Part shown: one piece after another, positions 1-64,000 of the stretch
Layout of the letters: the number at the start of each line of letters is the position of its first letter
Numbering within the stretch: position 1 is the first letter of the stretch
Assembly (NCBI RefSeq): GCF_003319115.1
Contig: NZ_QOHF01000012.1
Coordinates: 1 to 64,000 of the forward strand
Origin: Geodermatophilus sp. TF02-6
GTDB taxonomy: Bacteria; Actinomycetota; Actinomycetes; Mycobacteriales; Geodermatophilaceae
DNA: 64,000 nt
Reading direction: 5' to 3'
The notes under the pieces: model-generated
Databases searched by the model: none
Told to the model about the DNA's origin: nothing
The model's input: only the letters and a program-made list of their open reading frames with translations
Program-made: the position numbers and the translations under genes

Positions 1-117
1 CCCGCCCATCCCGGGCCAGGACGGCCAGCCGGGGTCGCCAACCGCAGCCGGGCTCCCCGCTACGACGTCGGCAAGACCGCCAAACGAGACACCACCGACC
101 CGAAAATCAAGGGTTAA
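1..117 (+). CDS. C-terminal end of an unidentified protein (cut by window edge)
   Basis: Reading frame 1 is open from the first base to a TAA at 115-117 and would encode 38 C-terminal residues ending TTDPKIKG. The stretch is rich in Pro, Gly and Arg, then turns Lys/Asp-rich and becomes less GC-rich near the stop, unlike the flanking genes. It ends 12 bases before the IS5-type element. I do not recognise the family. It could be the tail of another transposase or of an interrupted gene, or simply an open frame in GC-rich DNA. Confidence 0.25.
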   Translation, partial: PAHPGPGRPAGVANRSRAPRYDVGKTAKRDTTDPKIKG

Positions 118-129
118 ACGACAAGCTCA

Positions 130-1051
130 GAACGTGTTGAGTAAGGCTGCTGACACCGGCGGCCGGGTCGGCGAGGCTGAGGCATGGGCTCTTCCCCGGC
201 CTACCCCTCGGACCTGACCGATGCCCAGTGGGCGCTGATCGAGCCACTGGTGCCAGTACTCAGCACCCGTGGCCGCGGTACCCGCGGCGGACGCCCGCCC
301 AAGTACCCGCGGCGGCGCATCGTCGAGGCGATCTTGTACGTGGTGCGAACCAGCTGCTCGTGGCGGCAGCTGCCGCACGACTTCCCGCCGTGGACGACGG
401 TGTACTTCTACTTCCAGTCCTGGACCGCCGATGGCACCGTCGACCGCATCCACGACACGCTGCGGGATGCGGCCCGGGATGCCGCCGGCCGGGATCCGAT
501 GGCCTCGGCCGGCGCGATCGACTCCCAGTCGGTGCCCGGCGCGGCGACCGTGGGCACGGCCACCCGGGGCTACGACGCCGGCAAGAAGATCAACGGTCGC
601 AAGCGGCACCTGGTGGTCGACACCCTGGGCCTGCTCATCGTGGTACTGGTGACCGCGGCCAGCGTGCAAGACCGCGACGGCGGCATCCAGGTGTTGGACC
701 GGGCCAAGACGGTCATGCCCTCGCTGGCACTGACCTGGGCCGATGCCGCCTACAGCCGCCGCGTGCAGGAGTTCGCCGCCGGTGCGCTGGGCATCGTCGT
801 GCAGGTGGTGGCCAAGCTGGTCGGGCAGTCCGGGTTCGTGCCGCTGCCGCGGCGCTGGATGGTCGAGCGCACCCATGCCTGGATTACTGGTCACCGCCGG
901 CTGGCCCGGGACTACGAGCGCCGTCCCGAACACGCCGAGGCGATGATCAAGTGGGCCATGATCGGGCTGATGGCCCGTCGCCTCGCCCCTGCTCCCGGCC
1001 GCCGTCCGTGGCAACGAACGAAGGCAGCCTAAACCGTTTCTCAACACCTTG
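130..1051 (+). mobile_element. IS5-family insertion sequence
   Basis: The transposase gene at 184-1032 is bracketed by imperfect terminal inverted repeats: GAACGTGTTGAG at 130-141 on the left, and CTCAACACCTTG at 1040-1051, whose complement is CAAGGTGTTGAG, on the right. Directly outside both ends is TCA (127-129 and 1052-1054). That fits the TNA 3-bp target duplication known for the IS1031-like part of the IS5 family. The element lies just past the 3' end of the 11-gene glycan operon. The exact ends are inferred from the repeats. Confidence 0.75.
184..1032 (+). CDS. IS5-family DDE transposase
   Basis: A 282-residue DDE transposase that would move the surrounding element. The N-terminal part has the DLTDAQWALIEP opening and the RTSCSWRQLPHDFPPW stretch typical of the family's DUF4096-type DNA-binding region. 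The catalytic domain shows D113 in AIDSQSV, D187 in TWADAAYS and E228 in MVERTHAW, a complete DDE set. YDAGKKINGRKRHL is also characteristic. Length is normal and the frame is intact, so it may be active. It sits alone between the terminal repeats, with only 19 bases between its stop and the right end. Confidence 0.93.
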   Translation: MGSSPAYPSDLTDAQWALIEPLVPVLSTRGRGTRGGRPPKYPRRRIVEAILYVVRTSCSWRQLPHDFPPWTTVYFYFQSWTADGTVDRIHDTLRDAARDAAGRDPMASAGAIDSQSVPGAATVGTATRGYDAGKKINGRKRHLVVDTLGLLIVVLVTAASVQDRDGGIQVLDRAKTVMPSLALTWADAAYSRRVQEFAAGALGIVVQVVAKLVGQSGFVPLPRRWMVERTHAWITGHRRLARDYERRPEHAEAMIKWAMIGLMARRLAPAPGRRPWQRTKAA

Positions 1052-1119
1052 TCAGGCGTCGGCGTGCTCCTCCAGCTCCTCGAGGTCGGCGGCGACTCGG
1101 ACGGTGATGGGAGCCGGGG

Positions 1120-1887
1120 TCATCGGAGGGCCCCCCTCGCCCATCCCACCGCCGTCCACCGCAGTCGTGGCGGCGCGTGCACGCACCGGTCGGGCAGCCC
1201 GTGGCGCCGCAGACTCCGGCGACTCGCCGCGACGTCGTAGTCCAACTGCAGGAACTCGACGTTGCCGGCCGTGTCGTCGTAGACCGCGCAGCGGGCCCGG
1301 GGACGGCGCTCGCGCTCCCGGGACTGCCCCACGCTCCCGGGGTTGAGCAGGCGCGGAGCGCAGGACGCAGCGACCGTGCCCATGGTTGGGATCGTGCTCG
1401 CCACCGCGTCGAACAGCCACTGCCGGTGCGTGTGCCCGAGCACCAGCGTGTCCGTCCCCGGTGTCTCGGCGGGGAGGCGGCCGAGCAGCTCGCGAGCCCG
1501 GCGCTCCTCGGTGACGTACTCCTCGGGGCTGTCGAGCGATCCGTGGGTCATGAGCACGCGACCGGTGTGCAGCGTGGTGGGCAGGGTGTCGAGGAAGCTC
1601 CGGACGTCGGTGGACAGCAGCGACCGGTGCAGGTCGGCGGCGCGTCGGGCGAGGGCGTGGAAGCCGGTCGGCGGCAGGCGGTCGAGGACGAGGAGGTCGT
1701 GGTTGCCGAGAACACACCGCGCGCCGGCCTCGGCCAGCACGGTCACGCACTCGTTGGGCTGCCCGCCGTAGCCGACGAGGTCCCCGGCGACCAGTAGCTC
1801 CTCCACGCCCCGACGCTCCAGCGTGCCGAGTACCGCCTGGAGAGCCTGGAGGTTGGCATGGACGTCGGAGAGGAGGCCGAGACGCAT
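1120..1887 (-). CDS. Calcineurin-like metallophosphoesterase (YfcE/MJ0936 type)
   Basis: A 255-residue cytoplasmic metal-dependent phosphodiesterase or phosphatase. The metal-binding motifs are in order: D8-x-H10 (SDVH), GD36 in VAGDLVGYGG, GNHD at 61-64, H115 in MTHGS and GHTH at 151-154. This is the small single-domain class (Metallophos_2). The substrate cannot be read from the sequence. It is the last gene of the long minus-strand glycan operon, and its ATG shares one base with the stop of the ATP-grasp gene (TGATG). Its place suggests it removes phosphate from an intermediate or serves a signalling role. The C-terminal 40 residues are Arg/Trp-rich and look unstructured. Confidence 0.85.
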   Translation of the reverse strand: MRLGLLSDVHANLQALQAVLGTLERRGVEELLVAGDLVGYGGQPNECVTVLAEAGARCVLGNHDLLVLDRLPPTGFHALARRAADLHRSLLSTDVRSFLDTLPTTLHTGRVLMTHGSLDSPEEYVTEERRARELLGRLPAETPGTDTLVLGHTHRQWLFDAVASTIPTMGTVAASCAPRLLNPGSVGQSRERERRPRARCAVYDDTAGNVEFLQLDYDVAASRRSLRRHGLPDRCVHAPPRLRWTAVGWARGALR

Positions 1888-3101
1888 CAGCGATCAGGAT
1901 GGGTCCGCAGGAACCGGCGGAGTGCGCGGTGGGTCGGTGCGAGCACCTTGCCGGCGATCAAGGGCATCGGGTCGGACAGGTCGAGCGGCGACGTGGTCTC
2001 GCACCTGGCGACCCAGCGCAGCCAGCTCCACAGGCTCATCCCCTCCTCACGGGCGGCGAGACGGTCGCGTTCGACCCGGCACCACGCCACACCAGGGCGG
2101 GCCGTCGCCCTGGCCGGTCGGGGCAGTTCGAGGAGGTCCGCCCAGACGACGGCCGGGATGTTGACCCCCGCGGCGGCGCCCACGTGGTGCCACAGGTTGA
2201 ACCGCGGGTTCACCTCCAGCAGCCACAGCCGCCCGTCGGGATCGCGTTTGAAGTCCAGCTTGGCTACGCCGTGCAGGTCCAGCCGTGCCACGACCGCGCG
2301 ACCGAGCTCGGTGACGTCCGGCGCCCGGGTCGTCATGACGGCGGTCGAGTGGCCCAGCGCCTGCGGGTACGTGCGCAGCTTCCGCCCGGTGAACTCTGCG
2401 GCCGTGCCGCCGGAGGCGTCGACGTAGACGTGGTAGCTCTCGATGCACGTCTCCGGGCCCGGGACGGGCTCCTGCACGATCACCCGCGAGTGGGCCGCGG
2501 TCAGCCGCTCCACAAGGGCGGCGAGCTCCCGGCGGTCGTGGACGAGGGCGGCCTTGGCGGGGGTGGCCGCGTCCCAGGAGCGCTCCCGGCGCAGCGGCTT
2601 GACCAGCAGGGGGAAGCCCAGACGCTCGTCGAGCGTCGACCGGTCGAGGTCGAGGACCTGTCCTCGGGGCACCGGCAGGTCCATGTCGGCCGCGAGTTCC
2701 TGGAAGGCCGCCTTGTCGACCACCTTCTCGACCAGGTCGGCGTCGGGTACGACGAAGCGAAGCCCCGCTGACAACTCCTCGCGTCGACGGGAGACGAGCA
2801 GCAGGTCGTCGTCACCCTGGTAGAACAGGGCTGCCGGGGCCTCGTCGCCGCGTGAACCGGCCAGTAGCGCCGCGACCAACGCGTCCTCGTCGGGCCGGGG
2901 GTCGGACAGCCATGCAGAGACGTGCCGGGAGAACCGGTCGGCGGTCGTGGGCGGGCTGATCAAGGTGACGGGGACGTCCGCCGCGCGCAGCGGTAACGCA
3001 AGGTCGCGGTCCCCCATGACGAACGCCCGCCCGACACGTCGGCCCGTCGCCGTCGGCACCTGCGGTGCAGCCTCCGTCACAGGCTGAGGCACGATGGGCA
3101 T
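1887..3101 (-). CDS. ATP-grasp superfamily carboxylate-amine ligase-like protein
   Basis: About 404 residues. ATP-grasp enzymes activate a carboxylate as acyl phosphate and join it to an amine or thiol. Here the N-terminal lobe (to about 120) holds the MGDRDLALPLRAADV opening typical of D-aspartate-ligase or carbamoyl-phosphate-synthase-like proteins. The ATP-binding part has K168 in FPLLVKPL, E211 in VIVQEPVPG, D283 in VAKLDFK and the Mg-binding ELxVNPR-type LLEVNPRFN (295-302). ATG at 3101 lies 14 bases after the PIG-L stop. An in-frame GTG at 3119 overlapping that stop is an alternative start. Its neighbours suggest it attaches an amino acid or similar group to a glycan precursor. The substrate is unknown. 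Confidence 0.82.
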   Translation of the reverse strand: MPIVPQPVTEAAPQVPTATGRRVGRAFVMGDRDLALPLRAADVPVTLISPPTTADRFSRHVSAWLSDPRPDEDALVAALLAGSRGDEAPAALFYQGDDDLLLVSRRREELSAGLRFVVPDADLVEKVVDKAAFQELAADMDLPVPRGQVLDLDRSTLDERLGFPLLVKPLRRERSWDAATPAKAALVHDRRELAALVERLTAAHSRVIVQEPVPGPETCIESYHVYVDASGGTAAEFTGRKLRTYPQALGHSTAVMTTRAPDVTELGRAVVARLDLHGVAKLDFKRDPDGRLWLLEVNPRFNLWHHVGAAAGVNIPAVVWADLLELPRPARATARPGVAWCRVERDRLAAREEGMSLWSWLRWVARCETTSPLDLSDPMPLIAGKVLAPTHRALRRFLRTHPDR

Positions 3102-3115
3102 CCGGGAACTCGCTC

Positions 3116-3907
3116 TCACGAGGGCAGGAAGTAGGTCTCGGGAGTTGTGGGGATCTCGCCCGTCGGGAACAGCGCCTCGACCTGGGTGCGGTAGCCCTTG
3201 ATCAGGACCTGCTTGGTGTCGAGGTCCTGATCCCAGGACACGGGCCTGAGCCGGCGTGCTGCGAGGTAGCCGGCGTCCGGGTGGTCCCGCCGGTCGTAGG
3301 GGAAGTCGGAGTAGAGCACGGTGGGGCGGGGCTGCCGCTCGACGAGGGTACGGGCGATCAGGTGGTCGACGTGCCGGCCAACTGCGACCGGGCCGAGGAC
3401 CAGCGCCGCGTCGATGTGGTCGGTCAGCCCGCGCAGCTCGGCGTCGAGCCGGTGGACGAGTGTGCGGTCCCCCCAGGAGACCCGGCCCCTGGCGATGTCG
3501 AAGCGGAAGGTCGGGTAGCAGTGCACCACCTCGGGGACGACGCGGCCCAGCCGGGCCACGGCCGGTGGCGTCTTCCGGCGCCGGAAGAGGGCGTCGACGT
3601 GTCCCAGGTGGACGTGCTCGACGCCCAGCCCCGCCAGCACGTCGGCATCCTCGTGCCGCCGGGCCGCGTACAGTTCGGCGGCGTCCCCGACCGTGCACTG
3701 GGCGAGGAAGGCGCGGGCTGCCCTGGTGTGCGGCGGGGGTCCGGCCTCGGTGAAGAGGGTCGCCACGCAGACCGGGGTCCGCCCGGCCAGGCTGCTCAGC
3801 AACGCACCGCAGGAGAGGACGGCGTCGTCGAGGTGCGCGGACAGCACCAGGATCCCCCGGCCCCCGGCCACCGCCTCCTCCAGGCGCGCGGACAGCGGAT
3901 CGCTCAT
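3116..3907 (-). CDS. PIG-L family (LmbE-like) deacetylase
   Basis: A 263-residue zinc-dependent N-deacetylase, the family that acts on GlcNAc-type groups (GlcNAc-PI, GlcNAc-inositol, lipopolysaccharide sugars). The zinc motif is AHLDD at 24-28 (family form AHPDD, so Leu replaces Pro) with a second part, GRHVDH, near 180. YSDFPYD and the C-terminal GYRTQVEALFP are also typical. No signal peptide or membrane segment is seen, so it is cytosolic. Its ATG overlaps the flippase stop (ATGA). In this operon it probably removes acetyl from an aminosugar, freeing an amine for later acylation by the GNAT-like or ATP-grasp enzymes. That order is inference. Confidence 0.88.
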   Translation of the reverse strand: MSDPLSARLEEAVAGGRGILVLSAHLDDAVLSCGALLSSLAGRTPVCVATLFTEAGPPPHTRAARAFLAQCTVGDAAELYAARRHEDADVLAGLGVEHVHLGHVDALFRRRKTPPAVARLGRVVPEVVHCYPTFRFDIARGRVSWGDRTLVHRLDAELRGLTDHIDAALVLGPVAVGRHVDHLIARTLVERQPRPTVLYSDFPYDRRDHPDAGYLAARRLRPVSWDQDLDTKQVLIKGYRTQVEALFPTGEIPTTPETYFLPS

Positions 3908-5352
3908 CGGGTCTCCTGTTCGTCGGTCGGGACGTCATCGGTGCGCCGCAGCAGTCGGAGCACCGCTGCGCCGAGCAGCAAGATCGCGGCCACCCACAGG
4001 GGCGGCACGAAGCGGGCCAGCTCCAGGAGTGCCACCAGCACGCCGGTGAGGACCAGCGCGCGCAGCGCCCGGGCCGGCGTGCGCGCGGGCAGCAGCGGCG
4101 CGGCGGCCGCCCACAGCGCCCCCGCGGCGAGCAACGCCGCCAGCGCCACGCCCACGGCTAGACCCGGGACGTCGCCGACCCGCCAGCCCAGCAGCAGGCC
4201 GACGGGCATGAGGACGACCGCGGCCAGCAGTCCCACCTGGCACCGCCGGTACGCGCGCAGGCCCAGCAGCACGGAGGTGAACAGGGTGAGGGCGGCGTAG
4301 CCGACCCCTGCCGCGGCGAGCACCGGCAGCAGGCGGAGGGAGTCGGCGTAGCGCTCGGGGAAGACGAGGAGCACCAGGTCGCGGGGCACGGTGGCGACCA
4401 CGGCCGCGGCCGAGAGCGCGAGCACGGTGAACGAACGCATCGTCGTGGTGAGGATGTGGTCGGTGCGGGCCTGTCGGCTGCGCAGCAGGGGGAACGCCAC
4501 GGCGACCGAGCCGGCAGCCACGTAGACGGGCGCTTTCGCCAGGGTCGACAGCGCCTGGTAGCCGGCGCTCTCCGCGTCGTGGGTCGCGAGGGCCGCCACC
4601 AGCACCACGTCGGCGCCGATCAGCGCGTAGACGATCAGCTGGGTGAGGGCCATGTCCCCCGTCTCGGCCCAGCGTGCACGCTCGCGCAGCACCTCCGGGC
4701 GCCACTGCAGGTCCCGCCACAGCGCGCGGGGCGCGCCGAGCAGCACGACGAGCGAGCCGGCGACGAACCCGGTCAGCGCACCACCGGCTCCCCATCCGGC
4801 GAGCACCACGCCGACGGTCACGGAGATCCGGGTGATCACCTCCACCTCGAGCAGGACCGCGTTGCGGACGAACAGCAGCTCGCCGTGCAGCCAGCCCCAG
4901 AGCGGGCTGGCCAGGAACAGGACCAGCGCCGAGACGGCGACCGTCCCGACCACGGCCGTCCGCGCGAAGGTCGCCGTGACCAGCCCCGTCACCAGCGCGG
5001 CGAGCAGCCCGCCGGCGGCGGACACCGACCAGGCGAAGGCCATCCCCCGGCATCGTTCCTCCGACCGCCGCGGGTGGGTGCGGATGACGTGCGTGAGCGG
5101 CATCGGGACCAGCGCGGCGGCGAACACGCCGACGGTGCCCAGCAGCGTCGCGGCCGCGGCGTACTCGCTGTAGGCCGGCGCGGCGAGCAGATGGGCCAGC
5201 ACGAGGGCGCCGGCGTAGCTGATCGCGGCGACCAGGGCCATGGACGCCGACACCAGGGGGCCACGCGAGGAGACCAGGCGGCCGTCGGCAGGCGCCTGGC
5301 CGGGCAGGCCGCCCGGCGCGACGGCGCCGGCGGTCGGCGGGACGGTGCTCAC
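3904..5352 (-). CDS. Polysaccharide flippase (Wzx/MATE-like, MOP superfamily)
   Basis: About 482 residues and almost entirely hydrophobic, with roughly 12-14 predicted membrane segments. After a polar head of about 30 residues the first segment is in SMALVAAISYAGALVLAHLL. The layout matches lipid-linked oligosaccharide flippases, which move undecaprenyl-linked units across the membrane. The GTG start at 5352 overlaps the upstream GNAT stop (GTGA), and its own stop overlaps the PIG-L start (ATGA), so translation is coupled on both sides. A flippase inside the cluster argues that the product is exported. No polymerase (Wzy) is obvious in the operon, so the unit may be used singly. Confidence 0.85.
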   Translation of the reverse strand: MSTVPPTAGAVAPGGLPGQAPADGRLVSSRGPLVSASMALVAAISYAGALVLAHLLAAPAYSEYAAAATLLGTVGVFAAALVPMPLTHVIRTHPRRSEERCRGMAFAWSVSAAGGLLAALVTGLVTATFARTAVVGTVAVSALVLFLASPLWGWLHGELLFVRNAVLLEVEVITRISVTVGVVLAGWGAGGALTGFVAGSLVVLLGAPRALWRDLQWRPEVLRERARWAETGDMALTQLIVYALIGADVVLVAALATHDAESAGYQALSTLAKAPVYVAAGSVAVAFPLLRSRQARTDHILTTTMRSFTVLALSAAAVVATVPRDLVLLVFPERYADSLRLLPVLAAAGVGYAALTLFTSVLLGLRAYRRCQVGLLAAVVLMPVGLLLGWRVGDVPGLAVGVALAALLAAGALWAAAAPLLPARTPARALRALVLTGVLVALLELARFVPPLWVAAILLLGAAVLRLLRRTDDVPTDEQETR

Positions 5353-6464
5353 CGGCGCCGTCCCGCGGTGCGGAGGTGCCGGAGGGAGACGGCCCGGTCG
5401 AGGACCGACCGGAGGCGGTGTTCGGTGGCGGTCAGCGGGAGCCGCTCGAAGCGGAGTGCGTGGTACCGGACCGGAGCCGCTCCGAAGCCGGCCTTGAACC
5501 GCGCCACCCCCGAGCCGGGGTCGGACTCGCCGAGCTGGAATCGGAGGGCTCCCGACCGGCAGGCGGCCTCGATCGCCAGCGACTGCAGCAGCGCACCCGC
5601 GGAGGTCCGTCCGGCCAGCTCTTGGTCCATCGCCGACATCCAGAACCAGGCCTGGTGGCCGTGCTGCAGGGCCACGTACGCCGCGACCGGTTCGCCGTGC
5701 AGGTGCGCCGTCCAGCCGGTCACGGTGGCGCCGAGGACGGGCAGCGCGGAAGCCAGCTGACCGGCGCGGTCCCGTCGCCGCTCCACAAGGTGGGCGAGCC
5801 ACCGCGGTCTGCCGCCCTGCCGCGCCCAGCGGTCCACGGACCGGCGGTTGAGCTCGGCGAAGGTCTCGACGAGGCTGCTGTCGCGGACCTGGCGGACGTC
5901 GAGCGGCTGCTTCTCCGCGCGACGGACCTTCCTCCGCGCGTCCTGGCGGTACCGCTGCGCCCACACGTGGTCGAAGCCCCCTTCGAGGTCGAGGACGTGG
6001 CACAGGAACGGGACCCGCACGGCGCCGGCCGGCGCGGCCGCGTCCCAGGTGTTGGCGACCAGGGGGTCGGGGGCCAGCGTGGCCCGCATGGCGGGGCGCG
6101 CGGCCAGGTCGGCCAGCACCACCTCGGCCTCGGCCCCGGTGACCTGACCGCCGGCCACGAGCGGACCCCCGTAGCCGAAGCCGTACGGCATCGACTCCTC
6201 ACTGACCGGCACCCCCGCCGTGGTACGGGCCACCAGCGGTAGCAGCAGCCGGCAGCCGTCCGGGAACTCGTACAGCCGGCTGGCGTCGCCGTACCCCCGC
6301 GTGTGGCACAGCCAGTCGGTCCACTCTGGCGTCTGGGTGGGCAAGGTGTCCGGATCGGCGGACTGCAGCTCCCGCCACACGTCGCGCGGCGCGGGGGAGA
6401 TGACGCGAACACCGTCCGAGGTGTCCTGCCCCGAGCCCTTCGAGTGGCGGGTGGTCGTGGTCAT
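5349..6464 (-). CDS. FemAB/GNAT-like acyltransferase (paralogue 2)
   Basis: 371 residues with two GNAT-like halves, as in BioF2/FemAB-type proteins (Acetyltransf_6). Landmarks are PTQTPEWTDWLCHTRG near 45, MPYGFGYGGPLVAGG near 95, the basic block RQDARRKVRRAEKQ near 175, FAELNRRSVDRWARQ, HGEPVAAYVAL near 270 and ALLQSLAIEAA near 310. FemAB-type enzymes transfer amino acids or acyl groups onto peptidoglycan or glycan amines. It is a clear tandem duplicate of the next upstream gene: the same landmarks recur in the same order. ATGA/GTGA overlaps link it to both neighbours. The donor and acceptor are unknown. Confidence 0.82.
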   Translation of the reverse strand: MTTTTRHSKGSGQDTSDGVRVISPAPRDVWRELQSADPDTLPTQTPEWTDWLCHTRGYGDASRLYEFPDGCRLLLPLVARTTAGVPVSEESMPYGFGYGGPLVAGGQVTGAEAEVVLADLAARPAMRATLAPDPLVANTWDAAAPAGAVRVPFLCHVLDLEGGFDHVWAQRYRQDARRKVRRAEKQPLDVRQVRDSSLVETFAELNRRSVDRWARQGGRPRWLAHLVERRRDRAGQLASALPVLGATVTGWTAHLHGEPVAAYVALQHGHQAWFWMSAMDQELAGRTSAGALLQSLAIEAACRSGALRFQLGESDPGSGVARFKAGFGAAPVRYHALRFERLPLTATEHRLRSVLDRAVSLRHLRTAGRRR

Positions 6465-7558
6465 GAGCGGGTCTCCGAGGTGAGGTCGCGCCGGGCGGTG
6501 ATCATGGCATCGACGGTCGACCTGAGCCGACGGTCCGCGGCGGTCATGGGGAGCCGTTCCAGTCGCAGTGCTGCGTAGGGGACGGCTCTGGCCCCGAAGC
6601 GCTCCTTGAACGCCTCCACACCCGAGCCGCCGGCCGCCTCACCCATCAGGAACCAGCGAGCCCCGGCGGCGCAGGCGTGCTCGATGGCCAGGGACTGCAG
6701 CAGCGCGCCGGCGTCCGTCCGTCGGGCGAGCTCTTTGTCCATTGCCGACATCCAGGCGTAGGCGCGTGTGCCGAAGTGCAGCAGCACGTAGGCCGCCACC
6801 GGTTCACCGTGCAGGTGCGCCGTCCAGGACGTGAGAATGGAGGTCAGCGCCGTGACGGCGGAGGAGAGCTGACCGACGCGGTCGCGTCGACGCTCGACCA
6901 AGCGGGCCAGCCACAGTGGCTGGCCCCGCTGGAGTGCCCAGCGGTCCACGGAGCGGCGGTTCAGCTCGGCGAAGACGTCGACGAGGTCTGCACCGCTCCC
7001 CTGATGGACCTCGAGGGGCTGTCTGGTCGCACGGCGGATGTTCTTCCGAACGTCACTGCGATACCGCTCCTGCCAGACGCGGTCGAAGCCGCCCTCGAGA
7101 TCGAGGACGTGGGCCAGGTACGGGACTCGGATCGCACCTGGTGGCGCGGCTGCGGCCCAGATGTCCGCCTTCAGTGGGTCGGGGACCATCCCCACCCGCA
7201 GCAGGGGCCGTCGCCTCAGATCGGTCAGCATCGAGCGAGCTGAGGCATGCGTGATCTCGCCCCCGGCCACGAGCGGACCTCCGTAGCCCAAGCCGTAGGG
7301 CATCGACTCGGCGGTGATCGGCACACCGGCACGGTGCCAGGCCATGAGCGGCAGCAGGAGGCGGCGCCCGTCCGAGAACTCGTAGAGCCGGCTGGCGTCG
7401 GTCCAGCCGCGGGTGCGGCACACCCAGTCGGTCCACTCCGGCGTCTGGGTCGGCAGGGCATCGGGGTCGGCGGCCAGGAATTGTTGCCAGATGTCGCGTG
7501 GTGCTGGGGACACGACGTGGACGTCCTGTGTCGACCTCGTGGAGCAACGGGCGGTCAC
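6461..7558 (-). CDS. FemAB/GNAT-like acyltransferase (paralogue 1)
   Basis: 365 residues, starting at GTG 7558 that overlaps the glycosyltransferase stop (GTGA). Landmarks match the adjacent paralogue: SPAPRDIWQQFLAADPD, PTQTPEWTDWVCRTRG, MPYGLGYGGPLVAGG, KNIRRATRQPLEV, FAELNRRSVDRWALQ, HGEPVAAYVLL, AMDKELARRTDAGALLQSL and the closing ALRLERLPMTAADRRLRS. It is therefore a full-length copy, not a fragment. Differences cluster in the region after 300 (MGEAAGGSG versus LGESDPGSG), which could change the acceptor. Expected role: acylation or aminoacylation of an aminosugar on a lipid-linked precursor in the cytoplasm. Confidence 0.82.
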   Translation of the reverse strand: MTARCSTRSTQDVHVVSPAPRDIWQQFLAADPDALPTQTPEWTDWVCRTRGWTDASRLYEFSDGRRLLLPLMAWHRAGVPITAESMPYGLGYGGPLVAGGEITHASARSMLTDLRRRPLLRVGMVPDPLKADIWAAAAPPGAIRVPYLAHVLDLEGGFDRVWQERYRSDVRKNIRRATRQPLEVHQGSGADLVDVFAELNRRSVDRWALQRGQPLWLARLVERRRDRVGQLSSAVTALTSILTSWTAHLHGEPVAAYVLLHFGTRAYAWMSAMDKELARRTDAGALLQSLAIEHACAAGARWFLMGEAAGGSGVEAFKERFGARAVPYAALRLERLPMTAADRRLRSTVDAMITARRDLTSETRS

Positions 7559-8769
7559 GGGCGTGCATCCGAGAGGAGGGGACGTCCCCGTCGCGGTGAG
7601 GTCCCGGCTCGCGAGGCGGTCACGGACAAGCGGTAGACCTCCGCCTGTCGACGGGCGAGGACGTCCCAGTCGTAGCCGGCGGCGAAGGCCCGGCCGGCCG
7701 CCCCCATGGCCAGCATCAGGTCCCGGTCGGGGTGGAGCGCCGCCAGCTGCGTGGCGAGCGCGGCGACGTCGAACGGCGGGACCAGCCGGCCACAGGCGGG
7801 CGGCACCACCTCGCGCAGGCAGGGGATGTCGAAGGCCACGACCGGGGTCGCGGCGGCCAGCGCCTCGACGGCGACGATGCCGAAGGTCTCAGCGCGGGAG
7901 GGCACCACGACCAGCCGGCTGGAGGCGAGCAGACGGGCCTTGTCCGGGCCGCTGACCCAGCCGACGAAGCGCACCCGGGCGGCGACGCCCAGCCGTTCGG
8001 CGAGCTGCCGGACGCGGGCCTCGTCCGGGCCGCGGCCGGCGATGACCAGGTCGCCGTCCACCCTGTGGTGGACCTGCGCCCACGCCCGCAGCAGGAGGTC
8101 CAGCCCCTTGCCCTCCAGCTCGAGGCGGCCGATGCACAACACGTCGCGGCCCAGCTGCGCCGGCTCGGCGAACAGGCCGGGGTCGACGCCGTTGCCGATC
8201 ACCTGGACCGAGGCGCGCGGGTTCATCGCCGTCAACCGCTCGGCGGTCCCGTGCGACACCGCGACGAGCCGCCGGTGGGTGCGCACGGCCGCGCGCTCGA
8301 TGAGGTGGAACGGCAGCTTGTACTGGCGTGCCTTCTCCCGGGCGTGCAACCACTGGACCATGCCGACGACCGGCCGCCGGGTCCACAGCGGGACGGCCGC
8401 GCTGGAGAACGGCGGCAGGAAGTCCTCGACGACGAGGTCAGCCTCGGCGTGCCGCCGGACGGCGACCGGGAGCGCCGCCAGGTAGCCGAGCAGCCGGGTC
8501 AGCCGGTTGCGGCCGCGGCCGATGCCCACGTGTTCGTACCGCACGCCCTCGTAGACGCCGTCCACGCAGCCCGGGTAGCGGGTGGTGAGGACGGTGACGG
8601 CCATGCCCTCGGCGGCCAGCCGCCGGTCGATCTCCCGGGTCCGCACCGATCCGCCGCCCGAGCCCGGCATCAGCGGGTCCTCGAAGCCCAGGTGCAGCAC
8701 GCGCAGGGCCGCAGGGTGGGCGCGGGGGGTCCGGTGCGACGCGGGCGCGCCGGTGTCCACGCCGCTCAT
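7555..8769 (-). CDS. Glycosyltransferase family 4
   Basis: 404 residues, a GT-B retaining glycosyltransferase. The N-terminal Rossmann half carries LHLGFEDPLMPGSGGGSVRT, a glycine-rich donor-side loop. The C-terminal half has CIGRLELEGKGLDLLLRAWA and the family E-x7-E signature in SRAETFGIVAVEALAAATPVV. It starts at ATG 8769, overlapping the upstream stop by ATGA, and is followed by a GTGA overlap with the acyltransferase. It likely adds one hexose or uronic acid to the operon's lipid-linked glycan. Sugar specificity cannot be predicted. Confidence 0.9.
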   Translation of the reverse strand: MSGVDTGAPASHRTPRAHPAALRVLHLGFEDPLMPGSGGGSVRTREIDRRLAAEGMAVTVLTTRYPGCVDGVYEGVRYEHVGIGRGRNRLTRLLGYLAALPVAVRRHAEADLVVEDFLPPFSSAAVPLWTRRPVVGMVQWLHAREKARQYKLPFHLIERAAVRTHRRLVAVSHGTAERLTAMNPRASVQVIGNGVDPGLFAEPAQLGRDVLCIGRLELEGKGLDLLLRAWAQVHHRVDGDLVIAGRGPDEARVRQLAERLGVAARVRFVGWVSGPDKARLLASSRLVVVPSRAETFGIVAVEALAAATPVVAFDIPCLREVVPPACGRLVPPFDVAALATQLAALHPDRDLMLAMGAAGRAFAAGYDWDVLARRQAEVYRLSVTASRAGTSPRRGRPLLSDARP

Positions 8770-10229
8770 CCCTGCCGGCCCTCCCCGGTCGACGGGCGCG
8801 CCGGACGCCGTCGCCCCGTGCCGACCGTGCGGATCTGGTGGGCGTAGTCGTCGAGGCCGACCCCGGGCCGGGTGCCGAACAGGTCGTCCTCGAACGCCCA
8901 CATGAACAGGGCGAACCCGCACTCCCGGGCGTACCGCGGCGCGTGGACCATCTGCTCCTCCGGGCTGTCGGTCAGCTCGTTGCCGCCGGTCCGCGGGGTG
9001 TCCGGGGACCCGGGGTTCTCACCCATCACGTCCAGCCCGGCCCGGCGGGCGTTGGCGACCGTCCAGCGGACGGAGGACCACTGCTCCACGCCGGGCTCGG
9101 TGAGCAGGTCGCGGTCGGCGTCCCCCGGCTGGCAGGTGTCCTGGGGCGGGTCGAGCTCGCGGGCGGTCACCGCCGTCGCGTCGTCCACGCTGCTCGAGTC
9201 GGCGTACACCCCGCCCCAACCGGCGCGCTCGGTGCGCGCGAGGCTCTGCGCGATGTGCGGCAGCTGCTCGGGGTAGAACAGGCCCCCCTCCAGGCTGCCG
9301 TCGCGGTCGGCGGTGCCGTCCAGACGGGCGGCCAGGGCCGCCTCCAGGTCGGCGGGCAGCGCACCTCGGCCGGCCAGGGGGAAGTGGACGTCGCCCTCGT
9401 AGCCCTGGTCGCGCAGCGTCCGGACCACCCAGACGACGGCGTCGGCGACCGACTGCGAGTACCACCGGAACCACTGCCGGACCTGTTCGGTGCCCACCTC
9501 GGTACCGCGCCAGACCGGGGAGCCGGGGGTCCACCCGGGCAGGGGGGTGACCGCCGCCCCGTCGGCCAGGCCGACGCCGTTCTGAGCGGCCTCGTCGAAG
9601 GCCCAGAACGGGTTGTGACCCGAGGCCTCGGTGCCCGGGTAGCCCAGCTCGCCGTTGACGCCGGTGCCCACGCGGATCGCCGCGGCCCGCCCGAGGCCCA
9701 CGGCGCGGTCCAGCTCGGCGAGGTAGTCGGCGACGGCGTCCCTGACGGCCGCGCTGAAGACCACGTTCGGGACCTCGTCGGGACCGCGCTCGCCGTGCTG
9801 GTCGACGTACGAACCACCGGGCAGCTCGGCGACCCACCGCGGAGCCGAGTGCAGCCCCAGGGTGAGCACCACCCCGATGCCCGCCTGCCGGCACTGCTCG
9901 ATCTGGCGGCGCACGTGGCTGGCGTATCCCTCGTCGACCTCGCCGGCGACCGGCTCGAAGTGCTCCCAGGACAGCCCCAGCTCGGCGTAGCGCACGCCGG
10001 CCTCACTCAGCTCGGCGACCCGGTCGGGGTCGCACCGCGACCCCAGGACGCCGAAGGCGAGGCCGGGCACGTCCTGCTCCTGCATCCGGTCCTCCGGTTG
10101 TCGCGACACCAGCAGGACGCCGCCGACCGCGGCGGCGACGGTCAGGGCGAGGACCAGCAGCACCACGGGAGCCCGTCGACGGCGACGGCCCGGTGGCCGG
10201 CCCGTGCCCTCACCGCGTGCCACGGTCAC
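8766..10229 (-). CDS. Membrane-anchored TIM-barrel glycoside hydrolase-like protein
   Basis: About 487 residues. GTG at 10229 is preferred (GAGG a few bases upstream), giving a 20-base overlap with the GT39 gene. A basic stretch, GRRRRRAP, precedes one membrane segment (VVLLVLALTVAAAVGGVLLV). The rest lies outside the membrane. The body resembles GH42/GH14-like barrels: AGVRYAELGLSWEHFEP near the start, RVGTGVNGELGYPG as a possible acid/base site and DVMGENPGSPDTPRTGG as a possible nucleophile strand, then a Trp-rich end. It may trim, transfer or edit the exported glycan. A catalytically inactive glycan-binding role is also possible. Family assignment is by fold pattern only. Confidence 0.65.
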   Translation of the reverse strand: MTVARGEGTGRPPGRRRRRAPVVLLVLALTVAAAVGGVLLVSRQPEDRMQEQDVPGLAFGVLGSRCDPDRVAELSEAGVRYAELGLSWEHFEPVAGEVDEGYASHVRRQIEQCRQAGIGVVLTLGLHSAPRWVAELPGGSYVDQHGERGPDEVPNVVFSAAVRDAVADYLAELDRAVGLGRAAAIRVGTGVNGELGYPGTEASGHNPFWAFDEAAQNGVGLADGAAVTPLPGWTPGSPVWRGTEVGTEQVRQWFRWYSQSVADAVVWVVRTLRDQGYEGDVHFPLAGRGALPADLEAALAARLDGTADRDGSLEGGLFYPEQLPHIAQSLARTERAGWGGVYADSSSVDDATAVTARELDPPQDTCQPGDADRDLLTEPGVEQWSSVRWTVANARRAGLDVMGENPGSPDTPRTGGNELTDSPEEQMVHAPRYARECGFALFMWAFEDDLFGTRPGVGLDDYAHQIRTVGTGRRRPARPSTGEGRQG

Positions 10230-11856
10230 CTGCCTCGGGGACCGCTTCGCCGGCGGTGCCCGCGTCGACGGGGGGCGGGGGCGGCCCACCGACCCCGTCC
10301 GCGGCGGCACGGGCCAGGGCGTCCGGTGGCACGGACCACAGCACGGTCTGCCCGTTGGTCGGACCGTCGGCCCGGAACAGCGGCGTGCCGTTGGCCTCCA
10401 GCCAGTCCAGGAGCTCCGGCCGGGCCCGCGCGTAGCCCTGCTCGGTCGGCAGGCTCACGGTGAGCACGTACCGCGCCCCGTTGTCCTCCAGCTGCTGCGC
10501 GGTGGACCATGGGCCGAACCGGTCGTCGTCGCGGAAGGCGCGGATCGCCGTGTCGTTCGTGACGCCGACCCGGGCGTCGGGCGGGAGCTCGGCGGCTGCC
10601 CAGGCGCGGAAGCGCAGGAAGCCCCCGTCGTCGGTGGTCTCCAGCCGCAGGCCCGTGGTGGCCACGGCGGCGAGCAGGACCGACGCCAGGACGACGGTCA
10701 CCGTCCGCTGGGACGGCCGGCGCTCGACCACCTCGGCGGCGCAGACGGCCAGGGCGGTCACGCCGGCGACGACCATCGGGTAGCCGAAGTGCTCCTCGAG
10801 CGTGCCGAACAGCGCCAGAAAGGCCCCGATCACGCCCATGACCACGGCGGTCAGGCCGACGAGCCGGCGGTCCGGACGGTGGCTGGCGGCGGCGAGCAGC
10901 CCGGCCAACGGGCACAGCAACAGCAACAGGTAACTCGTGCCGTACCCCTGCGCCTGGTCGAGGAGCCGGTCGACCAGGCTGGGCGCTCCGGGGGCGTTGA
11001 AGCCGGTCGCCTGCTCCGCGCCCACCAGCCGCAGGAGGCCGTTCCCCTTGGCCGCGGCCCACAGCCCGAGGTCGCCGGCGAGCGACAGGAGGACCAGGTA
11101 CACCGCGTAGGGGGTCACGACCCCCAGCAGGACCGTCCCGGCCTCCCCGAGCCGCAGGGTCCGCCGCCAGACGACGGCCAGCAGCACCGGGACCACGGCG
11201 TAGACCGCGAACACGTCCTTGGTCAGGACGGCGTACCCGAGCAGGAGGCCGGCGAGGAACAGGCGGCCCTGCGCACGTCCCCGGTGCCGCCGGTCGAGGT
11301 GCCCGACGAGCAGGAGCAGACCGGCCAGGACCGCGGCGGCCGCAGGTGTCTCCAGGAAGACGCGGCTGTTGTTGCGCAGGACGAAGGGCTCGAACACCAG
11401 CACCAGCGCCGCCCACACCGCGGGCCAGGTGCCCGCCACGCGACGGACGAGCAGGAAGGCCAGCGCCACCGACAGCGACCCGAGGGCCGCGGTCAGCCAC
11501 CGCAGGTCGTAGACGAGGCTCATGCTGTCGGCGGTCTGCAGGTCGAGGAGCCGGATCACGGCGCCCTCGACGACGAAGAACCCCGGCGGGTGCAGGAAGA
11601 ACGGGCCGTCGGCGAGTGCGGGCAGCTCCCCCCGGCTGATCGAGGCGCCGAGGTCGGCGTAGTGCATCTCGTCAATCCACAGCTCGAAGCTCCGGGTGAG
11701 GCCGATCGAGCGCACCGCGAAGGCCAGCGCTGCCAGGGCGGCCGCCAGGAGCAGCGGGGCCGAGGCGCCCCCGCTGCTCCTCGCCCGGTGCCTCCCGTGG
11801 AGTGGACGGGCGCCCGGCTCCTCGACCGGGACGCGCGGCTGGTCGACGAGCGTCAT
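10210..11856 (-). CDS. Membrane glycosyltransferase, ArnT/PMT (GT39) type
   Basis: 548 residues with about 11 membrane segments. It is a GT-C transferase that uses polyprenyl-phosphate sugars on the outer face of the membrane. The first extracytoplasmic loop has the catalytic acidic pair in ELWIDEMHYADLG, as in PMT/ArnT proteins, followed by LADGPFFLHPPGFF. A soluble C-terminal domain of about 130 residues starts near TTGLRLETTDDGGF. ATG at 11856 overlaps the upstream stop (ATGA). The DPM1-like synthase two genes upstream would supply its polyprenyl-phosphate donor. That pairing suggests decoration of the glycan after export. Confidence 0.85.
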   Translation of the reverse strand: MTLVDQPRVPVEEPGARPLHGRHRARSSGGASAPLLLAAALAALAFAVRSIGLTRSFELWIDEMHYADLGASISRGELPALADGPFFLHPPGFFVVEGAVIRLLDLQTADSMSLVYDLRWLTAALGSLSVALAFLLVRRVAGTWPAVWAALVLVFEPFVLRNNSRVFLETPAAAAVLAGLLLLVGHLDRRHRGRAQGRLFLAGLLLGYAVLTKDVFAVYAVVPVLLAVVWRRTLRLGEAGTVLLGVVTPYAVYLVLLSLAGDLGLWAAAKGNGLLRLVGAEQATGFNAPGAPSLVDRLLDQAQGYGTSYLLLLLCPLAGLLAAASHRPDRRLVGLTAVVMGVIGAFLALFGTLEEHFGYPMVVAGVTALAVCAAEVVERRPSQRTVTVVLASVLLAAVATTGLRLETTDDGGFLRFRAWAAAELPPDARVGVTNDTAIRAFRDDDRFGPWSTAQQLEDNGARYVLTVSLPTEQGYARARPELLDWLEANGTPLFRADGPTNGQTVLWSVPPDALARAAADGVGGPPPPPVDAGTAGEAVPEAGDRGTR

Positions 11857-13307
11857 GCGCTGCGCCCCACGTCGAGGCACCTGTCGTCCCGGTCGGGTGC
11901 GGGTGGTGCCGCGGGGCCGGCGAGCAGGAGCCGCCGGTCGACCAGCCGCAGGTGCCGGTCCCGCACGCCGATCCGGTCGAGCACCCGTGCGGCGTCGAAC
12001 TCGTCGCAGCCGCTGAGCACGACCGCCGTCCGGTCCCCCCGGCAGACGACCTCGTCGGTGGACCGCAGCTCCTTGCGCACGTCGGCCTCGGGGGTGGGGA
12101 AGCCGGCCAGCACGGCCATGTCCGACCGCGCCGACCGTCGTTCGGCGGCCTGGCCGCCTTCCTTCGCCGCCATGTGCCGCATCTCCTCGAGGACGATCCC
12201 GGCGAGCAGATCGGCGCTGCGGTCCCAGGAGAAGCAGCCGGCCCAGGCGCGGCAGGTCGCGGCCATCTCCTCCGCGCGCTTGCGGTCGTCGAGGTACCCG
12301 ACGGCGCTGACCAGGGCAGACCCCAGCCGTCGCGGCTCGTCGACCAGCCAGCCGGTCTCGCCGTCCAGGACCGAGTCCCGGATGCCGGGTGCCTCCAGCG
12401 CCAGACACGGGACGCCCCAGGCTGCGGCCTCCATCACCGAGCACCCCCACCCCTCGGCGGCCGAGGTCGACGTGGTGAGCCACGCCCGGGAGAGCAGGTC
12501 GTCACGGGCCTCGTCGGACACGCGCCCGTGGAAGCGGACGGTCGACTGCAGTCCCAGCTCGTACGACAGGGCCTGGAGACGGGTGCGCTCGGGACCGTCG
12601 CCGGCGATCTCGACACGCAGTCCCGGGATCTGCTCTGCGGTCGTGGCCAGGTGGCCCAGGAGCAGCTCGACCCGCTTGTGCGGTACCAGCCTGCTGACCA
12701 CGACGATCATGGGCTCGTTAGCACGCTGCCCCTGGGACCTCCGCACCGGGACGGTCCCGTTGGGCACCACGAAGACCGGGCCCCGCAAGCCCAGCCGACG
12801 CCGTACCTCGGCGCGGGTCGACGTCGAGACGGCGGCGACGGGGCGGTCCCCGTACACCCGCCGGGCCACCGGTCCCTCCAGCCAGCGGCCGATGGCGGCC
12901 ACCGGGGCGGGGAACCGCGTCGCGAACTGGTCCTGGTGCACGTGGTGGACGACCTGCACCACGGGCACCTGCGCCCCCGCGAAGAGCGGCGCGAAGAACG
13001 GGATCCCGTTCTGGCAGTCGACGACGGCGTCGAAGTGTCCGCGAGCACGCAGGAGGCGCGCCGCCGTCCGGGCGTACACCGACAGCGGGCCACCGGCACG
13101 CAGGATGTGCATGCCGTCGAGCCGGTCCCGGGCGGCCTGGCCGGGCGCTCGCGCGGTCAGCCAGGTCACGTGGACCCCGGCCTGCACCCAGCGGGCGCCG
13201 ATCTCGTGGATGTACTGCTCGGCCCCGCCGGCGTGCGGGTGGCGGACGTCGCGCCAGTTGAGCACCAGGATGCGCGAGCCCCGCAGGTCCGCGGCCGTGC
13301 CGGTCAC
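11853..13307 (-). CDS. Glycosyltransferase family 4 with extra C-terminal region
   Basis: 484 residues. The opening, ILVLNWRDVRHPHAGGAEQY, is a classic GT4 donor-loop start. VVSRLVPHKRVELLLGHL and the E-x7-E region AAEGWGCSVMEAAAWGVPCL confirm the family. The glycosyltransferase fold ends near 370. About 100 further residues, rich in Arg and Asp (from RHMAAKEGGQAAERRS on), match nothing I know and may be a regulatory or interaction tail. GTG 13307 overlaps the GT2 stop (GTGA) and its own stop overlaps the GT39 start (ATGA). Confidence 0.87.
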   Translation of the reverse strand: MTGTAADLRGSRILVLNWRDVRHPHAGGAEQYIHEIGARWVQAGVHVTWLTARAPGQAARDRLDGMHILRAGGPLSVYARTAARLLRARGHFDAVVDCQNGIPFFAPLFAGAQVPVVQVVHHVHQDQFATRFPAPVAAIGRWLEGPVARRVYGDRPVAAVSTSTRAEVRRRLGLRGPVFVVPNGTVPVRRSQGQRANEPMIVVVSRLVPHKRVELLLGHLATTAEQIPGLRVEIAGDGPERTRLQALSYELGLQSTVRFHGRVSDEARDDLLSRAWLTTSTSAAEGWGCSVMEAAAWGVPCLALEAPGIRDSVLDGETGWLVDEPRRLGSALVSAVGYLDDRKRAEEMAATCRAWAGCFSWDRSADLLAGIVLEEMRHMAAKEGGQAAERRSARSDMAVLAGFPTPEADVRKELRSTDEVVCRGDRTAVVLSGCDEFDAARVLDRIGVRDRHLRLVDRRLLLAGPAAPPAPDRDDRCLDVGRSA

Positions 13308-14158
13308 GACGCACACCCGGTGGTCGAGCGCTGCATCCGGCGGACAGCGCTGAAACTGGCCAGCCCGTCCCGCCACGGCGAGAACGAGGACTCGTCGGCA
13401 TGGCTCCACGCCACGGGGATCTCCACGATGGCCACGCCGGCCCGCTGCAGCTGGCACAGGAGCTCGACGTCGAAGGCGAAGCCGGTGGTCCGGCAGGTGA
13501 CGAGGGCGTGCGTGACCGTGTGCCGCTCGAAGAACTTGAAGCCGCACTGGGTGTCGTCCACGCCCTTGACCAGGCTGCGCGCCATGAGGCGGAAGGCGGC
13601 ACCGCCCAACCGTCGGGCGGCCGGCTGGGCGTGGACGAACCGGGCGCCTGCGGTGTACCGCGACCCGATGACCGCCTGCGCACCGTCCTCCAGGTGCTCC
13701 ATCACGGTGGCGAGGGTCTCGACGGGGGTGGCGAGGTCGGCGTCGAAGAACCCCACGAACCGGGACCGGCTGCTCAGCAGGGCCCGACGGACGGCCGCGC
13801 CCTTGCCGGGTCGTGCGCAGCCCACGAGGTCGACGGGCACGCGTCCGTCGGTCCTGCGGGTGTGGGCTCGCACGACGTCGGCGGTCCCGTCGCAGCTGCC
13901 GTTGTCCACGACCACCACGCGGGAGGACCAGGGCTGTCGACGCAGGTACTCGACGGTGCACCAGAGGGTCTGGGGGAGGCGGGTCACCTCGTTGTACGCG
14001 GGGATCGCGACCTCGAGGTCGGCCACGGGACGCGAGTACGCAGGCATCCCCAGGGGGTGGTGCGGGCTCCGGACGGGCCGGACCCCGAGGGAGTGGATGA
14101 TCACGGGGCGGTCGGAGGCGGACCGGACGGCAGGTCCGGCGTGGACGGTGTTCCTCAT
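13304..14158 (-). CDS. GT2 polyprenyl-phosphate sugar synthase (DPM1/Alg5-like)
   Basis: 284 residues. The start is ATG 14158, with AAGGA nine bases upstream. An in-frame GTG at 14200 has no such site. GT-A features are VAIPAYNEVTRLPQTL, VVDNGSCDGT, the metal-binding FFDADLATP and VDDTQCGFKFF. The family transfers a sugar from a nucleotide donor to polyprenyl phosphate. No C-terminal membrane segments are present, so this is the soluble type. As first gene of the operon it would make the lipid-linked donor used by the GT39-type transferase encoded two genes downstream. Confidence 0.87.
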   Translation of the reverse strand: MRNTVHAGPAVRSASDRPVIIHSLGVRPVRSPHHPLGMPAYSRPVADLEVAIPAYNEVTRLPQTLWCTVEYLRRQPWSSRVVVVDNGSCDGTADVVRAHTRRTDGRVPVDLVGCARPGKGAAVRRALLSSRSRFVGFFDADLATPVETLATVMEHLEDGAQAVIGSRYTAGARFVHAQPAARRLGGAAFRLMARSLVKGVDDTQCGFKFFERHTVTHALVTCRTTGFAFDVELLCQLQRAGVAIVEIPVAWSHADESSFSPWRDGLASFSAVRRMQRSTTGCAS

Positions 14159-14311
14159 CTGACCAGTTCCTTGGCGGCGTGCCGGCACGAGTGCGGACAC
14201 GTGGTGGGTGCGGGGGTGGGAGGAGGTCCCGGGGGAGGCGGCCGGCAGGAGCCGTGCCTGCGCACTACTGAGGGATCGGGCGTCGAACGGGACGCAGATA
14301 GCGACCCGGGA

Positions 14312-16534
14312 TCAGTCCGGGCGCGCTCCCGGGTCCCCGGGACCACCGAGGACGGAACCGGCCAGACCGGAGGACCGACAGACCGCTGCCCACATGTGAG
14401 CGGCGGGACGGCCGGCGTCCAGGACGGCGGGTGGCCAGTCGAAGTCGTCGCCCTGCCCACCGCTGACGGCTGAACCGGCGGTCAGCGAGCCGGTGCAAGG
14501 CCCGGCCGGGACCGGCGGCGCCGGCGGGGGCATCGGTGGGCTGACCGGGAGCGGTGGGGGCGTCGGGGTCGGAGGGGCCGCGGTGCCTGCCTCGTCGCCC
14601 GATGGGGTATCCCTCGCGATGGCCTGAGTCGGTACCGCAGCCCTGGGCGATGCCCGTCCGGAGGTCACGGTGACACCTCCCGCAGGACGCAGGGCGTCCG
14701 CGGGTCCGACACAGGGGACGGCCCGAGACCCCGAGGAGGCCCTCTGCGCCACCTCGACTGCGCCCGCAGAACTCCTCGAGACCGCCGGTCTCGCACCGTC
14801 GTCCATCGCAGGGGTGTGCACGGTGACGCTCTTGGTGGGCTTGGCGGTGGCGGCCTTGGTGGGCTTGGTGGTAGCGGCCTTGGTGGGCTTGGTGGTAGCG
14901 GCGTCCGTGGCGCTGTCGGGCGTCCCCGTCGCGCTCGTGGGTTCCCTGCTCGTGGGTTCGGCGGTGGCGCTCTTGGTGGGCTTGGCGGTGGCGGCCTTGG
15001 TGGGTTCGGCGGTGGCGGCCTTGGCGGGTTCGGCAGGCTCAGCGGCGGTGCCCTCGGCAGCGACGGCGTCCGTGGCGCTGATGCTCGTGGCTTCGCTGCT
15101 CGAAGGTTCGGTGGTTGTGGGTTGGCTGATCGTGGGTTCGACGTCCGCGGGCTCGGCGTTCGTGGACGTCGTGCCAGGAGAGCTCGCGGGTGCGCTGCTG
15201 GCGGTGTCGAGTACTGGCGTGACGCCGTCCGTGGCCACATCCTCGAGCGGTTCCTCGGCCGAGGCGGATTCGGTGACCGTTCCTTCCGTCGGCGTCGTCA
15301 CCGGTGTGCTGCTGTCGGGGGTGTCCGCTGTCGACGGACCCGGGAGCGGCGTGGCCGTGGGAGACGGCGTCACCGCGTGGGGCTCGGTTGCGGTGATCGT
15401 GTCCGCGGCCGGAGTGACGGCGCCCTGGGTCGACGTGCTGTGATCCGGCGTAGCCCAGGTCGAGCGGGTCATCGGGGGCCTCGGGGCTGTGGGCGACGTC
15501 GCCAGGGCCGGATCAGGCAAGGCGAGCTCGGTCGGACCGGGCGCAGCCGTGGCCGGTCTGGCCGGAGGAGTGGCCATCGCCGGGGGGTGTGACCTGCTGG
15601 TGCCTCCGACGGGTCGATTCGGCCCGTCGGTGTCCTGGGGATCTGCACCGACGAGGCCCCCTGTGCCGGGAGCCGGAGGAGGTGGAGGGCTGGGAGGGGT
15701 TCCCGCGGTGGGAGGGGTCTGCTCGGCCGCAGGAGTCTCAATGATGGGAGGTTCCTCCACCGCGGGAGGAGTCTCCTCGGCCGGAGGTTCCTCCACCGCG
15801 GGAGTGGTCTGCGCGGCGGGAGGGGACTGTACCGCGGGAGGTGCCTCTACAGCGCTGGGGGTCGCCGCGGGAGGAGTCGGCTCTGCAGCGGCAGGCTCCT
15901 GCACGGCGCTGGGGGTGTCCGCGCGAGGAGAGGTCTCCGCGACCGGAGGTGCTGCCACGGCGCTGGAGGGCTCCGCGGCGGGAGGTGTCTCCACCACGAC
16001 AGGGGCCTGCGCCGCCTGCGATGGCTCCACGGCGCTGGGGGTTTCCACGAGAGGAGTCCCCTGCGCAGCGGGAGGTGCCTTCACCGTGGGAGGTGTCTCC
16101 ACGGCAGGGGACGGGTCGCTCGGGTCGTCCGGTGCGGGAGCCTGCCGTGCGGTGGGTGGAGAGTCTGGAGGCGCAGCGACGGGGTCCGGGGGAGCGGGAG
16201 GCGATGGTGGCATCGACATGCCGGCCGCCCCGGTGCCCGCCACATCGGGCTCGAGGGCTCGCGTGGGGCCCTCCTCCTCGCTCCGCGTCTCCCCTGCGGA
16301 CACCGGAGCCGCGTCGGACGGTTCTGATCCTGCCCGCTCCTGGCTCGCAGGTCGGCTCGGCGCCGTTTCGTTCGCAAACGCCGAGTCGGCAGCCGCGCCG
16401 AACAGGACCCAGATGCCGCCGAGGAGGAGCAGTCCCATGAGGAGTCGACGGAGCCCGAGCCGACGACCGGCGCGCGGGCTGGGTGTGCGGGACGGCGCCC
16501 GGCCGTCCGCCACCATGCCCCCGCCGAGGACCAC
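14312..16534 (-). CDS. Secreted Pro/Ala/Thr-rich low-complexity protein
   Basis: 740 residues from GTG 16534, which has AGGAG seven bases upstream (ATG 16516 is the alternative). A basic N-terminus leads into MGLLLLGGIWVLFGAAAD and a cleavage site after SAFA. The mature protein is about 600 residues of Pro/Ala/Thr/Glu repeats: first blocks of the type ETPPAVEE, then AEPTKAATAKPTKSAT repeats near 520-600. A different C-terminus follows, with cysteines and the ending GGPGDPGARPD. It resembles wall-spanning, glycosylation-prone stalk proteins. No LPXTG or membrane anchor is seen. Function is not assigned. Repeats make it length-variable and give long false frames on both strands. Confidence 0.7.
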   Translation of the reverse strand: MVLGGGMVADGRAPSRTPSPRAGRRLGLRRLLMGLLLLGGIWVLFGAAADSAFANETAPSRPASQERAGSEPSDAAPVSAGETRSEEEGPTRALEPDVAGTGAAGMSMPPSPPAPPDPVAAPPDSPPTARQAPAPDDPSDPSPAVETPPTVKAPPAAQGTPLVETPSAVEPSQAAQAPVVVETPPAAEPSSAVAAPPVAETSPRADTPSAVQEPAAAEPTPPAATPSAVEAPPAVQSPPAAQTTPAVEEPPAEETPPAVEEPPIIETPAAEQTPPTAGTPPSPPPPPAPGTGGLVGADPQDTDGPNRPVGGTSRSHPPAMATPPARPATAAPGPTELALPDPALATSPTAPRPPMTRSTWATPDHSTSTQGAVTPAADTITATEPHAVTPSPTATPLPGPSTADTPDSSTPVTTPTEGTVTESASAEEPLEDVATDGVTPVLDTASSAPASSPGTTSTNAEPADVEPTISQPTTTEPSSSEATSISATDAVAAEGTAAEPAEPAKAATAEPTKAATAKPTKSATAEPTSREPTSATGTPDSATDAATTKPTKAATTKPTKAATAKPTKSVTVHTPAMDDGARPAVSRSSAGAVEVAQRASSGSRAVPCVGPADALRPAGGVTVTSGRASPRAAVPTQAIARDTPSGDEAGTAAPPTPTPPPLPVSPPMPPPAPPVPAGPCTGSLTAGSAVSGGQGDDFDWPPAVLDAGRPAAHMWAAVCRSSGLAGSVLGGPGDPGARPD

Positions 16535-16866
16535 GTTGCCTCTCCTGTCGACCCAGGGTGGCCGAGCGTGATCACTGGGACGCCCCCCACCGCCAGCTAC
16601 GAGAGCGGACCATCGACCGTGGTCTGAGAGGTGGTCAACCCCATGGCGCACGGGCCGGCGACGCGCCGAGACACTCATCACATTGGGTGACCATGTACCT
16701 GACGATGCGCACAGGTTCATCCGAATGGGTGACCCACTGTCAGTGGTCCCTCACGACCTAGGTAGAGGGTCGTGTCGGCCCAGGGAGGCTCGCACCAGGG
16801 CGGGAGGCGCGACGATGGGTCGAGGACCGTCCGGGCGGTGGCGAGGCGCCGCGACGACTCCGTCTC
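16535..16866 (-). promoter_or_regulatory. Upstream region of the Pro-rich protein gene, with repeats
   Basis: No gene is seen in these 332 bases. On the minus strand, GTCACCCA occurs twice 41 bases apart in related contexts (plus-strand TGGGTGAC near 16684-16691 and 16725-16732), each followed by a GATGA-like block. A palindrome CCACTG-T-CAGTGG lies at 16734-16746. An inverted repeat CACGACC (16752-16758) with GGTCGTG (16768-16774) and a 9-base loop may be the terminator of the PHP gene that ends at 16867. A TTGACC -35-like hexamer is at about 16632-16637 on the minus strand. Their pairing with a regulator is inference. Confidence 0.45.
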
Positions 16867-17919
16867 TCAGCCGGCCGTCCACTCCAGCAGCTCGCCCGCG
16901 GTCCAGCTGTTGACCACCCGCTCCACCGGGACGCCGCACTCGACGGCGCGCTCGCAGCCGTTGCCCTGCCAGTCCAGCTGACCGGGGGCGTGCGCGTCGG
17001 TGTCCACGGCGAACTCGCAGCCGGCGTCAACGGCGAGGGACAGCAGCCGCAGCGGCGGGTCGAGCCGCTCCGGCCGGCAGTTGATCTCGACGGCGGTGCC
17101 GTGCTCGACGCAGGCGGAGAACACCGCCTCGGCGTCGAAAGTGCTCTCCGGCCGCGGCCGCTGCCGGCGTCCCTCCCCCTGCTCGCGGGGGACGAGCAGC
17201 CGCCCGGTGCAGTGGCCGAGGACGTCGGTGTGCGGGTTTGCCACCGCGGCGAGCATCCGCCCGGTCATGGCCGCCGACTCCGCCCGCAGGTCGGAGTGGA
17301 CGCTGGCGACGACGACGTCGAGCCGGCCCAGCAGCTCGTCGGTCTGGTCCAGCGAGCCGTCGGTGTCGATGTCGCACTCGATGCCGGTGAGGATCCGGAA
17401 CGGCGCCAGCTCCTCGTTCAGCTCCGCGACGACGTCCAGCTGCCGCTCGAGCCTGGCCGCGCTGAGCCCGTTGGCCACCGTCAGCCGGGGGGAGTGGTCG
17501 GTGAGCGCCACGTAGTCGTGGCCCAGCCCGATCGCCGCCTCGGCCATCTCCCGGATGGGGCTGCCGCCGTCCGACCAGTCCGAGTGCACGTGCAGGTCGC
17601 CGCGCAGGTGGCTGCAGAACGCGGCGACGTCGTCGGCCAGCGGCACCAGCGAGCCTGCGGCCTCCTCGAGCCGGGCGAGGTAGTCGGGCACCTCGCCGGC
17701 GTGCGCCTGCACGATCGCCGCGCCGGTCTTGGGGCCGATGCCGCGCAGGTCGGTGAGGGTGCGGGTGCGGATCCGCCGGTCGAGCTCCTCCGGGCCGAGG
17801 GCGTCGACGACGGCGGCGGCGGTCCGGAAGGCCGCGACCCGGTGCGTGGGCTCGCGGGCGCGCTCCAGGAGGAAGGCGATCCTCCGGAGCGCGGCCGCGG
17901 GCGGGAGCGGATCGCTCAG
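16867..17919 (-). CDS. PHP-domain phosphoesterase with helix-hairpin-helix (PolX-like, no polymerase)
   Basis: About 350 residues. The N-terminal part (ALRRIAFLLERAREPTHRVAAFRTAA, then LRGIGPKTGAAIVQ) is the helix-hairpin-helix region found in family X polymerases and their stand-alone relatives. The C-terminal PHP domain has the metal ligands LRGDLHVHSDWSDG, VALTDHSP, GIECDID, VVASVHSD, HCTGRLL and VDTDAHAP. The palm/nucleotidyltransferase part is absent. No ATG, GTG or TTG is suitably placed. Similarity to relatives puts the N-terminus at CTG 17919, which overlaps the DoxX-like gene's stop and has AAGAAGG eight bases upstream, so the start is uncertain. A role as hydrolase or nuclease on DNA or phosphosugars is possible. 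Confidence 0.82.
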   Translation of the reverse strand: MSDPLPPAAALRRIAFLLERAREPTHRVAAFRTAAAVVDALGPEELDRRIRTRTLTDLRGIGPKTGAAIVQAHAGEVPDYLARLEEAAGSLVPLADDVAAFCSHLRGDLHVHSDWSDGGSPIREMAEAAIGLGHDYVALTDHSPRLTVANGLSAARLERQLDVVAELNEELAPFRILTGIECDIDTDGSLDQTDELLGRLDVVVASVHSDLRAESAAMTGRMLAAVANPHTDVLGHCTGRLLVPREQGEGRRQRPRPESTFDAEAVFSACVEHGTAVEINCRPERLDPPLRLLSLAVDAGCEFAVDTDAHAPGQLDWQGNGCERAVECGVPVERVVNSWTAGELLEWTAG

Positions 17920-18464
17920 CGGGCGGCCTTCTTCAGCCGCTTCTCGGACCTCCGCTGCGCCTTGGCGGCGCGCTTCTGGGCCCTCCCCAGGTTCTTCTCG
18001 GTGGCGTCGGCCGCCTTCTGCGCCGCCCGGCGGGCCCGGTAGCCGACCGACGGCTTGCCCTCGGTGTCGACGGCGGCGATGAGCAGCCCGCCGAGCAGAC
18101 CCAGGTTCTTGAGGAAGTGCGCGACCTGGCCGAAGCGCTCCTTGGGGTCGTCGTGCTCCCAGAAGCGGTGCCCGGCCAGCGTCGTCGGCACGATGCTGGC
18201 CGACAGGGCGAGCGCGGAGAGGCGGGGCAGCTTGCCCAGGGCCAGCAGCGAGCCGGCGGCGACCTTCACCCCGGCGTCGATCCTCACCCACTGCTCGACG
18301 TCCCGTGGCACCTGGACCGGCAGCTGCTCGTCGGCCGTGCGGGCGATCTGGTCGACGACGGGGGCGGCACCCGGTACCCGGCTCTGCGGGTTGCGGAGGG
18401 TGTCGATCCCGCCGTAGACGAACGACGAGGCGAGCAGCGGCCGGGCGATCCGGCGGACCAACAT
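17916..18464 (-). CDS. DoxX-family membrane protein
   Basis: 182 residues from ATG 18464 (GAGG about seven bases upstream). The opening MLVRRIARPLLASSFVYGGID is the usual DoxX start, and four hydrophobic helices follow, including VKVAAGSLLALGKLPRLSAL and LGLLGGLLIAAVDTEG. The last 45 residues are strongly basic (RARRAAQKAADATEKNLG and then Lys/Arg-rich repeats) and probably face the cytoplasm or contact nucleic acid or lipid head groups. DoxX proteins are linked to redox or thiol stress, but the molecular role is unclear. The gene is translationally coupled to the PHP gene. Confidence 0.82.
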   Translation of the reverse strand: MLVRRIARPLLASSFVYGGIDTLRNPQSRVPGAAPVVDQIARTADEQLPVQVPRDVEQWVRIDAGVKVAAGSLLALGKLPRLSALALSASIVPTTLAGHRFWEHDDPKERFGQVAHFLKNLGLLGGLLIAAVDTEGKPSVGYRARRAAQKAADATEKNLGRAQKRAAKAQRRSEKRLKKAAR

Positions 18465-18568
18465 GGGAGACCTCACTTCCGTCGGGGAGCTGTCGTCGTG
18501 CCAGTGCCCCGGCAGGCGCCGGGACACCCCTGATCGGACCGTAGTGAGGTCGCCGCCGATCCGCTGGG

Positions 18569-20005
18569 TCAGTCGGTGCGGCAGCAGTAGACGACGAGCC
18601 GCGTGCGCTTGCCGAAGACGAACTCGGTCGCCGGCTCGCCGGTCTCACCGTCGTAGGCCACCTGCTGGGGGCCCGAGCGGGAGACCACCCGCACCCGCTC
18701 GACCTGCAGCTCCGCGTAACCGGAGCTGCGGTCGCTGATCCCGAGCAGCGAGCCGAGCACGGCGCGGGTGCGGCTGAACCGGACGTCGGCGCGCAGGTAC
18801 TGCACGTCGAGCAGCCCGTCCTCCAGCCGCGGCCGCCAGGCGGGGGTCAGCCCGCGCGGGGTGTAGCGGCAGTTGCCGACGAAGAGGATCCAGACCAGCA
18901 CCGGCCGGCCGTCGAGCAGCAGCGACACCGGCGTCCCCCGGCGGAGGGTCTGCGCCGCGGCCACCGTCATCGCCGCCCACCTGCCCATGCGCCCGGCCAG
19001 CGCGTCGCGGCGGCGCACCATCTCCGGGTAGCTGCCGATGCTGGCGGTGTTGAGGAACGGCGTCCCGTTGACGCAGGCGACGTCCACCTCCACCGCCTGG
19101 CCGGCGACCACCGCCTCGGCGGCGTGCTCGACGGTGTGCACGCCCAGGTCGCGGGCGAAGTGGTTGAGCGTGCCGGCGGGCAGGACCGCCAGCGGCAGGC
19201 CGTGCTCGAGCGCCACCGCGGCCGCCGCCGCGACGCTGCCGTCACCGCCGGCCACGCCGAGCGCCCGCGCCCGCCCCGACCGCGCGGCGTCCTCCAGCAG
19301 GTCGGCGATCGAGTGCTCCGGCGTGCCCTCCCGGACGTCGGCGCGGGGGAGCAGCCGGCGGACGTCCTCGGCCGGGTCGTAGTCCTCCGGGCCCGAGCGG
19401 GGGTTGACCGCGACGACCAGCCCCTCCCCCTCGGGCAGCGCCGGCGCGGTGCGCGCGGTCCGCACCCGGGCCGGGGTCGTGGGCCGCACCTGCCACCAGT
19501 GCCGGCTGCCCGCGGCGACCGCCATCCCGATGGCCAGGCCGGCGACCACGTCGCCCGGGTAGTGCACGCCCACGTGCACCCGCGAGTAGCCGACGCCGAG
19601 TGCCAGCGGTGCCAGCGACGCCCCGACCGCCGGGCTCTCCAGGGCGACGCCGGTGGCGAACGCCCCGGCCGAGGAGGAGTGCCCGCTGGGGAAGGAGTGC
19701 GTCGTCGGGGACCGGCGCAGCAGCCGGCCGACCGGGTGCGCGCCGAGGTCGGGACGCCGCCGGCCGAACACCGGCTTGAGGACGGCGTTGACCAGCGCGC
19801 TCGACGCCGCCATGGAGCCCAGCCCGCGGATCGCACCCCGCCGCAGCGTCCCGCGGCGCAGCCCGAGCAGGAGGGCGACGGCGATCCAGAGCCGGCCGTG
19901 GTCGGCGGCGGTGGACAGCCGGCGCAGCCAGGGGTCGGCGGCCGAGGTGGGCAGGGCGCCGATGGAGGAGTGCAGGCGGGCGTCCCACTGCCGGACGCTG
20001 CGCAT
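18569..20005 (-). CDS. PAP2 phosphatase - diacylglycerol kinase catalytic domain fusion
   Basis: 478 residues from ATG 20005. The first about 215 residues are a PAP2 membrane phosphatase with KPVFGRRRP, PSGHSSSAGA and SRVHVGVHYPGD, the three signature motifs. The second half is a diacylglycerol-kinase-like catalytic domain: GGDGSVAAAAAV and PAGTLNHFARDLGV. It ends with the beta-rich lipid-kinase fold (GNCRYTPRGLTPAWRP). One polypeptide could thus remove a phosphate from a lipid and place one on a lipid, suggesting undecaprenyl-pyrophosphate or phosphatidate recycling. TAGCGT lies eight bases before the ATG, a possible -10 of a near-leaderless transcript. Confidence 0.88.
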   Translation of the reverse strand: MRSVRQWDARLHSSIGALPTSAADPWLRRLSTAADHGRLWIAVALLLGLRRGTLRRGAIRGLGSMAASSALVNAVLKPVFGRRRPDLGAHPVGRLLRRSPTTHSFPSGHSSSAGAFATGVALESPAVGASLAPLALGVGYSRVHVGVHYPGDVVAGLAIGMAVAAGSRHWWQVRPTTPARVRTARTAPALPEGEGLVVAVNPRSGPEDYDPAEDVRRLLPRADVREGTPEHSIADLLEDAARSGRARALGVAGGDGSVAAAAAVALEHGLPLAVLPAGTLNHFARDLGVHTVEHAAEAVVAGQAVEVDVACVNGTPFLNTASIGSYPEMVRRRDALAGRMGRWAAMTVAAAQTLRRGTPVSLLLDGRPVLVWILFVGNCRYTPRGLTPAWRPRLEDGLLDVQYLRADVRFSRTRAVLGSLLGISDRSSGYAELQVERVRVVSRSGPQQVAYDGETGEPATEFVFGKRTRLVVYCCRTD

Positions 20006-20013
20006 GCCGCCCG

Positions 20014-20019
20014 ACGCTA
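20014..20019 (-). promoter_or_regulatory. Candidate -10 element (TAGCGT) of the PAP2-kinase gene
   Basis: TAGCGT on the minus strand, eight bases before the ATG at 20005. This spacing leaves almost no 5' leader, a common arrangement in actinobacteria. No clear -35 is visible. Confidence 0.35.
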
Positions 20020-20103
20020 GCCCATCCCGCGTCCCGGGGTCCCCCGGATGATCAGCTGAGTCCCCAGGGCCCCTCCGGGGACGCCGCGATGGCGTGAAAA
20101 TGG

Positions 20104-20298
20104 GCGGTGGGGCTGCCCGTCGACGCCGACGCTTCCTTGGCACTCGAGGCCGTTGCTGAGTCTGGCGCCGGGGCCCTGCCTGAGGGGTTGCGCACTGTTG
20201 CCACGAGCACGCCGGTTAGATTCTTTGATTCCCATCGGACCCCCGGACAGCCCCGCCTGGCGGCAACCTACGCCGAACCGGAGGAAGGGGGGAGAGCG
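20104..20298 (+). ncRNA. Candidate bridge-RNA region of the IS110 element
   Basis: About 195 bases between the presumed left end and the recombinase start hold no gene. In IS110-group elements this left-end region encodes the bridge RNA, whose two loops pair with target and donor DNA. The 3' side between the stop (21660) and the presumed right end is only about 60 bases, too short for the IS1111-type location. No loop could be matched to a target by eye, so this is assigned by position only. Confidence 0.35.
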
Positions 20299-21660
20299 GT
20301 GCAACAGCCGATCGAGATCGAGGTCGACGAGCACGAACAGGTCCTGGAGCGGGTCGCCGGGATCGATGTGGCCAAGGCCAGCGGCATGGTGTGTACCCGG
20401 ACGCCGGCCGAGACCGGCACCGGCCGGCGGGTAACCAAGGTCTGGGAGGTGAAGACGACCACCCGGGCGCTGCTGGAACTGGCCGACCACCTGCGAGCCC
20501 AGGGCATCCAGCGCATCGTCTTGGAATCCACCTCGGACTACTGGCGGCCCTTCTACTACCTGCTGGAGGCCGCCGGGCTGACGGTGTGGCTGGTCAACGC
20601 CGCCCAGGTGAAGAACGTCCCCGGCCGACCCAAGACCGACAAGATCGACGCGGTGTGGCTGGCCAAGCTGGCCGAGAAGTCGATGGTCTCGGCCTCCTTC
20701 GTGCCGGCCGAACCGATACGGCACGTCCGTGATCTGGCCCGGGCCCGCTTCGATCTGGTCGAGGACCGCACCCGGGTCAAGCAGCGGGTCGAGAAGCTCC
20801 TCGAGGACGCCCTGATCAAGATCTCGGCGGTGCTCACCGACATCCACGGCGTCTCCGGGCGGGTGATCATCGAGGCGCTGATCGCCGGGCAACGCAACCC
20901 CAAGGTCCTCGCCGAACTGGCCAAGGGACGGGCCCGGGCCCGCCGCGCGGAGCTGGAAGCGGCTTGCGATGGCCGGTTCACCGACCACCACGCCCGACTG
21001 GCGAAGATGCTGCTCAGTCAGATCGACGACCTCGGTGCGCGCATCGAGGAGGTCACCGCGCTGCTCGACGAGGCGATCGCCGCGCTCCCCGCCCCGGCCC
21101 CGGCACCGGCCGACAGCACCACCGCGGGCACCGTCAACGCCGCTGCGCTCGACACCGGGCCGACCGGCTACGCCTCCGCAGTCAAGCGGCTGTGCCAGAT
21201 TCCCGGCGGTGGCCCGGACTCGGTCCGGGCCGTCATCGGCGAGATCGGCCTGGACATGACGGTGTTCGGCACTCCCCAGCGGCTGTGCTCCTGGGCCAAG
21301 ACCTCCCCACGCACCGTGGAGTCTGGCCGCAAGAAGGGCAGAGCCCGCACCGGCAAGGGCAACCCGTACCTGAAGGCCGCGCTCGGCCAGATGGCCACCG
21401 GTGCGGCCAAGACCGACACCTTCCTCGGCGAGCGCTACCGGCGGTTGATCAGACGGATGCCCAAGGCCAAGGCCCTGGCCGCGCTGGAACGCTCCATCCT
21501 GGTGATCATCTTCCACCTACTGGCTGACCCGGCCGCCGAGTTCGCCGATCTCGGCGCCGACTTCTACACCCGCCGCATCGACAAGGCTCGCCGCACCAGC
21601 CACCTCACCCGCCAGCTGCAGGCCCTGGGCTACACCGTCGCCCTCACCCCAGCGGCCTGA
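20299..21660 (+). CDS. IS110-family transposase (DEDD recombinase)
   Basis: 453 residues from GTG 20299, with GGAGGAAGGGG just upstream. The N-terminal RuvC-like domain carries D23 (AGIDVAKA), E76 (VLESTSDYW) and D114/D117 (PKTDKIDAVW), the DEDD set. A long helical middle follows (near 150-270), then the C-terminal Tnp domain with QIPGGGPDSVRAVIGEIG and the SPRTVESGRKKG segment that holds the reactive serine. Length and motifs are complete, so the element may be active. Confidence 0.93.
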   Translation: MQQPIEIEVDEHEQVLERVAGIDVAKASGMVCTRTPAETGTGRRVTKVWEVKTTTRALLELADHLRAQGIQRIVLESTSDYWRPFYYLLEAAGLTVWLVNAAQVKNVPGRPKTDKIDAVWLAKLAEKSMVSASFVPAEPIRHVRDLARARFDLVEDRTRVKQRVEKLLEDALIKISAVLTDIHGVSGRVIIEALIAGQRNPKVLAELAKGRARARRAELEAACDGRFTDHHARLAKMLLSQIDDLGARIEEVTALLDEAIAALPAPAPAPADSTTAGTVNAAALDTGPTGYASAVKRLCQIPGGGPDSVRAVIGEIGLDMTVFGTPQRLCSWAKTSPRTVESGRKKGRARTGKGNPYLKAALGQMATGAAKTDTFLGERYRRLIRRMPKAKALAALERSILVIIFHLLADPAAEFADLGADFYTRRIDKARRTSHLTRQLQALGYTVALTPAA

Positions 21661-21822
21661 CAGACACGGAATCGCAGCCCCGGGCACCGACCGGGGTCAC
21701 CTCGTCATGCCCTCTCACCTGACCATTTTCCGGTTAGCTCACGGTCCGGCGTCCTGGCTCACCGTCCACCGTGAGCCTGGACGCGGGACGACCAGCCCAC
21801 CTGATCGTCCGCGCGGGGGCGC

Positions 21823-22356
21823 TCAGGCCTTCCGGCGGGCCCGGTAGGCGGCGACCGTCGACCGGCTGGCGCAGGTGTTGGAGCAGTAGCGGCGGCTGGC
21901 GTTGCGCGAGGTGTCGACGTAGACGTCCTCGCAGCCCTCGGCCGAGCAGACGCCGATCCGCTGCCACCCGTGCTGGACGACGACCTGCGACAGACCCATC
22001 GCGACCGTCGTGGTCAGCTGCTCGAGCGCCGGCGCGTCCGGCCGGGCGTGGTGCAGGTGCAGCTCGCCGTCGTGGTCGGTGGCGTAGGGCTGGGGGGAGG
22101 CCAGGGCGAGCAGCGCATTGAGCCGGTCGATCACCTCGGCCTGCGAGCCGGCGACCGCGACGGCGCGGACCAGGTCGGCGGTCCGAGCGGCCTGCGCGGC
22201 TTCGTCGGGGGAGAGGTCGACGGCGGTGCCGGGTGAGAACCAGTCGGCGTGCGCGCGGAGGAACGCACCGGCCCACTGCGGCCCGGCGTCCCGGTCGGCG
22301 TTGGCCAGGTCGATGGCCAGCTCGACGGCGCTGGACCCGTAGGTGTCGTAGTCCAT
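21823..22356 (-). CDS. CGNR zinc-finger transcriptional regulator (ABATE domain)
   Basis: 177 residues from ATG 22356 (GGGGA four bases upstream; a GTG at 22368 is in frame). The N-terminal half is the ABATE ligand-sensing domain. The C-terminal zinc finger uses C137, C142, C158 and C162 within VCSAEGCEDVYVDTSRNASR and RYCSNTCASRSTVAAYRARR. The name-giving CGNR motif is CASR here. The family commonly sits next to, and is thought to control, a transporter. Here it is divergent from an MFS exporter, with a repeat-rich intergenic region between them. Confidence 0.9.
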   Translation of the reverse strand: MDYDTYGSSAVELAIDLANADRDAGPQWAGAFLRAHADWFSPGTAVDLSPDEAAQAARTADLVRAVAVAGSQAEVIDRLNALLALASPQPYATDHDGELHLHHARPDAPALEQLTTTVAMGLSQVVVQHGWQRIGVCSAEGCEDVYVDTSRNASRRYCSNTCASRSTVAAYRARRKA

Positions 22357-22391
22357 GGAATCCCCCACCGGTGGGCGGCCGTTGGCGTCGA

Positions 22392-22468
22392 GTAGGCGTC
22401 GTAGTCGGTTTGACTCCCTACGACGCTCCCCCTAGCCTGTAGGTGGTCAACGGGTTTTGACCCCCTAC
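22392..22468. promoter_or_regulatory. Operator-like repeats between regulator and exporter genes
   Basis: The 13-base motif TTTGACNCCCTAC occurs twice on the plus strand, at 22409-22421 and 22456-22468, 47 bases apart. Each copy is the right arm of an inverted repeat: GTCGTAG (22398-22404) with CTACGAC (22418-22424), and GTAGGTGGTCAA (22439-22450) with TTGACCCCCTAC (22457-22468; 11 of 12 paired). TTGACT within the first copy followed 17 bases later by TAGCCT (22433-22438) makes a plausible promoter toward the exporter. Binding at these sites would block it. The CGNR protein is the obvious candidate binder. Confidence 0.6.
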
Positions 22469-22502
22469 TGTTCCTCTCTGCTGCAACCGAAGTGAGTTCA
22501 TC

Positions 22503-23708
22503 GTGCGCTCGTACCTGTCCGTGTGGCGCCTGCCGTCGGCCCCGGTGCTGCTCGTCGCCGGTTTCGCCGGCCGTCTCCCCTCGGCCATGGTCCCGCTCGC
22601 GCTGCTGCTCATGGTGCAGCAGCAGACCGGTTCCTACGCGGTCGCCGGCCTCGCGTCGGCCACGTACGGCATCGCGATGGCCGGGGCGGCCCCGGTCCTC
22701 GGCCGGTTGGCCGACCGCCGCACGCCGCGCCCGGTCCTGCTGGCCCAGGCCGCGGCCCACCCGCTGCTGCTGACCCTGCTCGTCGCCGTCGTCCTCGGCG
22801 GCGCGCCGACCCCGGCGATCGTCGCCGCCTCGGCCGCCGCCGGTGCCGGTACGCCGCTGGTGTCCGGTGCGGTGCGCGCGCTGTGGTCGCGGGTCGACCC
22901 GAGGGTGCGCGCCACCGCCTACGCGCTGGACGCCACCGCCACCGAGCTGGTCTTCGTGGCCGGCCCGACCGTGGTCGCCGCGCTCGCGGTGCTGGCCGAC
23001 CCGGCGTGGGCGGTGGGCGCCGCCGGGGTGCTCGCCGCGGCCGGCGCGCTGGCCGTCGCGACCTCGGGGGCGATGCGCGGCTGGGCGCCGGCCCCCGAGG
23101 TGGAGCGGGCCAGCGTGTTCGCCACCGTGCTCGCCCCCGGGATGCCGCGGGTGCTGGCCAGCGGCGCGGCGCTGATGCTCGGCTTCGGCGCGCTCGAGGT
23201 CGCCGTCCCCGCGTTCGCCGACGCCGCCGGCGCGCCCGGTATGTCCGGCGTCCTGCTGGCGCTGTGGTCGCTGGGCTCGGTCGCCGGCGGGCTGTGGTTC
23301 GGCGCCCGGGTGGTCAGCGTCTCCCTGCCGCGGCAGTACCGGTGGCTGCTGCTCGGGGTCACGATCGGCCTGGCGCCGCTGACCGCGGCGTCGGACCCCT
23401 GGGTGCTCGGCGCCCTGCTCTTCCTCGGGGGGACGGCGATCGCGCCGACGCTCACCGTGCAGAACTCCCTGGTCGGCAGCATCGCCCCGGCGCACGCCAC
23501 GACCGAGGCCTTCACCTGGCTGTCCACGATGGCCACCGGCGCCTCGGCGGTCGGCGCCGCGCTCGGCGGTGCGCTGATCGAGAGCCGGGCGGGGGTGAGC
23601 GGCAGCCTGGTGCTGGCCGTCGCCGGTGCCGCGCTGGCCGTCGTGGTGACCCTGGTGCCGGGCCGGCGCCCTGCCCGCCGTCCGGCCGCCGAGCCCGTCG
23701 CCGCCTGA
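22503..23708 (+). CDS. Major facilitator superfamily transporter
   Basis: 401 residues from GTG 22503, with 12 predicted membrane helices. The cytoplasmic loop between helices 2 and 3 has the MFS motif A-like PVLGRLADRRTPRPVLL. The first helix contains FAGRLPSAMVPLALLL. It resembles small-molecule or drug efflux MFS proteins with no close substrate hint. It is divergent from the CGNR regulator, and a strong palindromic repeat just after its stop likely ends transcription. Confidence 0.88.
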   Translation: MRSYLSVWRLPSAPVLLVAGFAGRLPSAMVPLALLLMVQQQTGSYAVAGLASATYGIAMAGAAPVLGRLADRRTPRPVLLAQAAAHPLLLTLLVAVVLGGAPTPAIVAASAAAGAGTPLVSGAVRALWSRVDPRVRATAYALDATATELVFVAGPTVVAALAVLADPAWAVGAAGVLAAAGALAVATSGAMRGWAPAPEVERASVFATVLAPGMPRVLASGAALMLGFGALEVAVPAFADAAGAPGMSGVLLALWSLGSVAGGLWFGARVVSVSLPRQYRWLLLGVTIGLAPLTAASDPWVLGALLFLGGTAIAPTLTVQNSLVGSIAPAHATTEAFTWLSTMATGASAVGAALGGALIESRAGVSGSLVLAVAGAALAVVVTLVPGRRPARRPAAEPVAA

Positions 23709-23714
23709 CCCCAC

Positions 23715-23775
23715 GGGCATGGGAAGCGATACCTGCGTCCACGGGCTCGTGACGCAGGTATCGCTTCCCATGCCC
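23715..23775. repeat. Palindromic repeat family A, copy 1 (terminator-like)
   Basis: Perfect 25-bp inverted repeat: arms 23715-23739 and 23751-23775 with an 11-base loop. The core ATGGGAAGCGATACCTGCGT is identical in a second copy at 61625-61683. It begins six bases after the MFS stop. No U-tract is present, which is normal for actinobacterial terminators. Confidence 0.85.
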
Positions 23776-23878
23776 ACGGGGGGACGCGTGGAGTGGGCAG
23801 CTCGGGGACCCGGGCTGCAGGCCCCGCCCCGGGCGCTGGTACTCTCCGTGTGGTGGTTCCGGGGGGACTCGGACCCCG

Positions 23879-23967
23879 GGAGGCTTCGCCTAGTCCGGTC
23901 TATGGCGCCGCACTGCTAATGCGGTTTGGGTTAACCCCCATCCCGGGTTCAAATCCCGGAGCCTCCG
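23879..23967 (+). tRNA. tRNA-Ser(GCU)
   Basis: An 89-base class II tRNA. The acceptor stem is GGAGGCT (23879-23885) with AGCCTCC (23960-23966), discriminator G. The anticodon stem is CCGCA/TGCGG around loop CTGCTAA, anticodon GCT. It has a long variable arm and a GGTTCAAAT T-loop. CCA is not encoded. It is followed 21 bases later by tRNA-Arg. Confidence 0.95.
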
Positions 23968-23988
23968 CGCGACACAACTGAACAGCCC

Positions 23989-24061
23989 GCACCCGTAGCT
24001 CAACGGATAGAGCATCTGACTACGGATCAGAAGGTTAGGGGTTCGAATCCCTTCGGGTGCA
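23989..24061 (+). tRNA. tRNA-Arg(ACG)
   Basis: 73 bases. The acceptor stem is GCACCCG (23989-23995) with CGGGTGC (24054-24060), discriminator A. The anticodon stem TCTGA/TCAGA encloses CTACGGA, anticodon ACG (A34 is expected to become inosine by TadA, encoded at 47481 in this window). The T-loop is GGTTCGAAT. CCA is not encoded. Confidence 0.95.
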
Positions 24062-24071
24062 CGTGTGACGT

Positions 24072-24107
24072 CGCGGCCCCGTCCTCCTCCCGGAGGGCGG
24101 GGCCGCG
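24072..24107. terminator. Bidirectional terminator hairpin
   Basis: CGCGGCCCCG (24072-24081) pairs perfectly with CGGGGCCGCG (24098-24107), with an inner CCTCC/GGAGG pairing. It lies between the tRNA genes and the convergent GNAT gene and can serve both. Confidence 0.75.
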
Positions 24108-24134
24108 GTCTGTCCGGGAGGCGGCCGGCGCGGG

Positions 24135-25094
24135 TCAGTCGTTCGGCGTGAGGTACCACCGGGCGGGGTCGAGGTCGCCCGGTGGGCCGGCGTCGTCCAG
24201 CCGGTGCACCAGCAGGTGGAAGGCGAAGTCGTCCACCGCGAACCCGGCCTCCGCGAGGGCCGGCTGCAGAGCGGGCACGGCCAGGGCGCCGACCTTGCGG
24301 ATCTCGCGGGCCGCCGACTCCCGGTGCGCGGTCCGCACGACCGCGGCGATCGCGGCGACCCTGGCCTCGTGGTCCACGGCGAGGAGGTCCTCCAGCAGCC
24401 ACTGGCGGTCGCCGTGCCGGCGCGAGGTGACGATCGCCACGAGCTCGCCGCCGCGGCGGACCCCCTCCCACCGCACGGGAGCGAAGAGGGCCTTCCAGGA
24501 CAGGGTGCGGGCGTCGCGCACGGTGCACACGAGCTCGCCGCGGCACCGCTCCCAGAGCGCGTCGACGTCCCCCGGCTCGACCGCGGGGTCGACGTCGTAG
24601 CCGGCCGGGACCGCCGGGAGCCGGCCGAGCGGCCTGCTCCACAGGGGGAACCCGGCACGGGCTGCCTGGGGGAGGTGGGGGAGCAGGGCCAGCATGCGCG
24701 CGTTGGGGACGACGTAGACGGCGGCCACCCCGTCCCGGCTCAGCGGGTCGGCCAGGGACAGCAGCATCCCGAGGACCGGGTGGGAGGAGAGCGGGGCCGA
24801 GTTCTGCCTGCGGACGTCCGGGGAGACGATCGCGCCGTGCACCCGTGCCGCCGCCACCTCGGTGCCGTGGACGTTGAGCAGGGTGCGCAGCGCGGTGACC
24901 TGGCCGACGACGGTCCCGTCCGCGGCGACGGCCACCGCCACCCGGCTCGGACCGTGCGGGGCGTGCCGGTGCCGGGCTCGCCACTGCTCGGTGGTGAGCA
25001 CGCCCCAGCCGGCCTCCTCCCACAGCCTCAGCAGCTGGGGGAGGTCCGCGTCCTGCATCGGGCGGATCCGCGGCGGGAGGACGTCTCCCGTCAC
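24135..25094 (-). CDS. GNAT-family acetyltransferase-like protein
   Basis: 319 residues from GTG 25094, overlapping the ABC-exporter stop (GTGA). It starts with RIRPMQDADLPQLLRLWEEA, the usual GNAT opening, has VAVAADGTVVGQVTALRTLL as the beta strands and VHGAIVSPDVRRQ where the acetyl-CoA loop is expected. A second half, from about 170, resembles the C-terminal domain of tandem GNATs. The substrate is unknown. It is the last gene of a surface-glycan island, so acylation of a sugar or exported lipid is a fair guess. Confidence 0.75.
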   Translation of the reverse strand: MTGDVLPPRIRPMQDADLPQLLRLWEEAGWGVLTTEQWRARHRHAPHGPSRVAVAVAADGTVVGQVTALRTLLNVHGTEVAAARVHGAIVSPDVRRQNSAPLSSHPVLGMLLSLADPLSRDGVAAVYVVPNARMLALLPHLPQAARAGFPLWSRPLGRLPAVPAGYDVDPAVEPGDVDALWERCRGELVCTVRDARTLSWKALFAPVRWEGVRRGGELVAIVTSRRHGDRQWLLEDLLAVDHEARVAAIAAVVRTAHRESAAREIRKVGALAVPALQPALAEAGFAVDDFAFHLLVHRLDDAGPPGDLDPARWYLTPND

Positions 25095-26860
25095 GGGGTG
25101 CCGATCGGGTCGAGGGAGGGGGACCGGGCCGCCCGACGGTGTGGTGCCGGCGCCCCGGGCCGCTCGGTGAGGCGGCCGTCGCGCATCTCGAACGTCCGGT
25201 CGGCGATGGCGAGCGTCGACTGGCGATGGCTGATCAGCACGACGGTCCGCCCGCTCGCCGCCGCCGTGATGGCCTCGAGGACGTCGGCCTCGGTCTCCGC
25301 GTCGAGGGCCGACGTCGGCTCGTCCAGGACGAGGACCGGTGCGTTCCTCACCAGGGCACGGGCCAGCGCGATGCGCTGGGCCTGTCCTCCGGAGAGGGTG
25401 GTGCCGTGCTCGCCCAGGACCGTGTCGTAGCCGTCGGGCAGCTGCTCGACGAACTCGTCTGCGCGGGCCCGGCGCGCCGCCGCTTCGACGTCCGAGCGGC
25501 TCGCTCCCGGGGACCCGAAGCGGATGTTGTCGGCCACCGAGACGGGGAAGAGGTAGGGCTCCTGCAGGACGAGGGCGACCTGGTGCCGGAGGAGGCGCAG
25601 CGGGAGGTCGCGCACGTCGATGCCGTCGAGCAGCACCCGCCCCTGCCAGGGGTCGTAGAAGCGCGGGACGAGGGAGGCGAGGGAGGACTTGCCCACTCCG
25701 CTCGGCCCCACGATCGCGGTCACCTCGCCCGGAGCCGCCCGCAGGTCCACCCCGCGCAGCACGGGGCGGCTCTCGTCGTAGCCGAAGACCACCCCCTCCC
25801 ACACGACCTCCCCCCGCAGCGCCGCCGGCACGACCGGCCGCAGCGGCTCGGGGACGTCGTCGTCGGAGTCGAGGATCTCCACCACCCTCCGGCCCCGGGA
25901 ACGGATCTCGACGACGCCGCCGACGGCCTTCGCGAGCGACTGCAGCGGCGCGTAGAGGGACGAGAGGTAGGCCGTGAAGACCAGCAGGTCCCCCAGGGTC
26001 AGGCTGCCGGACAGCACGCGCACGGCACCGACCCCGAGGACGGCCGCCGACCCGATCCCGGTGACGGCGATCGTCGACTGCTCCCAGGCCGTGGTCAGGA
26101 AGGTCGAGCCGGCGTACGCGCGGGCCACCCGCTGGGCGTCGGCGTCCACCCGGTTGCGCACGTAGCGCTCGCCGGAGAAGGCGTGTACGACCTTGATCGC
26201 CGAGAGCGCGTTCTCGACGAAGGTCATGAGCTTGCCCCACCGGTCGAACTGCTCGCTGGTCGTCCGGTCCAGCCGAGGGGCGAACCAGTACAGCGCGGCC
26301 AGGAGCAGCGGCACGACCGTCATCGCCACTCCGGCCAGCGGCAGGTCGACGCCGGCCAGCACCAGGAACATCCCGACCAACGTGATCAGCGCGACCAGGC
26401 CCGGCAGGAGGGTCTGCGCGACGATCGCGCCGACGAACACGTCCTGGGTGCTCCGCTGCAGGAGGTCGCCCACCTCGTGCCGGCCGTGGAAGCCCAGGGA
26501 CAGCCGCTGCAGCTTGTCGAAGACCTCCCGGGCCAGCTCGAGGACCATGTCCTGGGCCGCCCGCAGCACCCGGCGCGCCACCACGAGGCTCAGCCACAGG
26601 CCGAGCACGGCCAGCAGGACGGCGACCGCCACGGTCCAGCCGAGCAGCGCACGCCGGGAGTCCGGGCCGGGGAGGACCTCCAGGAGCCCCGCCACGGCGG
26701 GCGGGAGTGGTCGGCCGCCGAGCACGTAGTCGACGACGACCTTCACCGTCCACGGCCGGAGCAGGTCCACCAGGCCGGCCAGCAGGGCCAGCACCAGCGC
26801 GAGCAGGAGCGCGCCCGCGTGTGGCCGCAGATGGCGCAGCAGCCGCCGTGGCATCGACAT
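25091..26860 (-). CDS. ABC exporter, fused membrane and ATPase domains
   Basis: 589 residues. Residues 1-310 form the six-helix type I exporter domain (starting RRLLRHLRPHAGALLLALVL). The C-terminal ATPase has Walker A GPSGVGKSS, signature LSGGQAQRIALARAL, Walker B VLVLDEPTSALD and the switch ISHRQST. It works as a homodimer or with a partner. The start shares one base with the preceding stop (TGATG). MsbA/lipid-linked-glycan export is likely given the neighbours, though drug or peptide export cannot be excluded. Confidence 0.92.
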   Translation of the reverse strand: MSMPRRLLRHLRPHAGALLLALVLALLAGLVDLLRPWTVKVVVDYVLGGRPLPPAVAGLLEVLPGPDSRRALLGWTVAVAVLLAVLGLWLSLVVARRVLRAAQDMVLELAREVFDKLQRLSLGFHGRHEVGDLLQRSTQDVFVGAIVAQTLLPGLVALITLVGMFLVLAGVDLPLAGVAMTVVPLLLAALYWFAPRLDRTTSEQFDRWGKLMTFVENALSAIKVVHAFSGERYVRNRVDADAQRVARAYAGSTFLTTAWEQSTIAVTGIGSAAVLGVGAVRVLSGSLTLGDLLVFTAYLSSLYAPLQSLAKAVGGVVEIRSRGRRVVEILDSDDDVPEPLRPVVPAALRGEVVWEGVVFGYDESRPVLRGVDLRAAPGEVTAIVGPSGVGKSSLASLVPRFYDPWQGRVLLDGIDVRDLPLRLLRHQVALVLQEPYLFPVSVADNIRFGSPGASRSDVEAAARRARADEFVEQLPDGYDTVLGEHGTTLSGGQAQRIALARALVRNAPVLVLDEPTSALDAETEADVLEAITAAASGRTVVLISHRQSTLAIADRTFEMRDGRLTERPGAPAPHRRAARSPSLDPIGTP

Positions 26861-29355
26861 CAGCCCGGCCGACCTCCCGGCTCCGGGACGGCCGGCGTGC
26901 TCCCGGCGACCGTCGCATCGAGGGCGCGGCGCACGGCTCGGCGGACTCCCGCGGCCTCGATCGCCGCGGCGCCGAGCAGGACCGCGGGGACGACGACGAG
27001 CCCCGGGGCGACGACGGGGAGGGCCAGGGCCGCGGCCAGCGCCGCCAGGTATCCCCTCCGCAGGGTGAGGCGGGTGCGCCACCGCGGCTGCCAGCGCCAG
27101 ACCACCGCGGTGGTGAGGCGACAGCGCACGCACGGGCCCACGCTCACCGAGAGGTCCCACGGGTCGGTGGGACTCCCGGGCGTGACGGTCCGCCAGCCCC
27201 GGGCCAGCTCCCCCTGCAGCGCGGTCAGCCACGCGGTCCGGTCGCCCGTCCAGGGCGGCGCGACGTCGTCCGTCGGGGCCAATGCTCGCCCGCGCAGGCG
27301 TCCCCAGGTGCGCACGAACGGCTGCACGGCGTGCAGCACACCGGCGAGGCAGCGCAGCCGGACCGGGGCGGGCTCGCCGCGGCCGGGGCGGATGGCGACG
27401 GCGGCGAGGGCGGCGTAGGCCAGGACCAGCAGCACGGCGCTCACCGGGAGGGCGAGCGCCCAGGGCCACCACCCCGCGGCGAGCGCCCCGGCGAGGGCCA
27501 CGGGTGCCGACAGGGGGAGCAGCGCGCTGCCCAGCTGCACGGCCGCGTCCGCTCGATGGCGGAGGACGCGCTGGTAGGGCGCCGTGCCGAAGCAGCCGTG
27601 GTAGAGCACGGGCCGCAGGACGGGCCAGCGCATGCGCGGGGACGAGTACAGGAAGCCGTTCCACCGGGCCTGCCCGAGACGGTTGAACCGCTCGGCGTGC
27701 CGACCGGAGACCATGCGCTCGGATCGACCGTAGTTGCGCTGCTGGCGCAGGTAGCGCGCCACCGTGTCCCGGCGGTGGTGCCACACCTGCGCGGCGTGCG
27801 CGAAGCCGATCTCGTGACCGGCGTCCAGCAGCCGCCAGCACACGTCGACGTCGTCCCCGGCGCTGGTGTACGCGGGGTCGAAACCACCGAGGCCGGCGAG
27901 GATCTCGCGGCGGAAGGCCATGTTGCAGCCGGCGACGTGCTCGGCGCGGTCGTCGGCCACCAGGACCTGCACGGGTCCGCCGGGGGAGGCGCTCACCACG
28001 CGCTCCTGGAAGCCCGCACCCGGCACGGGGAAGTTGGGGCCCCCGGTGGCCGCCACGCCGTCCTCCATCGACAGCGCCAGGTGGTAGGGCCAGTCGGGGT
28101 CGCACCTGGCGTCGGCGTCGAGGTAGGCGACGATCTCGCCGCTCGCGGCGGCGAGGCCGGCGTTGCGGGCGGCGCTGAGCCCGCCGTGGTCCAGGGGAAG
28201 CAGCCGGAACGGGTACCGGGCGGCGATCTCCGCCGTGCCGTCGGTGGAGCCGTCGTCGCACACGATGACCTCGAGGCCCGGGTAGTCGACCGCCCGGAGG
28301 GAGTCCAGGCAGTCGGCGAGGTAGCGCTCCTCGTCGTAGGCGCACACGACCACCGAGACGCTGGGCCAGACGGGGCGCAGGTCCCGGACGTCCCGCCGGG
28401 CCCACTCCTCGACCGCGGCCAGGGCGGCCTTGGGCCGACGGTCCTCGGTGGTGATCCCGAAGCCCCACCCGCCCACGGGCTCGCCGCCGACGCTCCACTC
28501 GTCGGTCCACGAGAAGACGCACGCGCCGGCCGCTCCGCAGGCGTCGACCTCGGCGAGCTGGGCGGCGAGCGACTGCGCCTGCCGTTCGGCGCCGTGCACC
28601 TGCTCGGCCAGGCCCAGCTCGGAGATGACGACCGGCCGGTCGTCGGCCAGGACGTGCAGGTGCGACGCGTACCTGCGCAGCGTTCCGGGGTGCTCGAGGA
28701 ACACGTTGAACGCCAGGAAGTCGGCCCCCTCGACGTCGAGGTACTCCGTGGTGGGGTAGTTCGCGTAGGTGACCAGCAGGTCGGGGGCGGTCTGGTGGGC
28801 GTGCGCCACGAGCTGGGAGAGGGTGTCGCGCACCCGCCCGATGCTCTCCACCCGCACGAGGTCGCCCGGGACCTCGTTGCCGATGACGAGGCCGAGGACG
28901 GCGCTCTCCCGGCCGGCGCAGACGGCGACGGCGTCGTCCACCGCTCGCCGGCCGGCGTCCAGGACCCGGCGGTGCTCGGCGGGCCCCGGGGACATCCGCC
29001 AGTCGGCGTAGTCCAGCCCGACGAGCAGCCGGAGGCCCTCCTCCGCGGCGGTCTCGACGAGGTCCGGCGGGGGGACGGCGTAGGTGCGGACCGTGGTGAG
29101 CCCGAGCGCGCTCATGGCCGAGAGGTCTCGGCGGATTCCCGGGAGCTCGGGGAAGGGAGAGCCGTCGGACCGGGGGAGGAAGGACCCGTAGGTCACCCCG
29201 CGGACCGGGAAGGTGCGTCCCCCGGCGAGGAACTTCTTGCCGGCCACGCGGACGCGGTCCCGTGCGGCCGGAGGGGTGGGGCCTCGCGGGGCCGGTGGCG
29301 GGGTGGTCCGCACGGCGTCGGCGGCCCCCCCGCTGCGCCGGCTGGTCTGGTGCAC
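26860..29355 (-). CDS. Glycoside-hydrolase-like domain fused to GT2 glycosyltransferase
   Basis: 831 residues from GTG 29355. The N-terminal part (about 35-335) looks like a clan A (GH2/GH5) TIM barrel: RVRVAGKKFLAGGRTFPVRG, LGLVIGNEVPGDLVR with the Asn-Glu acid/base pair, VVISELGLAEQV for the nucleophile, and FSWTDEW. From about 345 a GT2 domain follows: SVSVVVCAYDEERYLADCL, VCDDGSTDGTAEIA, AYLDADARCDPDWPYH and FDPAYTSAGDDVDVCWRLLD. The C-terminal third contains membrane segments near 625-680 and at the end. A hydrolase and a transferase in one chain is unusual. It may make and edit the same glycan, exported by the adjacent ABC protein. Confidence 0.85.
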   Translation of the reverse strand: MHQTSRRSGGAADAVRTTPPPAPRGPTPPAARDRVRVAGKKFLAGGRTFPVRGVTYGSFLPRSDGSPFPELPGIRRDLSAMSALGLTTVRTYAVPPPDLVETAAEEGLRLLVGLDYADWRMSPGPAEHRRVLDAGRRAVDDAVAVCAGRESAVLGLVIGNEVPGDLVRVESIGRVRDTLSQLVAHAHQTAPDLLVTYANYPTTEYLDVEGADFLAFNVFLEHPGTLRRYASHLHVLADDRPVVISELGLAEQVHGAERQAQSLAAQLAEVDACGAAGACVFSWTDEWSVGGEPVGGWGFGITTEDRRPKAALAAVEEWARRDVRDLRPVWPSVSVVVCAYDEERYLADCLDSLRAVDYPGLEVIVCDDGSTDGTAEIAARYPFRLLPLDHGGLSAARNAGLAAASGEIVAYLDADARCDPDWPYHLALSMEDGVAATGGPNFPVPGAGFQERVVSASPGGPVQVLVADDRAEHVAGCNMAFRREILAGLGGFDPAYTSAGDDVDVCWRLLDAGHEIGFAHAAQVWHHRRDTVARYLRQQRNYGRSERMVSGRHAERFNRLGQARWNGFLYSSPRMRWPVLRPVLYHGCFGTAPYQRVLRHRADAAVQLGSALLPLSAPVALAGALAAGWWPWALALPVSAVLLVLAYAALAAVAIRPGRGEPAPVRLRCLAGVLHAVQPFVRTWGRLRGRALAPTDDVAPPWTGDRTAWLTALQGELARGWRTVTPGSPTDPWDLSVSVGPCVRCRLTTAVVWRWQPRWRTRLTLRRGYLAALAAALALPVVAPGLVVVPAVLLGAAAIEAAGVRRAVRRALDATVAGSTPAVPEPGGRPG

Positions 29356-29359
29356 CTCG

Positions 29360-29548
29360 TCAACCGTCGGCGGTCACGGCCGGACACCGGGTCCCGAGGC
29401 CGTCCGGCGGAGTCGGGTCACCGTCGACGTCGGCCTGCCGGCCGGTGGAGAGGTCGTCGACGCACACCACCGTGTCGCCGCGCCGGAGGAGAGCCCCGCG
29501 GAGGTGGAAGCCCGGGAAGCCGGCTCCGCCGGTGACGACGACTCGCAT
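29360..29548 (-). pseudogene. Truncated NAD-dependent sugar epimerase/dehydratase (N-terminal stub)
   Basis: 62 codons from ATG 29548, with GGGAGG six bases upstream. The first about 37 residues are a convincing NAD-binding start ([20 protein letters not shown], then VVCVDDLSTGR). The sequence then stops resembling the family (QADVDGDPTPPDGLG) and ends at 29360, four bases before the GT fusion's start. A working enzyme needs about 310 residues. The intact start and binding site suggest a deletion that kept translation initiation. It may still serve as a leader peptide coupling translation into the fusion gene. Confidence 0.75.
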
Positions 29549-29979
29549 GGGCATCCTCCCGGGAAGCTGCGGCGGGCGGGGTGGAGCTGCCCGCGCAGGG
29601 AGGAGCGGCAGGTCCGGAGGAGTGACCGCCCGCGGTGAGGCGAGTCCCGAGCCTCGCGCACCTCTCTGGCCGCGGAGAGCTTGCGAGATCGCTCCTGGCC
29701 GGTCAAGGGGGTCGGCGTGGGCACGGGGGCGCTTTGGCGTTGCCGGGTCGTTCCGGCGAGCGGGCCCTCGGGATGGCGTCGACGTGCGGTGTTCGCCGAC
29801 GTGCCGTCGGTGAGGTGGGGGCGGGGGGCCGGTCCTGGCGGTCTGGCCGCGTTGGTCGGTCCACCCAGCAGTGGGTGGCCACTCATTGCCGGCTGCCCCC
29901 GCCTGCCCCAACTGTGACCTGTGTCACTCGACGGGGTCAAGGCCGCCCCGGCGTGTCGGTGTGCGGGTCCGGTGACCCC
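29549..29979. other. Intergenic region between epimerase stub and hydroxy-acid dehydrogenase gene
   Basis: 431 bases without a supportable gene. It includes the ribosome site of the epimerase stub, a small perfect hairpin CCACCCA-GCAG-TGGGTGG (29861-29878) and a palindrome GTGAC-CTGT-GTCAC (29916-29929). The hairpin is a candidate terminator for the leftward-read dehydrogenase gene. The palindrome may be a regulator site. No tRNA or known RNA is recognised. Confidence 0.4.
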
Positions 29980-31287
29980 TCACCCGACCCGGCGGAGAGC
30001 CTCCGGCGACAGCTGCTCCACCGCGGTGTACCCGGTCAGCCCCAGCGTCAGGTCGAACTCGCCGAGCACGTCGGACACCACCTGGCGCACGCCGTCCTCG
30101 CCGGCCAGCCCCAGCCCCCAGGCGAACGGCCGGCCCAGCAGCACGGCCCGGGCTCCCAGCGCGACGGCGGTGAACACGTCCGCGCCGCTGCGCACCCCGC
30201 TGTCGAGCAGCACGGGGGCGCGGTCGCCGACCGCGGCGACGACGTCGGGCAGCGCGTCCAGCGCGGCGATCGAGCGGTCCACCTGCCGCCCTCCGTGCGT
30301 GCTCACCACCACGCCGTCCACCCCCTCGTCGAGCGCCCGGCGGGCGTCGTCGGGGTGCAGCACGCCCTTGAGCAGGACCGGCAGCCGGGTGCGCGACCGC
30401 AGCCAGGCCAGGTCGGCCCAGGTGATCGACGGCCGGGAGTAGATGGCCAGGAACGTCTCGACGGCGGCCCGCGGCAGCGGCGAGCGCAGGTTGTCCCGCA
30501 GCGGCCCCGGCCAGGCCCGCGCCATCCCGACCAGCGCCCGGACGGCGGACAGCGTGGGTCGCGGCTGGCGGTCGCGCCGGGCCGAGGCGGCCGGCTCGGC
30601 CGGGGTGGGCGCGGCCGCCCGCTGCTCCGCCAGCCGGCGGAACACCGGGTCGGAGGTGTACTGCGCGATGCCCTTGCCGAGCGCGAACGGCAGGTGGCCG
30701 AGGTCGAGGTCGCGCGGTCGCCAGCCCAGCATCGTGGTGTCGAGGGTGACCACCAGCGCGTCGCAGCCGCAGGCCTCGGCCCGGCCGACCAGGCTCTCCA
30801 CCAGCTCGTCGGAGGTCGACCAGTACAGCTGGAACCACCGCGGGGCCGCCCCCATCACCGCGGCGCACCGCTCCATGGGCACCGACGCCTGGTTGGAGAA
30901 GACCATCGGCACGCCGAGCCCGGCCGCGGCGCGCGCCACCGCCAGGTCGGCCTCCGGGTGCACCAGCTCCAGCGCCCCCACCGGCCCGAGCAGCAGCGGC
31001 GCGGGCAGCCGCCGGCCGAACAGCTCCACCGAGGTGTCGCGGACGCTCACGTCCCGCAGCACCCGGGGGACGACGGCCCACCGGTCGAACGCGGCGCGGT
31101 TGGCCCGCTGCGTGGTCTCCTCCCCGGCCCCGCCCGCCACGTAGGCGTAGGCGCGGGCGGCCAGCCGCTCCCGCGCGCGGCGCTGCAGGGCCCGCGCCGC
31201 CGTCGGCACCCGCGGCCGGTGGCCGTAGACCCCGGCGCGGTAGACCTCGTCCTGCCGACGGCGACCGGTACCCGCTGCGGAGTCCAC
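29980..31287 (-). CDS. FMN-dependent alpha-hydroxy-acid dehydrogenase (LldD/glycolate oxidase family)
   Basis: 435 residues from GTG 31287. It is a TIM-barrel flavoprotein that oxidises 2-hydroxy acids such as lactate or mandelate. Visible motifs are [14 protein letters not shown] near the start, [29 protein letters not shown] with the FMN-contacting Lys, [18 protein letters not shown] with the catalytic His (the family usually has Asn before it, here Thr) and [18 protein letters not shown] at 31294-31299 lies six bases before the start, so the mRNA is probably leaderless. It stands alone. The physiological substrate is unknown. Confidence 0.9.
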
Positions 31288-31470
31288 CTCGCCACCGTAG
31301 TGCGCCCTTCCTCGCACCCTCGCCGGACGGTCCCGGACCGGGATCCTGGCGACACGCCGCGGCGACACGCGGGACCGGTCGGTGACCGGGGGTCCCGGCG
31401 CGTCACGCACGCCATCATGGAGGGCACCGGGGCGCTGCGGGTGCGCCGCGGTGACCAGGGGGAAGCGCAC

Positions 31471-32196
31471 GTGCCGGTCGCCACCAGGCCTCGCCGACGG
31501 CTCGTCCCGAGCCTCGTGACCACCGCAGGGCTGTGGGCGGTCCTGGCCTGTGCCGGCATCGTCGGCGCGGCACCCGCGGCCGCCGTCGACGACCCCGCCC
31601 GGCCCGACTCCCGGGTCACGCACGGCCCCAGCTGCCGCCCCGGTGGGATCGTCGTCGAGGTCACCGGCGGCAGCACCCCCTACGCCGTCACCCTCGCCAC
31701 CACCCGTCGGCCTGCGGGGGAGGACGCCGCCGAGGTGGCGCCCGGCGCCGTCGTCGTCCTCGGCACCGGCGACGTCGACTGGGGCGAGACGATCGACCCC
31801 AGCCTGGCGTACACGGCGCTCGACGGCTCGGGCACCGCGTTCGTCGACGAGCTGGACGGCTACAGCTCCACCCGGCCGAGGTGGGAGGACTGCGCCGCCA
31901 TCGCCCCGCCGACCGCCGCCACCGGCGTCCCCTCGGCCGCTGCGCCGCCGGTCGCCGCGGGTCCCGCCGCGGACGTGCCGGTCCCCGACCTGCCCGCGGC
32001 GGGTGGCGCCGGGGCCGCGGCCGCGCTCGACCGGACTCCGGTGGTCCCCGCCGCTGCCGAGGAGGCCACCCCGGACGGGGACACCTCCTGGCCGCTGCTG
32101 GCCGGGGGGTCGGCGCTGGTCGCCGTCGCGGTCGGCCTGGCCGCGGCCGCCGGACGCCGGCGTCCGCGACCGCCCGCCCCTCCCGGGAGCGGCTGA
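31471..32196 (+). CDS. Secreted, C-terminally anchored hypothetical protein
   Basis: 241 residues from GTG 31471 (GGGGGAA about seven bases upstream). An in-frame ATG at 31417 lacks a binding site. A signal peptide ([20 protein letters not shown], then AAA-V cleavage) leads to a domain of about 100 residues with two cysteines (HGPSCRPGG and WEDCAA). A Pro/Ala linker and a terminal membrane helix follow ([20 protein letters not shown]) with RRRPRP after it. The topology is that of a wall-exposed stalk protein. No family is recognised. Confidence 0.7.
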
Positions 32197-32221
32197 GCGC
32201 GGCCTCGGCGACGATGGGGGC

Positions 32222-32737
32222 GTGCCCCGGCCCGAGGACGCCCTCACCCAGGACCTCCCGGGCGACGGCGTCCCCCGCGACGTCGCCGCGGTCCCCGGGG
32301 CGGCACCCGGCCCGGCGGAGACCTGGCTGCGCATCGTCCAGGTGCACGACCGCATCACCCGCCGCGTCGACTCGGCCCTGCACCGCGAGCACGGCCTCTC
32401 CCTCACCGGGTACGAGGCGCTGCGGCGGCTCGCGGAGACGCCCGGCGAGCGCGCCAGCATGGGCGAGGTCGCCGAGGCGCTCGGCCTCTCGCGGGCCGGG
32501 GTGACCAGCACGATGACCCGGCTGGTGGCCGAGGGTCTGGTGGTCCGCGAGCGGACGGCGGGGGACCGGCGGCTGCTGCACGCCCGGCTCACCCCGGCCG
32601 GCCGGGCCAGGGTCGAGGAGGCCCGGTCCACCCACGACGGCCTCGTGGCCCACCTGCTCGCCCTGCTCGGCGACGACGCCGCGGTCGTCACCGACGCCCT
32701 CGCCCGCGTCTCCGCGGCCGCCCGCACCCGCCGCTGA
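32222..32737 (+). CDS. MarR-family transcriptional regulator
   Basis: About 171 residues. The start at GTG 32222 is chosen as the first in-frame codon after the previous gene. The winged helix is clear: [40 protein letters not shown] as the recognition part, and [19 protein letters not shown] as the wing. It binds DNA as a dimer. Its target may be itself or the upstream secreted-protein gene, 25 bases away. A family C palindromic repeat follows its stop by three bases. Confidence 0.85.
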
Positions 32738-32740
32738 CGC

Positions 32741-32796
32741 AAGGACCCCGTCCTCCCCACCCCTCGCAGGCTCGGGGCGGTGCCCTGGACGGGGCC
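32741..32796. repeat. Palindromic repeat family C, copy 1 (terminator-like)
   Basis: Starts AGGACCCCGTCCTCC, continues CACCCCTCGCAGGCTCGGGG and closes with GGACGGGG. CCCCGTCC (32746-32753) can pair with GGACGGGG (32787-32794). The same ordered blocks occur at 43590-43643. Position directly after the MarR stop suggests a transcription terminator. Confidence 0.7.
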
Positions 32797-32817
32797 GCCC
32801 CCGCCCCCACCCGGGGA

Positions 32818-32835
32818 CACTTCAAGCCCGTAGTG
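32818..32835 (+). promoter_or_regulatory. Shared 18-bp palindromic motif upstream of the heptose operon
   Basis: CACTTCAAGCCCGTAGTG, preceded by GGGA and 34 bases before the operon's first start. A near-identical motif, CACTTAAAGCGCGAAGTG, is in the same orientation upstream of the UDP-glucuronate decarboxylase gene (43552-43535). Consensus CACTTMAAGCSCGWAGTG. It looks like an operator or activator site for a cell-surface sugar regulon. The binding protein is not known. Confidence 0.55.
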
Positions 32836-32869
32836 TTTCCCGGGAGCCAGCGCCGGGCAGGAGGCGATC

Positions 32870-34369
32870 GTGCGGATGGGGATCGAGCAGTGCTCCGTGG
32901 TCGTGCCGACCGTCGGCCGGCCGTCCCTCGACGTGCTGCTCGACGCCCTGGCGGCGGCGTCCGGTCCGCGTCCGGCGGAGATCGTGCTGGTCGACGACCG
33001 GCCCTCCGGAGAGCCGCTGCGGCCGGAGCGGCCGGGCCTGCCCCCGGTCCGCGTCGTCCGCACCGGGGGCGGCGGGCCGGCCCGCGCCCGCAACCTGGGC
33101 TGGCGCACCGCGCGCACCGAGTGGATCGCCTTCCTCGACGACGACGTCGTCCCCGGCCCGGACTGGTACTCCCGGCTGGCCGCCGACCTCGCCGACCTGC
33201 CGGTCGACGTCGCCGGCAGCCAGGGCCGGATCCGGGTGCCGCTGCCGGAGCACCGCCGGCCCACCGACTGGGAGCGCGGCACCGCGGGCCTGGCCACCAG
33301 CGCCTGGATCACCGCCGACCTCGCCTACCGCCGCGCCGCCCTGGCCGCGGTCGGCGGCTTCGACGAGCGCTTCCCGCACGCCTTCCGCGAGGACTCCGAC
33401 CTCGCCCTGCGGGTGGTGGACACCGGCGCCCGGCTGGTCCGCGGGCAGCGCCGGACCACCCACCCGGTCCGTCCGGTCGACCGCTGGGTCAGCGTGCGCG
33501 TGCAGGCGGGCAACGCCGACGACGTCCTCATGCGCCGGCTGCACGGCCGCGGCTGGCGGGAGCGCGCCGCGGCCCCGCTGGGCCGCCGTCCGCAGCACCT
33601 GGCCGTCACCGCCGCCGGGCTGGCCGCCGTCGGCCTGGCCGCCGCCCGGCGCCCCCGGGCCGCGGCCGCGGCCGCGCTCGCCTGGGCGGCCGCCACCGCC
33701 GAGTTCGCCCGGGCCCGCATCGCGCCCGGCCCCCGCGACCGCGCCGAGGTCGCCACCATGCTCGCCACCAGCGCGCTCATCCCGCCGCTGGCGACCTGGC
33801 ACGTGCTGCGCGGGGTGGTGCGGCACCGGCGGGTGCGGCCCTGGCGCGGGCTGCCCGACCTGGTCCTGTTCGACCGCGACGGCACCCTGGTGCGCGACTA
33901 CCCGTACAACGGCGACCCGGAGCTGGTGAAACCGGTCCCCGGGGCGAGGGAGGCCGTCGACGCGCTCCGGGCCCGCGGCGTGCGGGTCGGCGTGGTCAGC
34001 AACCAGTCCGGCGTCGCCCGCGGATTGATCACCCGCGAGCAGGTCGACGCCTGCACGAGCCGCCTGGCGGAGCTGCTCGGCCCGTTCCACACCGTCCAGG
34101 TCTGCCCGCACGGTCCGGACGACGGCTGCACCTGCCGCAAGCCCGCGCCCGGCCTGGTCGAGGCCGCCTGCGCCGAGGCGGGCGTCGACCCCGCCCGGTG
34201 CGTGGTCATCGGCGACATCGGCGCCGACGTCGAGGCCGCGGCCGCCGCCGGGGCCGCGGGGATCCTCGTGCCGACGCCGGTCACCCGACGGTCCGAGGTC
34301 GATGCGGCACCCCGCCGCGCGGCCACCCTGACCGAGGCGGTCGACGCGGTGCTGGCAGGGGAGTGGTGA
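32870..34369 (+). CDS. GT2 glycosyltransferase fused to GmhB-type HAD phosphatase
   Basis: 499 residues from GTG 32870 (AGGAGG five bases upstream). The N-terminal GT2 domain has [33 protein letters not shown] with the metal-binding Asp run at 90-92, and [20 protein letters not shown] hydrophobic Ala-rich stretch follows (about 245-290). The C-terminal HAD part has D335 and D337 in [21 protein letters not shown] and the GmhB zinc loop [14 protein letters not shown]. GmhB removes the 7-phosphate from heptose 1,7-bisphosphate. Fusing this step to a transferase is unusual. It is first in the operon with gmhA and hldE. Confidence 0.9.
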
Positions 34370-35445
34370 GTCGCACCGTCCTCGTCGCCCGGCTGGACTC
34401 GGTCGGCGACGTGCTCGTCCAGGGGCCGATGGTGCGCGCCGTGGCCGCCGGCGCCGACCGGGTCGTGTTCCTCGCCGGCCCCGCCGGAGCCGAGGCGGCC
34501 CGCCTGCTGCCCGGCGTCGACGAGGTCTGGACCTGGGCCTGCCCGTGGATCCTCGGCGACCCCCCGCCGGTCGACGCCGGTGACCTCGCCGCGCTCACCG
34601 GGCGGGTCCGCGCGCTCGCACCCGACGAGGCCGTCGTCTCCACGTCGTTCCACCAGTCGCCGCTGCCGCTGGCGCTGCTGCTGCGCGCCGCCGGGGTGCC
34701 GCGGATCTCGGCGATCAGCGTCGACCACCCCGGCTCGCTGCTCGACGTCCGCCACCGGGTGGGCCTCGACGACGACACGGACCTGCCCGAACCCGAGCGG
34801 GCGCTGTCGCTGGCCCGCGCCGCGGGCTTCGACCTGCCGGCCGGCGACGACGGCCGGCTCGCCGTGCGCCGACCCCTGCCCGCACCAGCTGACGTGCTCT
34901 CCCGGTTCGGTGACGTCCAGGCTCGTGGCGCGCGGGCACCCGGCACGGGGGAGGACTCGTCACCCGAATACGTCGTGCTGCACCCCGGCGCGTCGGTGCC
35001 CGCCCGCGCCTGGCCGGCGCACCGCTGCACCGAGGCGGTCGAGGCGCTCACCGATGCCGGCCACCGGGTGCTGGTCACCGGCGGTCCGGGGGAGCGCGAG
35101 CTGACCGCCGTCGTCGCGGGCCGCCGCGGCGTCGACCTCGGCGGCGCGCTGAGCCTGGCCGAGCTGGCGGCGCTGCTCGACGGCGCCGCGGCGGTCGTCG
35201 TCGGCAACACCGGCCCCGCCCACCTGGCCGCCGCCGTCGGGACCCCGGTGGTCTCGCTGTTCTCCCCGGTCGTGCCGGCCGCGCGGTGGGCCCCCTACGG
35301 TGTGCCCACCGTGCTGCTCGGCGACCAGCACGCCCCCTGCCGGCTCACCCGGGCCCGCGAGTGCCCGGTGCCCGGCCACCCCTGTCTCTCGTCGGTGAGC
35401 GCAGCCGACGTGGTCGCTGCCGTGGAGAAGTTGGGAAGCCGATGA
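34366..35445 (+). CDS. GT9 heptosyltransferase-like glycosyltransferase (copy 1)
   Basis: 359 residues from GTG 34366 (GTGA overlap). GT9 enzymes move L- or D-glycero-D-manno-heptose from its ADP form. Motifs are VLVARLDSVGDVLVQGPMVR, VVLHPGASVPARAWP as the donor-binding entry, LVTGGPGERELT, and VVGNTGPAHLAAAVGTPVV with VSLFSPVVPAARWAPYG. Fits transfer of ADP-heptose made by this operon. An acceptor in a Gram-positive wall is not known. Confidence 0.88.
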   Translation: MSRTVLVARLDSVGDVLVQGPMVRAVAAGADRVVFLAGPAGAEAARLLPGVDEVWTWACPWILGDPPPVDAGDLAALTGRVRALAPDEAVVSTSFHQSPLPLALLLRAAGVPRISAISVDHPGSLLDVRHRVGLDDDTDLPEPERALSLARAAGFDLPAGDDGRLAVRRPLPAPADVLSRFGDVQARGARAPGTGEDSSPEYVVLHPGASVPARAWPAHRCTEAVEALTDAGHRVLVTGGPGERELTAVVAGRRGVDLGGALSLAELAALLDGAAAVVVGNTGPAHLAAAVGTPVVSLFSPVVPAARWAPYGVPTVLLGDQHAPCRLTRARECPVPGHPCLSSVSAADVVAAVEKLGSR

Positions 35446-36407
35446 AGGTCCTGCTCTGGCACGTGCACGGCTCGTGGACGACGGCGTTCGTCCTGGGCCG
35501 CCACGAGTACCTGCTGCCGGTCACGCCCGACCGGGGTCCCGACGGGCTGGGCCGGGCCCGCACCTGGGACTGGCCGGCCTCGGCCCGCGAGGTGACCCCC
35601 GAGCAGCTGCGCGACGAGGACGTCGACGTCGTCGTCCTGCAGCGCGTGCGCGACCTGGAGCTGGTGCGGGAGTGGCTGGGCCGCGAGCCCGGCCGCGACC
35701 TGCCCGCCGTCTTCCTCGAGCACAACGCGCCGGACGGGTCCGCCACCCACACCCGGCACCCGCTGGCCGACCGGTCGGACATCCCGATCGCCCACGTCAC
35801 CTACTTCAACCAGCTCTGCTACGACAACGGCCGGGCGCCGACGACGGTGATCGAGCACGGCATCGTCGACCCCGGCGAGCGCTGGACCGGCGAGCTGGCC
35901 CGCGCCGCCGTCGTCACCAACGAGCCAGTCCGCCGCGGCCGCACCGTCGGCGCCGACCTGCTGGCGGGCCTGGCCGCGGTCGCGCCGGTCGACGTCTTCG
36001 GCATGGGCCTGGCCGGTCTGCACGAGCGCTACGGCCTCGACCCCGACCGGGTCGCGCTGCACGACGACCCGCCGCAGGCCGCGATGCACGCCGAGCTGGC
36101 CCGCCGTCGGGTGTACGTGCACCCGGTGCGCTGGACCTCGCTCGGGCTGTCCCTGCTGGAGGCGATGCACCTGGGCATGCCGGTGGTCGGGCTGGCCACC
36201 ACCGAGGTGGTCGAGGCGGTGCCGCGCGAGGCGGGCGTGCTCTCCACGGACCCGGAGCGGCTCTGGGCCGCCGTCCGCACCTACCTGCACGACGAGGACG
36301 CCGCCCGGCTGGCCGGGAAGGCCGCCCGCGCGGCCGCCCTGGAGCGCTACGGCCTGCCGCGCTTCCTGGCGGACTGGGATCGCCTGCTGAGCGAGGTGAC
36401 ACGGTGA
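35442..36407 (+). CDS. Glycosyltransferase (GT1/GT4-like, short form)
   Basis: 321 residues from ATG 35442 (ATGA overlap). The start, KVLLWHVHGSWTTAFVLGRH, and an LEHNAPDG segment near 90 give the N-terminal Rossmann half. The C-terminal signature VRWTSLGLSLLEAMHLGMPV contains the donor-binding Glu of the GT4 type. It is shorter than a normal GT4 by about 60 residues and lacks the usual LVGRL segment, so it represents a compact subgroup. Probably adds a sugar within the heptose-containing glycan. Confidence 0.82.
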   Translation: MKVLLWHVHGSWTTAFVLGRHEYLLPVTPDRGPDGLGRARTWDWPASAREVTPEQLRDEDVDVVVLQRVRDLELVREWLGREPGRDLPAVFLEHNAPDGSATHTRHPLADRSDIPIAHVTYFNQLCYDNGRAPTTVIEHGIVDPGERWTGELARAAVVTNEPVRRGRTVGADLLAGLAAVAPVDVFGMGLAGLHERYGLDPDRVALHDDPPQAAMHAELARRRVYVHPVRWTSLGLSLLEAMHLGMPVVGLATTEVVEAVPREAGVLSTDPERLWAAVRTYLHDEDAARLAGKAARAAALERYGLPRFLADWDRLLSEVTR

Positions 36408-37672
36408 GGATCGACCTGGTCAGCGAGCACGCCAGCCCCCTGGCCGCGATCGGTGGGGTCGACGCCGGCGGGCAGAACGTGCACGTCGCCGCGCTGGCCG
36501 CGGGGCTGGCCCGCCGCGGGCACGAGGTCACCGTGCACACCCGCCGCGAGGACCCCGACCAGCCCGACCGGGTGACCACCGCCGACGGCTACGACGTCGC
36601 CCACGTGACCGCGGGGCCTGCGCGGGTGCTGCAGAAGGACGCGCTGCTGCGGCACATGCCCGAGTTCGCCGCGGTGCTGCGCCGGACCTGGGCCGCGGCT
36701 CCGCCGGACCTCGTGCACGCGCACTTCTGGATGAGCGGGCTGGCCGCGGTCGCCGCGGGCGGCGCGGGGCGGGCGGGGGCGGGGCGGGCGGGGACGATCC
36801 CGATCGTGCAGACCTTCCACGCCCTCGGCTCGGTCAAGCGCCGCCACCAGGGCGTCGCGGACACCTCCCCGGCGCAGCGCATCGAGCTCGAGCGGGCGCT
36901 GTGCCGCACCGTCACCCACGTGGTCGCCACCTGTTCCGACGAGGTGTTCGAGCTGCGCCGCCTCGGCCTGACCAGCGACCGGGTCTCGGTCGTCCCGTGC
37001 GGCGTGGACACCGTGCTGTTCACACCCCGCGGCCCGGTGGCTCCGCGCACGCCCTCCTCTCCCCACGGCCCGGTCGCCCCGCACGGCGGCCGCCCGCGGC
37101 TGCTCGTGCTCGGGCGGCTGGTCGAGCGCAAGGGCCAGGAGGACGCCGTCCGGGCGCTGGCCGCTGTCCCCGGCGCCGAGCTGGTCGTCGTCGGCGGGCC
37201 CCCGGCCGGGCAGGTGGACGACGACCCGGAGGTGCGCCGGCTGCGCGCGGTCGCCGCGTCCCTCGGCGTCGCCGACCGGCTGGTGTTCACCGGAGCGGTG
37301 GCGCGGGCTGACGTCCCGGCGTGGATCCGCTCGGCCGACGTCGTCCTCGCCGTGCCCTGGTACGAGCCGTTCGGGATCACCCCGCTGGAGGCCATGGCCT
37401 GCGGTCGGCCGGTGGTCGCCACCGCCGTCGGCGGGTTGCAGGACTCCGTCGCCGACGGCGTCACCGGCGACCTCGTCCCGCCGCGCGACCCCGCCCGGCT
37501 CGGCGGGGTGCTCGCCGCGCTGCTCGCCGACGACGCCCGCCGGGCTGCCTACGGCGCGGCCGGGGTGCGCCGGGCCCACGACCGCTACCGGTGGGCCCGC
37601 GTGGTCGCCGACACCGAGTCCGTGTACCGACAGGTCCTCGCCAGCCGCCGTCCCGTGGAGGTCGCCCGATGA
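36404..37672 (+). CDS. Glycosyltransferase family 4 (MshA/sucrose-synthase-like)
   Basis: 422 residues from GTG 36404 (GTGA overlap). IGGVDAGGQNVHVAALAAGL is the donor/acceptor loop shared with MshA-like and sucrose-phosphate-synthase-like GT4 enzymes. LVLGRLVERKGQEDAV and PWYEPFGITPLEAMACGRPV (E-x7-E) complete the fold. A Gly/Ala/Arg insertion (near 120-130) and a Pro-rich insertion (near 208-225) are probably surface loops. Translation is coupled on both sides. Confidence 0.88.
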   Translation: MRIDLVSEHASPLAAIGGVDAGGQNVHVAALAAGLARRGHEVTVHTRREDPDQPDRVTTADGYDVAHVTAGPARVLQKDALLRHMPEFAAVLRRTWAAAPPDLVHAHFWMSGLAAVAAGGAGRAGAGRAGTIPIVQTFHALGSVKRRHQGVADTSPAQRIELERALCRTVTHVVATCSDEVFELRRLGLTSDRVSVVPCGVDTVLFTPRGPVAPRTPSSPHGPVAPHGGRPRLLVLGRLVERKGQEDAVRALAAVPGAELVVVGGPPAGQVDDDPEVRRLRAVAASLGVADRLVFTGAVARADVPAWIRSADVVLAVPWYEPFGITPLEAMACGRPVVATAVGGLQDSVADGVTGDLVPPRDPARLGGVLAALLADDARRAAYGAAGVRRAHDRYRWARVVADTESVYRQVLASRRPVEVAR

Positions 37673-38349
37673 ACCCAGCTCCGCTCTCCGCGGCTCCGCA
37701 CTCCACCGGTGAGGTGGTGTCGCCGGACGCGTGCACCCACCTCACCGGCGCCGACCACGTGGCCTCGCTGACCGCGGCACTGGGCTGCCTCTCCGGGCAG
37801 CTGGACACCCTGGACCGCTGGGGCCGGATGCTCGTCGACGTGCTGTGCGGGTCGGGGCGGGGGCGGCTGCTGGCGGCCGGCAACGGCGGCAGCGCCGCGC
37901 AGGCCCAGCACCTGACCGCCGAGTTGGTCGGCCGCTACCGGGCCGACCGCCCGCCGTTCTCCGCGATCTGCCTGACCGCGGAGACCTCGTCGCTGACCGC
38001 GATCGCCAACGACTACCCCTCCGACGAGCTGTTCGCCCGCCAGGTGGAGGCGCACGGCCGGGTCGGTGACGTGCTGGTGCTGCTGTCGACGTCCGGCCGC
38101 AGCCCCAACGCCGTCGCCGCCGCCCGCCGGGCCCGCGAGTGCGGCATCACGGTGCTGGCGATGACCGGGCCCACACCCAACCCGCTGGCCGGGACGTGCG
38201 ACGACGCCGTCTGCATCGACTCCCCGTGGACGGCCACCGTGCAGGAGTGCCACCTGGTCGCCCTGCACCTGGTGTGCGCCGCCTTCGACGCCGCGGTGCT
38301 CGCCGAGCCCGCCCGCGTGCCGGACACCCGCCTCGGGGTCGCCCGGTGA
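37669..38349 (+). CDS. gmhA: Phosphoheptose isomerase (SIS domain)
   Basis: 226 residues from ATG 37669 (ATGA overlap). GmhA turns sedoheptulose 7-phosphate into D-glycero-D-manno-heptose 7-phosphate. The SIS fold shows LLAAGNGGSAAQAQHLTAEL, the sugar-phosphate-binding serine loop LLSTSGRSPNAVAAA, ETSSLTAIANDY and the C-terminal TVQECHLVALHLVC with the active-site Glu/His. An extended N-terminal tail of about 30 residues is extra. It feeds HldE, encoded next. Confidence 0.92.
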   Translation: MNPAPLSAAPHSTGEVVSPDACTHLTGADHVASLTAALGCLSGQLDTLDRWGRMLVDVLCGSGRGRLLAAGNGGSAAQAQHLTAELVGRYRADRPPFSAICLTAETSSLTAIANDYPSDELFARQVEAHGRVGDVLVLLSTSGRSPNAVAAARRARECGITVLAMTGPTPNPLAGTCDDAVCIDSPWTATVQECHLVALHLVCAAFDAAVLAEPARVPDTRLGVAR

Positions 38350-39740
38350 GCGCGCCGGGGCCGCTGGTCGTCGTCGGCGACGCGCTGCTCGACGTCGACC
38401 TGGTCGGCACGGCGTCCCGGCTCACCCCCGACGCCCCGGTGCCGGTGGTGGAGGACGTCGAGACCCGGGAGCGCCCCGGCGGGGCGGCGCTGGCCGCGGT
38501 GGTCGCGGCGGCCGCCACCTCCCGCGAGGTCGTGCTGGTGACCCCGGTGGCCGACGACGAGGACGCCGACCGGCTGCGGGCGCTGCTGGCCGGCCGGGTG
38601 CGGCTGGTGGAGGTCCCGGCCGCCGGGGGCACGGCGGTGAAGCGCCGCGTGCGGGTGGGGGACCACTCGGTGGTGCGCATCGACAGCGGCGCGCCGGTGG
38701 CGGGGGTGGGTCCGCTGCCCGCGGAGGCCGCCGCGGTGGTCCGCGACGCCGCCGCCGTCCTGGTGGCCGACTACGGCCGGGGGACGTCGGCGGCCGCCGA
38801 CGTCCGGGCGGCGCTGGCCGAGGCCCGCGGCCCGGTCGTGTGGGACCCGCACCCCCGCGGCGCCGACCCGCTGCCCACGGCGCGGCTGGTGACGCCCAAC
38901 GGCGCCGAGGCCACCCGGGTGGCGGCGGCCGTCGGGGTGGCCGCCGAGGGGGCCGGGCTGGCCGCGGTCGGCGCCCGGGCCGAGGCGCTGATCCGGCACT
39001 GGGGCGTCGGCGCGGTCGCGGTGACCCTCGGCGCCCGGGGCGCGCTGCTCTCCTACGGGGAGGGCGCCCCCATGGTGGTTCCCGCGGTGCCGGTGAGCGG
39101 GGGCGACCCGTGCGGCGCCGGCGACTCGTTCGCCGCCGCCGCGGCGCTGGCGCTGGCCGACGGCGCGGTGACCGGCGAGGCGGTGGCGGTCGCGGTGGCG
39201 TTCGCCGGCGCCTTCGTCGCCCGCGGCGGCGCCAGCGCGTGGGACCGGGCCTGGGACGCCCAGCCGCAGCCGGAGCCGGAGGTCGCCGTCGCGCCGGGGG
39301 CCGACGCGGTGATCGCCCGGGTCCGCGCCGGCGGCGGCACGGTGGTGGCTACCGGAGGCTGCTTCGACCTGCTGCACCCCGGGCACGTCGCCACGCTGCG
39401 GGCGGCCCGAGGGCTGGGCGACTGCCTGGTCGTGTGCGTCAACTCCGACGAGTCGGTGCGCCGGCTCAAGGGCCCGTCGCGCCCGCTGGTGACCGCCGCC
39501 GACCGCGCGCGGGTCCTGGAGGCGCTGGAGTTCGTCGACGCGGTCGTCGTCTTCGACGAGGACACCCCCGCCGAGGTGCTCGACCGGCTGCGCCCGGACG
39601 TGTGGGCCAAGGGCGGCGACTACGCGGGTGCGGACCTGCCCGAGGCCGCGGTGCTGCGTCGCTGGGGCGGCCAGGCCGTCGTCCTGCCCTACCTCGACGG
39701 GCACTCCACGACCGCCCTGGTCGAGCGCTCCCGCGTGTGA
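38346..39740 (+). CDS. hldE: Bifunctional heptose 7-phosphate kinase / heptose 1-phosphate adenylyltransferase
   Basis: 464 residues from GTG 38346 (GTGA overlap). The N-terminal ribokinase-like half begins LVVVGDALLDVDLVG and has the GGDPCGAGDSFAAAAAL anion hole and catalytic Asp. The C-terminal nucleotidyltransferase has GGCFDLLHPGHV (H344-x2-H347) and VWAKGGDYAGADLPE. Together they make ADP-D-glycero-beta-D-manno-heptose from the GmhA product, with the fused GmhB phosphatase acting in between. No HldD epimerase is present nearby, so the D,D form may be the final donor. Length matches E. coli HldE (about 477). Confidence 0.93.
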   Translation: MSAPGPLVVVGDALLDVDLVGTASRLTPDAPVPVVEDVETRERPGGAALAAVVAAAATSREVVLVTPVADDEDADRLRALLAGRVRLVEVPAAGGTAVKRRVRVGDHSVVRIDSGAPVAGVGPLPAEAAAVVRDAAAVLVADYGRGTSAAADVRAALAEARGPVVWDPHPRGADPLPTARLVTPNGAEATRVAAAVGVAAEGAGLAAVGARAEALIRHWGVGAVAVTLGARGALLSYGEGAPMVVPAVPVSGGDPCGAGDSFAAAAALALADGAVTGEAVAVAVAFAGAFVARGGASAWDRAWDAQPQPEPEVAVAPGADAVIARVRAGGGTVVATGGCFDLLHPGHVATLRAARGLGDCLVVCVNSDESVRRLKGPSRPLVTAADRARVLEALEFVDAVVVFDEDTPAEVLDRLRPDVWAKGGDYAGADLPEAAVLRRWGGQAVVLPYLDGHSTTALVERSRV

Positions 39741-39783
39741 ACCCCCCACCCCCGGGGGCTAAACTGGCTACGAAGGCCCCTGC

Positions 39784-40806
39784 GTGAGCGGCCTTCGTGG
39801 CCACAACGGCCGCTTCGATGACGACCGGCCGGTGGCGGTGGTGCTGCGGCCGCTGGGGCTGGGGGACCTGCTCACCGGCGTCCCGGCGATCCGGGCGGTG
39901 CGCGCCGCGGTGCCCGGCCACCGCCTGGTGCTGGCGACGACGACCGCGCTGGCGCCGCTGGCGGGGCTGGTCGACGCCGTCGACGAGGTGCTGCCCGCCC
40001 GCGAGCTGGAGCCGCTGGACTGGGCCGGCCCGCCGCCGGAGCTCGCCGTCGACCTGCACGGCAAGGGCCCGGCGTCGCACGTGGTGGTCGCCGACCTGCA
40101 CCCGGCGCGGCTGCTGACCTTCGCCAGCCCCGGCTACCCCGGGCCGACCTGGTACCCCGACGAGCACGAGGTGCGGCGCTGGTGCCGGCTGGTCGCCGAG
40201 GGGTTGGGCGTGGACGCCGACCCCGACGCGCTCGACCTCGCCGTCCCGGACGTGCCCGCCCCGGCGCCGGCGGGGGTCGCGCTCGTCCACCCGGGCGCGG
40301 CCTTCCCCGCCCGGCGCTGGCCACCGGACCGGTTCGCCGCGGTCGCCCGGCACCTGGCCGCCGCCGGCCTGGACGTGCGGGTCACCGGCGGACCCGCCGA
40401 GGTCGTGCTCGCCCGGTCGGTGGCGCAGGCCGCCGGGCTGGGGGAGGAGGCGGTGCTCGCCGGGCGGACGACGACGCTCGAGCTGGCCGCCGTGGTCGCC
40501 GGCGCCCGGGTCGTGGTCAGCGGCGACACCGGGACGGCGCACCTGGCGAGCGCCTACCGCCGTCCGTCGGTGGTGCTGTTCGGGCCGGTGTCGCCGGCGC
40601 TGTGGGGGCCTCCGCCGCGGCCGCAGCACGTCGTCCTCTGGCACGGCGACGGCACCGGGGACCCGTGGGGCACCCAGCTCGACCCGGCGCTGGCGCGGAT
40701 CACGGTCGCGGAGGTCACCGCGGCGCTGGACGACCTGCTTCAGCCGCGCTGGCGGAGGGCGTCGAAGAGGACGGTCTGCAGGTCGGCGGGGTCGACCGCG
40801 GAGTAG
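39784..40806 (+). CDS. GT9 heptosyltransferase-like glycosyltransferase (copy 2)
   Basis: 340 residues from GTG 39784, 43 bases after hldE. GT9 motifs are VAVVLRPLGLGDLLTGVPAI, ALVHPGAAFPARRWPPDRFA, VRVTGGPAEVVLA, VVVSGDTGTAHLASAYRRPS and VLFGPVSPALWGPP. The last about 22 residues (QPRWRRASKRTVCRSAGSTA) overlap the convergent SBP-VWA gene by 67 bases and look non-native. The original stop may have been lost, or translation reads into the neighbour. It presumably adds a second heptose. Confidence 0.87.
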   Translation: MSGLRGHNGRFDDDRPVAVVLRPLGLGDLLTGVPAIRAVRAAVPGHRLVLATTTALAPLAGLVDAVDEVLPARELEPLDWAGPPPELAVDLHGKGPASHVVVADLHPARLLTFASPGYPGPTWYPDEHEVRRWCRLVAEGLGVDADPDALDLAVPDVPAPAPAGVALVHPGAAFPARRWPPDRFAAVARHLAAAGLDVRVTGGPAEVVLARSVAQAAGLGEEAVLAGRTTTLELAAVVAGARVVVSGDTGTAHLASAYRRPSVVLFGPVSPALWGPPPRPQHVVLWHGDGTGDPWGTQLDPALARITVAEVTAALDDLLQPRWRRASKRTVCRSAGSTAE

Positions 40807-42389
40807 GCCTCGCCCCCGGTGACGTCGGCGACCTGTTGGAGGACCTGCAGGTCGGCGTCCGGGCCCAGGGCCACGCCGATGACCTTGACCGGCCGCTCCG
40901 GGTCGGCCTCGCCGCGCAGCGTGCCGAGCAGCGCCGGCAGGTCGATGCCGTCCTCGTCCTCGTTGGTCCCGTCGGTCACCACCAGGACGCTGTTCACCGC
41001 GGTCGGGTCGTAGTCGGCCCGCGCCGTCCGCACCGCGGCCAGCGTCGTGTCGTACAGCCCGGTGCCGCCGGGGGTGAGCCGGTCGGGGAGCGTGTCGAGC
41101 TGCTCGTCGAGCAGGTCGCGCTGGGCGGTGCCGTCGACCTGGGTGTCGAGGGTGCGGGTGGGCACCAGCTCGGTCCAGTCCTGGTCGCCCTGGAGCCGGT
41201 CGGCGAAGACCCACAGGCCGAGTGCGAAGTTCCCGGGCACGAGGGACAGCGTGCTCTTGGCGGCGTCCCGGGCGAGCGTGGCGCGGGTGCCGTTCCCGGC
41301 GGGCGCCTCCATCGAGGTGGAGACGTCGAAGACCGTGAGGATCCGCGACGGTGCGGCCAGCTCCGCCAGCTGGGCCAGCAGCGACTGCACCTGGGCGGGG
41401 TCGAGCGGCACCGCCGGGGGAGCGGCCTGCTGGATCCCGGTGGTGTCTCCGGCGTCCGTCGGCGCGGCGCCGTCGGCGTCCCGGAAGCCCGCGTCGAGGA
41501 CGGCGGCGCGCGCTGCGTCCGAGGTGAGCGCCCGTACCGCCGCGTTCACCGTCGCGGCATCGGCGCCGGAGGCCGAGCCGACCCGCACCAGCGGGTAGTC
41601 CAGCGACGGCGAGCCCTCGCGGGGGTAGACCGCGACCAGGTTCGACTCCTCGGCCCCCTGGTTGGTGGCGTACACCTCCTCCTCGCTGACCGGGACCAGC
41701 GGCGCGTCGGGCGCGTTCGCGCTGCCGGCGGCCAGCGCGTCGGCGGGGGAGACCGACGGCCCCCGCTCGGCGGCCAGCACCGCCTGGACGACGGCGTTGT
41801 CGGCCTCCGGCCCGCCGCCCAGCGAGGTCCGGACGGCGCTCAGCGCGGCCAGGGCCTCGGCGCTGGTGGCCAGGTCGGGGACGGCGAGGCCCTGCCTGCT
41901 GGACAGCGCCTGCCCCCATCCGGGAGGTGAGCCGGCCCAGCCCAGCGCGTCGACCGCGGTGCGGCTGGTGGCCAGCACGACCGGGGAGGAGGCCACCGAG
42001 CCGACGGTCTCCAGGGGGGCGTCGCCGACCCGGGCGGGCCACAGGGAGGAGTCGGGCACCCACAGCTGCGGCAGGTCCTGCGGCTGCAGGGCGGCCAGGT
42101 CGCCGACGGTCTGCACCGGCTCCTGCGCCACCACCTCGGCGCGGGCGCAGTCCTCGGGACGCAGACCGTCGGCGTCGGCCAGCACCCGCTCGGCGACCGA
42201 GGCCAGCTCGGGGGCGACGGCCACCCGCACCACGTCGGTGCGCTCGCAGTCCCCGGCTCCGGAGCCGACGGCCCACCAGGTGATGCCGCCCGCGACGAGC
42301 ACCACCGCGGCCACGGCCGCGGCGATGAGCAGCTGCGGCGTCAGGTGCAGCGACCGTCGCCCGGCAGCGGTGGCGGCGTGGCGACCCAT
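40740..42389 (-). CDS. Membrane-anchored substrate-binding and VWA domain protein
   Basis: 549 residues from ATG 42389 (GGGGGAG eight bases upstream). One N-terminal helix (LLIAAAVAAVVLVAGGITWW) anchors it, with the rest outside. Residues about 45-310 resemble a periplasmic binding protein (VVRVAVAPELASVAERVL and SLDYPLVRVGSASG). The C-terminal von Willebrand A domain has an intact MIDAS: DVSTSMEAPAG, a Thr in the TPGGTGLYDTTL loop and VTDGTNEDEDG. Known as a fused family in actinobacteria, with function unknown. It may be a metal-dependent adhesion or sensing protein. It converges on the second GT9 gene with a 67-base overlap. Confidence 0.83.
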   Translation of the reverse strand: MGRHAATAAGRRSLHLTPQLLIAAAVAAVVLVAGGITWWAVGSGAGDCERTDVVRVAVAPELASVAERVLADADGLRPEDCARAEVVAQEPVQTVGDLAALQPQDLPQLWVPDSSLWPARVGDAPLETVGSVASSPVVLATSRTAVDALGWAGSPPGWGQALSSRQGLAVPDLATSAEALAALSAVRTSLGGGPEADNAVVQAVLAAERGPSVSPADALAAGSANAPDAPLVPVSEEEVYATNQGAEESNLVAVYPREGSPSLDYPLVRVGSASGADAATVNAAVRALTSDAARAAVLDAGFRDADGAAPTDAGDTTGIQQAAPPAVPLDPAQVQSLLAQLAELAAPSRILTVFDVSTSMEAPAGNGTRATLARDAAKSTLSLVPGNFALGLWVFADRLQGDQDWTELVPTRTLDTQVDGTAQRDLLDEQLDTLPDRLTPGGTGLYDTTLAAVRTARADYDPTAVNSVLVVTDGTNEDEDGIDLPALLGTLRGEADPERPVKVIGVALGPDADLQVLQQVADVTGGEAYSAVDPADLQTVLFDALRQRG

Positions 42390-42483
42390 GCGTCCAGCTC
42401 CCCCGTCGATGTGGTCGAGGTCTCCTCGGCGACCTCCGCGACCGCCCCTCACACAGTAGATGCGATCGCTGACCGCGGGTGGA

Positions 42484-43461
<978 letters not shown>

Positions 43462-43534
43462 CGCTGCTCCCATCGCCACCCCATCGCGCCGCCTGCGCGC
43501 CGGGCGGCTCCTACCCGGTGCTGCCGCACCCACG

Positions 43535-43552
43535 CACTTCGCGCTTTAAGTG
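43535..43552 (-). promoter_or_regulatory. Shared 18-bp palindromic motif upstream of the UXS gene
   Basis: On the minus strand, CACTTAAAGCGCGAAGTG with GGGA before it. Arms CACTT and AAGTG are perfect. It matches 32818-32835 at 15 of 18 positions. It lies 73 bases before the ATG at 43461. Confidence 0.55.
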
Positions 43553-43589
43553 TCCCGCGTCGGGTGACCTGCGGCCTCCTCCAGGTAGC

Positions 43590-43737
43590 AGGACCCCGTC
43601 CTCCTCACCCCTCGCAAGCTCGGGGCGAGCCTCCGGACGGGGCCTGGCTGCTGAGCCTGCGAGGGGTGGGGTGCAGGGCGGCCCTCCTGCAGGGCCCCGC
43701 CGCGAGCTTGCGAGGGGTGGGGGGCAGGAGGGTCCTT
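43590..43737. repeat. Palindromic repeat family C, cluster of one direct and two inverted copies
   Basis: 43590-43643 is a full copy: AGGACCCCGTCCTCC, then CACCCCTCGCAAGCTCGGGG and GGACGGGG. Inverted half-copies GAGCCTGCGAGGGGTGGGG (from 43653) and GAGCTTGCGAGGGGTGGGG (from 43704) follow. The latter ends GGAGGGTCCTT. They lie between the stop of the DUF2630 gene and the UXS promoter and can form several alternative hairpins, most simply terminators of the leftward tyrA-DUF2630 transcript. Confidence 0.65.
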
Positions 43738-43740
43738 CCA

Positions 43741-43974
43741 CTACTGCAGGTAGTCCTCGACCTGCTGCTCCGGGCGGGGCCGGGCCTCGTCCGGATCCTG
43801 GCCGTACTGCCGCTTGGCGTCCCGCTGGCGCAGCAGGTCCCAGAGCTGGTCGCGGTCCTCCTCGATCTGCCGGAGCCGGGCACGCGTCTCGTCGGTGTGC
43901 TCGCCGCCGTCCCGCAGTCGGTGCTCCTCCTCGACCAGGGCCTCGATGCGGCTGCGGATCTCCGTGTCGTCCAT
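43741..43974 (-). CDS. DUF2630 family small protein
   Basis: 77 residues from ATG 43974 (AGGGAG upstream). It is highly charged and helical (RSRIEALVEEEHRLRDGGE, RLRQIEEDRDQLWDLLRQRD), ending RPEQQVEDYLQ as in the family. It likely forms a two-helix coiled coil. Function is unknown. It is downstream of tyrA, 36 bases after its stop. Confidence 0.88.
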   Translation of the reverse strand: MDDTEIRSRIEALVEEEHRLRDGGEHTDETRARLRQIEEDRDQLWDLLRQRDAKRQYGQDPDEARPRPEQQVEDYLQ

Positions 43975-44010
43975 GGCCGCTCCCTGCCCGCCGCGGCGCG
44001 GGCGAAACGG

Positions 44011-44931
44011 TCAGCCCTCCGGGACCCAGCCCTCCAGGAACGCGGCCAGCCGCCGGGTGACCGCTCCACCGGCCCGGCCGAGCGCGAGCAGTGCCGCCCG
44101 GTCCAGCGGCACGTGCACGGTCCGCCGGCCGGCCGGCGCGGCGGCGCGGACGGCGTGGCCGGCGGCGACCAGCTCCGGCCACGGCCGGGCCAGCTGCGCC
44201 TGCACCCGCTCCAGCGCCGCGGCCGTGGGACCGGCGTTGCCCTGCACCATCGCGGTGACGAAAGCGGGGTCGCTGCCGATCACCCGGGTGCCGTCGCGGA
44301 AGCTGCCGGCGGCCAGAGCGAGGGCCAGCGGACCGGCCTCCCCGGCGGCGGCGGCCAGCGCGGCGGCCAGCAGGTGCGGCACGTGGCTGACCGCCGCGAC
44401 GGCCTCGTCGTGCTCGGCGGCGGTCGCCGGCACCACCTCCGCGCCGGCGTCCAGCGCGACCTCCGCCACCCGCAGCCAACGCGGCAGCGCGGTGTCCGGC
44501 TCCAGGCACACCGCCCAGCGGGCCCCGGTGAACAGCCCCGGGTCGGTCGCCGCGTGCCCCGAACGCTCGGTGCCGCACATCGGGTGCCCGCCGACGTAGC
44601 GGCCGCCGAGCACCGGGGCCAGCTCGGCCAGCACCGGCGCCTTCACCGAGCCGACGTCGGTGACGGTGGCGTCGGGGGCGACGTCCAACCCGTCGAGCGC
44701 GCCGGCCATAGCCGGCAGCGGGACGGCGAGGACGACGACGCCGGCCAGCTCCCGGGTGATCCGCACCCCGCGCGCGGCGGCGGCCTCCCGGGCCGCGGGG
44801 TCGACGTCCCAGCCGGCGACGGCGCGGCCCGCCGCGACCAGCGCCGCGGCCAGCGACCCGCCGAGCTGGCCGAGGCCGACGACGCCGACCGGGGGAGCGG
44901 GCGCCGTCGGCACGGGGGAGGCGGTCGTCAC
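44011..44931 (-). CDS. tyrA: Prephenate dehydrogenase
   Basis: 306 residues from GTG 44931, overlapping the thioesterase stop (GTGA). It converts prephenate to 4-hydroxyphenylpyruvate in tyrosine synthesis. The NAD fold GVVGLGQLGGSLAAAL is at the start, with VTDVGSVKAPVLAEL, the active-site His-Pro in GGHPMCGTERSGH and HDEAVAAVSHVPHLLAAAL after it. No chorismate mutase or ACT domain is fused, so feedback control by tyrosine is not obvious here. Normal for the short actinobacterial form. Confidence 0.9.
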   Translation of the reverse strand: MTTASPVPTAPAPPVGVVGLGQLGGSLAAALVAAGRAVAGWDVDPAAREAAAARGVRITRELAGVVVLAVPLPAMAGALDGLDVAPDATVTDVGSVKAPVLAELAPVLGGRYVGGHPMCGTERSGHAATDPGLFTGARWAVCLEPDTALPRWLRVAEVALDAGAEVVPATAAEHDEAVAAVSHVPHLLAAALAAAAGEAGPLALALAAGSFRDGTRVIGSDPAFVTAMVQGNAGPTAAALERVQAQLARPWPELVAAGHAVRAAAPAGRRTVHVPLDRAALLALGRAGGAVTRRLAAFLEGWVPEG

Positions 44932-45368
44932 GCGGTCTCCCACGGGCGGTCGGTGCGGAACACGCGGGCCAGCGCGGTCGCGACCAGCCGGCCGTCCTGG
45001 GCTCGGGCGTCGATCCGGTAGACGGCGGTGCGGCTGCTGCGGTGCACCTCCCGGCCCTCGGCGACCAGCCGGTCCCCGGGCCGGCCGGGAGCGAGGAACT
45101 CGGTGTGCACGTCCTGGGCCACGGCCACCGTCCCGTGGCTGTTGCTCACCGCCGCGTGGACGACGTCCAGCAGGGCCATCGTCGCCCCGCCGTGCGCGCT
45201 GCCGACCGCGTTGAGCAGGTGCGGGGTCACCGTCATCGCGGCCCGCGCGTACCCGGGCCGCACCTGCTCCAGGACGATCCCCAGGTGCCCGGCCAGCGGG
45301 TCGGCCGCCAGTCGGGCGAACAGCGCGGGGTCGACGTCGGCTCCGTCGTCCGGGGCGGGATCGGCCAT
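44928..45368 (-). CDS. PaaI-family hotdog thioesterase
   Basis: 146 residues from ATG 45368. The hotdog signature is HLLNAVGSAHGGATMALLDV, with the Gly-Gly and acidic residue of PaaI-type thioesterases, and VHTEFLAPGRPGDRLVAEG follows. It hydrolyses an acyl-CoA, probably aromatic or phenylacetyl-like. TAGCCT (45375-45380, minus strand) is six bases before the ATG, so a leaderless transcript is likely for the thioesterase-tyrA-DUF2630 operon. The link with tyrosine synthesis is positional only. Confidence 0.85.
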   Translation of the reverse strand: MADPAPDDGADVDPALFARLAADPLAGHLGIVLEQVRPGYARAAMTVTPHLLNAVGSAHGGATMALLDVVHAAVSNSHGTVAVAQDVHTEFLAPGRPGDRLVAEGREVHRSSRTAVYRIDARAQDGRLVATALARVFRTDRPWETA

Positions 45369-45381
45369 GATCGGAGGCTAT

Positions 45382-45417
45382 GACCTCCGCGTCGACCTCC
45401 GCATCGACCTCCGCGTC
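45382..45417. repeat. Three tandem 12-bp repeats in a divergent promoter region
   Basis: Unit GACCTCCGCGTC at 45382-45393, 45394-45405 (one change) and 45406-45417. They start just outside the thioesterase -10 element. The frame beginning ATG 45380 reads these as Ser/Thr/Ala repeats for 23 codons and stops at TGA 45449-45451, overlapping the O-methyltransferase ATG. Confidence 0.7.
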
Positions 45418-45447
45418 GACCCCCGCCCCCCGCCGTCCCGGCACGCC

Positions 45448-46110
45448 ATGACGCCGCGGTCGTTCCTCCTCACCCCGGAACTGGGCGACTACGTGCGGTC
45501 CCGTTCCGAACCGCTGGACGACGTGGCCGCCGACCTGGTGGCCGAGACCGCCGCCATGGCCGACCGCGGCGAGGTCTCGCCCACCTACCAGATCGCCCCG
45601 GAGCAGGGCGTCTTCATGCAGTTGCTGACCCGTGCCCTCGGCGTCCGCCACGCGGTCGAGATCGGCACCTTCACCGGTCTCTCGGCGCTCTGCGTCGCCC
45701 GAGGGCTGCCCGCCGACGGCTCGCTGCTCTGCCTGGACGACAGCGAGAAGTGGACGGCGATCGCCCGCCGGTACTGGGCACGGGCCGGTGTGGCCGACCG
45801 CATCGAGGTGCGGCTGGGCGATGCCCACGAGTCGCTGCGTGCGCTGCCGGCCGAGCCGACGTTCGACCTCGCCTTCGTCGACGCCGACAAGACCGGCTAC
45901 GCCGACTACGTCGACCAGCTGCACCCGCGGATGGCCGACAACGGCCTCGTGCTCCTGGACAACACGCTGCGCGAGGGGCGGGTGCTGGCGCCGGAGACCG
46001 ATGACGACCGCGCGATCGCCGAGCTGAACCGGGCGCTGGCCGCCGACCCGCGCTGGGAGACGGTGCTGCTCCCCGTCTCCGACGGCCTGACCGTGCTGCG
46101 CCGCCGATGA
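45448..46110 (+). CDS. SAM-dependent O-methyltransferase (class I, CCoAOMT type)
   Basis: 220 residues from ATG 45448. An earlier in-frame ATG at 45367 would add a repeat-derived tail. Motifs are VSPTYQIAPEQGVFMQLLTR, the SAM loop VEIGTFTGLSALCVARGLP, LCLDDSEKWTAIARRYW, and the metal-site LAFVDADKTGYADYVDQ with VLLDNTLREGRV. Acts on catechol-like hydroxyls in known relatives. The substrate here is unknown. ATG overlaps the stop of a possible small upstream frame. It is coupled to the next gene by ATGA. Confidence 0.88.
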   Translation: MTPRSFLLTPELGDYVRSRSEPLDDVAADLVAETAAMADRGEVSPTYQIAPEQGVFMQLLTRALGVRHAVEIGTFTGLSALCVARGLPADGSLLCLDDSEKWTAIARRYWARAGVADRIEVRLGDAHESLRALPAEPTFDLAFVDADKTGYADYVDQLHPRMADNGLVLLDNTLREGRVLAPETDDDRAIAELNRALAADPRWETVLLPVSDGLTVLRRR

Positions 46111-46658
46111 AGGACGCCCGGGCCAGCTGGGCGGTGCGGGTGAGCCGGTCGGACGGGAGCTGGCGGGTGGAGCTGCTCGCCGCGGACGCCGGCGAGGAGC
46201 TGCCGGTGCTGGAGCGGGCGCTGGGTGACCCGGCGGCCGAGGACTGGCCGGCGCCGTTCGTGGTGGTCGTCGACTCGCGGCTGTACTTCGTCGTCCTGCG
46301 GCACGGGCCCGGCGGCCTGGTGCGGGCGCTGATCTCCGACGCGACCATGCAGGAGTGGGTGCTCGCCGCCGAGGTGGTGGAGCGCTACGGCATCGGTGCG
46401 GAGGGCATCGGTGCGGAGGGCATCGGTGCGGAGGGCAGCGGTGTGGAAGGCATCGGGGTCGACGCCCGCGGGGTGTTCGCCGACGACGAGGCCGGCTGGC
46501 CCGGAGGTGACCTGGACGTGTTCGCCGACGACGGGCTGCCCGCCGAGCAGCTGCGGCCGATCGTGACCGCCGACGACCTGTGGGCCGACGAGATGGTGGC
46601 CGCGATCGCCGCCCGGCTCGGGTTCGCCGCGGAGCTGGCCGCGGCGGTGCATCTGTGA
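46107..46658 (+). CDS. TadA-associated protein (tRNA adenosine deaminase-associated family)
   Basis: 183 residues from ATG 46107 (ATGA overlap). The body (RVSRSDGSWRVELLAADAGE, FVVVVDSRLYFVVLRHG, and the acidic C-terminus VTADDLWADEMVAAIAARLG) matches the family that travels with tadA in actinobacteria. Between residues 95 and 119 is a tandem repeat GIGAE (three exact copies, then two altered), encoded by a 15-bp repeat at 46389-46463. That insert is likely a flexible linker and could vary in length. Molecular function is not known. Confidence 0.8.
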   Translation: MKDARASWAVRVSRSDGSWRVELLAADAGEELPVLERALGDPAAEDWPAPFVVVVDSRLYFVVLRHGPGGLVRALISDATMQEWVLAAEVVERYGIGAEGIGAEGIGAEGSGVEGIGVDARGVFADDEAGWPGGDLDVFADDGLPAEQLRPIVTADDLWADEMVAAIAARLGFAAELAAAVHL

Positions 46659-47311
46659 GCGGCGTCGCGACGGCCGTCGTCTTCGACCTCGGCGGCGTGA
46701 TCACCGAGAGCCCCATGCCGGCGTTCGCCGCCTACGAGGCCGAGGCCGGTCTCCCGGAGGGGCTGATCCGGCGGCTGAACAGCACCGACCCCGACACCAA
46801 CGCCTGGGCCCGCTACGAGCGCAACGAGCTCGACGCCGCCGGGTTCGTCGACACCTTCGAGGCCGAGGCGCTGGCGGCCGGGCACCGCCTCGACGCCCGG
46901 CGGGTGCTGGCCGCGCTGGCCGGGGAGGTGCGGCCGGCGGTGGTCGCGGCCGTGCGGCGGCTGCGCTCGGCCGGGTTGCCCCTGGCGCTGCTGTCGAACA
47001 ACGTCGCACCGATGGAGCGCACCGGGCAGCTGGGGGAGCTGCTGGAGCTGTTCGACGCGGTGGTGGAGTCCTCGCTGGAGGGCGTGCGCAAGCCGGAGCC
47101 GGAGATCTACCGCCGCACGCTGGCCCGGCTGTCGGAGGCCGCCGGCCGGCCGGTCGAGGCGGCGGAGTGCGCCTACCTCGACGACCTCGGCGTCAACCTC
47201 AAGCCGGCGCGGGCGATGGGCATGCAGACGATCAAGGTCGCCGACCCGTCGGCGGCGCTGGCCGAGCTCTCGGCGCTGGTCGGCATCGACCTCCTGGCCG
47301 CGGCACCGTGA
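46655..47311 (+). CDS. HAD-family hydrolase
   Basis: 218 residues from GTG 46655 (GTGA overlap). The HAD motifs are VVFDLGGVITESP with the nucleophile Asp, LLSNNVAPMERTG for motif II, RKPEPEIYRRTLARL with the Lys, and CAYLDDLGVNLKPARAMGM for motif IV. Looks like an epoxide-hydrolase-N-terminal-like or haloacid-type phosphatase (the YihX group). Substrate unknown, probably a sugar phosphate. It is followed by two copies of palindromic repeat B. Confidence 0.88.
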   Translation: MSGVATAVVFDLGGVITESPMPAFAAYEAEAGLPEGLIRRLNSTDPDTNAWARYERNELDAAGFVDTFEAEALAAGHRLDARRVLAALAGEVRPAVVAAVRRLRSAGLPLALLSNNVAPMERTGQLGELLELFDAVVESSLEGVRKPEPEIYRRTLARLSEAAGRPVEAAECAYLDDLGVNLKPARAMGMQTIKVADPSAALAELSALVGIDLLAAAP

Positions 47312-47362
47312 TCCCTCCTGGCACGGTGACCCCGCCCCCGGCACCCCTCTCTCCCCGGAGAG

Positions 47363-47460
47363 TCGTGCTCTGCCCACCCTGGTGGGCAGAGCACGAGCGT
47401 CCTGAACCCCCTCCGTTCACCGCCTCTCCGTGCTCTGCCCACGGTGGTGGGCAGAGCACG
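47363..47460. repeat. Palindromic repeat family B, two tandem copies
   Basis: Copy 1: 16-bp perfect arms at 47363-47378 and 47381-47396 (2-base centre). Copy 2: 14-bp arms at 47429-47442 and 47447-47460 with loop GGTG. Both share GTGCTCTGCCCAC and GTGGGCAGAGCACGAGCGT. They fill the gap between the HAD gene and tadA and are probably tandem terminators. Frames read from copy 2 give a false N-terminal extension to tadA. Confidence 0.85.
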
Positions 47461-47480
47461 AGCGTGCCGGGGGAGACCCG

Positions 47481-47954
47481 GTGACCCTCCCGGTCGACGT
47501 CGTCGACGCCGCGATGGATCGCGCGCTGGCGCTGGCCGCGGCCGCGGCCGAGTGGGGGGACGCGCCGATCGGCGCCGTCGTCCTCGGGCCGGACGGCGCG
47601 GTGCTCGCCGAGGCGGCCAACGAGCGGGAAAAGCGCGGCGACCCCACCGCGCACGCCGAAGTGCTCGCCCTGCGCGCGGCCGCGCGGACGCACGGGGACG
47701 GCTGGCGGCTCACCGGGACGACGCTGGTGGTCACCCTCGAGCCCTGCACCATGTGCGCCGGCGCCAGCGTGCTCGCCCGCGTCGACCGGGTCGTCTACGG
47801 CGCCGACGACCCGAAGGCCGGGGCGGTCGGGTCGCTGTGGGACGTCGTCCGCGACCGCCGGCTCAACCACCGTCCGCAGGTCACGGCGGGGATGCGGGCC
47901 GAGGAGTCCGCCGCGCTCCTACGCGCGTTCTTCCGCCGGAAGCGGGCCCTGTAG
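47481..47954 (+). CDS. tadA: tRNA-specific adenosine deaminase
   Basis: 157 residues from GTG 47481 (GGGGGAG five bases upstream). It converts A34 of tRNA-Arg(ACG) to inosine. That tRNA is encoded at 23989 in this window. The zinc and catalytic residues are H58-Ala-E60 in DPTAHAEVLAL and P88-C89-T-M-C92 in EPCTMCAG. GAVVLGPDGAVLAEAANERE and AGAVGSLWDVV are typical of TadA. It sits downstream of its associated protein, with palindromic repeats in between. Confidence 0.93.
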   Translation: MTLPVDVVDAAMDRALALAAAAAEWGDAPIGAVVLGPDGAVLAEAANEREKRGDPTAHAEVLALRAAARTHGDGWRLTGTTLVVTLEPCTMCAGASVLARVDRVVYGADDPKAGAVGSLWDVVRDRRLNHRPQVTAGMRAEESAALLRAFFRRKRAL

Positions 47955-47964
47955 TCTGGTCGAC

Positions 47965-48049
47965 GGTGGCGTGTCCGAGCGGCCGAAGGAGCACGCCTCG
48001 AAAGCGTGTGAGGTGCAAGCCTCCGTGGGTTCAAATCCCACCGCCACCG
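47965..48049 (+). tRNA. tRNA-Ser(CGA)
   Basis: 85-base class II tRNA. The acceptor stem is GGTGGCG (47965-47971) with CGCCACC (48042-48048), discriminator G. The anticodon arm is CACGC-CTCGAAA-GCGTG, anticodon CGA. The variable arm is long and the T-loop is GGTTCAAAT. CCA is not encoded. Confidence 0.95.
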
Positions 48050-48059
48050 CCAGCGCGAA

Positions 48060-48088
48060 GCCGCCCCGGGGTCGTCCCCGCGGGCGGC
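48060..48088. terminator. Hairpin after tRNA-Ser(CGA)
   Basis: GCCGCCC CGGGG (48060-48071) pairs with CCCCG (48076-48080), a one-base bulge, then GGGCGGC (48082-48088), loop TCGT. It is positioned between the tRNA and the convergent kinase gene. Confidence 0.75.
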
Positions 48089-48121
48089 GTCGTGGAGCGG
48101 GTCAGCCGATCTGCGGGCGGG

Positions 48122-49885
48122 TCAGCCGATCTGCCGGTCGCTGTCCAGGACGAGCCGGCCGTTGCGGACCAGGAACTGGAACCGGTGCCGCTCGGTCTGG
48201 CTGCTGCCGTCGGGGTAGACGAACTGCAGGGTCGCGGTGGCCGTGTCCGCGCCGTCGGTGGCTGCGATGTCGCTGATCCGGACGTCGGCGAACCGGCGCC
48301 AGAAGGCGACGTAGCCCTCCTCGCTGATGGCGTTGCGCAACGTCGGACCGGTCAGCGCGTAGGCCGCCCGCGGATCGCTCGTGACCAGCTCGTGGTAGCT
48401 GCCGAGGAACGCGCGCACGTTCTGCGCCGACAGCGGCTCCGGTGCGGGAGGCGCGGAGGTCGGCGACTGCTCGACGGGCGGGCTCGTGGACGCCGCGGTC
48501 GTGGGCTGCGTCGTGGGCTGCGAGGGGCTGGGCGACGGCTCGGTGCTCGGTGCCGTCGCCGCAGTGGTCGGTGCCGTCGCCGTGGTGCTCGGCGCCGCGC
48601 CCTGGGTGCTCGGCGCCGGGGCCTGGGTGCTCGGTGCCGCGGCGGTGGTCGGTGCACCCGCCGTCCCACCGTCGCCGCCGCTCCGGACGGCCAGCCACGA
48701 CGCCCCCAGCGCCAGCAGCAGCGCCGCGACGAGCGCCGCGACCGCCCACGGTCGGCGGCTGCGCGGGCGGGCGGTGACCACCGACGCCGATGCAGGAGGC
48801 GCCGGTGTGGGCCCGCCCGGCTCGGGTGCCGGTCGGCTGCGGAGGGATGCCGGATCGCCCGCCCCGGGTGCGGCGCGGGGTCCGGACCCGTCGGGAGCGG
48901 CGGGGACGTCCTCGGGCGGAGCCACCACGTTGTCGGCGAAGGTGACGGCCGCACCCCCCGTGGCGCCGGTCCGGTCCGGCGCCCGGCCGGGGGGCGGCGC
49001 GGGCCGCAGGTCGGTGGGGGCCAGCAGCACCGTGGTCGTGTCACCGTCCCGGCCCGCGGCGAGGCGGACCAGTTCGTCCCGGACCTCCCGCGTGGTGGGG
49101 CGGCGCGCCGGATCGGGATCGATCATCCGGGTGAGCGGCTCGGTCAGCGGGCCGGCCCGGCGGGGCGGCTCCGGCCGGCCGGCGGCCACACGGTGCAGCA
49201 GTCGCAGCGGGTTGTCGTCCATCCCGAAGGGCGGCTGCCCCTCCAGGCAGGCGTAGAGGGTGGCGCCCAGCGAGAAGACGTCGCTGGCCTGCGTCATCTC
49301 CCCGCCCTGGGCCACCTCGGGTGCGAGGTAGGCCGGCGTGCCGGTCAGCTGGCCGGTCTGGGTGAGGGTGACGTCGCCGCTGGCGTGCGAGATGCCGAAG
49401 TCGGTGATCTTGACCAGGCCCTCCACCCGCGGCCCGCGCCCGATGAGGATGTTGGCCGGTTTGACGTCGCGGTGCACGATGCCCGCGTCGTGGGTGGCGG
49501 CGAGGGCATCGCTCACCTGGGCGCCGATCTGCGCCACCTGGTCGACGCGCAGCACCCCCTCGTCCTGGAGCACCTCGGCCAGGCTGCGCGAGGGCAGGTA
49601 CTCCATCACCAGCCACGGGGACCCGGCCTCGACGACCACGTCGTAGACGGAGATCGCGTGCGGGTGGGACAGCCGCGCCGCGATCCGCCCCTCGCGGAGC
49701 GCACGCTGGCGCTGCTGGTCGAGCGCGGAGGAGTCGGCCCCCGGCGGCGGCAGCATCTGCTTCATGGCGACCTGCCGACCCAGCAGCTCGTCGCGGGCCA
49801 GCCACACCGTGCCCATGCCGCCGCCGCCGATGCGGGACAGCAGCCGGTAGCGGGCACCGACGAGCGTGTCGGGTGGGCTCGTCAC
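48122..49885 (-). CDS. Membrane Ser/Thr protein kinase (PknB-like, with NTF2-like outer domain)
   Basis: 587 residues from GTG 49885 (GGGGAGG eight bases upstream). The kinase domain (10-275) is complete: glycine loop RIGGGGMGTVW, K42, HRD at 138-140 with K142 and N145, DFG at 162-164 and TPAYLAPE. A juxtamembrane Pro-rich linker leads to a helix at 381-400. Outside is a Thr/Pro/Ser linker and a C-terminal domain of about 110 residues (NVRAFLGSYHELVTSDP to LVLDSDRQIG) that resembles NTF2-like folds rather than PASTA repeats. It would sense something at the wall and phosphorylate cytosolic targets. Confidence 0.9.
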   Translation of the reverse strand: MTSPPDTLVGARYRLLSRIGGGGMGTVWLARDELLGRQVAMKQMLPPPGADSSALDQQRQRALREGRIAARLSHPHAISVYDVVVEAGSPWLVMEYLPSRSLAEVLQDEGVLRVDQVAQIGAQVSDALAATHDAGIVHRDVKPANILIGRGPRVEGLVKITDFGISHASGDVTLTQTGQLTGTPAYLAPEVAQGGEMTQASDVFSLGATLYACLEGQPPFGMDDNPLRLLHRVAAGRPEPPRRAGPLTEPLTRMIDPDPARRPTTREVRDELVRLAAGRDGDTTTVLLAPTDLRPAPPPGRAPDRTGATGGAAVTFADNVVAPPEDVPAAPDGSGPRAAPGAGDPASLRSRPAPEPGGPTPAPPASASVVTARPRSRRPWAVAALVAALLLALGASWLAVRSGGDGGTAGAPTTAAAPSTQAPAPSTQGAAPSTTATAPTTAATAPSTEPSPSPSQPTTQPTTAASTSPPVEQSPTSAPPAPEPLSAQNVRAFLGSYHELVTSDPRAAYALTGPTLRNAISEEGYVAFWRRFADVRISDIAATDGADTATATLQFVYPDGSSQTERHRFQFLVRNGRLVLDSDRQIG

Positions 49886-49923
49886 CGTGCGGTCCTCCCC
49901 GTCGTCGGCGCCGCGGGCGCTGG

Positions 49924-50271
49924 TCAGAGGCCGGAGGGGACGCCGTAGCGGCGGGCGTACTCCTCCTGCGCGCCCGCGGGGAGGGCGTCGTAGAGCTCGC
50001 CGAGCTCGCGGACGACGTCGGGGGAGAGGTCGTCGAAGAGCCGTCGCCAGGTCGGTGGCTCGTCGTAGCCGCGGGTGAGCAGCAGCTCCCACGCGCGGGT
50101 CTGCCGGTCGCGCTTGCTGCGCTCGGCGGCGAACTCGGAGAGGTAACGGTCCTTCGCCGCGTCCTTCTCCTCCCTGGTGGCCGTGGGCGGCAGCGCGGCG
50201 GGGTCGGCGCCCTTGAGCACCGCGACGATGGCCTCGACGACCTCGGGGCGGAGCTGGCCGGTCTCGCTCAT
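49924..50271 (-). CDS. Hypothetical helical protein
   Basis: 115 residues from ATG 50271 (AGGAGAGG upstream). It is highly charged and helical with no membrane segments: LRPEVVEAIVAVLKGADPAA, EEKDAAKDRYLSEFAAERSK, RRLFDDLSPDVVRELGELYD, ending EYARRYGVPSGL. I do not recognise a family. It lies 38 bases upstream of the kinase start and might be co-transcribed with it. Confidence 0.7.
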   Translation of the reverse strand: MSETGQLRPEVVEAIVAVLKGADPAALPPTATREEKDAAKDRYLSEFAAERSKRDRQTRAWELLLTRGYDEPPTWRRLFDDLSPDVVRELGELYDALPAGAQEEYARRYGVPSGL

Positions 50272-50438
50272 GGCTTGCCTCTCCTGTCGTGCCGCAGGAC
50301 GGGGCGGTCCCGTTTCCCGATCAGCTCTTCCCAGGTGACGCACACGTAACCACACGGCGGCCGCCGTCGGCGCCCAGCTGGAACCGGGTGCCGCGGCTGA
50401 CCCGGCGGGCGAGGCCCGGTATCCTGGCGGACGCACCT

Positions 50439-50523
50439 GGAGGATTCGCCTAGTGGCCTATGGCGCTCGCTTGGAAAGCGGGTTGGGGGCAACCCCTCGG
50501 GAGTTCGAATCTCCCATCCTCCG
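50439..50523 (+). tRNA. tRNA-Ser(GGA)
   Basis: 85-base class II tRNA. The acceptor stem is GGAGGAT (50439-50445) with ATCCTCC (50516-50522), discriminator G. The anticodon loop is TTGGAAA, anticodon GGA. The variable arm is long and the T-loop is AGTTCGAAT. It ends six bases before a strong hairpin. Confidence 0.95.
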
Positions 50524-50528
50524 CAGCC

Positions 50529-50564
50529 GAGGCCGGGCCCCGCTCGTCAGCGGGGCCCGGCCTC
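50529..50564. terminator. Strong terminator hairpin after tRNA-Ser(GGA)
   Basis: Perfect 16-bp stem, arms at 50529-50544 and 50549-50564, with tetraloop CGTC. There is no U-tract, as usual in GC-rich actinobacteria. It may also stop transcription from the leftward DMT relic. Confidence 0.85.
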
Positions 50565-50586
50565 CGCGCCGTCCCGACCGGTCCCC

Positions 50587-51123
50587 TCAGCCGCACGGCT
50601 GCGCGGCGACGTCCCGCCGCTCGTCCGCGCCCAGGCGCCGCAGGTACAGCCCGGCGACCGCGCCCGGCACCGTCCGCAGCCCGCGGGAGAACAGCGCGCA
50701 CGCCGCGGCGCTCGGCACCGTTCCGAGGTGGAGCAGCGTCGCGAGGGCCACCGGTTCGGTGGTGAGGTGCAGGCCCGCGGCGAGCGCGACCGGTGTCAGG
50801 AGCAGCGCCCCGCCGGCGAACCCGGCCAGGGTCACCGGGACGCCGGCCGGCACGTCCCCGCCGGCGAGGGTGACGAACGCGTAGCCGAGGGCCGAGCCGG
50901 CCGCGAGCAGGGCCCCCAGCAGCACCGCCGTCCCGGCCGAGGCCCCGGCGGTGAGGCCGACCAACAGCCCGAGGCCGGCGAGCGCCAGGTCGAGCGCCGT
51001 CAGCGTGGCGCGGTCCGCGCCCGCGGTGCTCCGGGTCAGGAGCGGAGCGGGGCAGGACGAGCGCGCGCCGGGGCGTCGTGGCCGGGACGGTAGGGCCGCA
51101 CCCGCGGTTGTGCACCGTTCCAC
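50587..51123 (-). pseudogene. Truncated DMT/EamA transporter remnant
   Basis: A 178-codon frame from a possible GTG 51123. The first about 40 codons show no family resemblance. The rest matches half of an EamA transporter: LALAGLGLLVGLTAGASAGT, GSALGYAFVTLAGGDVPAGV, and HLGTVPSAAACALFSRGLRT. The family then continues with a conserved last helix pair. Here it diverges (YLRRLGADERRDVA) and stops at 50587. Normal length is about 300 residues with ten helices; only about five are left. Likely a dead relic beside the SRP RNA gene. Confidence 0.65.
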
Positions 51124-51136
51124 TACAGTGGACACC

Positions 51137-51224
51137 GACCCCCCGTGCGGCGTCATCCTGTGAACCTCCCCAGGGCCGGAAGGCAGCAAGGATAAGCGGG
51201 CTCTGGCGGGTGTGCGGGGGGTCC
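51137..51224 (+). ncRNA. ffs: Signal recognition particle RNA (small bacterial 4.5S type)
   Basis: GACCCCCCG (51137-51145) pairs with CGGGGGGTC (51215-51223), the ends of a long hairpin. The apical domain contains the conserved symmetric and asymmetric loops: CCAGGGCCGGAAGGCAGCAA followed by GGATAAGCGGGCTCTGG. This is the Ffh-binding site. There is no Alu domain. TACAGT just upstream (51124-51129) is a plausible -10. It lies upstream of dnaX, as in many actinobacteria. Confidence 0.93.
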
Positions 51225-51559
51225 CTCAGTCGAGGACCAGGTCGTCGCACACGAGCCTCGGGGAGATGTCGCAGGCTGCGGGGACCCCTCGAAGGCCGAG
51301 ATCGCGGCGGTCACCGTGGGGGCCCTCGAGCGGCGTGCGGGGTGGTGCGGCGACAGCGGCCACGAACAGTGTCACGGCTCGTTGCTCTGCGAGCGGGTCG
51401 CGTCGTACCAGGTCAGCCAGGCGTCGTTCGACCCGCGAGCACGGTCGTCTGACGTCGAGCTGTGGCCGCCGGGTACACGGCGTGCGAGCCCAGCGCGGCG
51501 TGGCCCACGACGGCTCTCCTGCGGTGAGCAACGTCGTCCCGTCCACGTAACCTGCCTCC
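51225..51559. other. Region between SRP RNA and dnaX
   Basis: 335 bases with no convincing gene. A minus-strand frame (51546-51226, 106 codons) reads LADLVRRDPLAEQRAVTLFV and ends CDDLVLD; it could be a decayed gene but I recognise nothing. The DNA looks less GC-rich than its surroundings. The last dozen bases hold the dnaX promoter. Confidence 0.35.
51548..51553 (+). promoter_or_regulatory. Candidate -10 element (TAACCT) of leaderless dnaX
   Basis: TAACCT with exactly six bases before the GTG at 51560, and no ribosome site in between. This spacing fits transcripts starting at the start codon. Confidence 0.45.
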
Positions 51560-53758
51560 GTGGCTCTGGCGCTCTACCGGAAGTACCGCCCGGCGACCTT
51601 CGCCGAGGTGGTCGGCCAGGAGCACGTGACCACCCCGCTGGTCAACGCCGTCGACGGCGGCCGGATCAACCACGCCTACCTCTTCAGCGGTCCGCGCGGC
51701 TGCGGCAAGACCTCCTCGGCGCGCATCCTCGCCCGGTCGCTCAACTGCGAGCAGGGGCCGACGTCCACCCCGTGCGGGGTGTGCACCTCCTGCGTCTCGC
51801 TGGCGCCCGACGGCCCCGGCTCGATCGACGTCATCGAGATCGACGCGGCCAGCCACGGCGGCGTCGACGACGCCCGCGACCTGCGGGAGCGCGCCTTCTT
51901 CGCGCCGGTGAACAGCCGCTTCAAGGTCTACATCGTCGACGAGGCGCACATGGTGACCACGCAGGGCTTCAACGCCCTGCTCAAGGTGGTCGAGGAGCCG
52001 CCGGAGTTCCTCGTCTTCGTCTTCGCCACCACCGAGCCGGACAAGGTGCTGCCCACCATCCGCTCGCGCACGCACCACTACCCGTTCCGCCTGGTGCCGC
52101 CGACGACGCTGCGCGGCCTGCTGGAGCGGACCTGCGCCGCCGAGGGGGTGCAGGTCGAGCCGACGGTGTTCCCGCTGGTCGTCCGCGCTGGCGGCGGCTC
52201 GGTGCGCGACTCGCTGTCCATCCTCGACCAGCTGCTGGCCGGCGCCGGGTCGGAGGGCGTCACGTACAAGAGCGCGGTCAGCCTGCTCGGGGTGACCGAC
52301 GACGCGCTGCTCGACGAGACCATCGACGCGCTGGCGGCGCACGACTCGCCCGCCGTCTTCCGCGCCGTCGACCGGGTGGTCGAGGCCGGCCACGACCCCC
52401 GCCGGTTCGCCACCGACCTGCTCGACCGGCTGCGCGACCTGATCGTGCTCGACGCCGTCCCCGACGCCGGCGGCAACGGCCTGCTCGACTGCCCACCCGA
52501 CCGGCTGGACCTGATGAGCTCGCAGGCCCGGGCCCTGGGGTCGGCGACGCTGTCCCGGATGGCCGACACGGTGCACGCCGGCCTGACCGAGATGCGTGGG
52601 ACGACGGCGCCCCGGCTGCTGCTCGAGCTGGTGTGCGCCCGGATGCTGCTGCCCGCCACCGACGACTCGTCCGCCGCCACCCTGCAGCGCCTGGAGCGGC
52701 TCGAGCGGCGGATGTCGATCGCCGGCGAGCACGCCGGCCGCCCGCCCGCCGAGGCGCCGGTCACCGCCGGCCGCCCGCCCGCCGAGGCGCCGCCGGTGCG
52801 GGAGGTCCGCCGGGAGGTCGCGGACGCCGCACCGGCCGCGACCGAGCAACCGGCCGCGCCGCGGCGGGAGTTCGTGCGCAGGTCCCAGCAGGCCGCCACG
52901 CAGGCGGCCCCCGCCCCGACCGCACCGCCGTCCGCACCGGCCCCGGCTCCGGAGCCGCAGGACAGCGAGCCGGTCCGGACGCCGGCCGCCGACGACTGGC
53001 CCGAGACGACGCCCCCCGGGTCGGGCGCCCTCCCGACCCGCCCGGCGGCCGAGGAGCCGCGCCGTCCTCGGGTGGCCGTGGGCGAGCCCGACGTCCCGCT
53101 GCCGCCGGAGCCCACCGACGACGAGGACTGGCCGCACCCGGCCCAGCCCGCCGCGGCGGCCGCGGCGGCGGCGCGCCTGGAGCAGCCGTGCCCGGCTCCC
53201 GAGGCGCCGCGAGCCGCGGCCGAGTCCTCGCCCGCGCCCCGCGGTGGTGAGCCGGTGCCGGTGGTGTCGGCCGACCCCGCGACCCCGGCCGACGACGGCG
53301 AGCTGAGCACCACCGACGTCCGGCGGGTGTGGCCGGAGCTGCTCAAGGTGGTGCGCGGCCACAAGCGCACCACCGAGGCGCTGCTCAAGAGCGCCCAGGT
53401 GCACGAGCTCGCCGGCGGCGTGCTGACCCTGGCGGCCACCTCACCGGCCCTGGCCAAGATGCTCGGCGACGACCTCAACAAGGACGTCGTCCGCCAGTCG
53501 CTGCAGGAGCTGCTCGGCGTGCGCTGGAAGGTGCAGGTCGTCGTGGAGGGCGCCGGCGCTCCGGCCGGTGCGCGGGTCTCCCCGGAGGCCGCCCGCGAGG
53601 CGGCGCGCGCCGCCCAGGAGCGCGAGGAGCGCGAGCTGGTGGCCCAGCACGCCGCGGAGGCCGACGGGGTGCCGGTCGACGACGCGCCGGCCGTCGACCC
53701 CGAGCAGGCCGCGTTGGCGCTGCTGCGCGCCCAGCTCGGCGCCCGCCCGGTCGATTGA
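51560..53758 (+). CDS. dnaX: DNA polymerase III subunits gamma/tau
   Basis: 732 residues from GTG 51560. The start ALALYRKYRPATFAEVVGQE is canonical. AAA+ clamp-loader features are Walker A SGPRGCGKTSS (K50), the zinc module with C63, C72, C75 and C78, DEAHMVTTQGFNALLK and FATTEPDKVL with TIRSRTHHY. Domain III runs to about 375. Then follows about 200 residues of Pro/Ala-rich linker and a C-terminal tau-like domain (DVRRVWPELLKVVRGHKRTT). It loads the sliding clamp and couples polymerase to helicase. No frameshift site is evident. Confidence 0.95.
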   Translation: MALALYRKYRPATFAEVVGQEHVTTPLVNAVDGGRINHAYLFSGPRGCGKTSSARILARSLNCEQGPTSTPCGVCTSCVSLAPDGPGSIDVIEIDAASHGGVDDARDLRERAFFAPVNSRFKVYIVDEAHMVTTQGFNALLKVVEEPPEFLVFVFATTEPDKVLPTIRSRTHHYPFRLVPPTTLRGLLERTCAAEGVQVEPTVFPLVVRAGGGSVRDSLSILDQLLAGAGSEGVTYKSAVSLLGVTDDALLDETIDALAAHDSPAVFRAVDRVVEAGHDPRRFATDLLDRLRDLIVLDAVPDAGGNGLLDCPPDRLDLMSSQARALGSATLSRMADTVHAGLTEMRGTTAPRLLLELVCARMLLPATDDSSAATLQRLERLERRMSIAGEHAGRPPAEAPVTAGRPPAEAPPVREVRREVADAAPAATEQPAAPRREFVRRSQQAATQAAPAPTAPPSAPAPAPEPQDSEPVRTPAADDWPETTPPGSGALPTRPAAEEPRRPRVAVGEPDVPLPPEPTDDEDWPHPAQPAAAAAAAARLEQPCPAPEAPRAAAESSPAPRGGEPVPVVSADPATPADDGELSTTDVRRVWPELLKVVRGHKRTTEALLKSAQVHELAGGVLTLAATSPALAKMLGDDLNKDVVRQSLQELLGVRWKVQVVVEGAGAPAGARVSPEAAREAARAAQEREERELVAQHAAEADGVPVDDAPAVDPEQAALALLRAQLGARPVD

Positions 53759-53759
53759 G

Positions 53760-53795
53760 GACCCCGCTGGCCCTCTGCGGAGGGGCCGAGGGGTC
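53760..53795. terminator. Terminator hairpin between dnaX and the SRPBCC gene
   Basis: GACCCC (53760-53765) pairs with GGGGTC (53790-53795), with an inner GGCCCT/AGGGGCC pairing. It starts right after the dnaX stop and overlaps the last codon of the convergent SRPBCC gene, so it probably serves both. Confidence 0.6.
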
Positions 53796-54273
53796 AGTCC
53801 TGCGCCAGGACCTCGTCGAGGCGCTCGTAGCCCTCGCGGACGCCGGTCTCCATGCCGCTGGCGACGAACGCGTCCCGGTCGGCGAAGGAGTCGACCAGCG
53901 AGGTCGAGGTCAGCCGGGTGCGGCCGTCACCTGAGTCCTCGAGGACCAGCTTCTCCAGCGCCACGCCGTCGGGCGTGCCCTCGAAGGTGAAGGTCTGCAC
54001 GATCAGCTCGTCGGGCCGGACCTCGTGGAAGCAGCCGTGGAAGCCGTACTCCTCGTCGCCGCGCCGCTGCACGTAGCGGTAGGAGCCGCCGGTGCGGCAG
54101 TCGTAGTGGTCGATCGACGTCTCCAGGTCGCGCGGGCCGAGCCACCGGACGACCAGGTCGGGGTCGGTGTGCGCGCGGAACACCTTCTCCCTCGGGGCGT
54201 CGAACTCCCGGGTGATGCGGACCAGCGGGACGTCGGGGTCGGAGACGATCCGGGTCTCGTGCGCGGAGGTCAT
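53794..54273 (-). CDS. SRPBCC (AHSA1) domain protein
   Basis: 159 residues from ATG 54273 (ATGA overlap with the ArsR gene). It has the SRPBCC start LVRITREFDAPREKVFRAHT, DPDLVVRWLGPRD, GGSYRYVQRRGDEEYGFHG and the long C-terminal helix (DRDAFVASGMETGVREGYER). The fold binds hydrophobic ligands. Function is unknown. The ArsR-AHSA1 pair is common in actinobacteria, the regulator controlling both. Here the pair is lodged in the dnaX-ybaB interval. Confidence 0.88.
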   Translation of the reverse strand: MTSAHETRIVSDPDVPLVRITREFDAPREKVFRAHTDPDLVVRWLGPRDLETSIDHYDCRTGGSYRYVQRRGDEEYGFHGCFHEVRPDELIVQTFTFEGTPDGVALEKLVLEDSGDGRTRLTSTSLVDSFADRDAFVASGMETGVREGYERLDEVLAQD

Positions 54274-54659
54274 GACGGTCCTCCCTCGAGGGTGGGGGTG
54301 TCGGTGCTCTCGTCGGTGGGGCGGGTGGGTGACAGCCCGTCCGGCATGGACCGGAGGACGTCGTCCAGGCGGCGGTAGCGCTCCTCGGCCCGCCGCCGGT
54401 AGCGCTCGATCCACGCGGTCATGAGGTCGAGGACCTCGGCCTCCAGGTGCACCGGACGGCGCTGGGCGTCGCGGCCGCGGCTGACCAGGCCGGCGTCCTC
54501 GAGCACCCGCAGGTGCTTGGAGACCGCCTGGACGCTGACGTCGTAGGGGCGGGCGAGCTCGCCGACGGTCGCGTCGGCCACGGCGAGCCGGGCCACCATG
54601 TCGCGCCGCGTGGGATCGGCCAGGGCCGCGAAGACCCGGGAGAGCGGATCGGCGGCCAT
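54270..54659 (-). CDS. ArsR-family transcriptional repressor
   Basis: 129 residues from ATG 54659 (GGGAGG seven bases upstream). The winged helix is DPLSRVFAALADPTRRDMVA, VGELARPYDVSVQAVSKHLR and LEDAGLVSRGRDAQRRPVHL. No metal-binding Cys/His set is seen, so this is the non-metal subgroup paired with SRPBCC proteins. Two palindromic sites lie just upstream, which supports self-repression. About 45 C-terminal residues are polar and Thr/Pro-rich. Confidence 0.9.
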   Translation of the reverse strand: MAADPLSRVFAALADPTRRDMVARLAVADATVGELARPYDVSVQAVSKHLRVLEDAGLVSRGRDAQRRPVHLEAEVLDLMTAWIERYRRRAEERYRRLDDVLRSMPDGLSPTRPTDESTDTPTLEGGPS

Positions 54660-54679
54660 CGGATGCCTCCCCCCTCGTG

Positions 54680-54738
54680 AACCAGTTGGTTGAGGAAGAG
54701 GGTGGACCCGTTCACCGGCCTTGTCAACCACTCGGTTG
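54680..54738. promoter_or_regulatory. Two AACCA/TGGTT palindromes: likely ArsR operators
   Basis: AACCA-GT-TGGTT at 54680-54691 and CAACC-ACTC-GGTTG at 54725-54738, 45 bases apart, both just upstream of the ArsR start. CAACC-type palindromes are typical of this ArsR subgroup. The divergent ybaB promoter lies within 50 bases, so both directions could be affected. Confidence 0.6.
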
Positions 54739-54785
54739 AGGATGCGGCGCGGCCCGGCGTCCCGACGGGTGTCACACCCGCGGCC

Positions 54786-54791
54786 TACGCT
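54786..54791 (+). promoter_or_regulatory. Candidate -10 element (TACGCT) of leaderless ybaB-recR
   Basis: TACGCT with six bases before the ATG at 54798. Just upstream, CGGGTGT-C-ACACCCG (54766-54780) is a perfect 15-bp palindrome and may be a regulator site. Confidence 0.45.
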
Positions 54792-54797
54792 CGGAGC

Positions 54798-55133
54798 ATG
54801 TTCCCCGGAGGCCAGCCCGACATGGCACGCCTGCTCGAGCAGGCCCAGCAGATGCAGCAGCAGCTGGCTGCCGCGCAGGAACAGCTGGCGCAGGAGGAGG
54901 TCACCGGCTCGGCCGGCGGCGGCCTGGTGACCGTCACGATGACCGGGCAGGGCGAGGTCACCGCGGTGAGCATCGACCCGTCCACCGTCGACGCCGACGA
55001 CGTCGAGACCCTGCAGGATCTGCTCGTCGCGGCCTTCCGCGACGCCTCCCGCCAGGCCAACGAACTCACCGCCAGCCGCATGGGGCCGCTCGCCGGCGGT
55101 CTCGGCGGCGGCCTGGGGCTGCCCGGCCTCTGA
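54798..55133 (+). CDS. ybaB: YbaB/EbfC family nucleoid-associated protein
   Basis: 111 residues from ATG 54798. The N-terminal coiled coil ([20 protein letters not shown]) and the core [20 protein letters not shown] with [20 protein letters not shown] are diagnostic. It forms dimers that bind DNA. The usual dnaX-ybaB-recR gene order is kept, but with a foreign gene pair inserted before it, so it needs its own promoter. The Gly/Leu-rich C-terminus is normal. Confidence 0.92.
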
Positions 55134-55164
55134 GCCGCGCACCCTCCCCGACGAGAGGAACACC

Positions 55165-55764
55165 GTGTACGAGGGGGCCGTCCAGGACCTCATCGACGAG
55201 CTCGGCCGGCTGCCCGGCGTCGGGCCGAAGAGCGCGCAGCGCATCGCCTTCCACCTGCTGGCGGCGGAGTCCGCCGACGTCGGCCGGCTGGTCGCGGCGC
55301 TGCAGCGGGTCCAGGCCGAGGTCCGCTTCTGCGCGACCTGCTACAACGTCGCCGAGGGCGAGCAGTGCCGGATCTGCCGCGACCCGCGGCGCGCCGACGA
55401 CGTCATCTGCGTCGTCGAGGAACCCAAGGACGTCGTGGCGATCGAGCGCACCCGCGAGTTCCGCGGCCGCTACCACGTCCTCGGCGGCGCGATCAGCCCG
55501 ATCGAGGGCGTCGGCCCGGACGACCTGCGGGTCAAGGAGCTGATGACCCGGCTGACGAGCGGCGCGGTCACCGAGCTGATCATCGCCACCGACCCGAACC
55601 TCGAGGGCGAGGCCACCGCGGCCTACCTGGCGCGGCTGGTCGGCCCCCTGGGGCTGGCGGTCTCCCGGCTGGCCAGCGGTCTGCCGGTGGGTGGCGACCT
55701 GGAGTACGCCGACGAGGTGACCCTGGGTCGGGCCTTCGAGGGCCGCCGCCGCATCGACGCCTGA
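55165..55764 (+). CDS. recR: Recombination mediator RecR
   Basis: 199 residues from GTG 55165 (GAGAGGAA upstream). The helix-hairpin-helix [20 protein letters not shown] is first, followed by the zinc motif C56, C59, C68 and C71, and a Toprim domain with [20 protein letters not shown] and [17 protein letters not shown]. With RecF/RecO it loads RecA onto gaps. Length and motifs are complete. A strong hairpin follows at once. Confidence 0.96.
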
Positions 55765-55809
55765 GCGGAGTGCCAGAGCGGAGGGAACCCGCGCTCTGGG
55801 ACTCCGCTC
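55763..55809. terminator. Terminator hairpin after recR
   Basis: Arms 55763-55780 and 55792-55809 pair at 17 of 18 positions with an 11-base loop. It begins inside the recR stop codon. Confidence 0.82.
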
Positions 55810-55965
55810 CCGCCACCCAGCCACGGGCCGGTAACGGTGTCCCCCCGGACCGCGGAGAGGCCCGGGGGCCTGTGCTACGCATGGGCACCCCACACCCACC
55901 CCCGGCCGTGACCTGGAACACCTCCGGTGTCCGCCAGGGTCCCCAAGAAGAACCGAGGTAGGCGG

Positions 55966-57603
55966 ATGAGTTCCGTTTCGACCGGCGGACGGCGCGTCCG
56001 CGCCGCCACCGCGGGCCTCGCGGTGACCGCGTTGACCCTGACCGCGTGCGGTGGCGGTGACGGCGGCGGCTCCGGCGGGGGCGGTGGCGGCACGCTGACG
56101 ATCGGCACCACCGACAAGATCGTCACGCTGGACCCCGCGGGTTCCTACGACAACGGGTCCTTCACGGTGATGACCCAGGTCTACCCGTTCCTGATGAACA
56201 CCCCGCTGGGCAGCCCGGACGTGCAGCCCGACATCGCCCAGTCCGCCGAGTTCACCGCACCCACCGACTACACGGTGATGCTCAAGCCGGGGCTGACCTT
56301 CGCCAACGGTCACGCGCTGACGTCCTCGGACGTGAAGTTCAGCTTCGACCGCATGGTGGCCATCAACGACCCGAACGGGCCCGCGTCGCTGCTGTACGAC
56401 CTGGCCGGCGTGGACGCGCCCGACGACACCACGGTGGTCTTCCACCTCAAGAACCCCGACGACCAGATCTTCCCGCGGATCCTGTCGAGCAACGTCGGGC
56501 CGATCGTCGACGAGGAGGTGTTCGACCCCGCCGCGCTGACGCCGGACCAGGACATCGTCGAGGCCGACGCCTTCGCCGGTCCCTACAAGATCACCAACTA
56601 CGACCAGAACAACCTGGTGTCCTACGAGGCGAACCCGGACTACCAGGGCCTGCTGGGCGCACCCAAGACCCAGAACGTCAACGCCAAGTACTACGCCGAC
56701 GCGTCGAACCTCAAGCTGGACGTCCAGGAGGGCAACATCGACGTCGCCTTCCGCAGCCTGACCGCGACCGACATCGACGACCTGCGCGGCAACGACGGGG
56801 TCGAGGTGGTGGACGGCCCGGGCGGGGAGATCCGCTACATCGTCTTCAACTTCAACACCCAGCCCTACGGCGCCACGCAGCCCGACGCCGATCCGGCCAA
56901 GGCCCTGGCCGTGCGCCAGGCGGTCGCGCACCTGCTCGACCGGCAGGAGATCGCCGACCAGGTCTACAAGGGCACCTACACGCCGCTCTACTCCTTCGTG
57001 CCGGAGGGACTCACCGGCGCGGTGACACCGCTGCGCGACCTGTACGGCGACGGCAACGGTGGGCCGGACCCGGACAAGGCCGCGCAGGTCCTGCAGACAG
57101 CCGGCGTGCAGACCCCGGTCCAGCTGAGCCTGCAGTACAACCCCGACCACTACGGCCCGTCCTCGGGCGACGAGTACGCGCTGATCAAGGACCAGCTGGA
57201 GGCCACCGGCCTGTTCCAGGTCAACCTGCAGAGCACCGAGTGGGTCCAGTACCAGGAGGACCGCACGGCGGACGTCTACCCGGCCTACCAGCTCGGCTGG
57301 TTCCCGGACTACTCCGACGCCGACACCTACCTGACGCCGTTCTTCCTCACGGACAACTTCCTGGCCAACCACTACAGCAACCAGCAGGTCAACGACCTGA
57401 TCCTGCAGCAGGCGACCACGGCGGACCCGGCCCAGCGCACCGCCCTCATCGAGCAGATCCAGCAGCTCGAGGCGCAGGACCTCTCGACGGTGCCCTACCT
57501 GCAGGGTGCCCAGGTCGCCGTCGTCCGCACCGGCGTGCAGGGTGCGGCGGACACGCTCGACCCGTCCTTCAAGTTCCGCTACGGCGCCCTGAGCCAGGGC
57601 TGA
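55966..57603 (+). CDS. Dipeptide/oligopeptide ABC transporter substrate-binding lipoprotein
   Basis: 545 residues from ATG 55966 (GAGGTAGG upstream). The lipobox LTLTACGGG (lipid-carrying C28) follows a short signal peptide and precedes a Gly linker. The SBP_bac_5 fold shows LTFANGHALTSSDVKFSFDR, YLEADAFAGPYKITNYD-like regions and YQLGWFPDYSDADTYLTPFF. It captures peptides or similar solutes outside the membrane for the downstream permease and ATPase genes. Confidence 0.92.
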   Translation: MSSVSTGGRRVRAATAGLAVTALTLTACGGGDGGGSGGGGGGTLTIGTTDKIVTLDPAGSYDNGSFTVMTQVYPFLMNTPLGSPDVQPDIAQSAEFTAPTDYTVMLKPGLTFANGHALTSSDVKFSFDRMVAINDPNGPASLLYDLAGVDAPDDTTVVFHLKNPDDQIFPRILSSNVGPIVDEEVFDPAALTPDQDIVEADAFAGPYKITNYDQNNLVSYEANPDYQGLLGAPKTQNVNAKYYADASNLKLDVQEGNIDVAFRSLTATDIDDLRGNDGVEVVDGPGGEIRYIVFNFNTQPYGATQPDADPAKALAVRQAVAHLLDRQEIADQVYKGTYTPLYSFVPEGLTGAVTPLRDLYGDGNGGPDPDKAAQVLQTAGVQTPVQLSLQYNPDHYGPSSGDEYALIKDQLEATGLFQVNLQSTEWVQYQEDRTADVYPAYQLGWFPDYSDADTYLTPFFLTDNFLANHYSNQQVNDLILQQATTADPAQRTALIEQIQQLEAQDLSTVPYLQGAQVAVVRTGVQGAADTLDPSFKFRYGALSQG

Positions 57604-57712
57604 CCGGCTCGGCCTGGGAGACTGGCGACACCGGCCCCGGGTGAGCCCGCCGCGCGGCGGGCCCACCCGGGGCCTCCCCTTGTGCGCCGGGTGCTGCACC
57701 GAGAGGACAGCC

Positions 57713-58810
57713 ATGACCACAGCAGCGACCGAGCTCGCAGCAGGCGACCCGGCCCAGGAGGAGACGCCCGCGCGGCGCCGGCGCGGCGGCGGCGGCCTGG
57801 GCAGCTACCTCCTCATCCGCTTCCTGTTGATCTTCCCTACCGTCTTCATCCTGGTGACGACGGTCTTCTTCCTCATGCGCTCGACGGGTGACCCGATCAC
57901 CGCGGCGCTCGGCGGCCGGCTCACCGGCGAGGAGCTGGCCCAGCGGGTCCACGAGGCCGGGTACGACCGGCCGCTGCTGGTGCAGTACGCCGACTACCTC
58001 GGCGACGTCGTCACCGGCGACTTCGGGACGACGCTGTCCGACCGCCGGCCGGTCACCGAGGTGCTCACCACCTTCGGGACGGCGACCCTCGAGCTGGCGT
58101 GCTACGCGCTGCTCGTGGCCTTCGTCGTCGGCATCCCCCTCGGCCGGCTGGCCGCCTACTCCCGCGACAGGTGGCCCGACGCGGTGCTGCGGGTCTTCGC
58201 GATCCTCTGCTACGCGACCCCGGTCTTCTTCGCCGGCCTGGTGCTCAAGCTGGTCTTCGCCACCGGCCTGGGCTGGCTGCCGGTGGCGGGTCGGGCCTCG
58301 ACCGGCGCGGAGATCCAGCTGCAGTTCCTGGACGACCCGACCGGCATCTACCTGATCGACGCGATCCGCACCGGCGACGGCGCGGTCGTCCTCGACGTGC
58401 TGGAGCACGCCGTGCTGCCCGCGATCGCGCTCGGCCTGCTCACCGCGGGGGTGTTCCTGCGGCTGGTGCGCACCAACGTCATCGGGACCCTCGGCTCGGG
58501 GTACGTCGAGGCGGCCCGCTCCCGCGGCGTCGCCGAGCGGCGGCTGCTGCGCAAGCACGCCTACCGGCCGGCGCTCATCCCGATCATCACCGTCATCGGC
58601 CTGCAGGTCGCCCTGCTCATGGGCGGCGCGGTGCTCACCGAGACCACCTTCGAGTGGAAGGGCCTTGGCTTCCAGCTGGCCCAGTACCTGCAGGCCCGCG
58701 ACTTCGTGGCGGTGCAGGGCATCGTCGCCCTGCTCGCGGTCATCGTCGCGGTGACCAACTTCATCGTCGACGTGATCGCCGCGCTCATCGACCCCCGGGT
58801 GAGGTACTGA
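57713..58810 (+). CDS. Dipeptide-type ABC transporter permease (DppB-like)
   Basis: 365 residues from ATG 57713 (GAGAGGA upstream). Six helices: the first is SYLLIRFLLIFPTVFILVTT. The EAA coupling loop is GYVEAARSRGVAERRLLRKH. FWAGxxL-type features appear as YATPVFFAGLVLKLVFA. The second permease follows with a TGATG overlap. Confidence 0.92.
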   Translation: MTTAATELAAGDPAQEETPARRRRGGGGLGSYLLIRFLLIFPTVFILVTTVFFLMRSTGDPITAALGGRLTGEELAQRVHEAGYDRPLLVQYADYLGDVVTGDFGTTLSDRRPVTEVLTTFGTATLELACYALLVAFVVGIPLGRLAAYSRDRWPDAVLRVFAILCYATPVFFAGLVLKLVFATGLGWLPVAGRASTGAEIQLQFLDDPTGIYLIDAIRTGDGAVVLDVLEHAVLPAIALGLLTAGVFLRLVRTNVIGTLGSGYVEAARSRGVAERRLLRKHAYRPALIPIITVIGLQVALLMGGAVLTETTFEWKGLGFQLAQYLQARDFVAVQGIVALLAVIVAVTNFIVDVIAALIDPRVRY

Positions 58811-59865
58811 TGGCCACCGCCACGGCTCCCGTCGGACAGCCTCCCCGGGCCGACCCCGCTCGACGGGGCTGGCGCCGGCTGCCCGTCGTCCACCAGCTGC
58901 GCCAGAGCGTGGGGCTGCAGCGGGGCATGCTCGTCACCGGCCTGGTGCTCACCGGCGTCTTCCTGCTCACCGCGGCCTTCGCGCCGCTGCTGGCGCCCTA
59001 CGGCTACAACCAGCTGCGCGACGCCGACGGCGCCTTCGGAGCACAGGAACCACCCTCGGCCGAGCACTGGCTGGGTACGATCGTCGGCGGCTACGACGTC
59101 CTGTCCCGCGTCGTCTACGGCTCGCGGACGGCGCTCATGGTCATCGTGGTCGCGATCGTGCTGTCGTTGTTCGCCGGCGTGCTGCTCGGCCTGGTGTCGG
59201 GCTACTTCGGCGGCTGGCTGGACCGCGTGCTCGTGGTCGTCTGCGACGCCGTGTACGCCTTCCCCTCGCTGCTGCTGGCCATCGTCATGGCCATCGTGAT
59301 CAGCGGCGGGCAGTCCAGCCTGTGGGGCGGCGTCCTCGCCGCGGCCATCTCGATCACCGTGGTGTTCATCCCGCAGTACTTCCGGGTGGTCCGCGCCGAG
59401 ACGGTGCGGATCAAGGCCGAGGCCTACGTCGAGTCGGCGCGGGTCGTCGGCGCCGGCCACTGGCGGATCATGACCCGGCACGTGCTGCGCAACGCCACCC
59501 GCACGCTGCCGCTGATCCTCACCCTCAACGCCTCCGAGGCGATCCTCACCCTCGCCGGCCTGGGCTTCCTCGGCTTCGGCATCGAGCCCACCGCCGCGGC
59601 GGAGTGGGGGTTCGACCTCAACAAGTCGCTGCCCGACGTCACCAGCGGCATCTGGTGGACGTCGATCTTCCCCGGCCTGGCCATCGTGCTCGTCGTCCTC
59701 GGCCTGACCCTGGTGGGGGAGAGCCTCAACGACCTGGCCGACCCGCGGCTGCGCAGCCGCCGCGCGGTCGCCTCCGGGGAGGCCGCCGAGACCCCGGTGG
59801 TGCCCGGTGGAGCGCTGGACGCCGGGCCGGGCGGCCTGGACGGGATCGAGGAGACGCACCGGTGA
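58810..59865 (+). CDS. Dipeptide-type ABC transporter permease (DppC-like)
   Basis: 351 residues from ATG 58810. A polar N-terminus leads to the first helix (MLVTGLVLTGVFLLTAAFAP), then WLGTIVGGYDVLSRVVYGSR, the DppC landmark. The EAA loop is KAEAYVESARVVGAGHWRIM, and LAGLGFLGFGIEPTAAAEWG is conserved. The C-terminal 40 residues are extra and polar. It pairs with the DppB-like protein. A GTGA overlap couples it to the ATPase gene. Confidence 0.92.
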   Translation: MATATAPVGQPPRADPARRGWRRLPVVHQLRQSVGLQRGMLVTGLVLTGVFLLTAAFAPLLAPYGYNQLRDADGAFGAQEPPSAEHWLGTIVGGYDVLSRVVYGSRTALMVIVVAIVLSLFAGVLLGLVSGYFGGWLDRVLVVVCDAVYAFPSLLLAIVMAIVISGGQSSLWGGVLAAAISITVVFIPQYFRVVRAETVRIKAEAYVESARVVGAGHWRIMTRHVLRNATRTLPLILTLNASEAILTLAGLGFLGFGIEPTAAAEWGFDLNKSLPDVTSGIWWTSIFPGLAIVLVVLGLTLVGESLNDLADPRLRSRRAVASGEAAETPVVPGGALDAGPGGLDGIEETHR

Positions 59866-61619
59866 CCACCGCACGCGACGACGTCACACGCGAGGACACC
59901 ACACGCGAGGACACCACACGCGAGGACGCCACACGCGAGGACGTCGTCGACATCGACGACCTGTCGGTCTCCTTCGCCACCGACGCCGGCCCGATCGCCG
60001 CCGTCCGCGGGGTGAGCCTGTCGGTCGCCGCCGGCGAGGTGCTGGCCGTGGTGGGGGAGAGCGGCAGCGGGAAGACCGTGACCGCCCGCAGCATCCTCGG
60101 GCTGCTGCCCGAGACCGCCGCCACCCGCGGCGCCGTGGTGCTGCGCAGCCGGGACGGCGGTGCGCAGCACGACGTCGTCGCCCTCTCGCCGCGCCAGCTG
60201 GGCGACGTGCGCGGCCGGGACGCCGCGATGGTCTTCCAGGAGCCGTCGACCGCGCTCAACCCGGTCTACCCGGTGGGCTGGCAGATCGCCGAGGGGCTGC
60301 GCGCGCACGGTCGGTACAGCCGGGCCGAGGCGCGGGCGCGGGCGGTCGACGTCCTGCGCCGGGTCGGGATCCCCGAGCCCGAGGAGCGGGTCGACCACTA
60401 CCCGCACCAGTTCTCCGGCGGGCAGAAGCAGCGCATCGTCATCGCCCAGGCCCTGGTGCTCGACCCGGGCGTGATCATCGCTGACGAGCCGACGACCGCC
60501 CTCGACGTCACGGTGCAGGCCGAGATCCTCGACCTGCTGCGCCGCTGCCGCGACGAGTTCGGTGCCGCGATCGTGCTCATCACCCACAACATGGGCGTCG
60601 TGGCCGACCTCGCCGACCGGGTCGCGGTCATGTACCAGGGGCGGATCGTCGAGTCCGCCGACGTGCACACGCTGTTCTCCGCACCGCGGGACCCCTACAC
60701 CCGGCAGCTCCTGGGCTCGGTGCCCCGGCTGGGGGAGGGGCGGGCGCGGGCCGAGGAGCGGGCGGCGTCCCGTCCGGCCGGCTGGGCCCAGGCCGCCCCG
60801 GTCGTCGAGGCCCGCGACCTGCGGATCGTCTACCCCGGGCGGCTGCGCCGTCCGGACTTCGTCGCCGTGGACGGCGTGGACTTCGCCATCCGCCCCGGTG
60901 AGGTGCTCGGGCTGGTCGGCGAGAGCGGCAGCGGCAAGACCACCATCGGGCGGGCCATCGCCGGGCTGACCAGGGTCACCGACGGCTCGCTGCAGGTGCT
61001 GGGCACCGAGATGAGGGGCGTGCGCGAGCGCGCCTTCCGCCCGGTGCGCAGCCGGATCGGGTTCGTGTTCCAGGACCCGGCGTCCAGCTTCAACCCGCTG
61101 CTGACCATCGCCGAGGCGGTCGCCGAGCCGCTGGTGGTCAACGGCCGCGCCGACGACCCGCGCGCCGCCCGCGGCCGGGTCGACGAGCTGCTCGAGGCGG
61201 TGCAGCTGCCGCGGTCGGTCGGCGACCGCTTCCCCCACGAGCTCTCCGGCGGCCAGCGGCAGCGGTCCAGCCTGGCCCGGGCGCTGGCGCTGGACCCGGA
61301 GCTGCTGATCGCCGACGAGCCCACCTCGGCCCTCGACGTCTCGGTGCAGGCCCGGGTGCTCGAGCTGTTCGCCGGGCTGCAGCGCCGGCTGGGGTTCGCC
61401 TGCCTGTTCATCAGCCACGACCTCGCCGTCGTCGACTCGCTCGCCGACCGCATCGCCGTCCTGTACCGCGGTCGGCTGGTCGAGGAGGGCACCGGTGCCC
61501 AGGTGCTGGGCGCGCCGCAGCACCCCTACACCCAGCGGCTGCTGGCCTCGCTGCCGGTGCCCGACCCCGGCGAGCAGGCCCGCCGCCGCGCGGCCTGGGA
61601 GCAGCTCCGCGACGCCTGA
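59862..61619 (+). CDS. Fused DppD-DppF-type ABC transporter ATPase
   Basis: 585 residues from GTG 59862. Two full ATPase domains lie in one chain. First: GESGSGKTVTARSILGLLP, FSGGQKQRIVIAQAL, VIIADEPTTALD, THNMG. Second (from about 310): GESGSGKTTIGRAIAGLT, LSGGQRQRSSLARAL, LLIADEPTSALD, SHDLA. The second signature has RSS where RV/VA is usual. It powers the peptide transporter with its own two sites, so no separate DppD/DppF is needed. The N-terminus carries a TRED repeat. Confidence 0.93.
   Translation: MTTARDDVTREDTTREDTTREDATREDVVDIDDLSVSFATDAGPIAAVRGVSLSVAAGEVLAVVGESGSGKTVTARSILGLLPETAATRGAVVLRSRDGGAQHDVVALSPRQLGDVRGRDAAMVFQEPSTALNPVYPVGWQIAEGLRAHGRYSRAEARARAVDVLRRVGIPEPEERVDHYPHQFSGGQKQRIVIAQALVLDPGVIIADEPTTALDVTVQAEILDLLRRCRDEFGAAIVLITHNMGVVADLADRVAVMYQGRIVESADVHTLFSAPRDPYTRQLLGSVPRLGEGRARAEERAASRPAGWAQAAPVVEARDLRIVYPGRLRRPDFVAVDGVDFAIRPGEVLGLVGESGSGKTTIGRAIAGLTRVTDGSLQVLGTEMRGVRERAFRPVRSRIGFVFQDPASSFNPLLTIAEAVAEPLVVNGRADDPRAARGRVDELLEAVQLPRSVGDRFPHELSGGQRQRSSLARALALDPELLIADEPTSALDVSVQARVLELFAGLQRRLGFACLFISHDLAVVDSLADRIAVLYRGRLVEEGTGAQVLGAPQHPYTQRLLASLPVPDPGEQARRRAAWEQLRDA
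59886..59945 (+). repeat. Four tandem 15-bp repeats in the fused ATPase gene
   Basis: Unit ACACGCGAGGACACC, two exact copies (59886-59915) and two with small changes (to 59945). They encode Thr-Arg-Glu-Asp-Thr repeats just before the first ATPase domain. Copy number could change by slippage without breaking the frame. Confidence 0.85.
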
Positions 61620-61624
61620 CCTCG

Positions 61625-61683
61625 GGCATGGGAAGCGATACCTGCGTTTTGGCGCCCAGGACGCAAGTGTCGCTTCCCATGCC
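61625..61683. repeat. Palindromic repeat family A, copy 2 (bidirectional terminator-like)
   Basis: Arms 61625-61647 and 61661-61683 pair at 21 of 23 positions plus one G-U, loop 13 bases. The left arm shares ATGGGAAGCGATACCTGCGT exactly with copy 1 at 23715. It lies between convergent genes, 5 bases after the ATPase stop and 16 before the Rieske stop. Confidence 0.85.
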
Positions 61684-61699
61684 TCCCTCCAGGACGACG

Positions 61700-62056
61700 T
61701 CATTCGAGGACGACGTCGTCGCCGCGGCGCACCGCCCGGCGCACGCGCAGCCGCGCGATCCGGCCGAGGAGCGCGATCAGCTGCGTGTAGCCGGGGGTCG
61801 GGCCGTGGTAGCCGAGGAAGCCGTGCGGGCCCTCGACCATCTCGCCGGTCCGGACGTCGTAGCGGCTCTGGTGCCAGGGGCAGACCAGGCAGCCGTCGGC
61901 GTCGACGCTGCCCTCGGACAGGTCGGCGAGCTGGTGCCGGCAGCGCCGGGAGACGGCGAAGTACCGGCCGTCCCGGTTGCCCACGGCCCAGTCGCCGACG
62001 CGGCGGACCGCCCCCGGCGGCAGGTCGGCGGCGCGGATCCGGTCGGGTCGGCTCAT
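61700..62056 (-). CDS. Rieske [2Fe-2S] domain protein
   Basis: 118 residues from ATG 62056 (AGGGAG upstream). The cluster ligands are C39-x-H41 in SRRCRHQLADL and C59-x2-H62 in LVCPWHQSRYD, the standard spacing for a ferredoxin-like Rieske protein. RYFAVSRR before it and TGEMVEGPHGFLGYH after it are typical. It is small and soluble, so likely an electron-transfer partner. No oxygenase is adjacent. Confidence 0.9.
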   Translation of the reverse strand: MSRPDRIRAADLPPGAVRRVGDWAVGNRDGRYFAVSRRCRHQLADLSEGSVDADGCLVCPWHQSRYDVRTGEMVEGPHGFLGYHGPTPGYTQLIALLGRIARLRVRRAVRRGDDVVLE

Positions 62057-62201
62057 GGGGGCTCCCTGCTTCGGCGGACGCGGGACGGCGGCACCGCCCC
62101 CTACCCCGACCGGCGCAGCCGGGAACTCAGGGCGGCGCCCGCGCGTGCGTACAGTCCGGACGTCCCCCCGCGGGGTGCCCACGCTGACCGGAGGTCCTCC
62201 C

Positions 62202-64000
62202 GTGCGACGGCTGACTGTCGTTCTCGGCCTGCTGGCCGCCCTGCTGCTGGTCGCCGGCGCGCCGGCCCTCGCCGACCCGCCGTTCGGCGTCACCAGCCGG
62301 GTCACCGACCGGGTGGACGCCCTCAGCAGCGACGAGGAGCAGCAGGTCCAGCAGGCCATCGACGACCTGCAGACCAACGAGGGCATCAGCGAGTACGTCG
62401 TCTTCGTCTCCGGGTTCGACGGGGTGAACGGGGAGCAGTGGGCGCGGCAGACCGCGCAGCAGTCGGGCCTCGGCGCGAACGACGTGCTGCTCGCGGTCGC
62501 CGTGGACGAGCGGCACTACGGCGTCCACCACGGCACCTCGGTCCCGGCGTCCGACCTGCAACGGGTGGTCGGCGACGACGTGGAGCCGAGGCTGTCGGAC
62601 GGCGACTGGGCCGGTGCCGCGATCGCGCTCGCCGACGGCCTGGGGGCGGGCTCGGCCAGCAGCTCCGGCAGCGGATCGGGGAGCTCCTCCGGCGCGCTCA
62701 CCGCGCTCGTCGTCGTGGGGCTGATCGCCGTCGCGGGGGGCAGCTACCTCGTCCTGCGCTCGCGGCGGCGCCGTCCCCGTGCGGACCGCCAGGCGCTGCC
62801 CGCAACCGAGCGCCGGCAGCAGCCCGACCCCTACGCCGGCACGTCCACCGAGCAGCTCAACTACCGGGCCAGCTCGGCCCTGCTCGACCTGGACGAGCGG
62901 GTGCGCACCGCGCAGGTCGACCTCGACTACGCCCGCTCGTACTTCGGGGAGGAGGCCGTGCCCGGCTCCGCCGAGCAGCTGGCGACGGCCCGGGACGAGC
63001 TGTCCCGCGCGTTCGCCATCCGGCAGGAGCTCGACGACGAGATCCCCGAGGACGAGCCGACGCAGCGGCGCATGCTCGCCGAGCTGCTCGGGTTGACCGA
63101 CGCGGCGTCGGCTCGGCTGCAGGCGCAGGCCACTGCCCTGAACGAGCTGCGTGAGCGGGAGAGGACCGTGCCGCAGGCGGTGGTCGACCTCCAGCGGCGC
63201 GTCGCCGACCTGCGGCAGCGACTGCCCGTGCAGGAGCGGCGGCTCGACGAGCTGCGCCGCCGGTACGCCTCCTCGGCGGTGACCTCGGTCGCGGAGAACG
63301 TCCGCGAGGCCGGAGTGCGGCTCGCGGCCGCGGAGCAGGGCCTGGAGCTGGCGCGCCAGGACCAGACCTCGAACCAGACCGGGCGTGCGGTCGGCCGGCT
63401 GCGCGGGGTCGAGGACGCCGTCGGCCAGAGCGCCACCCTGCTCGACGCGATCGACCGGCTGGCCGACGACGTCACCCGGGCCGAGCAGCGCGTCGTCGCC
63501 GTCCGCGGGCAGATCGAGGCCGACCTCGCCGAGGCGCGGTCGCTGGTGCAGTCCGGTGACCGCAGTGGGCTGCAGCCGCAGGTCGCCCGCGCGCAGGCCG
63601 CCCTCGGGGCCGCCGACGCCGCGCTCCGGCCGGCCGACGGGTCGCCCGGCGACCCGCTGACCGCGCTGCGCCAACTGGAGGAGGCCGACCTGGCGCTGCA
63701 GCAGGCGCTGTCGGTGGCCCGCGACGCGCAGAGCCAGGCGCGGCGGGCCGCGGAGCTGCTCGACCAGGCGCTGCTGACCGCGCGGTCGACCACCGCCGCG
63801 GCCGCGGACTTCATCAGCACCCGCCGCGGCGCGGTCGGGCCGGAGGCGCGGACCCGGCTGGCCGAGGCGCAGCGACACCTGGACACCGCCGAGGGCCTGG
63901 CCCGCTCGGACGCGTCCACCGCGCTCGGCGAGGCCCGCGAGGCCGACCGGCTGGGGCAGTACGCGCTCGACCTCGCCCAGCGCGACGTGGGGCGGTGGTC
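62202..64000 (+). CDS. Secreted TPM-domain protein with long coiled coil (partial)
   Basis: At least 599 residues from GTG 62202 (GGAGGT seven bases upstream). The frame is open to the window edge. A signal peptide (LTVVLGLLAALLLVAGAPAL) cleaves near A24. The TPM domain (about 30-155) is marked by VTDRVDALSSDEEQQVQQAI and NDVLLAVAVDERHYGVHHGT. A Ser/Gly linker and a membrane helix (near 167-186) follow, then RSRRRRPRA and a long Gln/Arg/Ala-rich coiled coil. TPM domains occur in membrane-protein or wall-repair systems. The function is unknown. The 3' end is missing. Confidence 0.88.
   Translation, partial: MRRLTVVLGLLAALLLVAGAPALADPPFGVTSRVTDRVDALSSDEEQQVQQAIDDLQTNEGISEYVVFVSGFDGVNGEQWARQTAQQSGLGANDVLLAVAVDERHYGVHHGTSVPASDLQRVVGDDVEPRLSDGDWAGAAIALADGLGAGSASSSGSGSGSSSGALTALVVVGLIAVAGGSYLVLRSRRRRPRADRQALPATERRQQPDPYAGTSTEQLNYRASSALLDLDERVRTAQVDLDYARSYFGEEAVPGSAEQLATARDELSRAFAIRQELDDEIPEDEPTQRRMLAELLGLTDAASARLQAQATALNELRERERTVPQAVVDLQRRVADLRQRLPVQERRLDELRRRYASSAVTSVAENVREAGVRLAAAEQGLELARQDQTSNQTGRAVGRLRGVEDAVGQSATLLDAIDRLADDVTRAEQRVVAVRGQIEADLAEARSLVQSGDRSGLQPQVARAQAALGAADAALRPADGSPGDPLTALRQLEEADLALQQALSVARDAQSQARRAAELLDQALLTARSTTAAAADFISTRRGAVGPEARTRLAEAQRHLDTAEGLARSDASTALGEAREADRLGQYALDLAQRDVGRW

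Follow-up and report, generated by a model that had tools for sequence, protein, structure and literature searches.

A probable variable surface-glycan locus with putative amine-modifying enzymes in Geodermatophilus

Eleven co-directional genes on the minus strand, running from 14158 to 1120 of the window (the whole stretch of 64,000 nucleotides from Geodermatophilus sp. TF02-6 that was analysed), probably constitute one allele of a variable Geodermatophilus surface-glycan locus, whose amino sugar would be deacetylated and amide-modified. The extent of the cluster was determined from GC content by codon position and open reading frame mapping. Eight of the ten junctions are 4-bp overlaps and one is TGATG. 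The g3-g4 junction is a 43-bp gap if g4 starts at the GTG at 10166 and a 14-bp overlap if it starts at 10223, the start that retains an Arg-rich stretch ahead of the membrane anchor. With g3 and g4 thus near-touching or overlapping, the tight coupling claimed by the original prediction was borne out, and its domain assignments were upheld by family-model matches to GT2, GT4 (twice), PMT, Acetyltransf_6/FemAB (twice), PIG-L, ATP-grasp and metallophosphoesterase. The boundary that it drew stood for the 11 genes and not for the start, which was placed one gene earlier, at about 16534; the gene overlooked there encodes a secreted mucin-like protein, and a conserved DoxX-PHP/HHH landmark had been overlooked as well. 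A promoter/terminator scan returned no promoter-like sites. It gave four terminator-like sites, where shuffled sequences gave 1.7 (sd 1.3); one of the four is on the operon strand, within g3, and the remaining three are on the opposite strand. The features are as follows.

17916..18464, minus strand: DoxX-family gene (DoxX 27.5 bits, cut-off 23.6)
16867..17712, minus strand: PHP part of the PHP/HHH protein, present in 25 of 26 genus genomes
14312..16534, minus strand: secreted Pro/Ala/Thr-rich mucin-like protein of about 740 aa with the tail GDPGARPD (translation and composition)
13304..14158, minus strand: g1, GT2 of the polyprenyl-phosphate-sugar synthase type (Glycos_transf_2, 69.6 bits)
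11853..13307, minus strand: g2, GT4 glycosyltransferase (Glycos_transf_1, 106.3 bits)
10210..11856, minus strand: g3, GT-C transferase of the PMT type (PMT domain PF02366, 46 bits, cut-off 22.7; nine hydrophobic segments)
8766..10223 (alternative start 10166), minus strand: g4, membrane-anchored TIM-barrel glycosidase-like protein (structure model, Foldseek, invariant Glu172 and Glu382)
7555..8769, minus strand: g5, GT4 glycosyltransferase (Glyco_trans_1_4, 115.5 bits)
6461..7558, minus strand: g6, FemAB-like GNAT acyltransferase (Acetyltransf_6 53.5 bits, FemAB 29.7 bits)
5349..6464, minus strand: g7, FemAB-like GNAT acyltransferase, paralogue of g6 (Acetyltransf_6 55.1 bits, FemAB 26.2 bits)
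3904..5352, minus strand: g8, putative flippase of the polysaccharide-exporter type (12 hydrophobic segments; Polysacc_synt match of the L142 counterpart)
3116..3907, minus strand: g9, PIG-L-type de-N-acetylase (PIG-L 40.7 bits, cut-off 28.2)
1887..3119, minus strand: g10, ATP-grasp ligase (ATPgrasp_Ter 32.7 bits, cut-off 29.1)
1120..1887, minus strand: g11, calcineurin-like metallophosphoesterase (Metallophos_2, 71.3 bits)

The core GT2-GT4-PMT-TIM-GT4-FemAB-flippase-PIG-L was found in 6 of 112 Geodermatophilaceae genomes. Since five genomes besides that of the window preserve its order, with identities of 59-84%, the grouping is more than chance, and the gene-order comparison across Geodermatophilaceae that the original prediction had proposed found the cassette genes travelling together. 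A stripped core, GT2-GT4-PMT-flippase-GT4-TIM, was observed in two genomes of another family (L142 and L143), where it is accompanied by divergent PIG-L, GT4 and pyruvyltransferase genes and where no FemAB, ATP-grasp or tail protein was found. A search of the genome contigs with TIM-barrel peptide patterns, which miss distant forms such as those two, returned five loci, all in Geodermatophilaceae. The modification genes are exchangeable: the cassettes of G040 and G094 and the second family's core lack ATP-grasp, phosphoesterase and additional FemAB copies, and the number of FemAB-like copies in relatives ranges from one to three. No polymerase family was matched among the cluster genes, which confirmed the absence noted earlier. 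No initiating phosphoglycosyl transferase (Bac_transf, present at two places elsewhere in the genome) and no nucleotide-sugar enzyme family was matched among them either, and with several genes optional the description of the pathway as complete was not sustained.

In three genomes (G000, G058 and G062) the cassette comes after the DoxX-PHP/HHH landmark and beside it, and in G044 and G040 it lies on contigs other than the landmark's. Several relatives carry a tail protein or a sugar transferase at the landmark instead; neither was found in 13 of 25 landmark fragments, and the tail protein is absent from 14 of the 25.

PIG-L de-N-acetylases bind metal through (A/P)HxDD and HxxH motifs, and AHLDD or PHLDD together with HVDH was found in all six aligned sequences; the nearest solved relatives of g9 are Dbv21 and the teicoplanin deacetylase Orf2. 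In g10, E296 and N298 are invariant in eight aligned sequences; the metal-binding Glu/Asn motif of ATP-grasp enzymes is LLExN. The proposed check of the ATP-grasp structure agreed with the assignment, as Foldseek matched the g10 model, which is mediocre (mean pLDDT 68), to PurK, an L-amino acid ligase, PylC and Ddl with TM-scores by query length of at most 0.58. PIG-L and ATP-grasp are separate genes in the window. In three of the four genomes with both in the cassette (L028, L029 and L030) they share a single open reading frame. This fusion supports the deacetylate-then-ligate step suggested by the original prediction. The two FemAB-like proteins are 63% identical to each other, and a search of solved structures gave no relative at E ≤ 0.1. 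With the XrtA-type FemAB model TIGR03019 of the XrtA/PEP-CTERM polysaccharide system they scored 25.2 and 15.3 bits against a cut-off of 260.35. The ATP-grasp/phosphoesterase pair also occurs, separated from the remaining cassette, at glycan loci elsewhere in the vicinity of Acetyltransf_6/FemAB-like genes, which fits an amine-modifying role: its neighbours in L031 include Bac_transf, Acetyltransf_6 and Wzy_C genes, and those in L032 include Gfo/Idh, a DegT aminotransferase, Bac_transf and a pair of FemAB-like genes.

Among the membrane and transferase genes, g1 has a weak similarity to the models of dolichyl-phosphate hexose transferase and of PpgS, with scores well short of the cut-offs. In actinobacterial protein O-mannosyltransferases (Pmt), the first extracytoplasmic loop bears an acidic DE motif. 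In g3 and its relatives, DE was found in an early loop in all seven aligned sequences that reach it (IDE in five, SDE in one, VDE in one), the L143 call being too short to be counted. The g8 protein has 12 hydrophobic segments and no Pfam match, and the homologous place in L142 matches Polysacc_synt. Glycosidases of clan GH-A have a (beta/alpha)8 barrel with one Glu after strand 4 and another at the end of strand 7. The g4 protein, for which no Pfam family was found above cut-off, has one N-terminal membrane segment and was modelled as an eight-stranded barrel with modest confidence (mean pLDDT 59); Foldseek matched it to beta-amylases and beta-galactosidases with TM-scores below 0.5 and an rmsd of about 10 A. 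Its E172 and E382, placed by the model after strand 4 and at the end of strand 7, are invariant in eight homologues. Judged from the alignments, the likely catalytic residues are kept in the TIM, PIG-L and ATP-grasp proteins.

These data are consistent with a pathway in which GT4 enzymes in the cytosol would assemble a short glycan on a lipid carrier and an amino sugar would lose its acetyl group to PIG-L. The amine exposed in this way would be joined by the ATP-grasp ligase to a carboxylic acid that is probably an amino acid. Further acyl or aminoacyl groups may be attached by the FemAB-like acyltransferases, the order given here being a tentative one, and the flippase would export the unit. 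Outside, the polyprenyl-phosphate-sugar product of the GT2 could serve the PMT-type enzyme as sugar donor, and the anchored TIM-barrel glycosidase-like protein could trim or transfer. The mucin-like protein, whose gene is separated from g1 by a 153-bp gap and is presumably co-expressed with the cluster, may be the glycan's acceptor or matrix partner.

The mucin-like protein has a signal-peptide-like start, and its mature part is 69% Pro/Ala/Thr/Ser/Gly; no Pfam or NCBIfam family matched it. Its gene probably starts at the GTG at 16534, picked for a GGAGAGG ribosome-binding-like sequence. An exact tail pattern was too strict and missed the window's own tail, and a profile was used instead, which found 51 places at E ≤ 1e-3 in the 112 family genomes. 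In each of ten pairs of tail proteins, third codon positions vary most, though only moderately, and amino-acid replacements exceed silent codon changes. The tail protein lies directly before GT2 in the window, L028 and L060; its C-terminal part precedes the cassette in L053 and a tail remnant does so in L029. At 24 of 34 further loci examined, the next gene after the tail protein is a polyprenyl-phosphate sugar transferase (Bac_transf); for comparison, 13 whole Geodermatophilus genomes have 49 such places. Of the cassette genes, GT4 alone was matched at E ≤ 1e-6 in those 34 loci, weakly and in four of them, indicating that tail proteins are independent of this cassette.

The lack of any g3 relative at the 34 loci (E ≤ 1e-6) raises the standing of a glycolipid or wall-linked decoration that has no protein acceptor, in which an aminosugar glycolipid made by a GT4 would be deacetylated by PIG-L, acylated by the ATP-grasp and FemAB-like enzymes and completed outside by the PMT and the glycosidase-like protein, and the tail protein would be a mere neighbour. 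We regard this as a possible though minority reading. It accords with a gene set that has no polymerase or initiating transferase, with the occurrence of GT4-PIG-L-ligase logic in mycothiol and GPI assembly, and with the weak similarity of the GT4 to MshA and to an N-acetylglucosaminyl phosphatidylglycerol synthase model, both under cut-off. Against it stands the tail protein heading the cassette in five of five genomes with upstream sequence (one as a remnant, one cut by the contig start). The same result lowers dedicated protein glycosylation, in which the PMT-type enzyme would put the modified glycan on the Thr/Ser/Pro-rich stretch of the mucin-like protein, and we consider this rather unlikely. 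Serine-rich-repeat adhesins are glycosylated by transferases encoded next door, and the secreted tail protein directly before the transferases, the DE motif of a PMT-family g3 and the glycan genes that follow tail proteins at most of the 34 loci would suit such a system; on the other hand, the core occurs with no tail protein in L142 and L143, and g3 lacks the C-terminal PMT_4TMC domain (PF16192), whose sole match in the genome lies elsewhere (C19, 53 bits). Lowered with it, and likewise rather unlikely, is the broader proposal that the mucin-like proteins secreted by Geodermatophilaceae form a class not yet named, made together with interchangeable glycan operons and with the DPGxRPD tail as recognition or anchoring signal, the window encoding a dedicated glycoprotein system whose PIG-L/ATP-grasp-modified amino sugar would be flipped and PMT-attached. 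A pathway to a soluble metabolite such as mycothiol or bacillithiol is very improbable. The cluster does have a GT4, a PIG-L and a ligase of an amide-forming type, but the best scores for the MshA, BshA and BshB1 equivalogs are far below cut-off (79.9 against 462.5, 76.6 against 273.7 and 16.4 against 182.5 bits) and the putative flippase, the PMT and the anchored glycosidase-like protein point to the cell exterior.

The variable surface-glycan locus is our preferred reading. Counted against it are the unmatched initiating transferase, polymerase and nucleotide-sugar families, the second family's core with no FemAB, ATP-grasp or tail protein found, the cassette-free tail loci, the G044 and G040 cassettes on contigs apart from the landmark and the tail-free landmarks, and also the separate PIG-L and ATP-grasp genes in the window and the mediocre structure models.

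Among the literature matches listed, no paper treats the combination of cluster and tail protein, and the main text of PMC12419801 does not mention PIG-L, FemAB or Geodermatophil-. Combined here are an in-frame PIG-L/ATP-grasp fusion, a species-variable glycan cluster at a conserved landmark, and mucin-like secreted proteins whose C-terminal tail is strict and whose genes often stand immediately ahead of those for polyprenyl-phosphate sugar transferases. Should the tail proteins serve as acceptors or anchors of glycans, these actinobacteria would be producing mucins of a bacterial kind along with their glycans, and the tail offers a simple mutable handle for this idea.

Several known systems share part of this gene set. 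Mycothiol and bacillithiol synthesis likewise combines a GT4 and a PIG-L deacetylase with a ligase for the amine so exposed, but its ligases are MshC/BshC rather than an ATP-grasp enzyme, and membrane and export genes are present here. GPI-anchor assembly resembles the cluster, by analogy only, in its GT4, PIG-L, polyprenyl-phosphate-sugar synthase and GT-C logic, whereas our set has no transamidase family and the tail protein no hydrophobic C-terminal signal. Streptococcal serine-rich-repeat glycoprotein loci also place a gene for a secreted low-complexity protein beside glycosyltransferases; in contrast, the tail here is DPGxRPD, with no LPXTG-like tail among those examined, and no SecA2/SecY2 or accessory Sec family was found among the twelve cluster genes. 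Capsule and exopolysaccharide loci have variable content between conserved landmark genes, and the present locus is like them in its species-variable glycosyltransferases, putative flippase and modification genes beside a conserved landmark, but unlike them in having a mucin-like gene at its head and, by family matches, neither an initiating phosphoglycosyl transferase nor Wzy. Actinobacterial protein O-mannosylation by Ppm1/Pmt (PMC5882110, PMC12331936) differs in that g3 has no PMT_4TMC and the cluster has extra amine-modifying enzymes, while sharing a GT2 of the polyprenyl-phosphate-sugar synthase type, a PMT transferase and a Pro/Thr-rich secreted protein.

GC content by codon position and ORF mapping placed eleven genes on the minus strand from 14158 to 1120, in agreement with the original prediction. 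The overlapping or near-touching junctions that it described were also recovered: eight of the ten are 4-base overlaps, one is TGATG, and the tenth, between the PMT-type gene g3 and the TIM-barrel gene g4, is either a gap of 43 bases or an overlap of 14, according to which start is used. Pfam likewise agreed with the families read from the sequence, namely GT2, two GT4s, PMT, two Acetyltransf_6/FemAB proteins, PIG-L, ATP-grasp and metallophosphoesterase. The flippase and the TIM barrel matched no Pfam family above the cut-off in the scan of the cluster genes; the flippase (g8) contains 12 hydrophobic segments, and the homologous place in L142, a locus from another family, gave a Polysacc_synt match. 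We did not assign g3 as a Pmt because it lacks the PMT_4TMC domain and the single PMT_4TMC protein of this genome is encoded elsewhere. The window and contig C3 share their first base, and a transposase gene lies between the phosphoesterase gene g11 and the contig start:

184-1032, plus strand, IS4/5-family transposase (DUF4096 + DDE)

Some 1.1 kb separates the cluster from the assembly break, and the downstream end of the cluster may be incomplete; in locus L028, an additional FemAB-like gene is located behind the phosphoesterase, at the place beyond g11.

The eleven genes had been proposed to act as one pathway, and gene-order comparison bore out their association, with GT2-GT4-PMT-TIM-GT4-FemAB-flippase-PIG-L kept at 59-84% identity in L028, L029, L030, L052 and L053. 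These five cassettes are from Geodermatophilus sp. DSM 45219, sp. LHW52908, G. chilensis, G. africanus and a Modestobacter MAG, and of 112 Geodermatophilaceae genomes six, that of the window included, encode the TIM barrel. FemAB copy number varies from one to three, and the L052 and L053 cassettes lack the ATP-grasp and phosphoesterase genes. ATP-grasp relatives (E<=1e-15) were detected in 17 of the 112 genomes, at 67-69% identity in four besides that of the window and more weakly in the remainder. Of 348 genomes in the order, seven matched a PIG-L protein profile (E<=1e-30). Two of these, represented by L142 and L143, carry GT2-GT4-PMT-flippase-GT4-TIM in a row alongside divergent PIG-L, GT4 and pyruvyltransferase genes; FemAB, ATP-grasp, phosphoesterase and tail protein were not detected at either locus. 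Since the core occurs there without detected FemAB, ATP-grasp and phosphoesterase genes, it has a wider reach than the modification genes. Another of the seven, G022, contains broken PIG-L and flippase pieces (L144, 4834-6907; ~50-65% identical to those of the window), apparently a decayed cassette.

PIG-L and ATP-grasp are encoded by two genes with a four-base overlap in the window and by a single open reading frame in L028 (689 aa), L029 (660 aa) and L030 (676 aa); both domains were detected by Pfam scan in the L028 frame. In four loci that lack the cassette (L031, L032, L033 and L034), ATP-grasp and phosphoesterase genes still occur as a pair. In L031 the pair is near a Bac_transf, an Acetyltransf_6 and a Wzy_C gene, and the L032 locus includes a tail protein, Gfo/Idh, DegT aminotransferase, Bac_transf and two FemAB-like genes. 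Because the pair accompanies a DegT aminotransferase in L032, the amine could be supplied by PIG-L in one locus and by an aminotransferase in the other, for the same kind of ligase. The presence of the pair at loci with possibly differing amine sources is the best indirect support for ATP-grasp ligation onto a sugar amine, which we infer.

Directly upstream of the cluster, on the same strand, is a gene that the original prediction had missed:

16534-14312, minus strand, gene for a mucin-like tail protein

Its product begins with a signal-peptide-like segment (AFA-NE), continues with a long stretch rich in Pro, Ala and Thr, and ends in GDPGARPD; it matched no Pfam or NCBIfam family. A tail-protein gene immediately precedes GT2 in L028 and L060 as well; L053 retains the C-terminal part, L029 has a 37-residue tail remnant near a contig end, and the L052 fragment begins within GT2. 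A profile built from the C-terminal 62 residues matched 51 places in the 112 Geodermatophilaceae genomes (E<=1e-3), including a few that are partial or lie in short frames. Across the 348 genomes of the order it matched 32, 28 of them within Geodermatophilaceae; the four matches outside had E of 6e-4 or worse. Among 40 tail proteins picked by tail similarity, Pro is at -2 in all 40, Gly at -5 in 37, Pro at -6 in 34 and Asp at -1 in 33, and the signal-peptide-like segment, which played no part in picking, is present in 37. At 33 of 34 further loci the neighbouring gene is on the same strand; at 24 of the 34 this next gene codes for a Bac_transf polyprenyl-phosphate sugar transferase, at 2 for a GT2. 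Since 13 Geodermatophilus genomes have 49 Bac_transf places altogether (one to eight per genome, fragments counted), we estimate the chance of such adjacency to be of the order of one in a thousand, assuming about 4,500 genes per genome. At the 34 loci the cassette genes gave only weak GT4 matches, in four of them, which counts against a tie of the tail protein to this cassette specifically. At ten loci (L122 and others of L100-L133) the next gene has no Bac_transf match, and, taken as a set, they show flagellin, GNAT, polysaccharide deacetylase and DoxX among the families met once or twice. The genome of the window has a second tail-protein gene on contig C25 (G000:C25, L068 about 1900-13400), followed by GT2, GT2, polysaccharide deacetylase, tandem GT2, flippase-type, hexapeptide transferase and two unassigned genes.

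A DoxX-type gene adjoins a PHP/HHH gene in every one of the 25 genus fragments examined, the window among them, and a third gene stands beside them:

18569-20005, minus strand, PAP2 phosphatase-diacylglycerol kinase fusion, 478 aa

The fusion gene, possibly a lipid-carrier recycling enzyme adjoining a glycan locus, is present in 24 of the 25 and was not seen on the short contig of G052. Eleven fragments contain a tail protein and four contain Bac_transf (L150, L156, L158, L166), with three containing both; 13 have neither. The PHP/HHH gene is followed by tail protein plus cassette in three fragments, namely the window, L168 (G062) and L169 (G058), and by a tail protein without the cassette in L158. 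The tail protein is ahead of the DoxX-type gene in L148, L152, L156, L162 and L166, with Bac_transf next in L166, and kilobases off on the opposite strand in L157 and L164. In G044 and G040 the cassette and the landmark genes are on different contigs. We read the region as a putative variable surface-glycan locus. In L119 and at G059:C115:2607-2870, a Bac_transf remnant is directly behind the tail-protein gene, ahead of the landmark genes.

The enzyme families are tool results; the reactions and their order we infer. In the most likely scheme, cytosolic GT4 enzymes would assemble a lipid-linked glycan, on which PIG-L would release an amine, the ATP-grasp enzyme would join a carboxylic acid to that amine and the FemAB-like enzymes would carry out acylation. 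The flippase would export the unit, the PMT-type protein would work outside with the product of GT2, and the anchored TIM barrel would trim or transfer. By position, the tail protein is the natural candidate for the acceptor. This candidacy is weakened because PMT was not found at the 34 other tail-protein loci, and no tail protein was detected at the second-family core (L142, L143). No publication on this cluster was among the matches listed in literature searches. The g4 TIM-barrel model predicts eight strands; Glu172 follows strand 4 and Glu382 sits where strand 7 ends, and neither residue varies among eight homologues; Foldseek placed beta-amylases and beta-galactosidases on top, at TM-scores <0.5 and with a mediocre model (mean pLDDT 59). 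The g10 ATP-grasp model (mean pLDDT 68) matches PurK, L-amino acid ligase, PylC and Ddl, and the solved structures closest to the g9 PIG-L protein are deacetylases of glycopeptide antibiotics.
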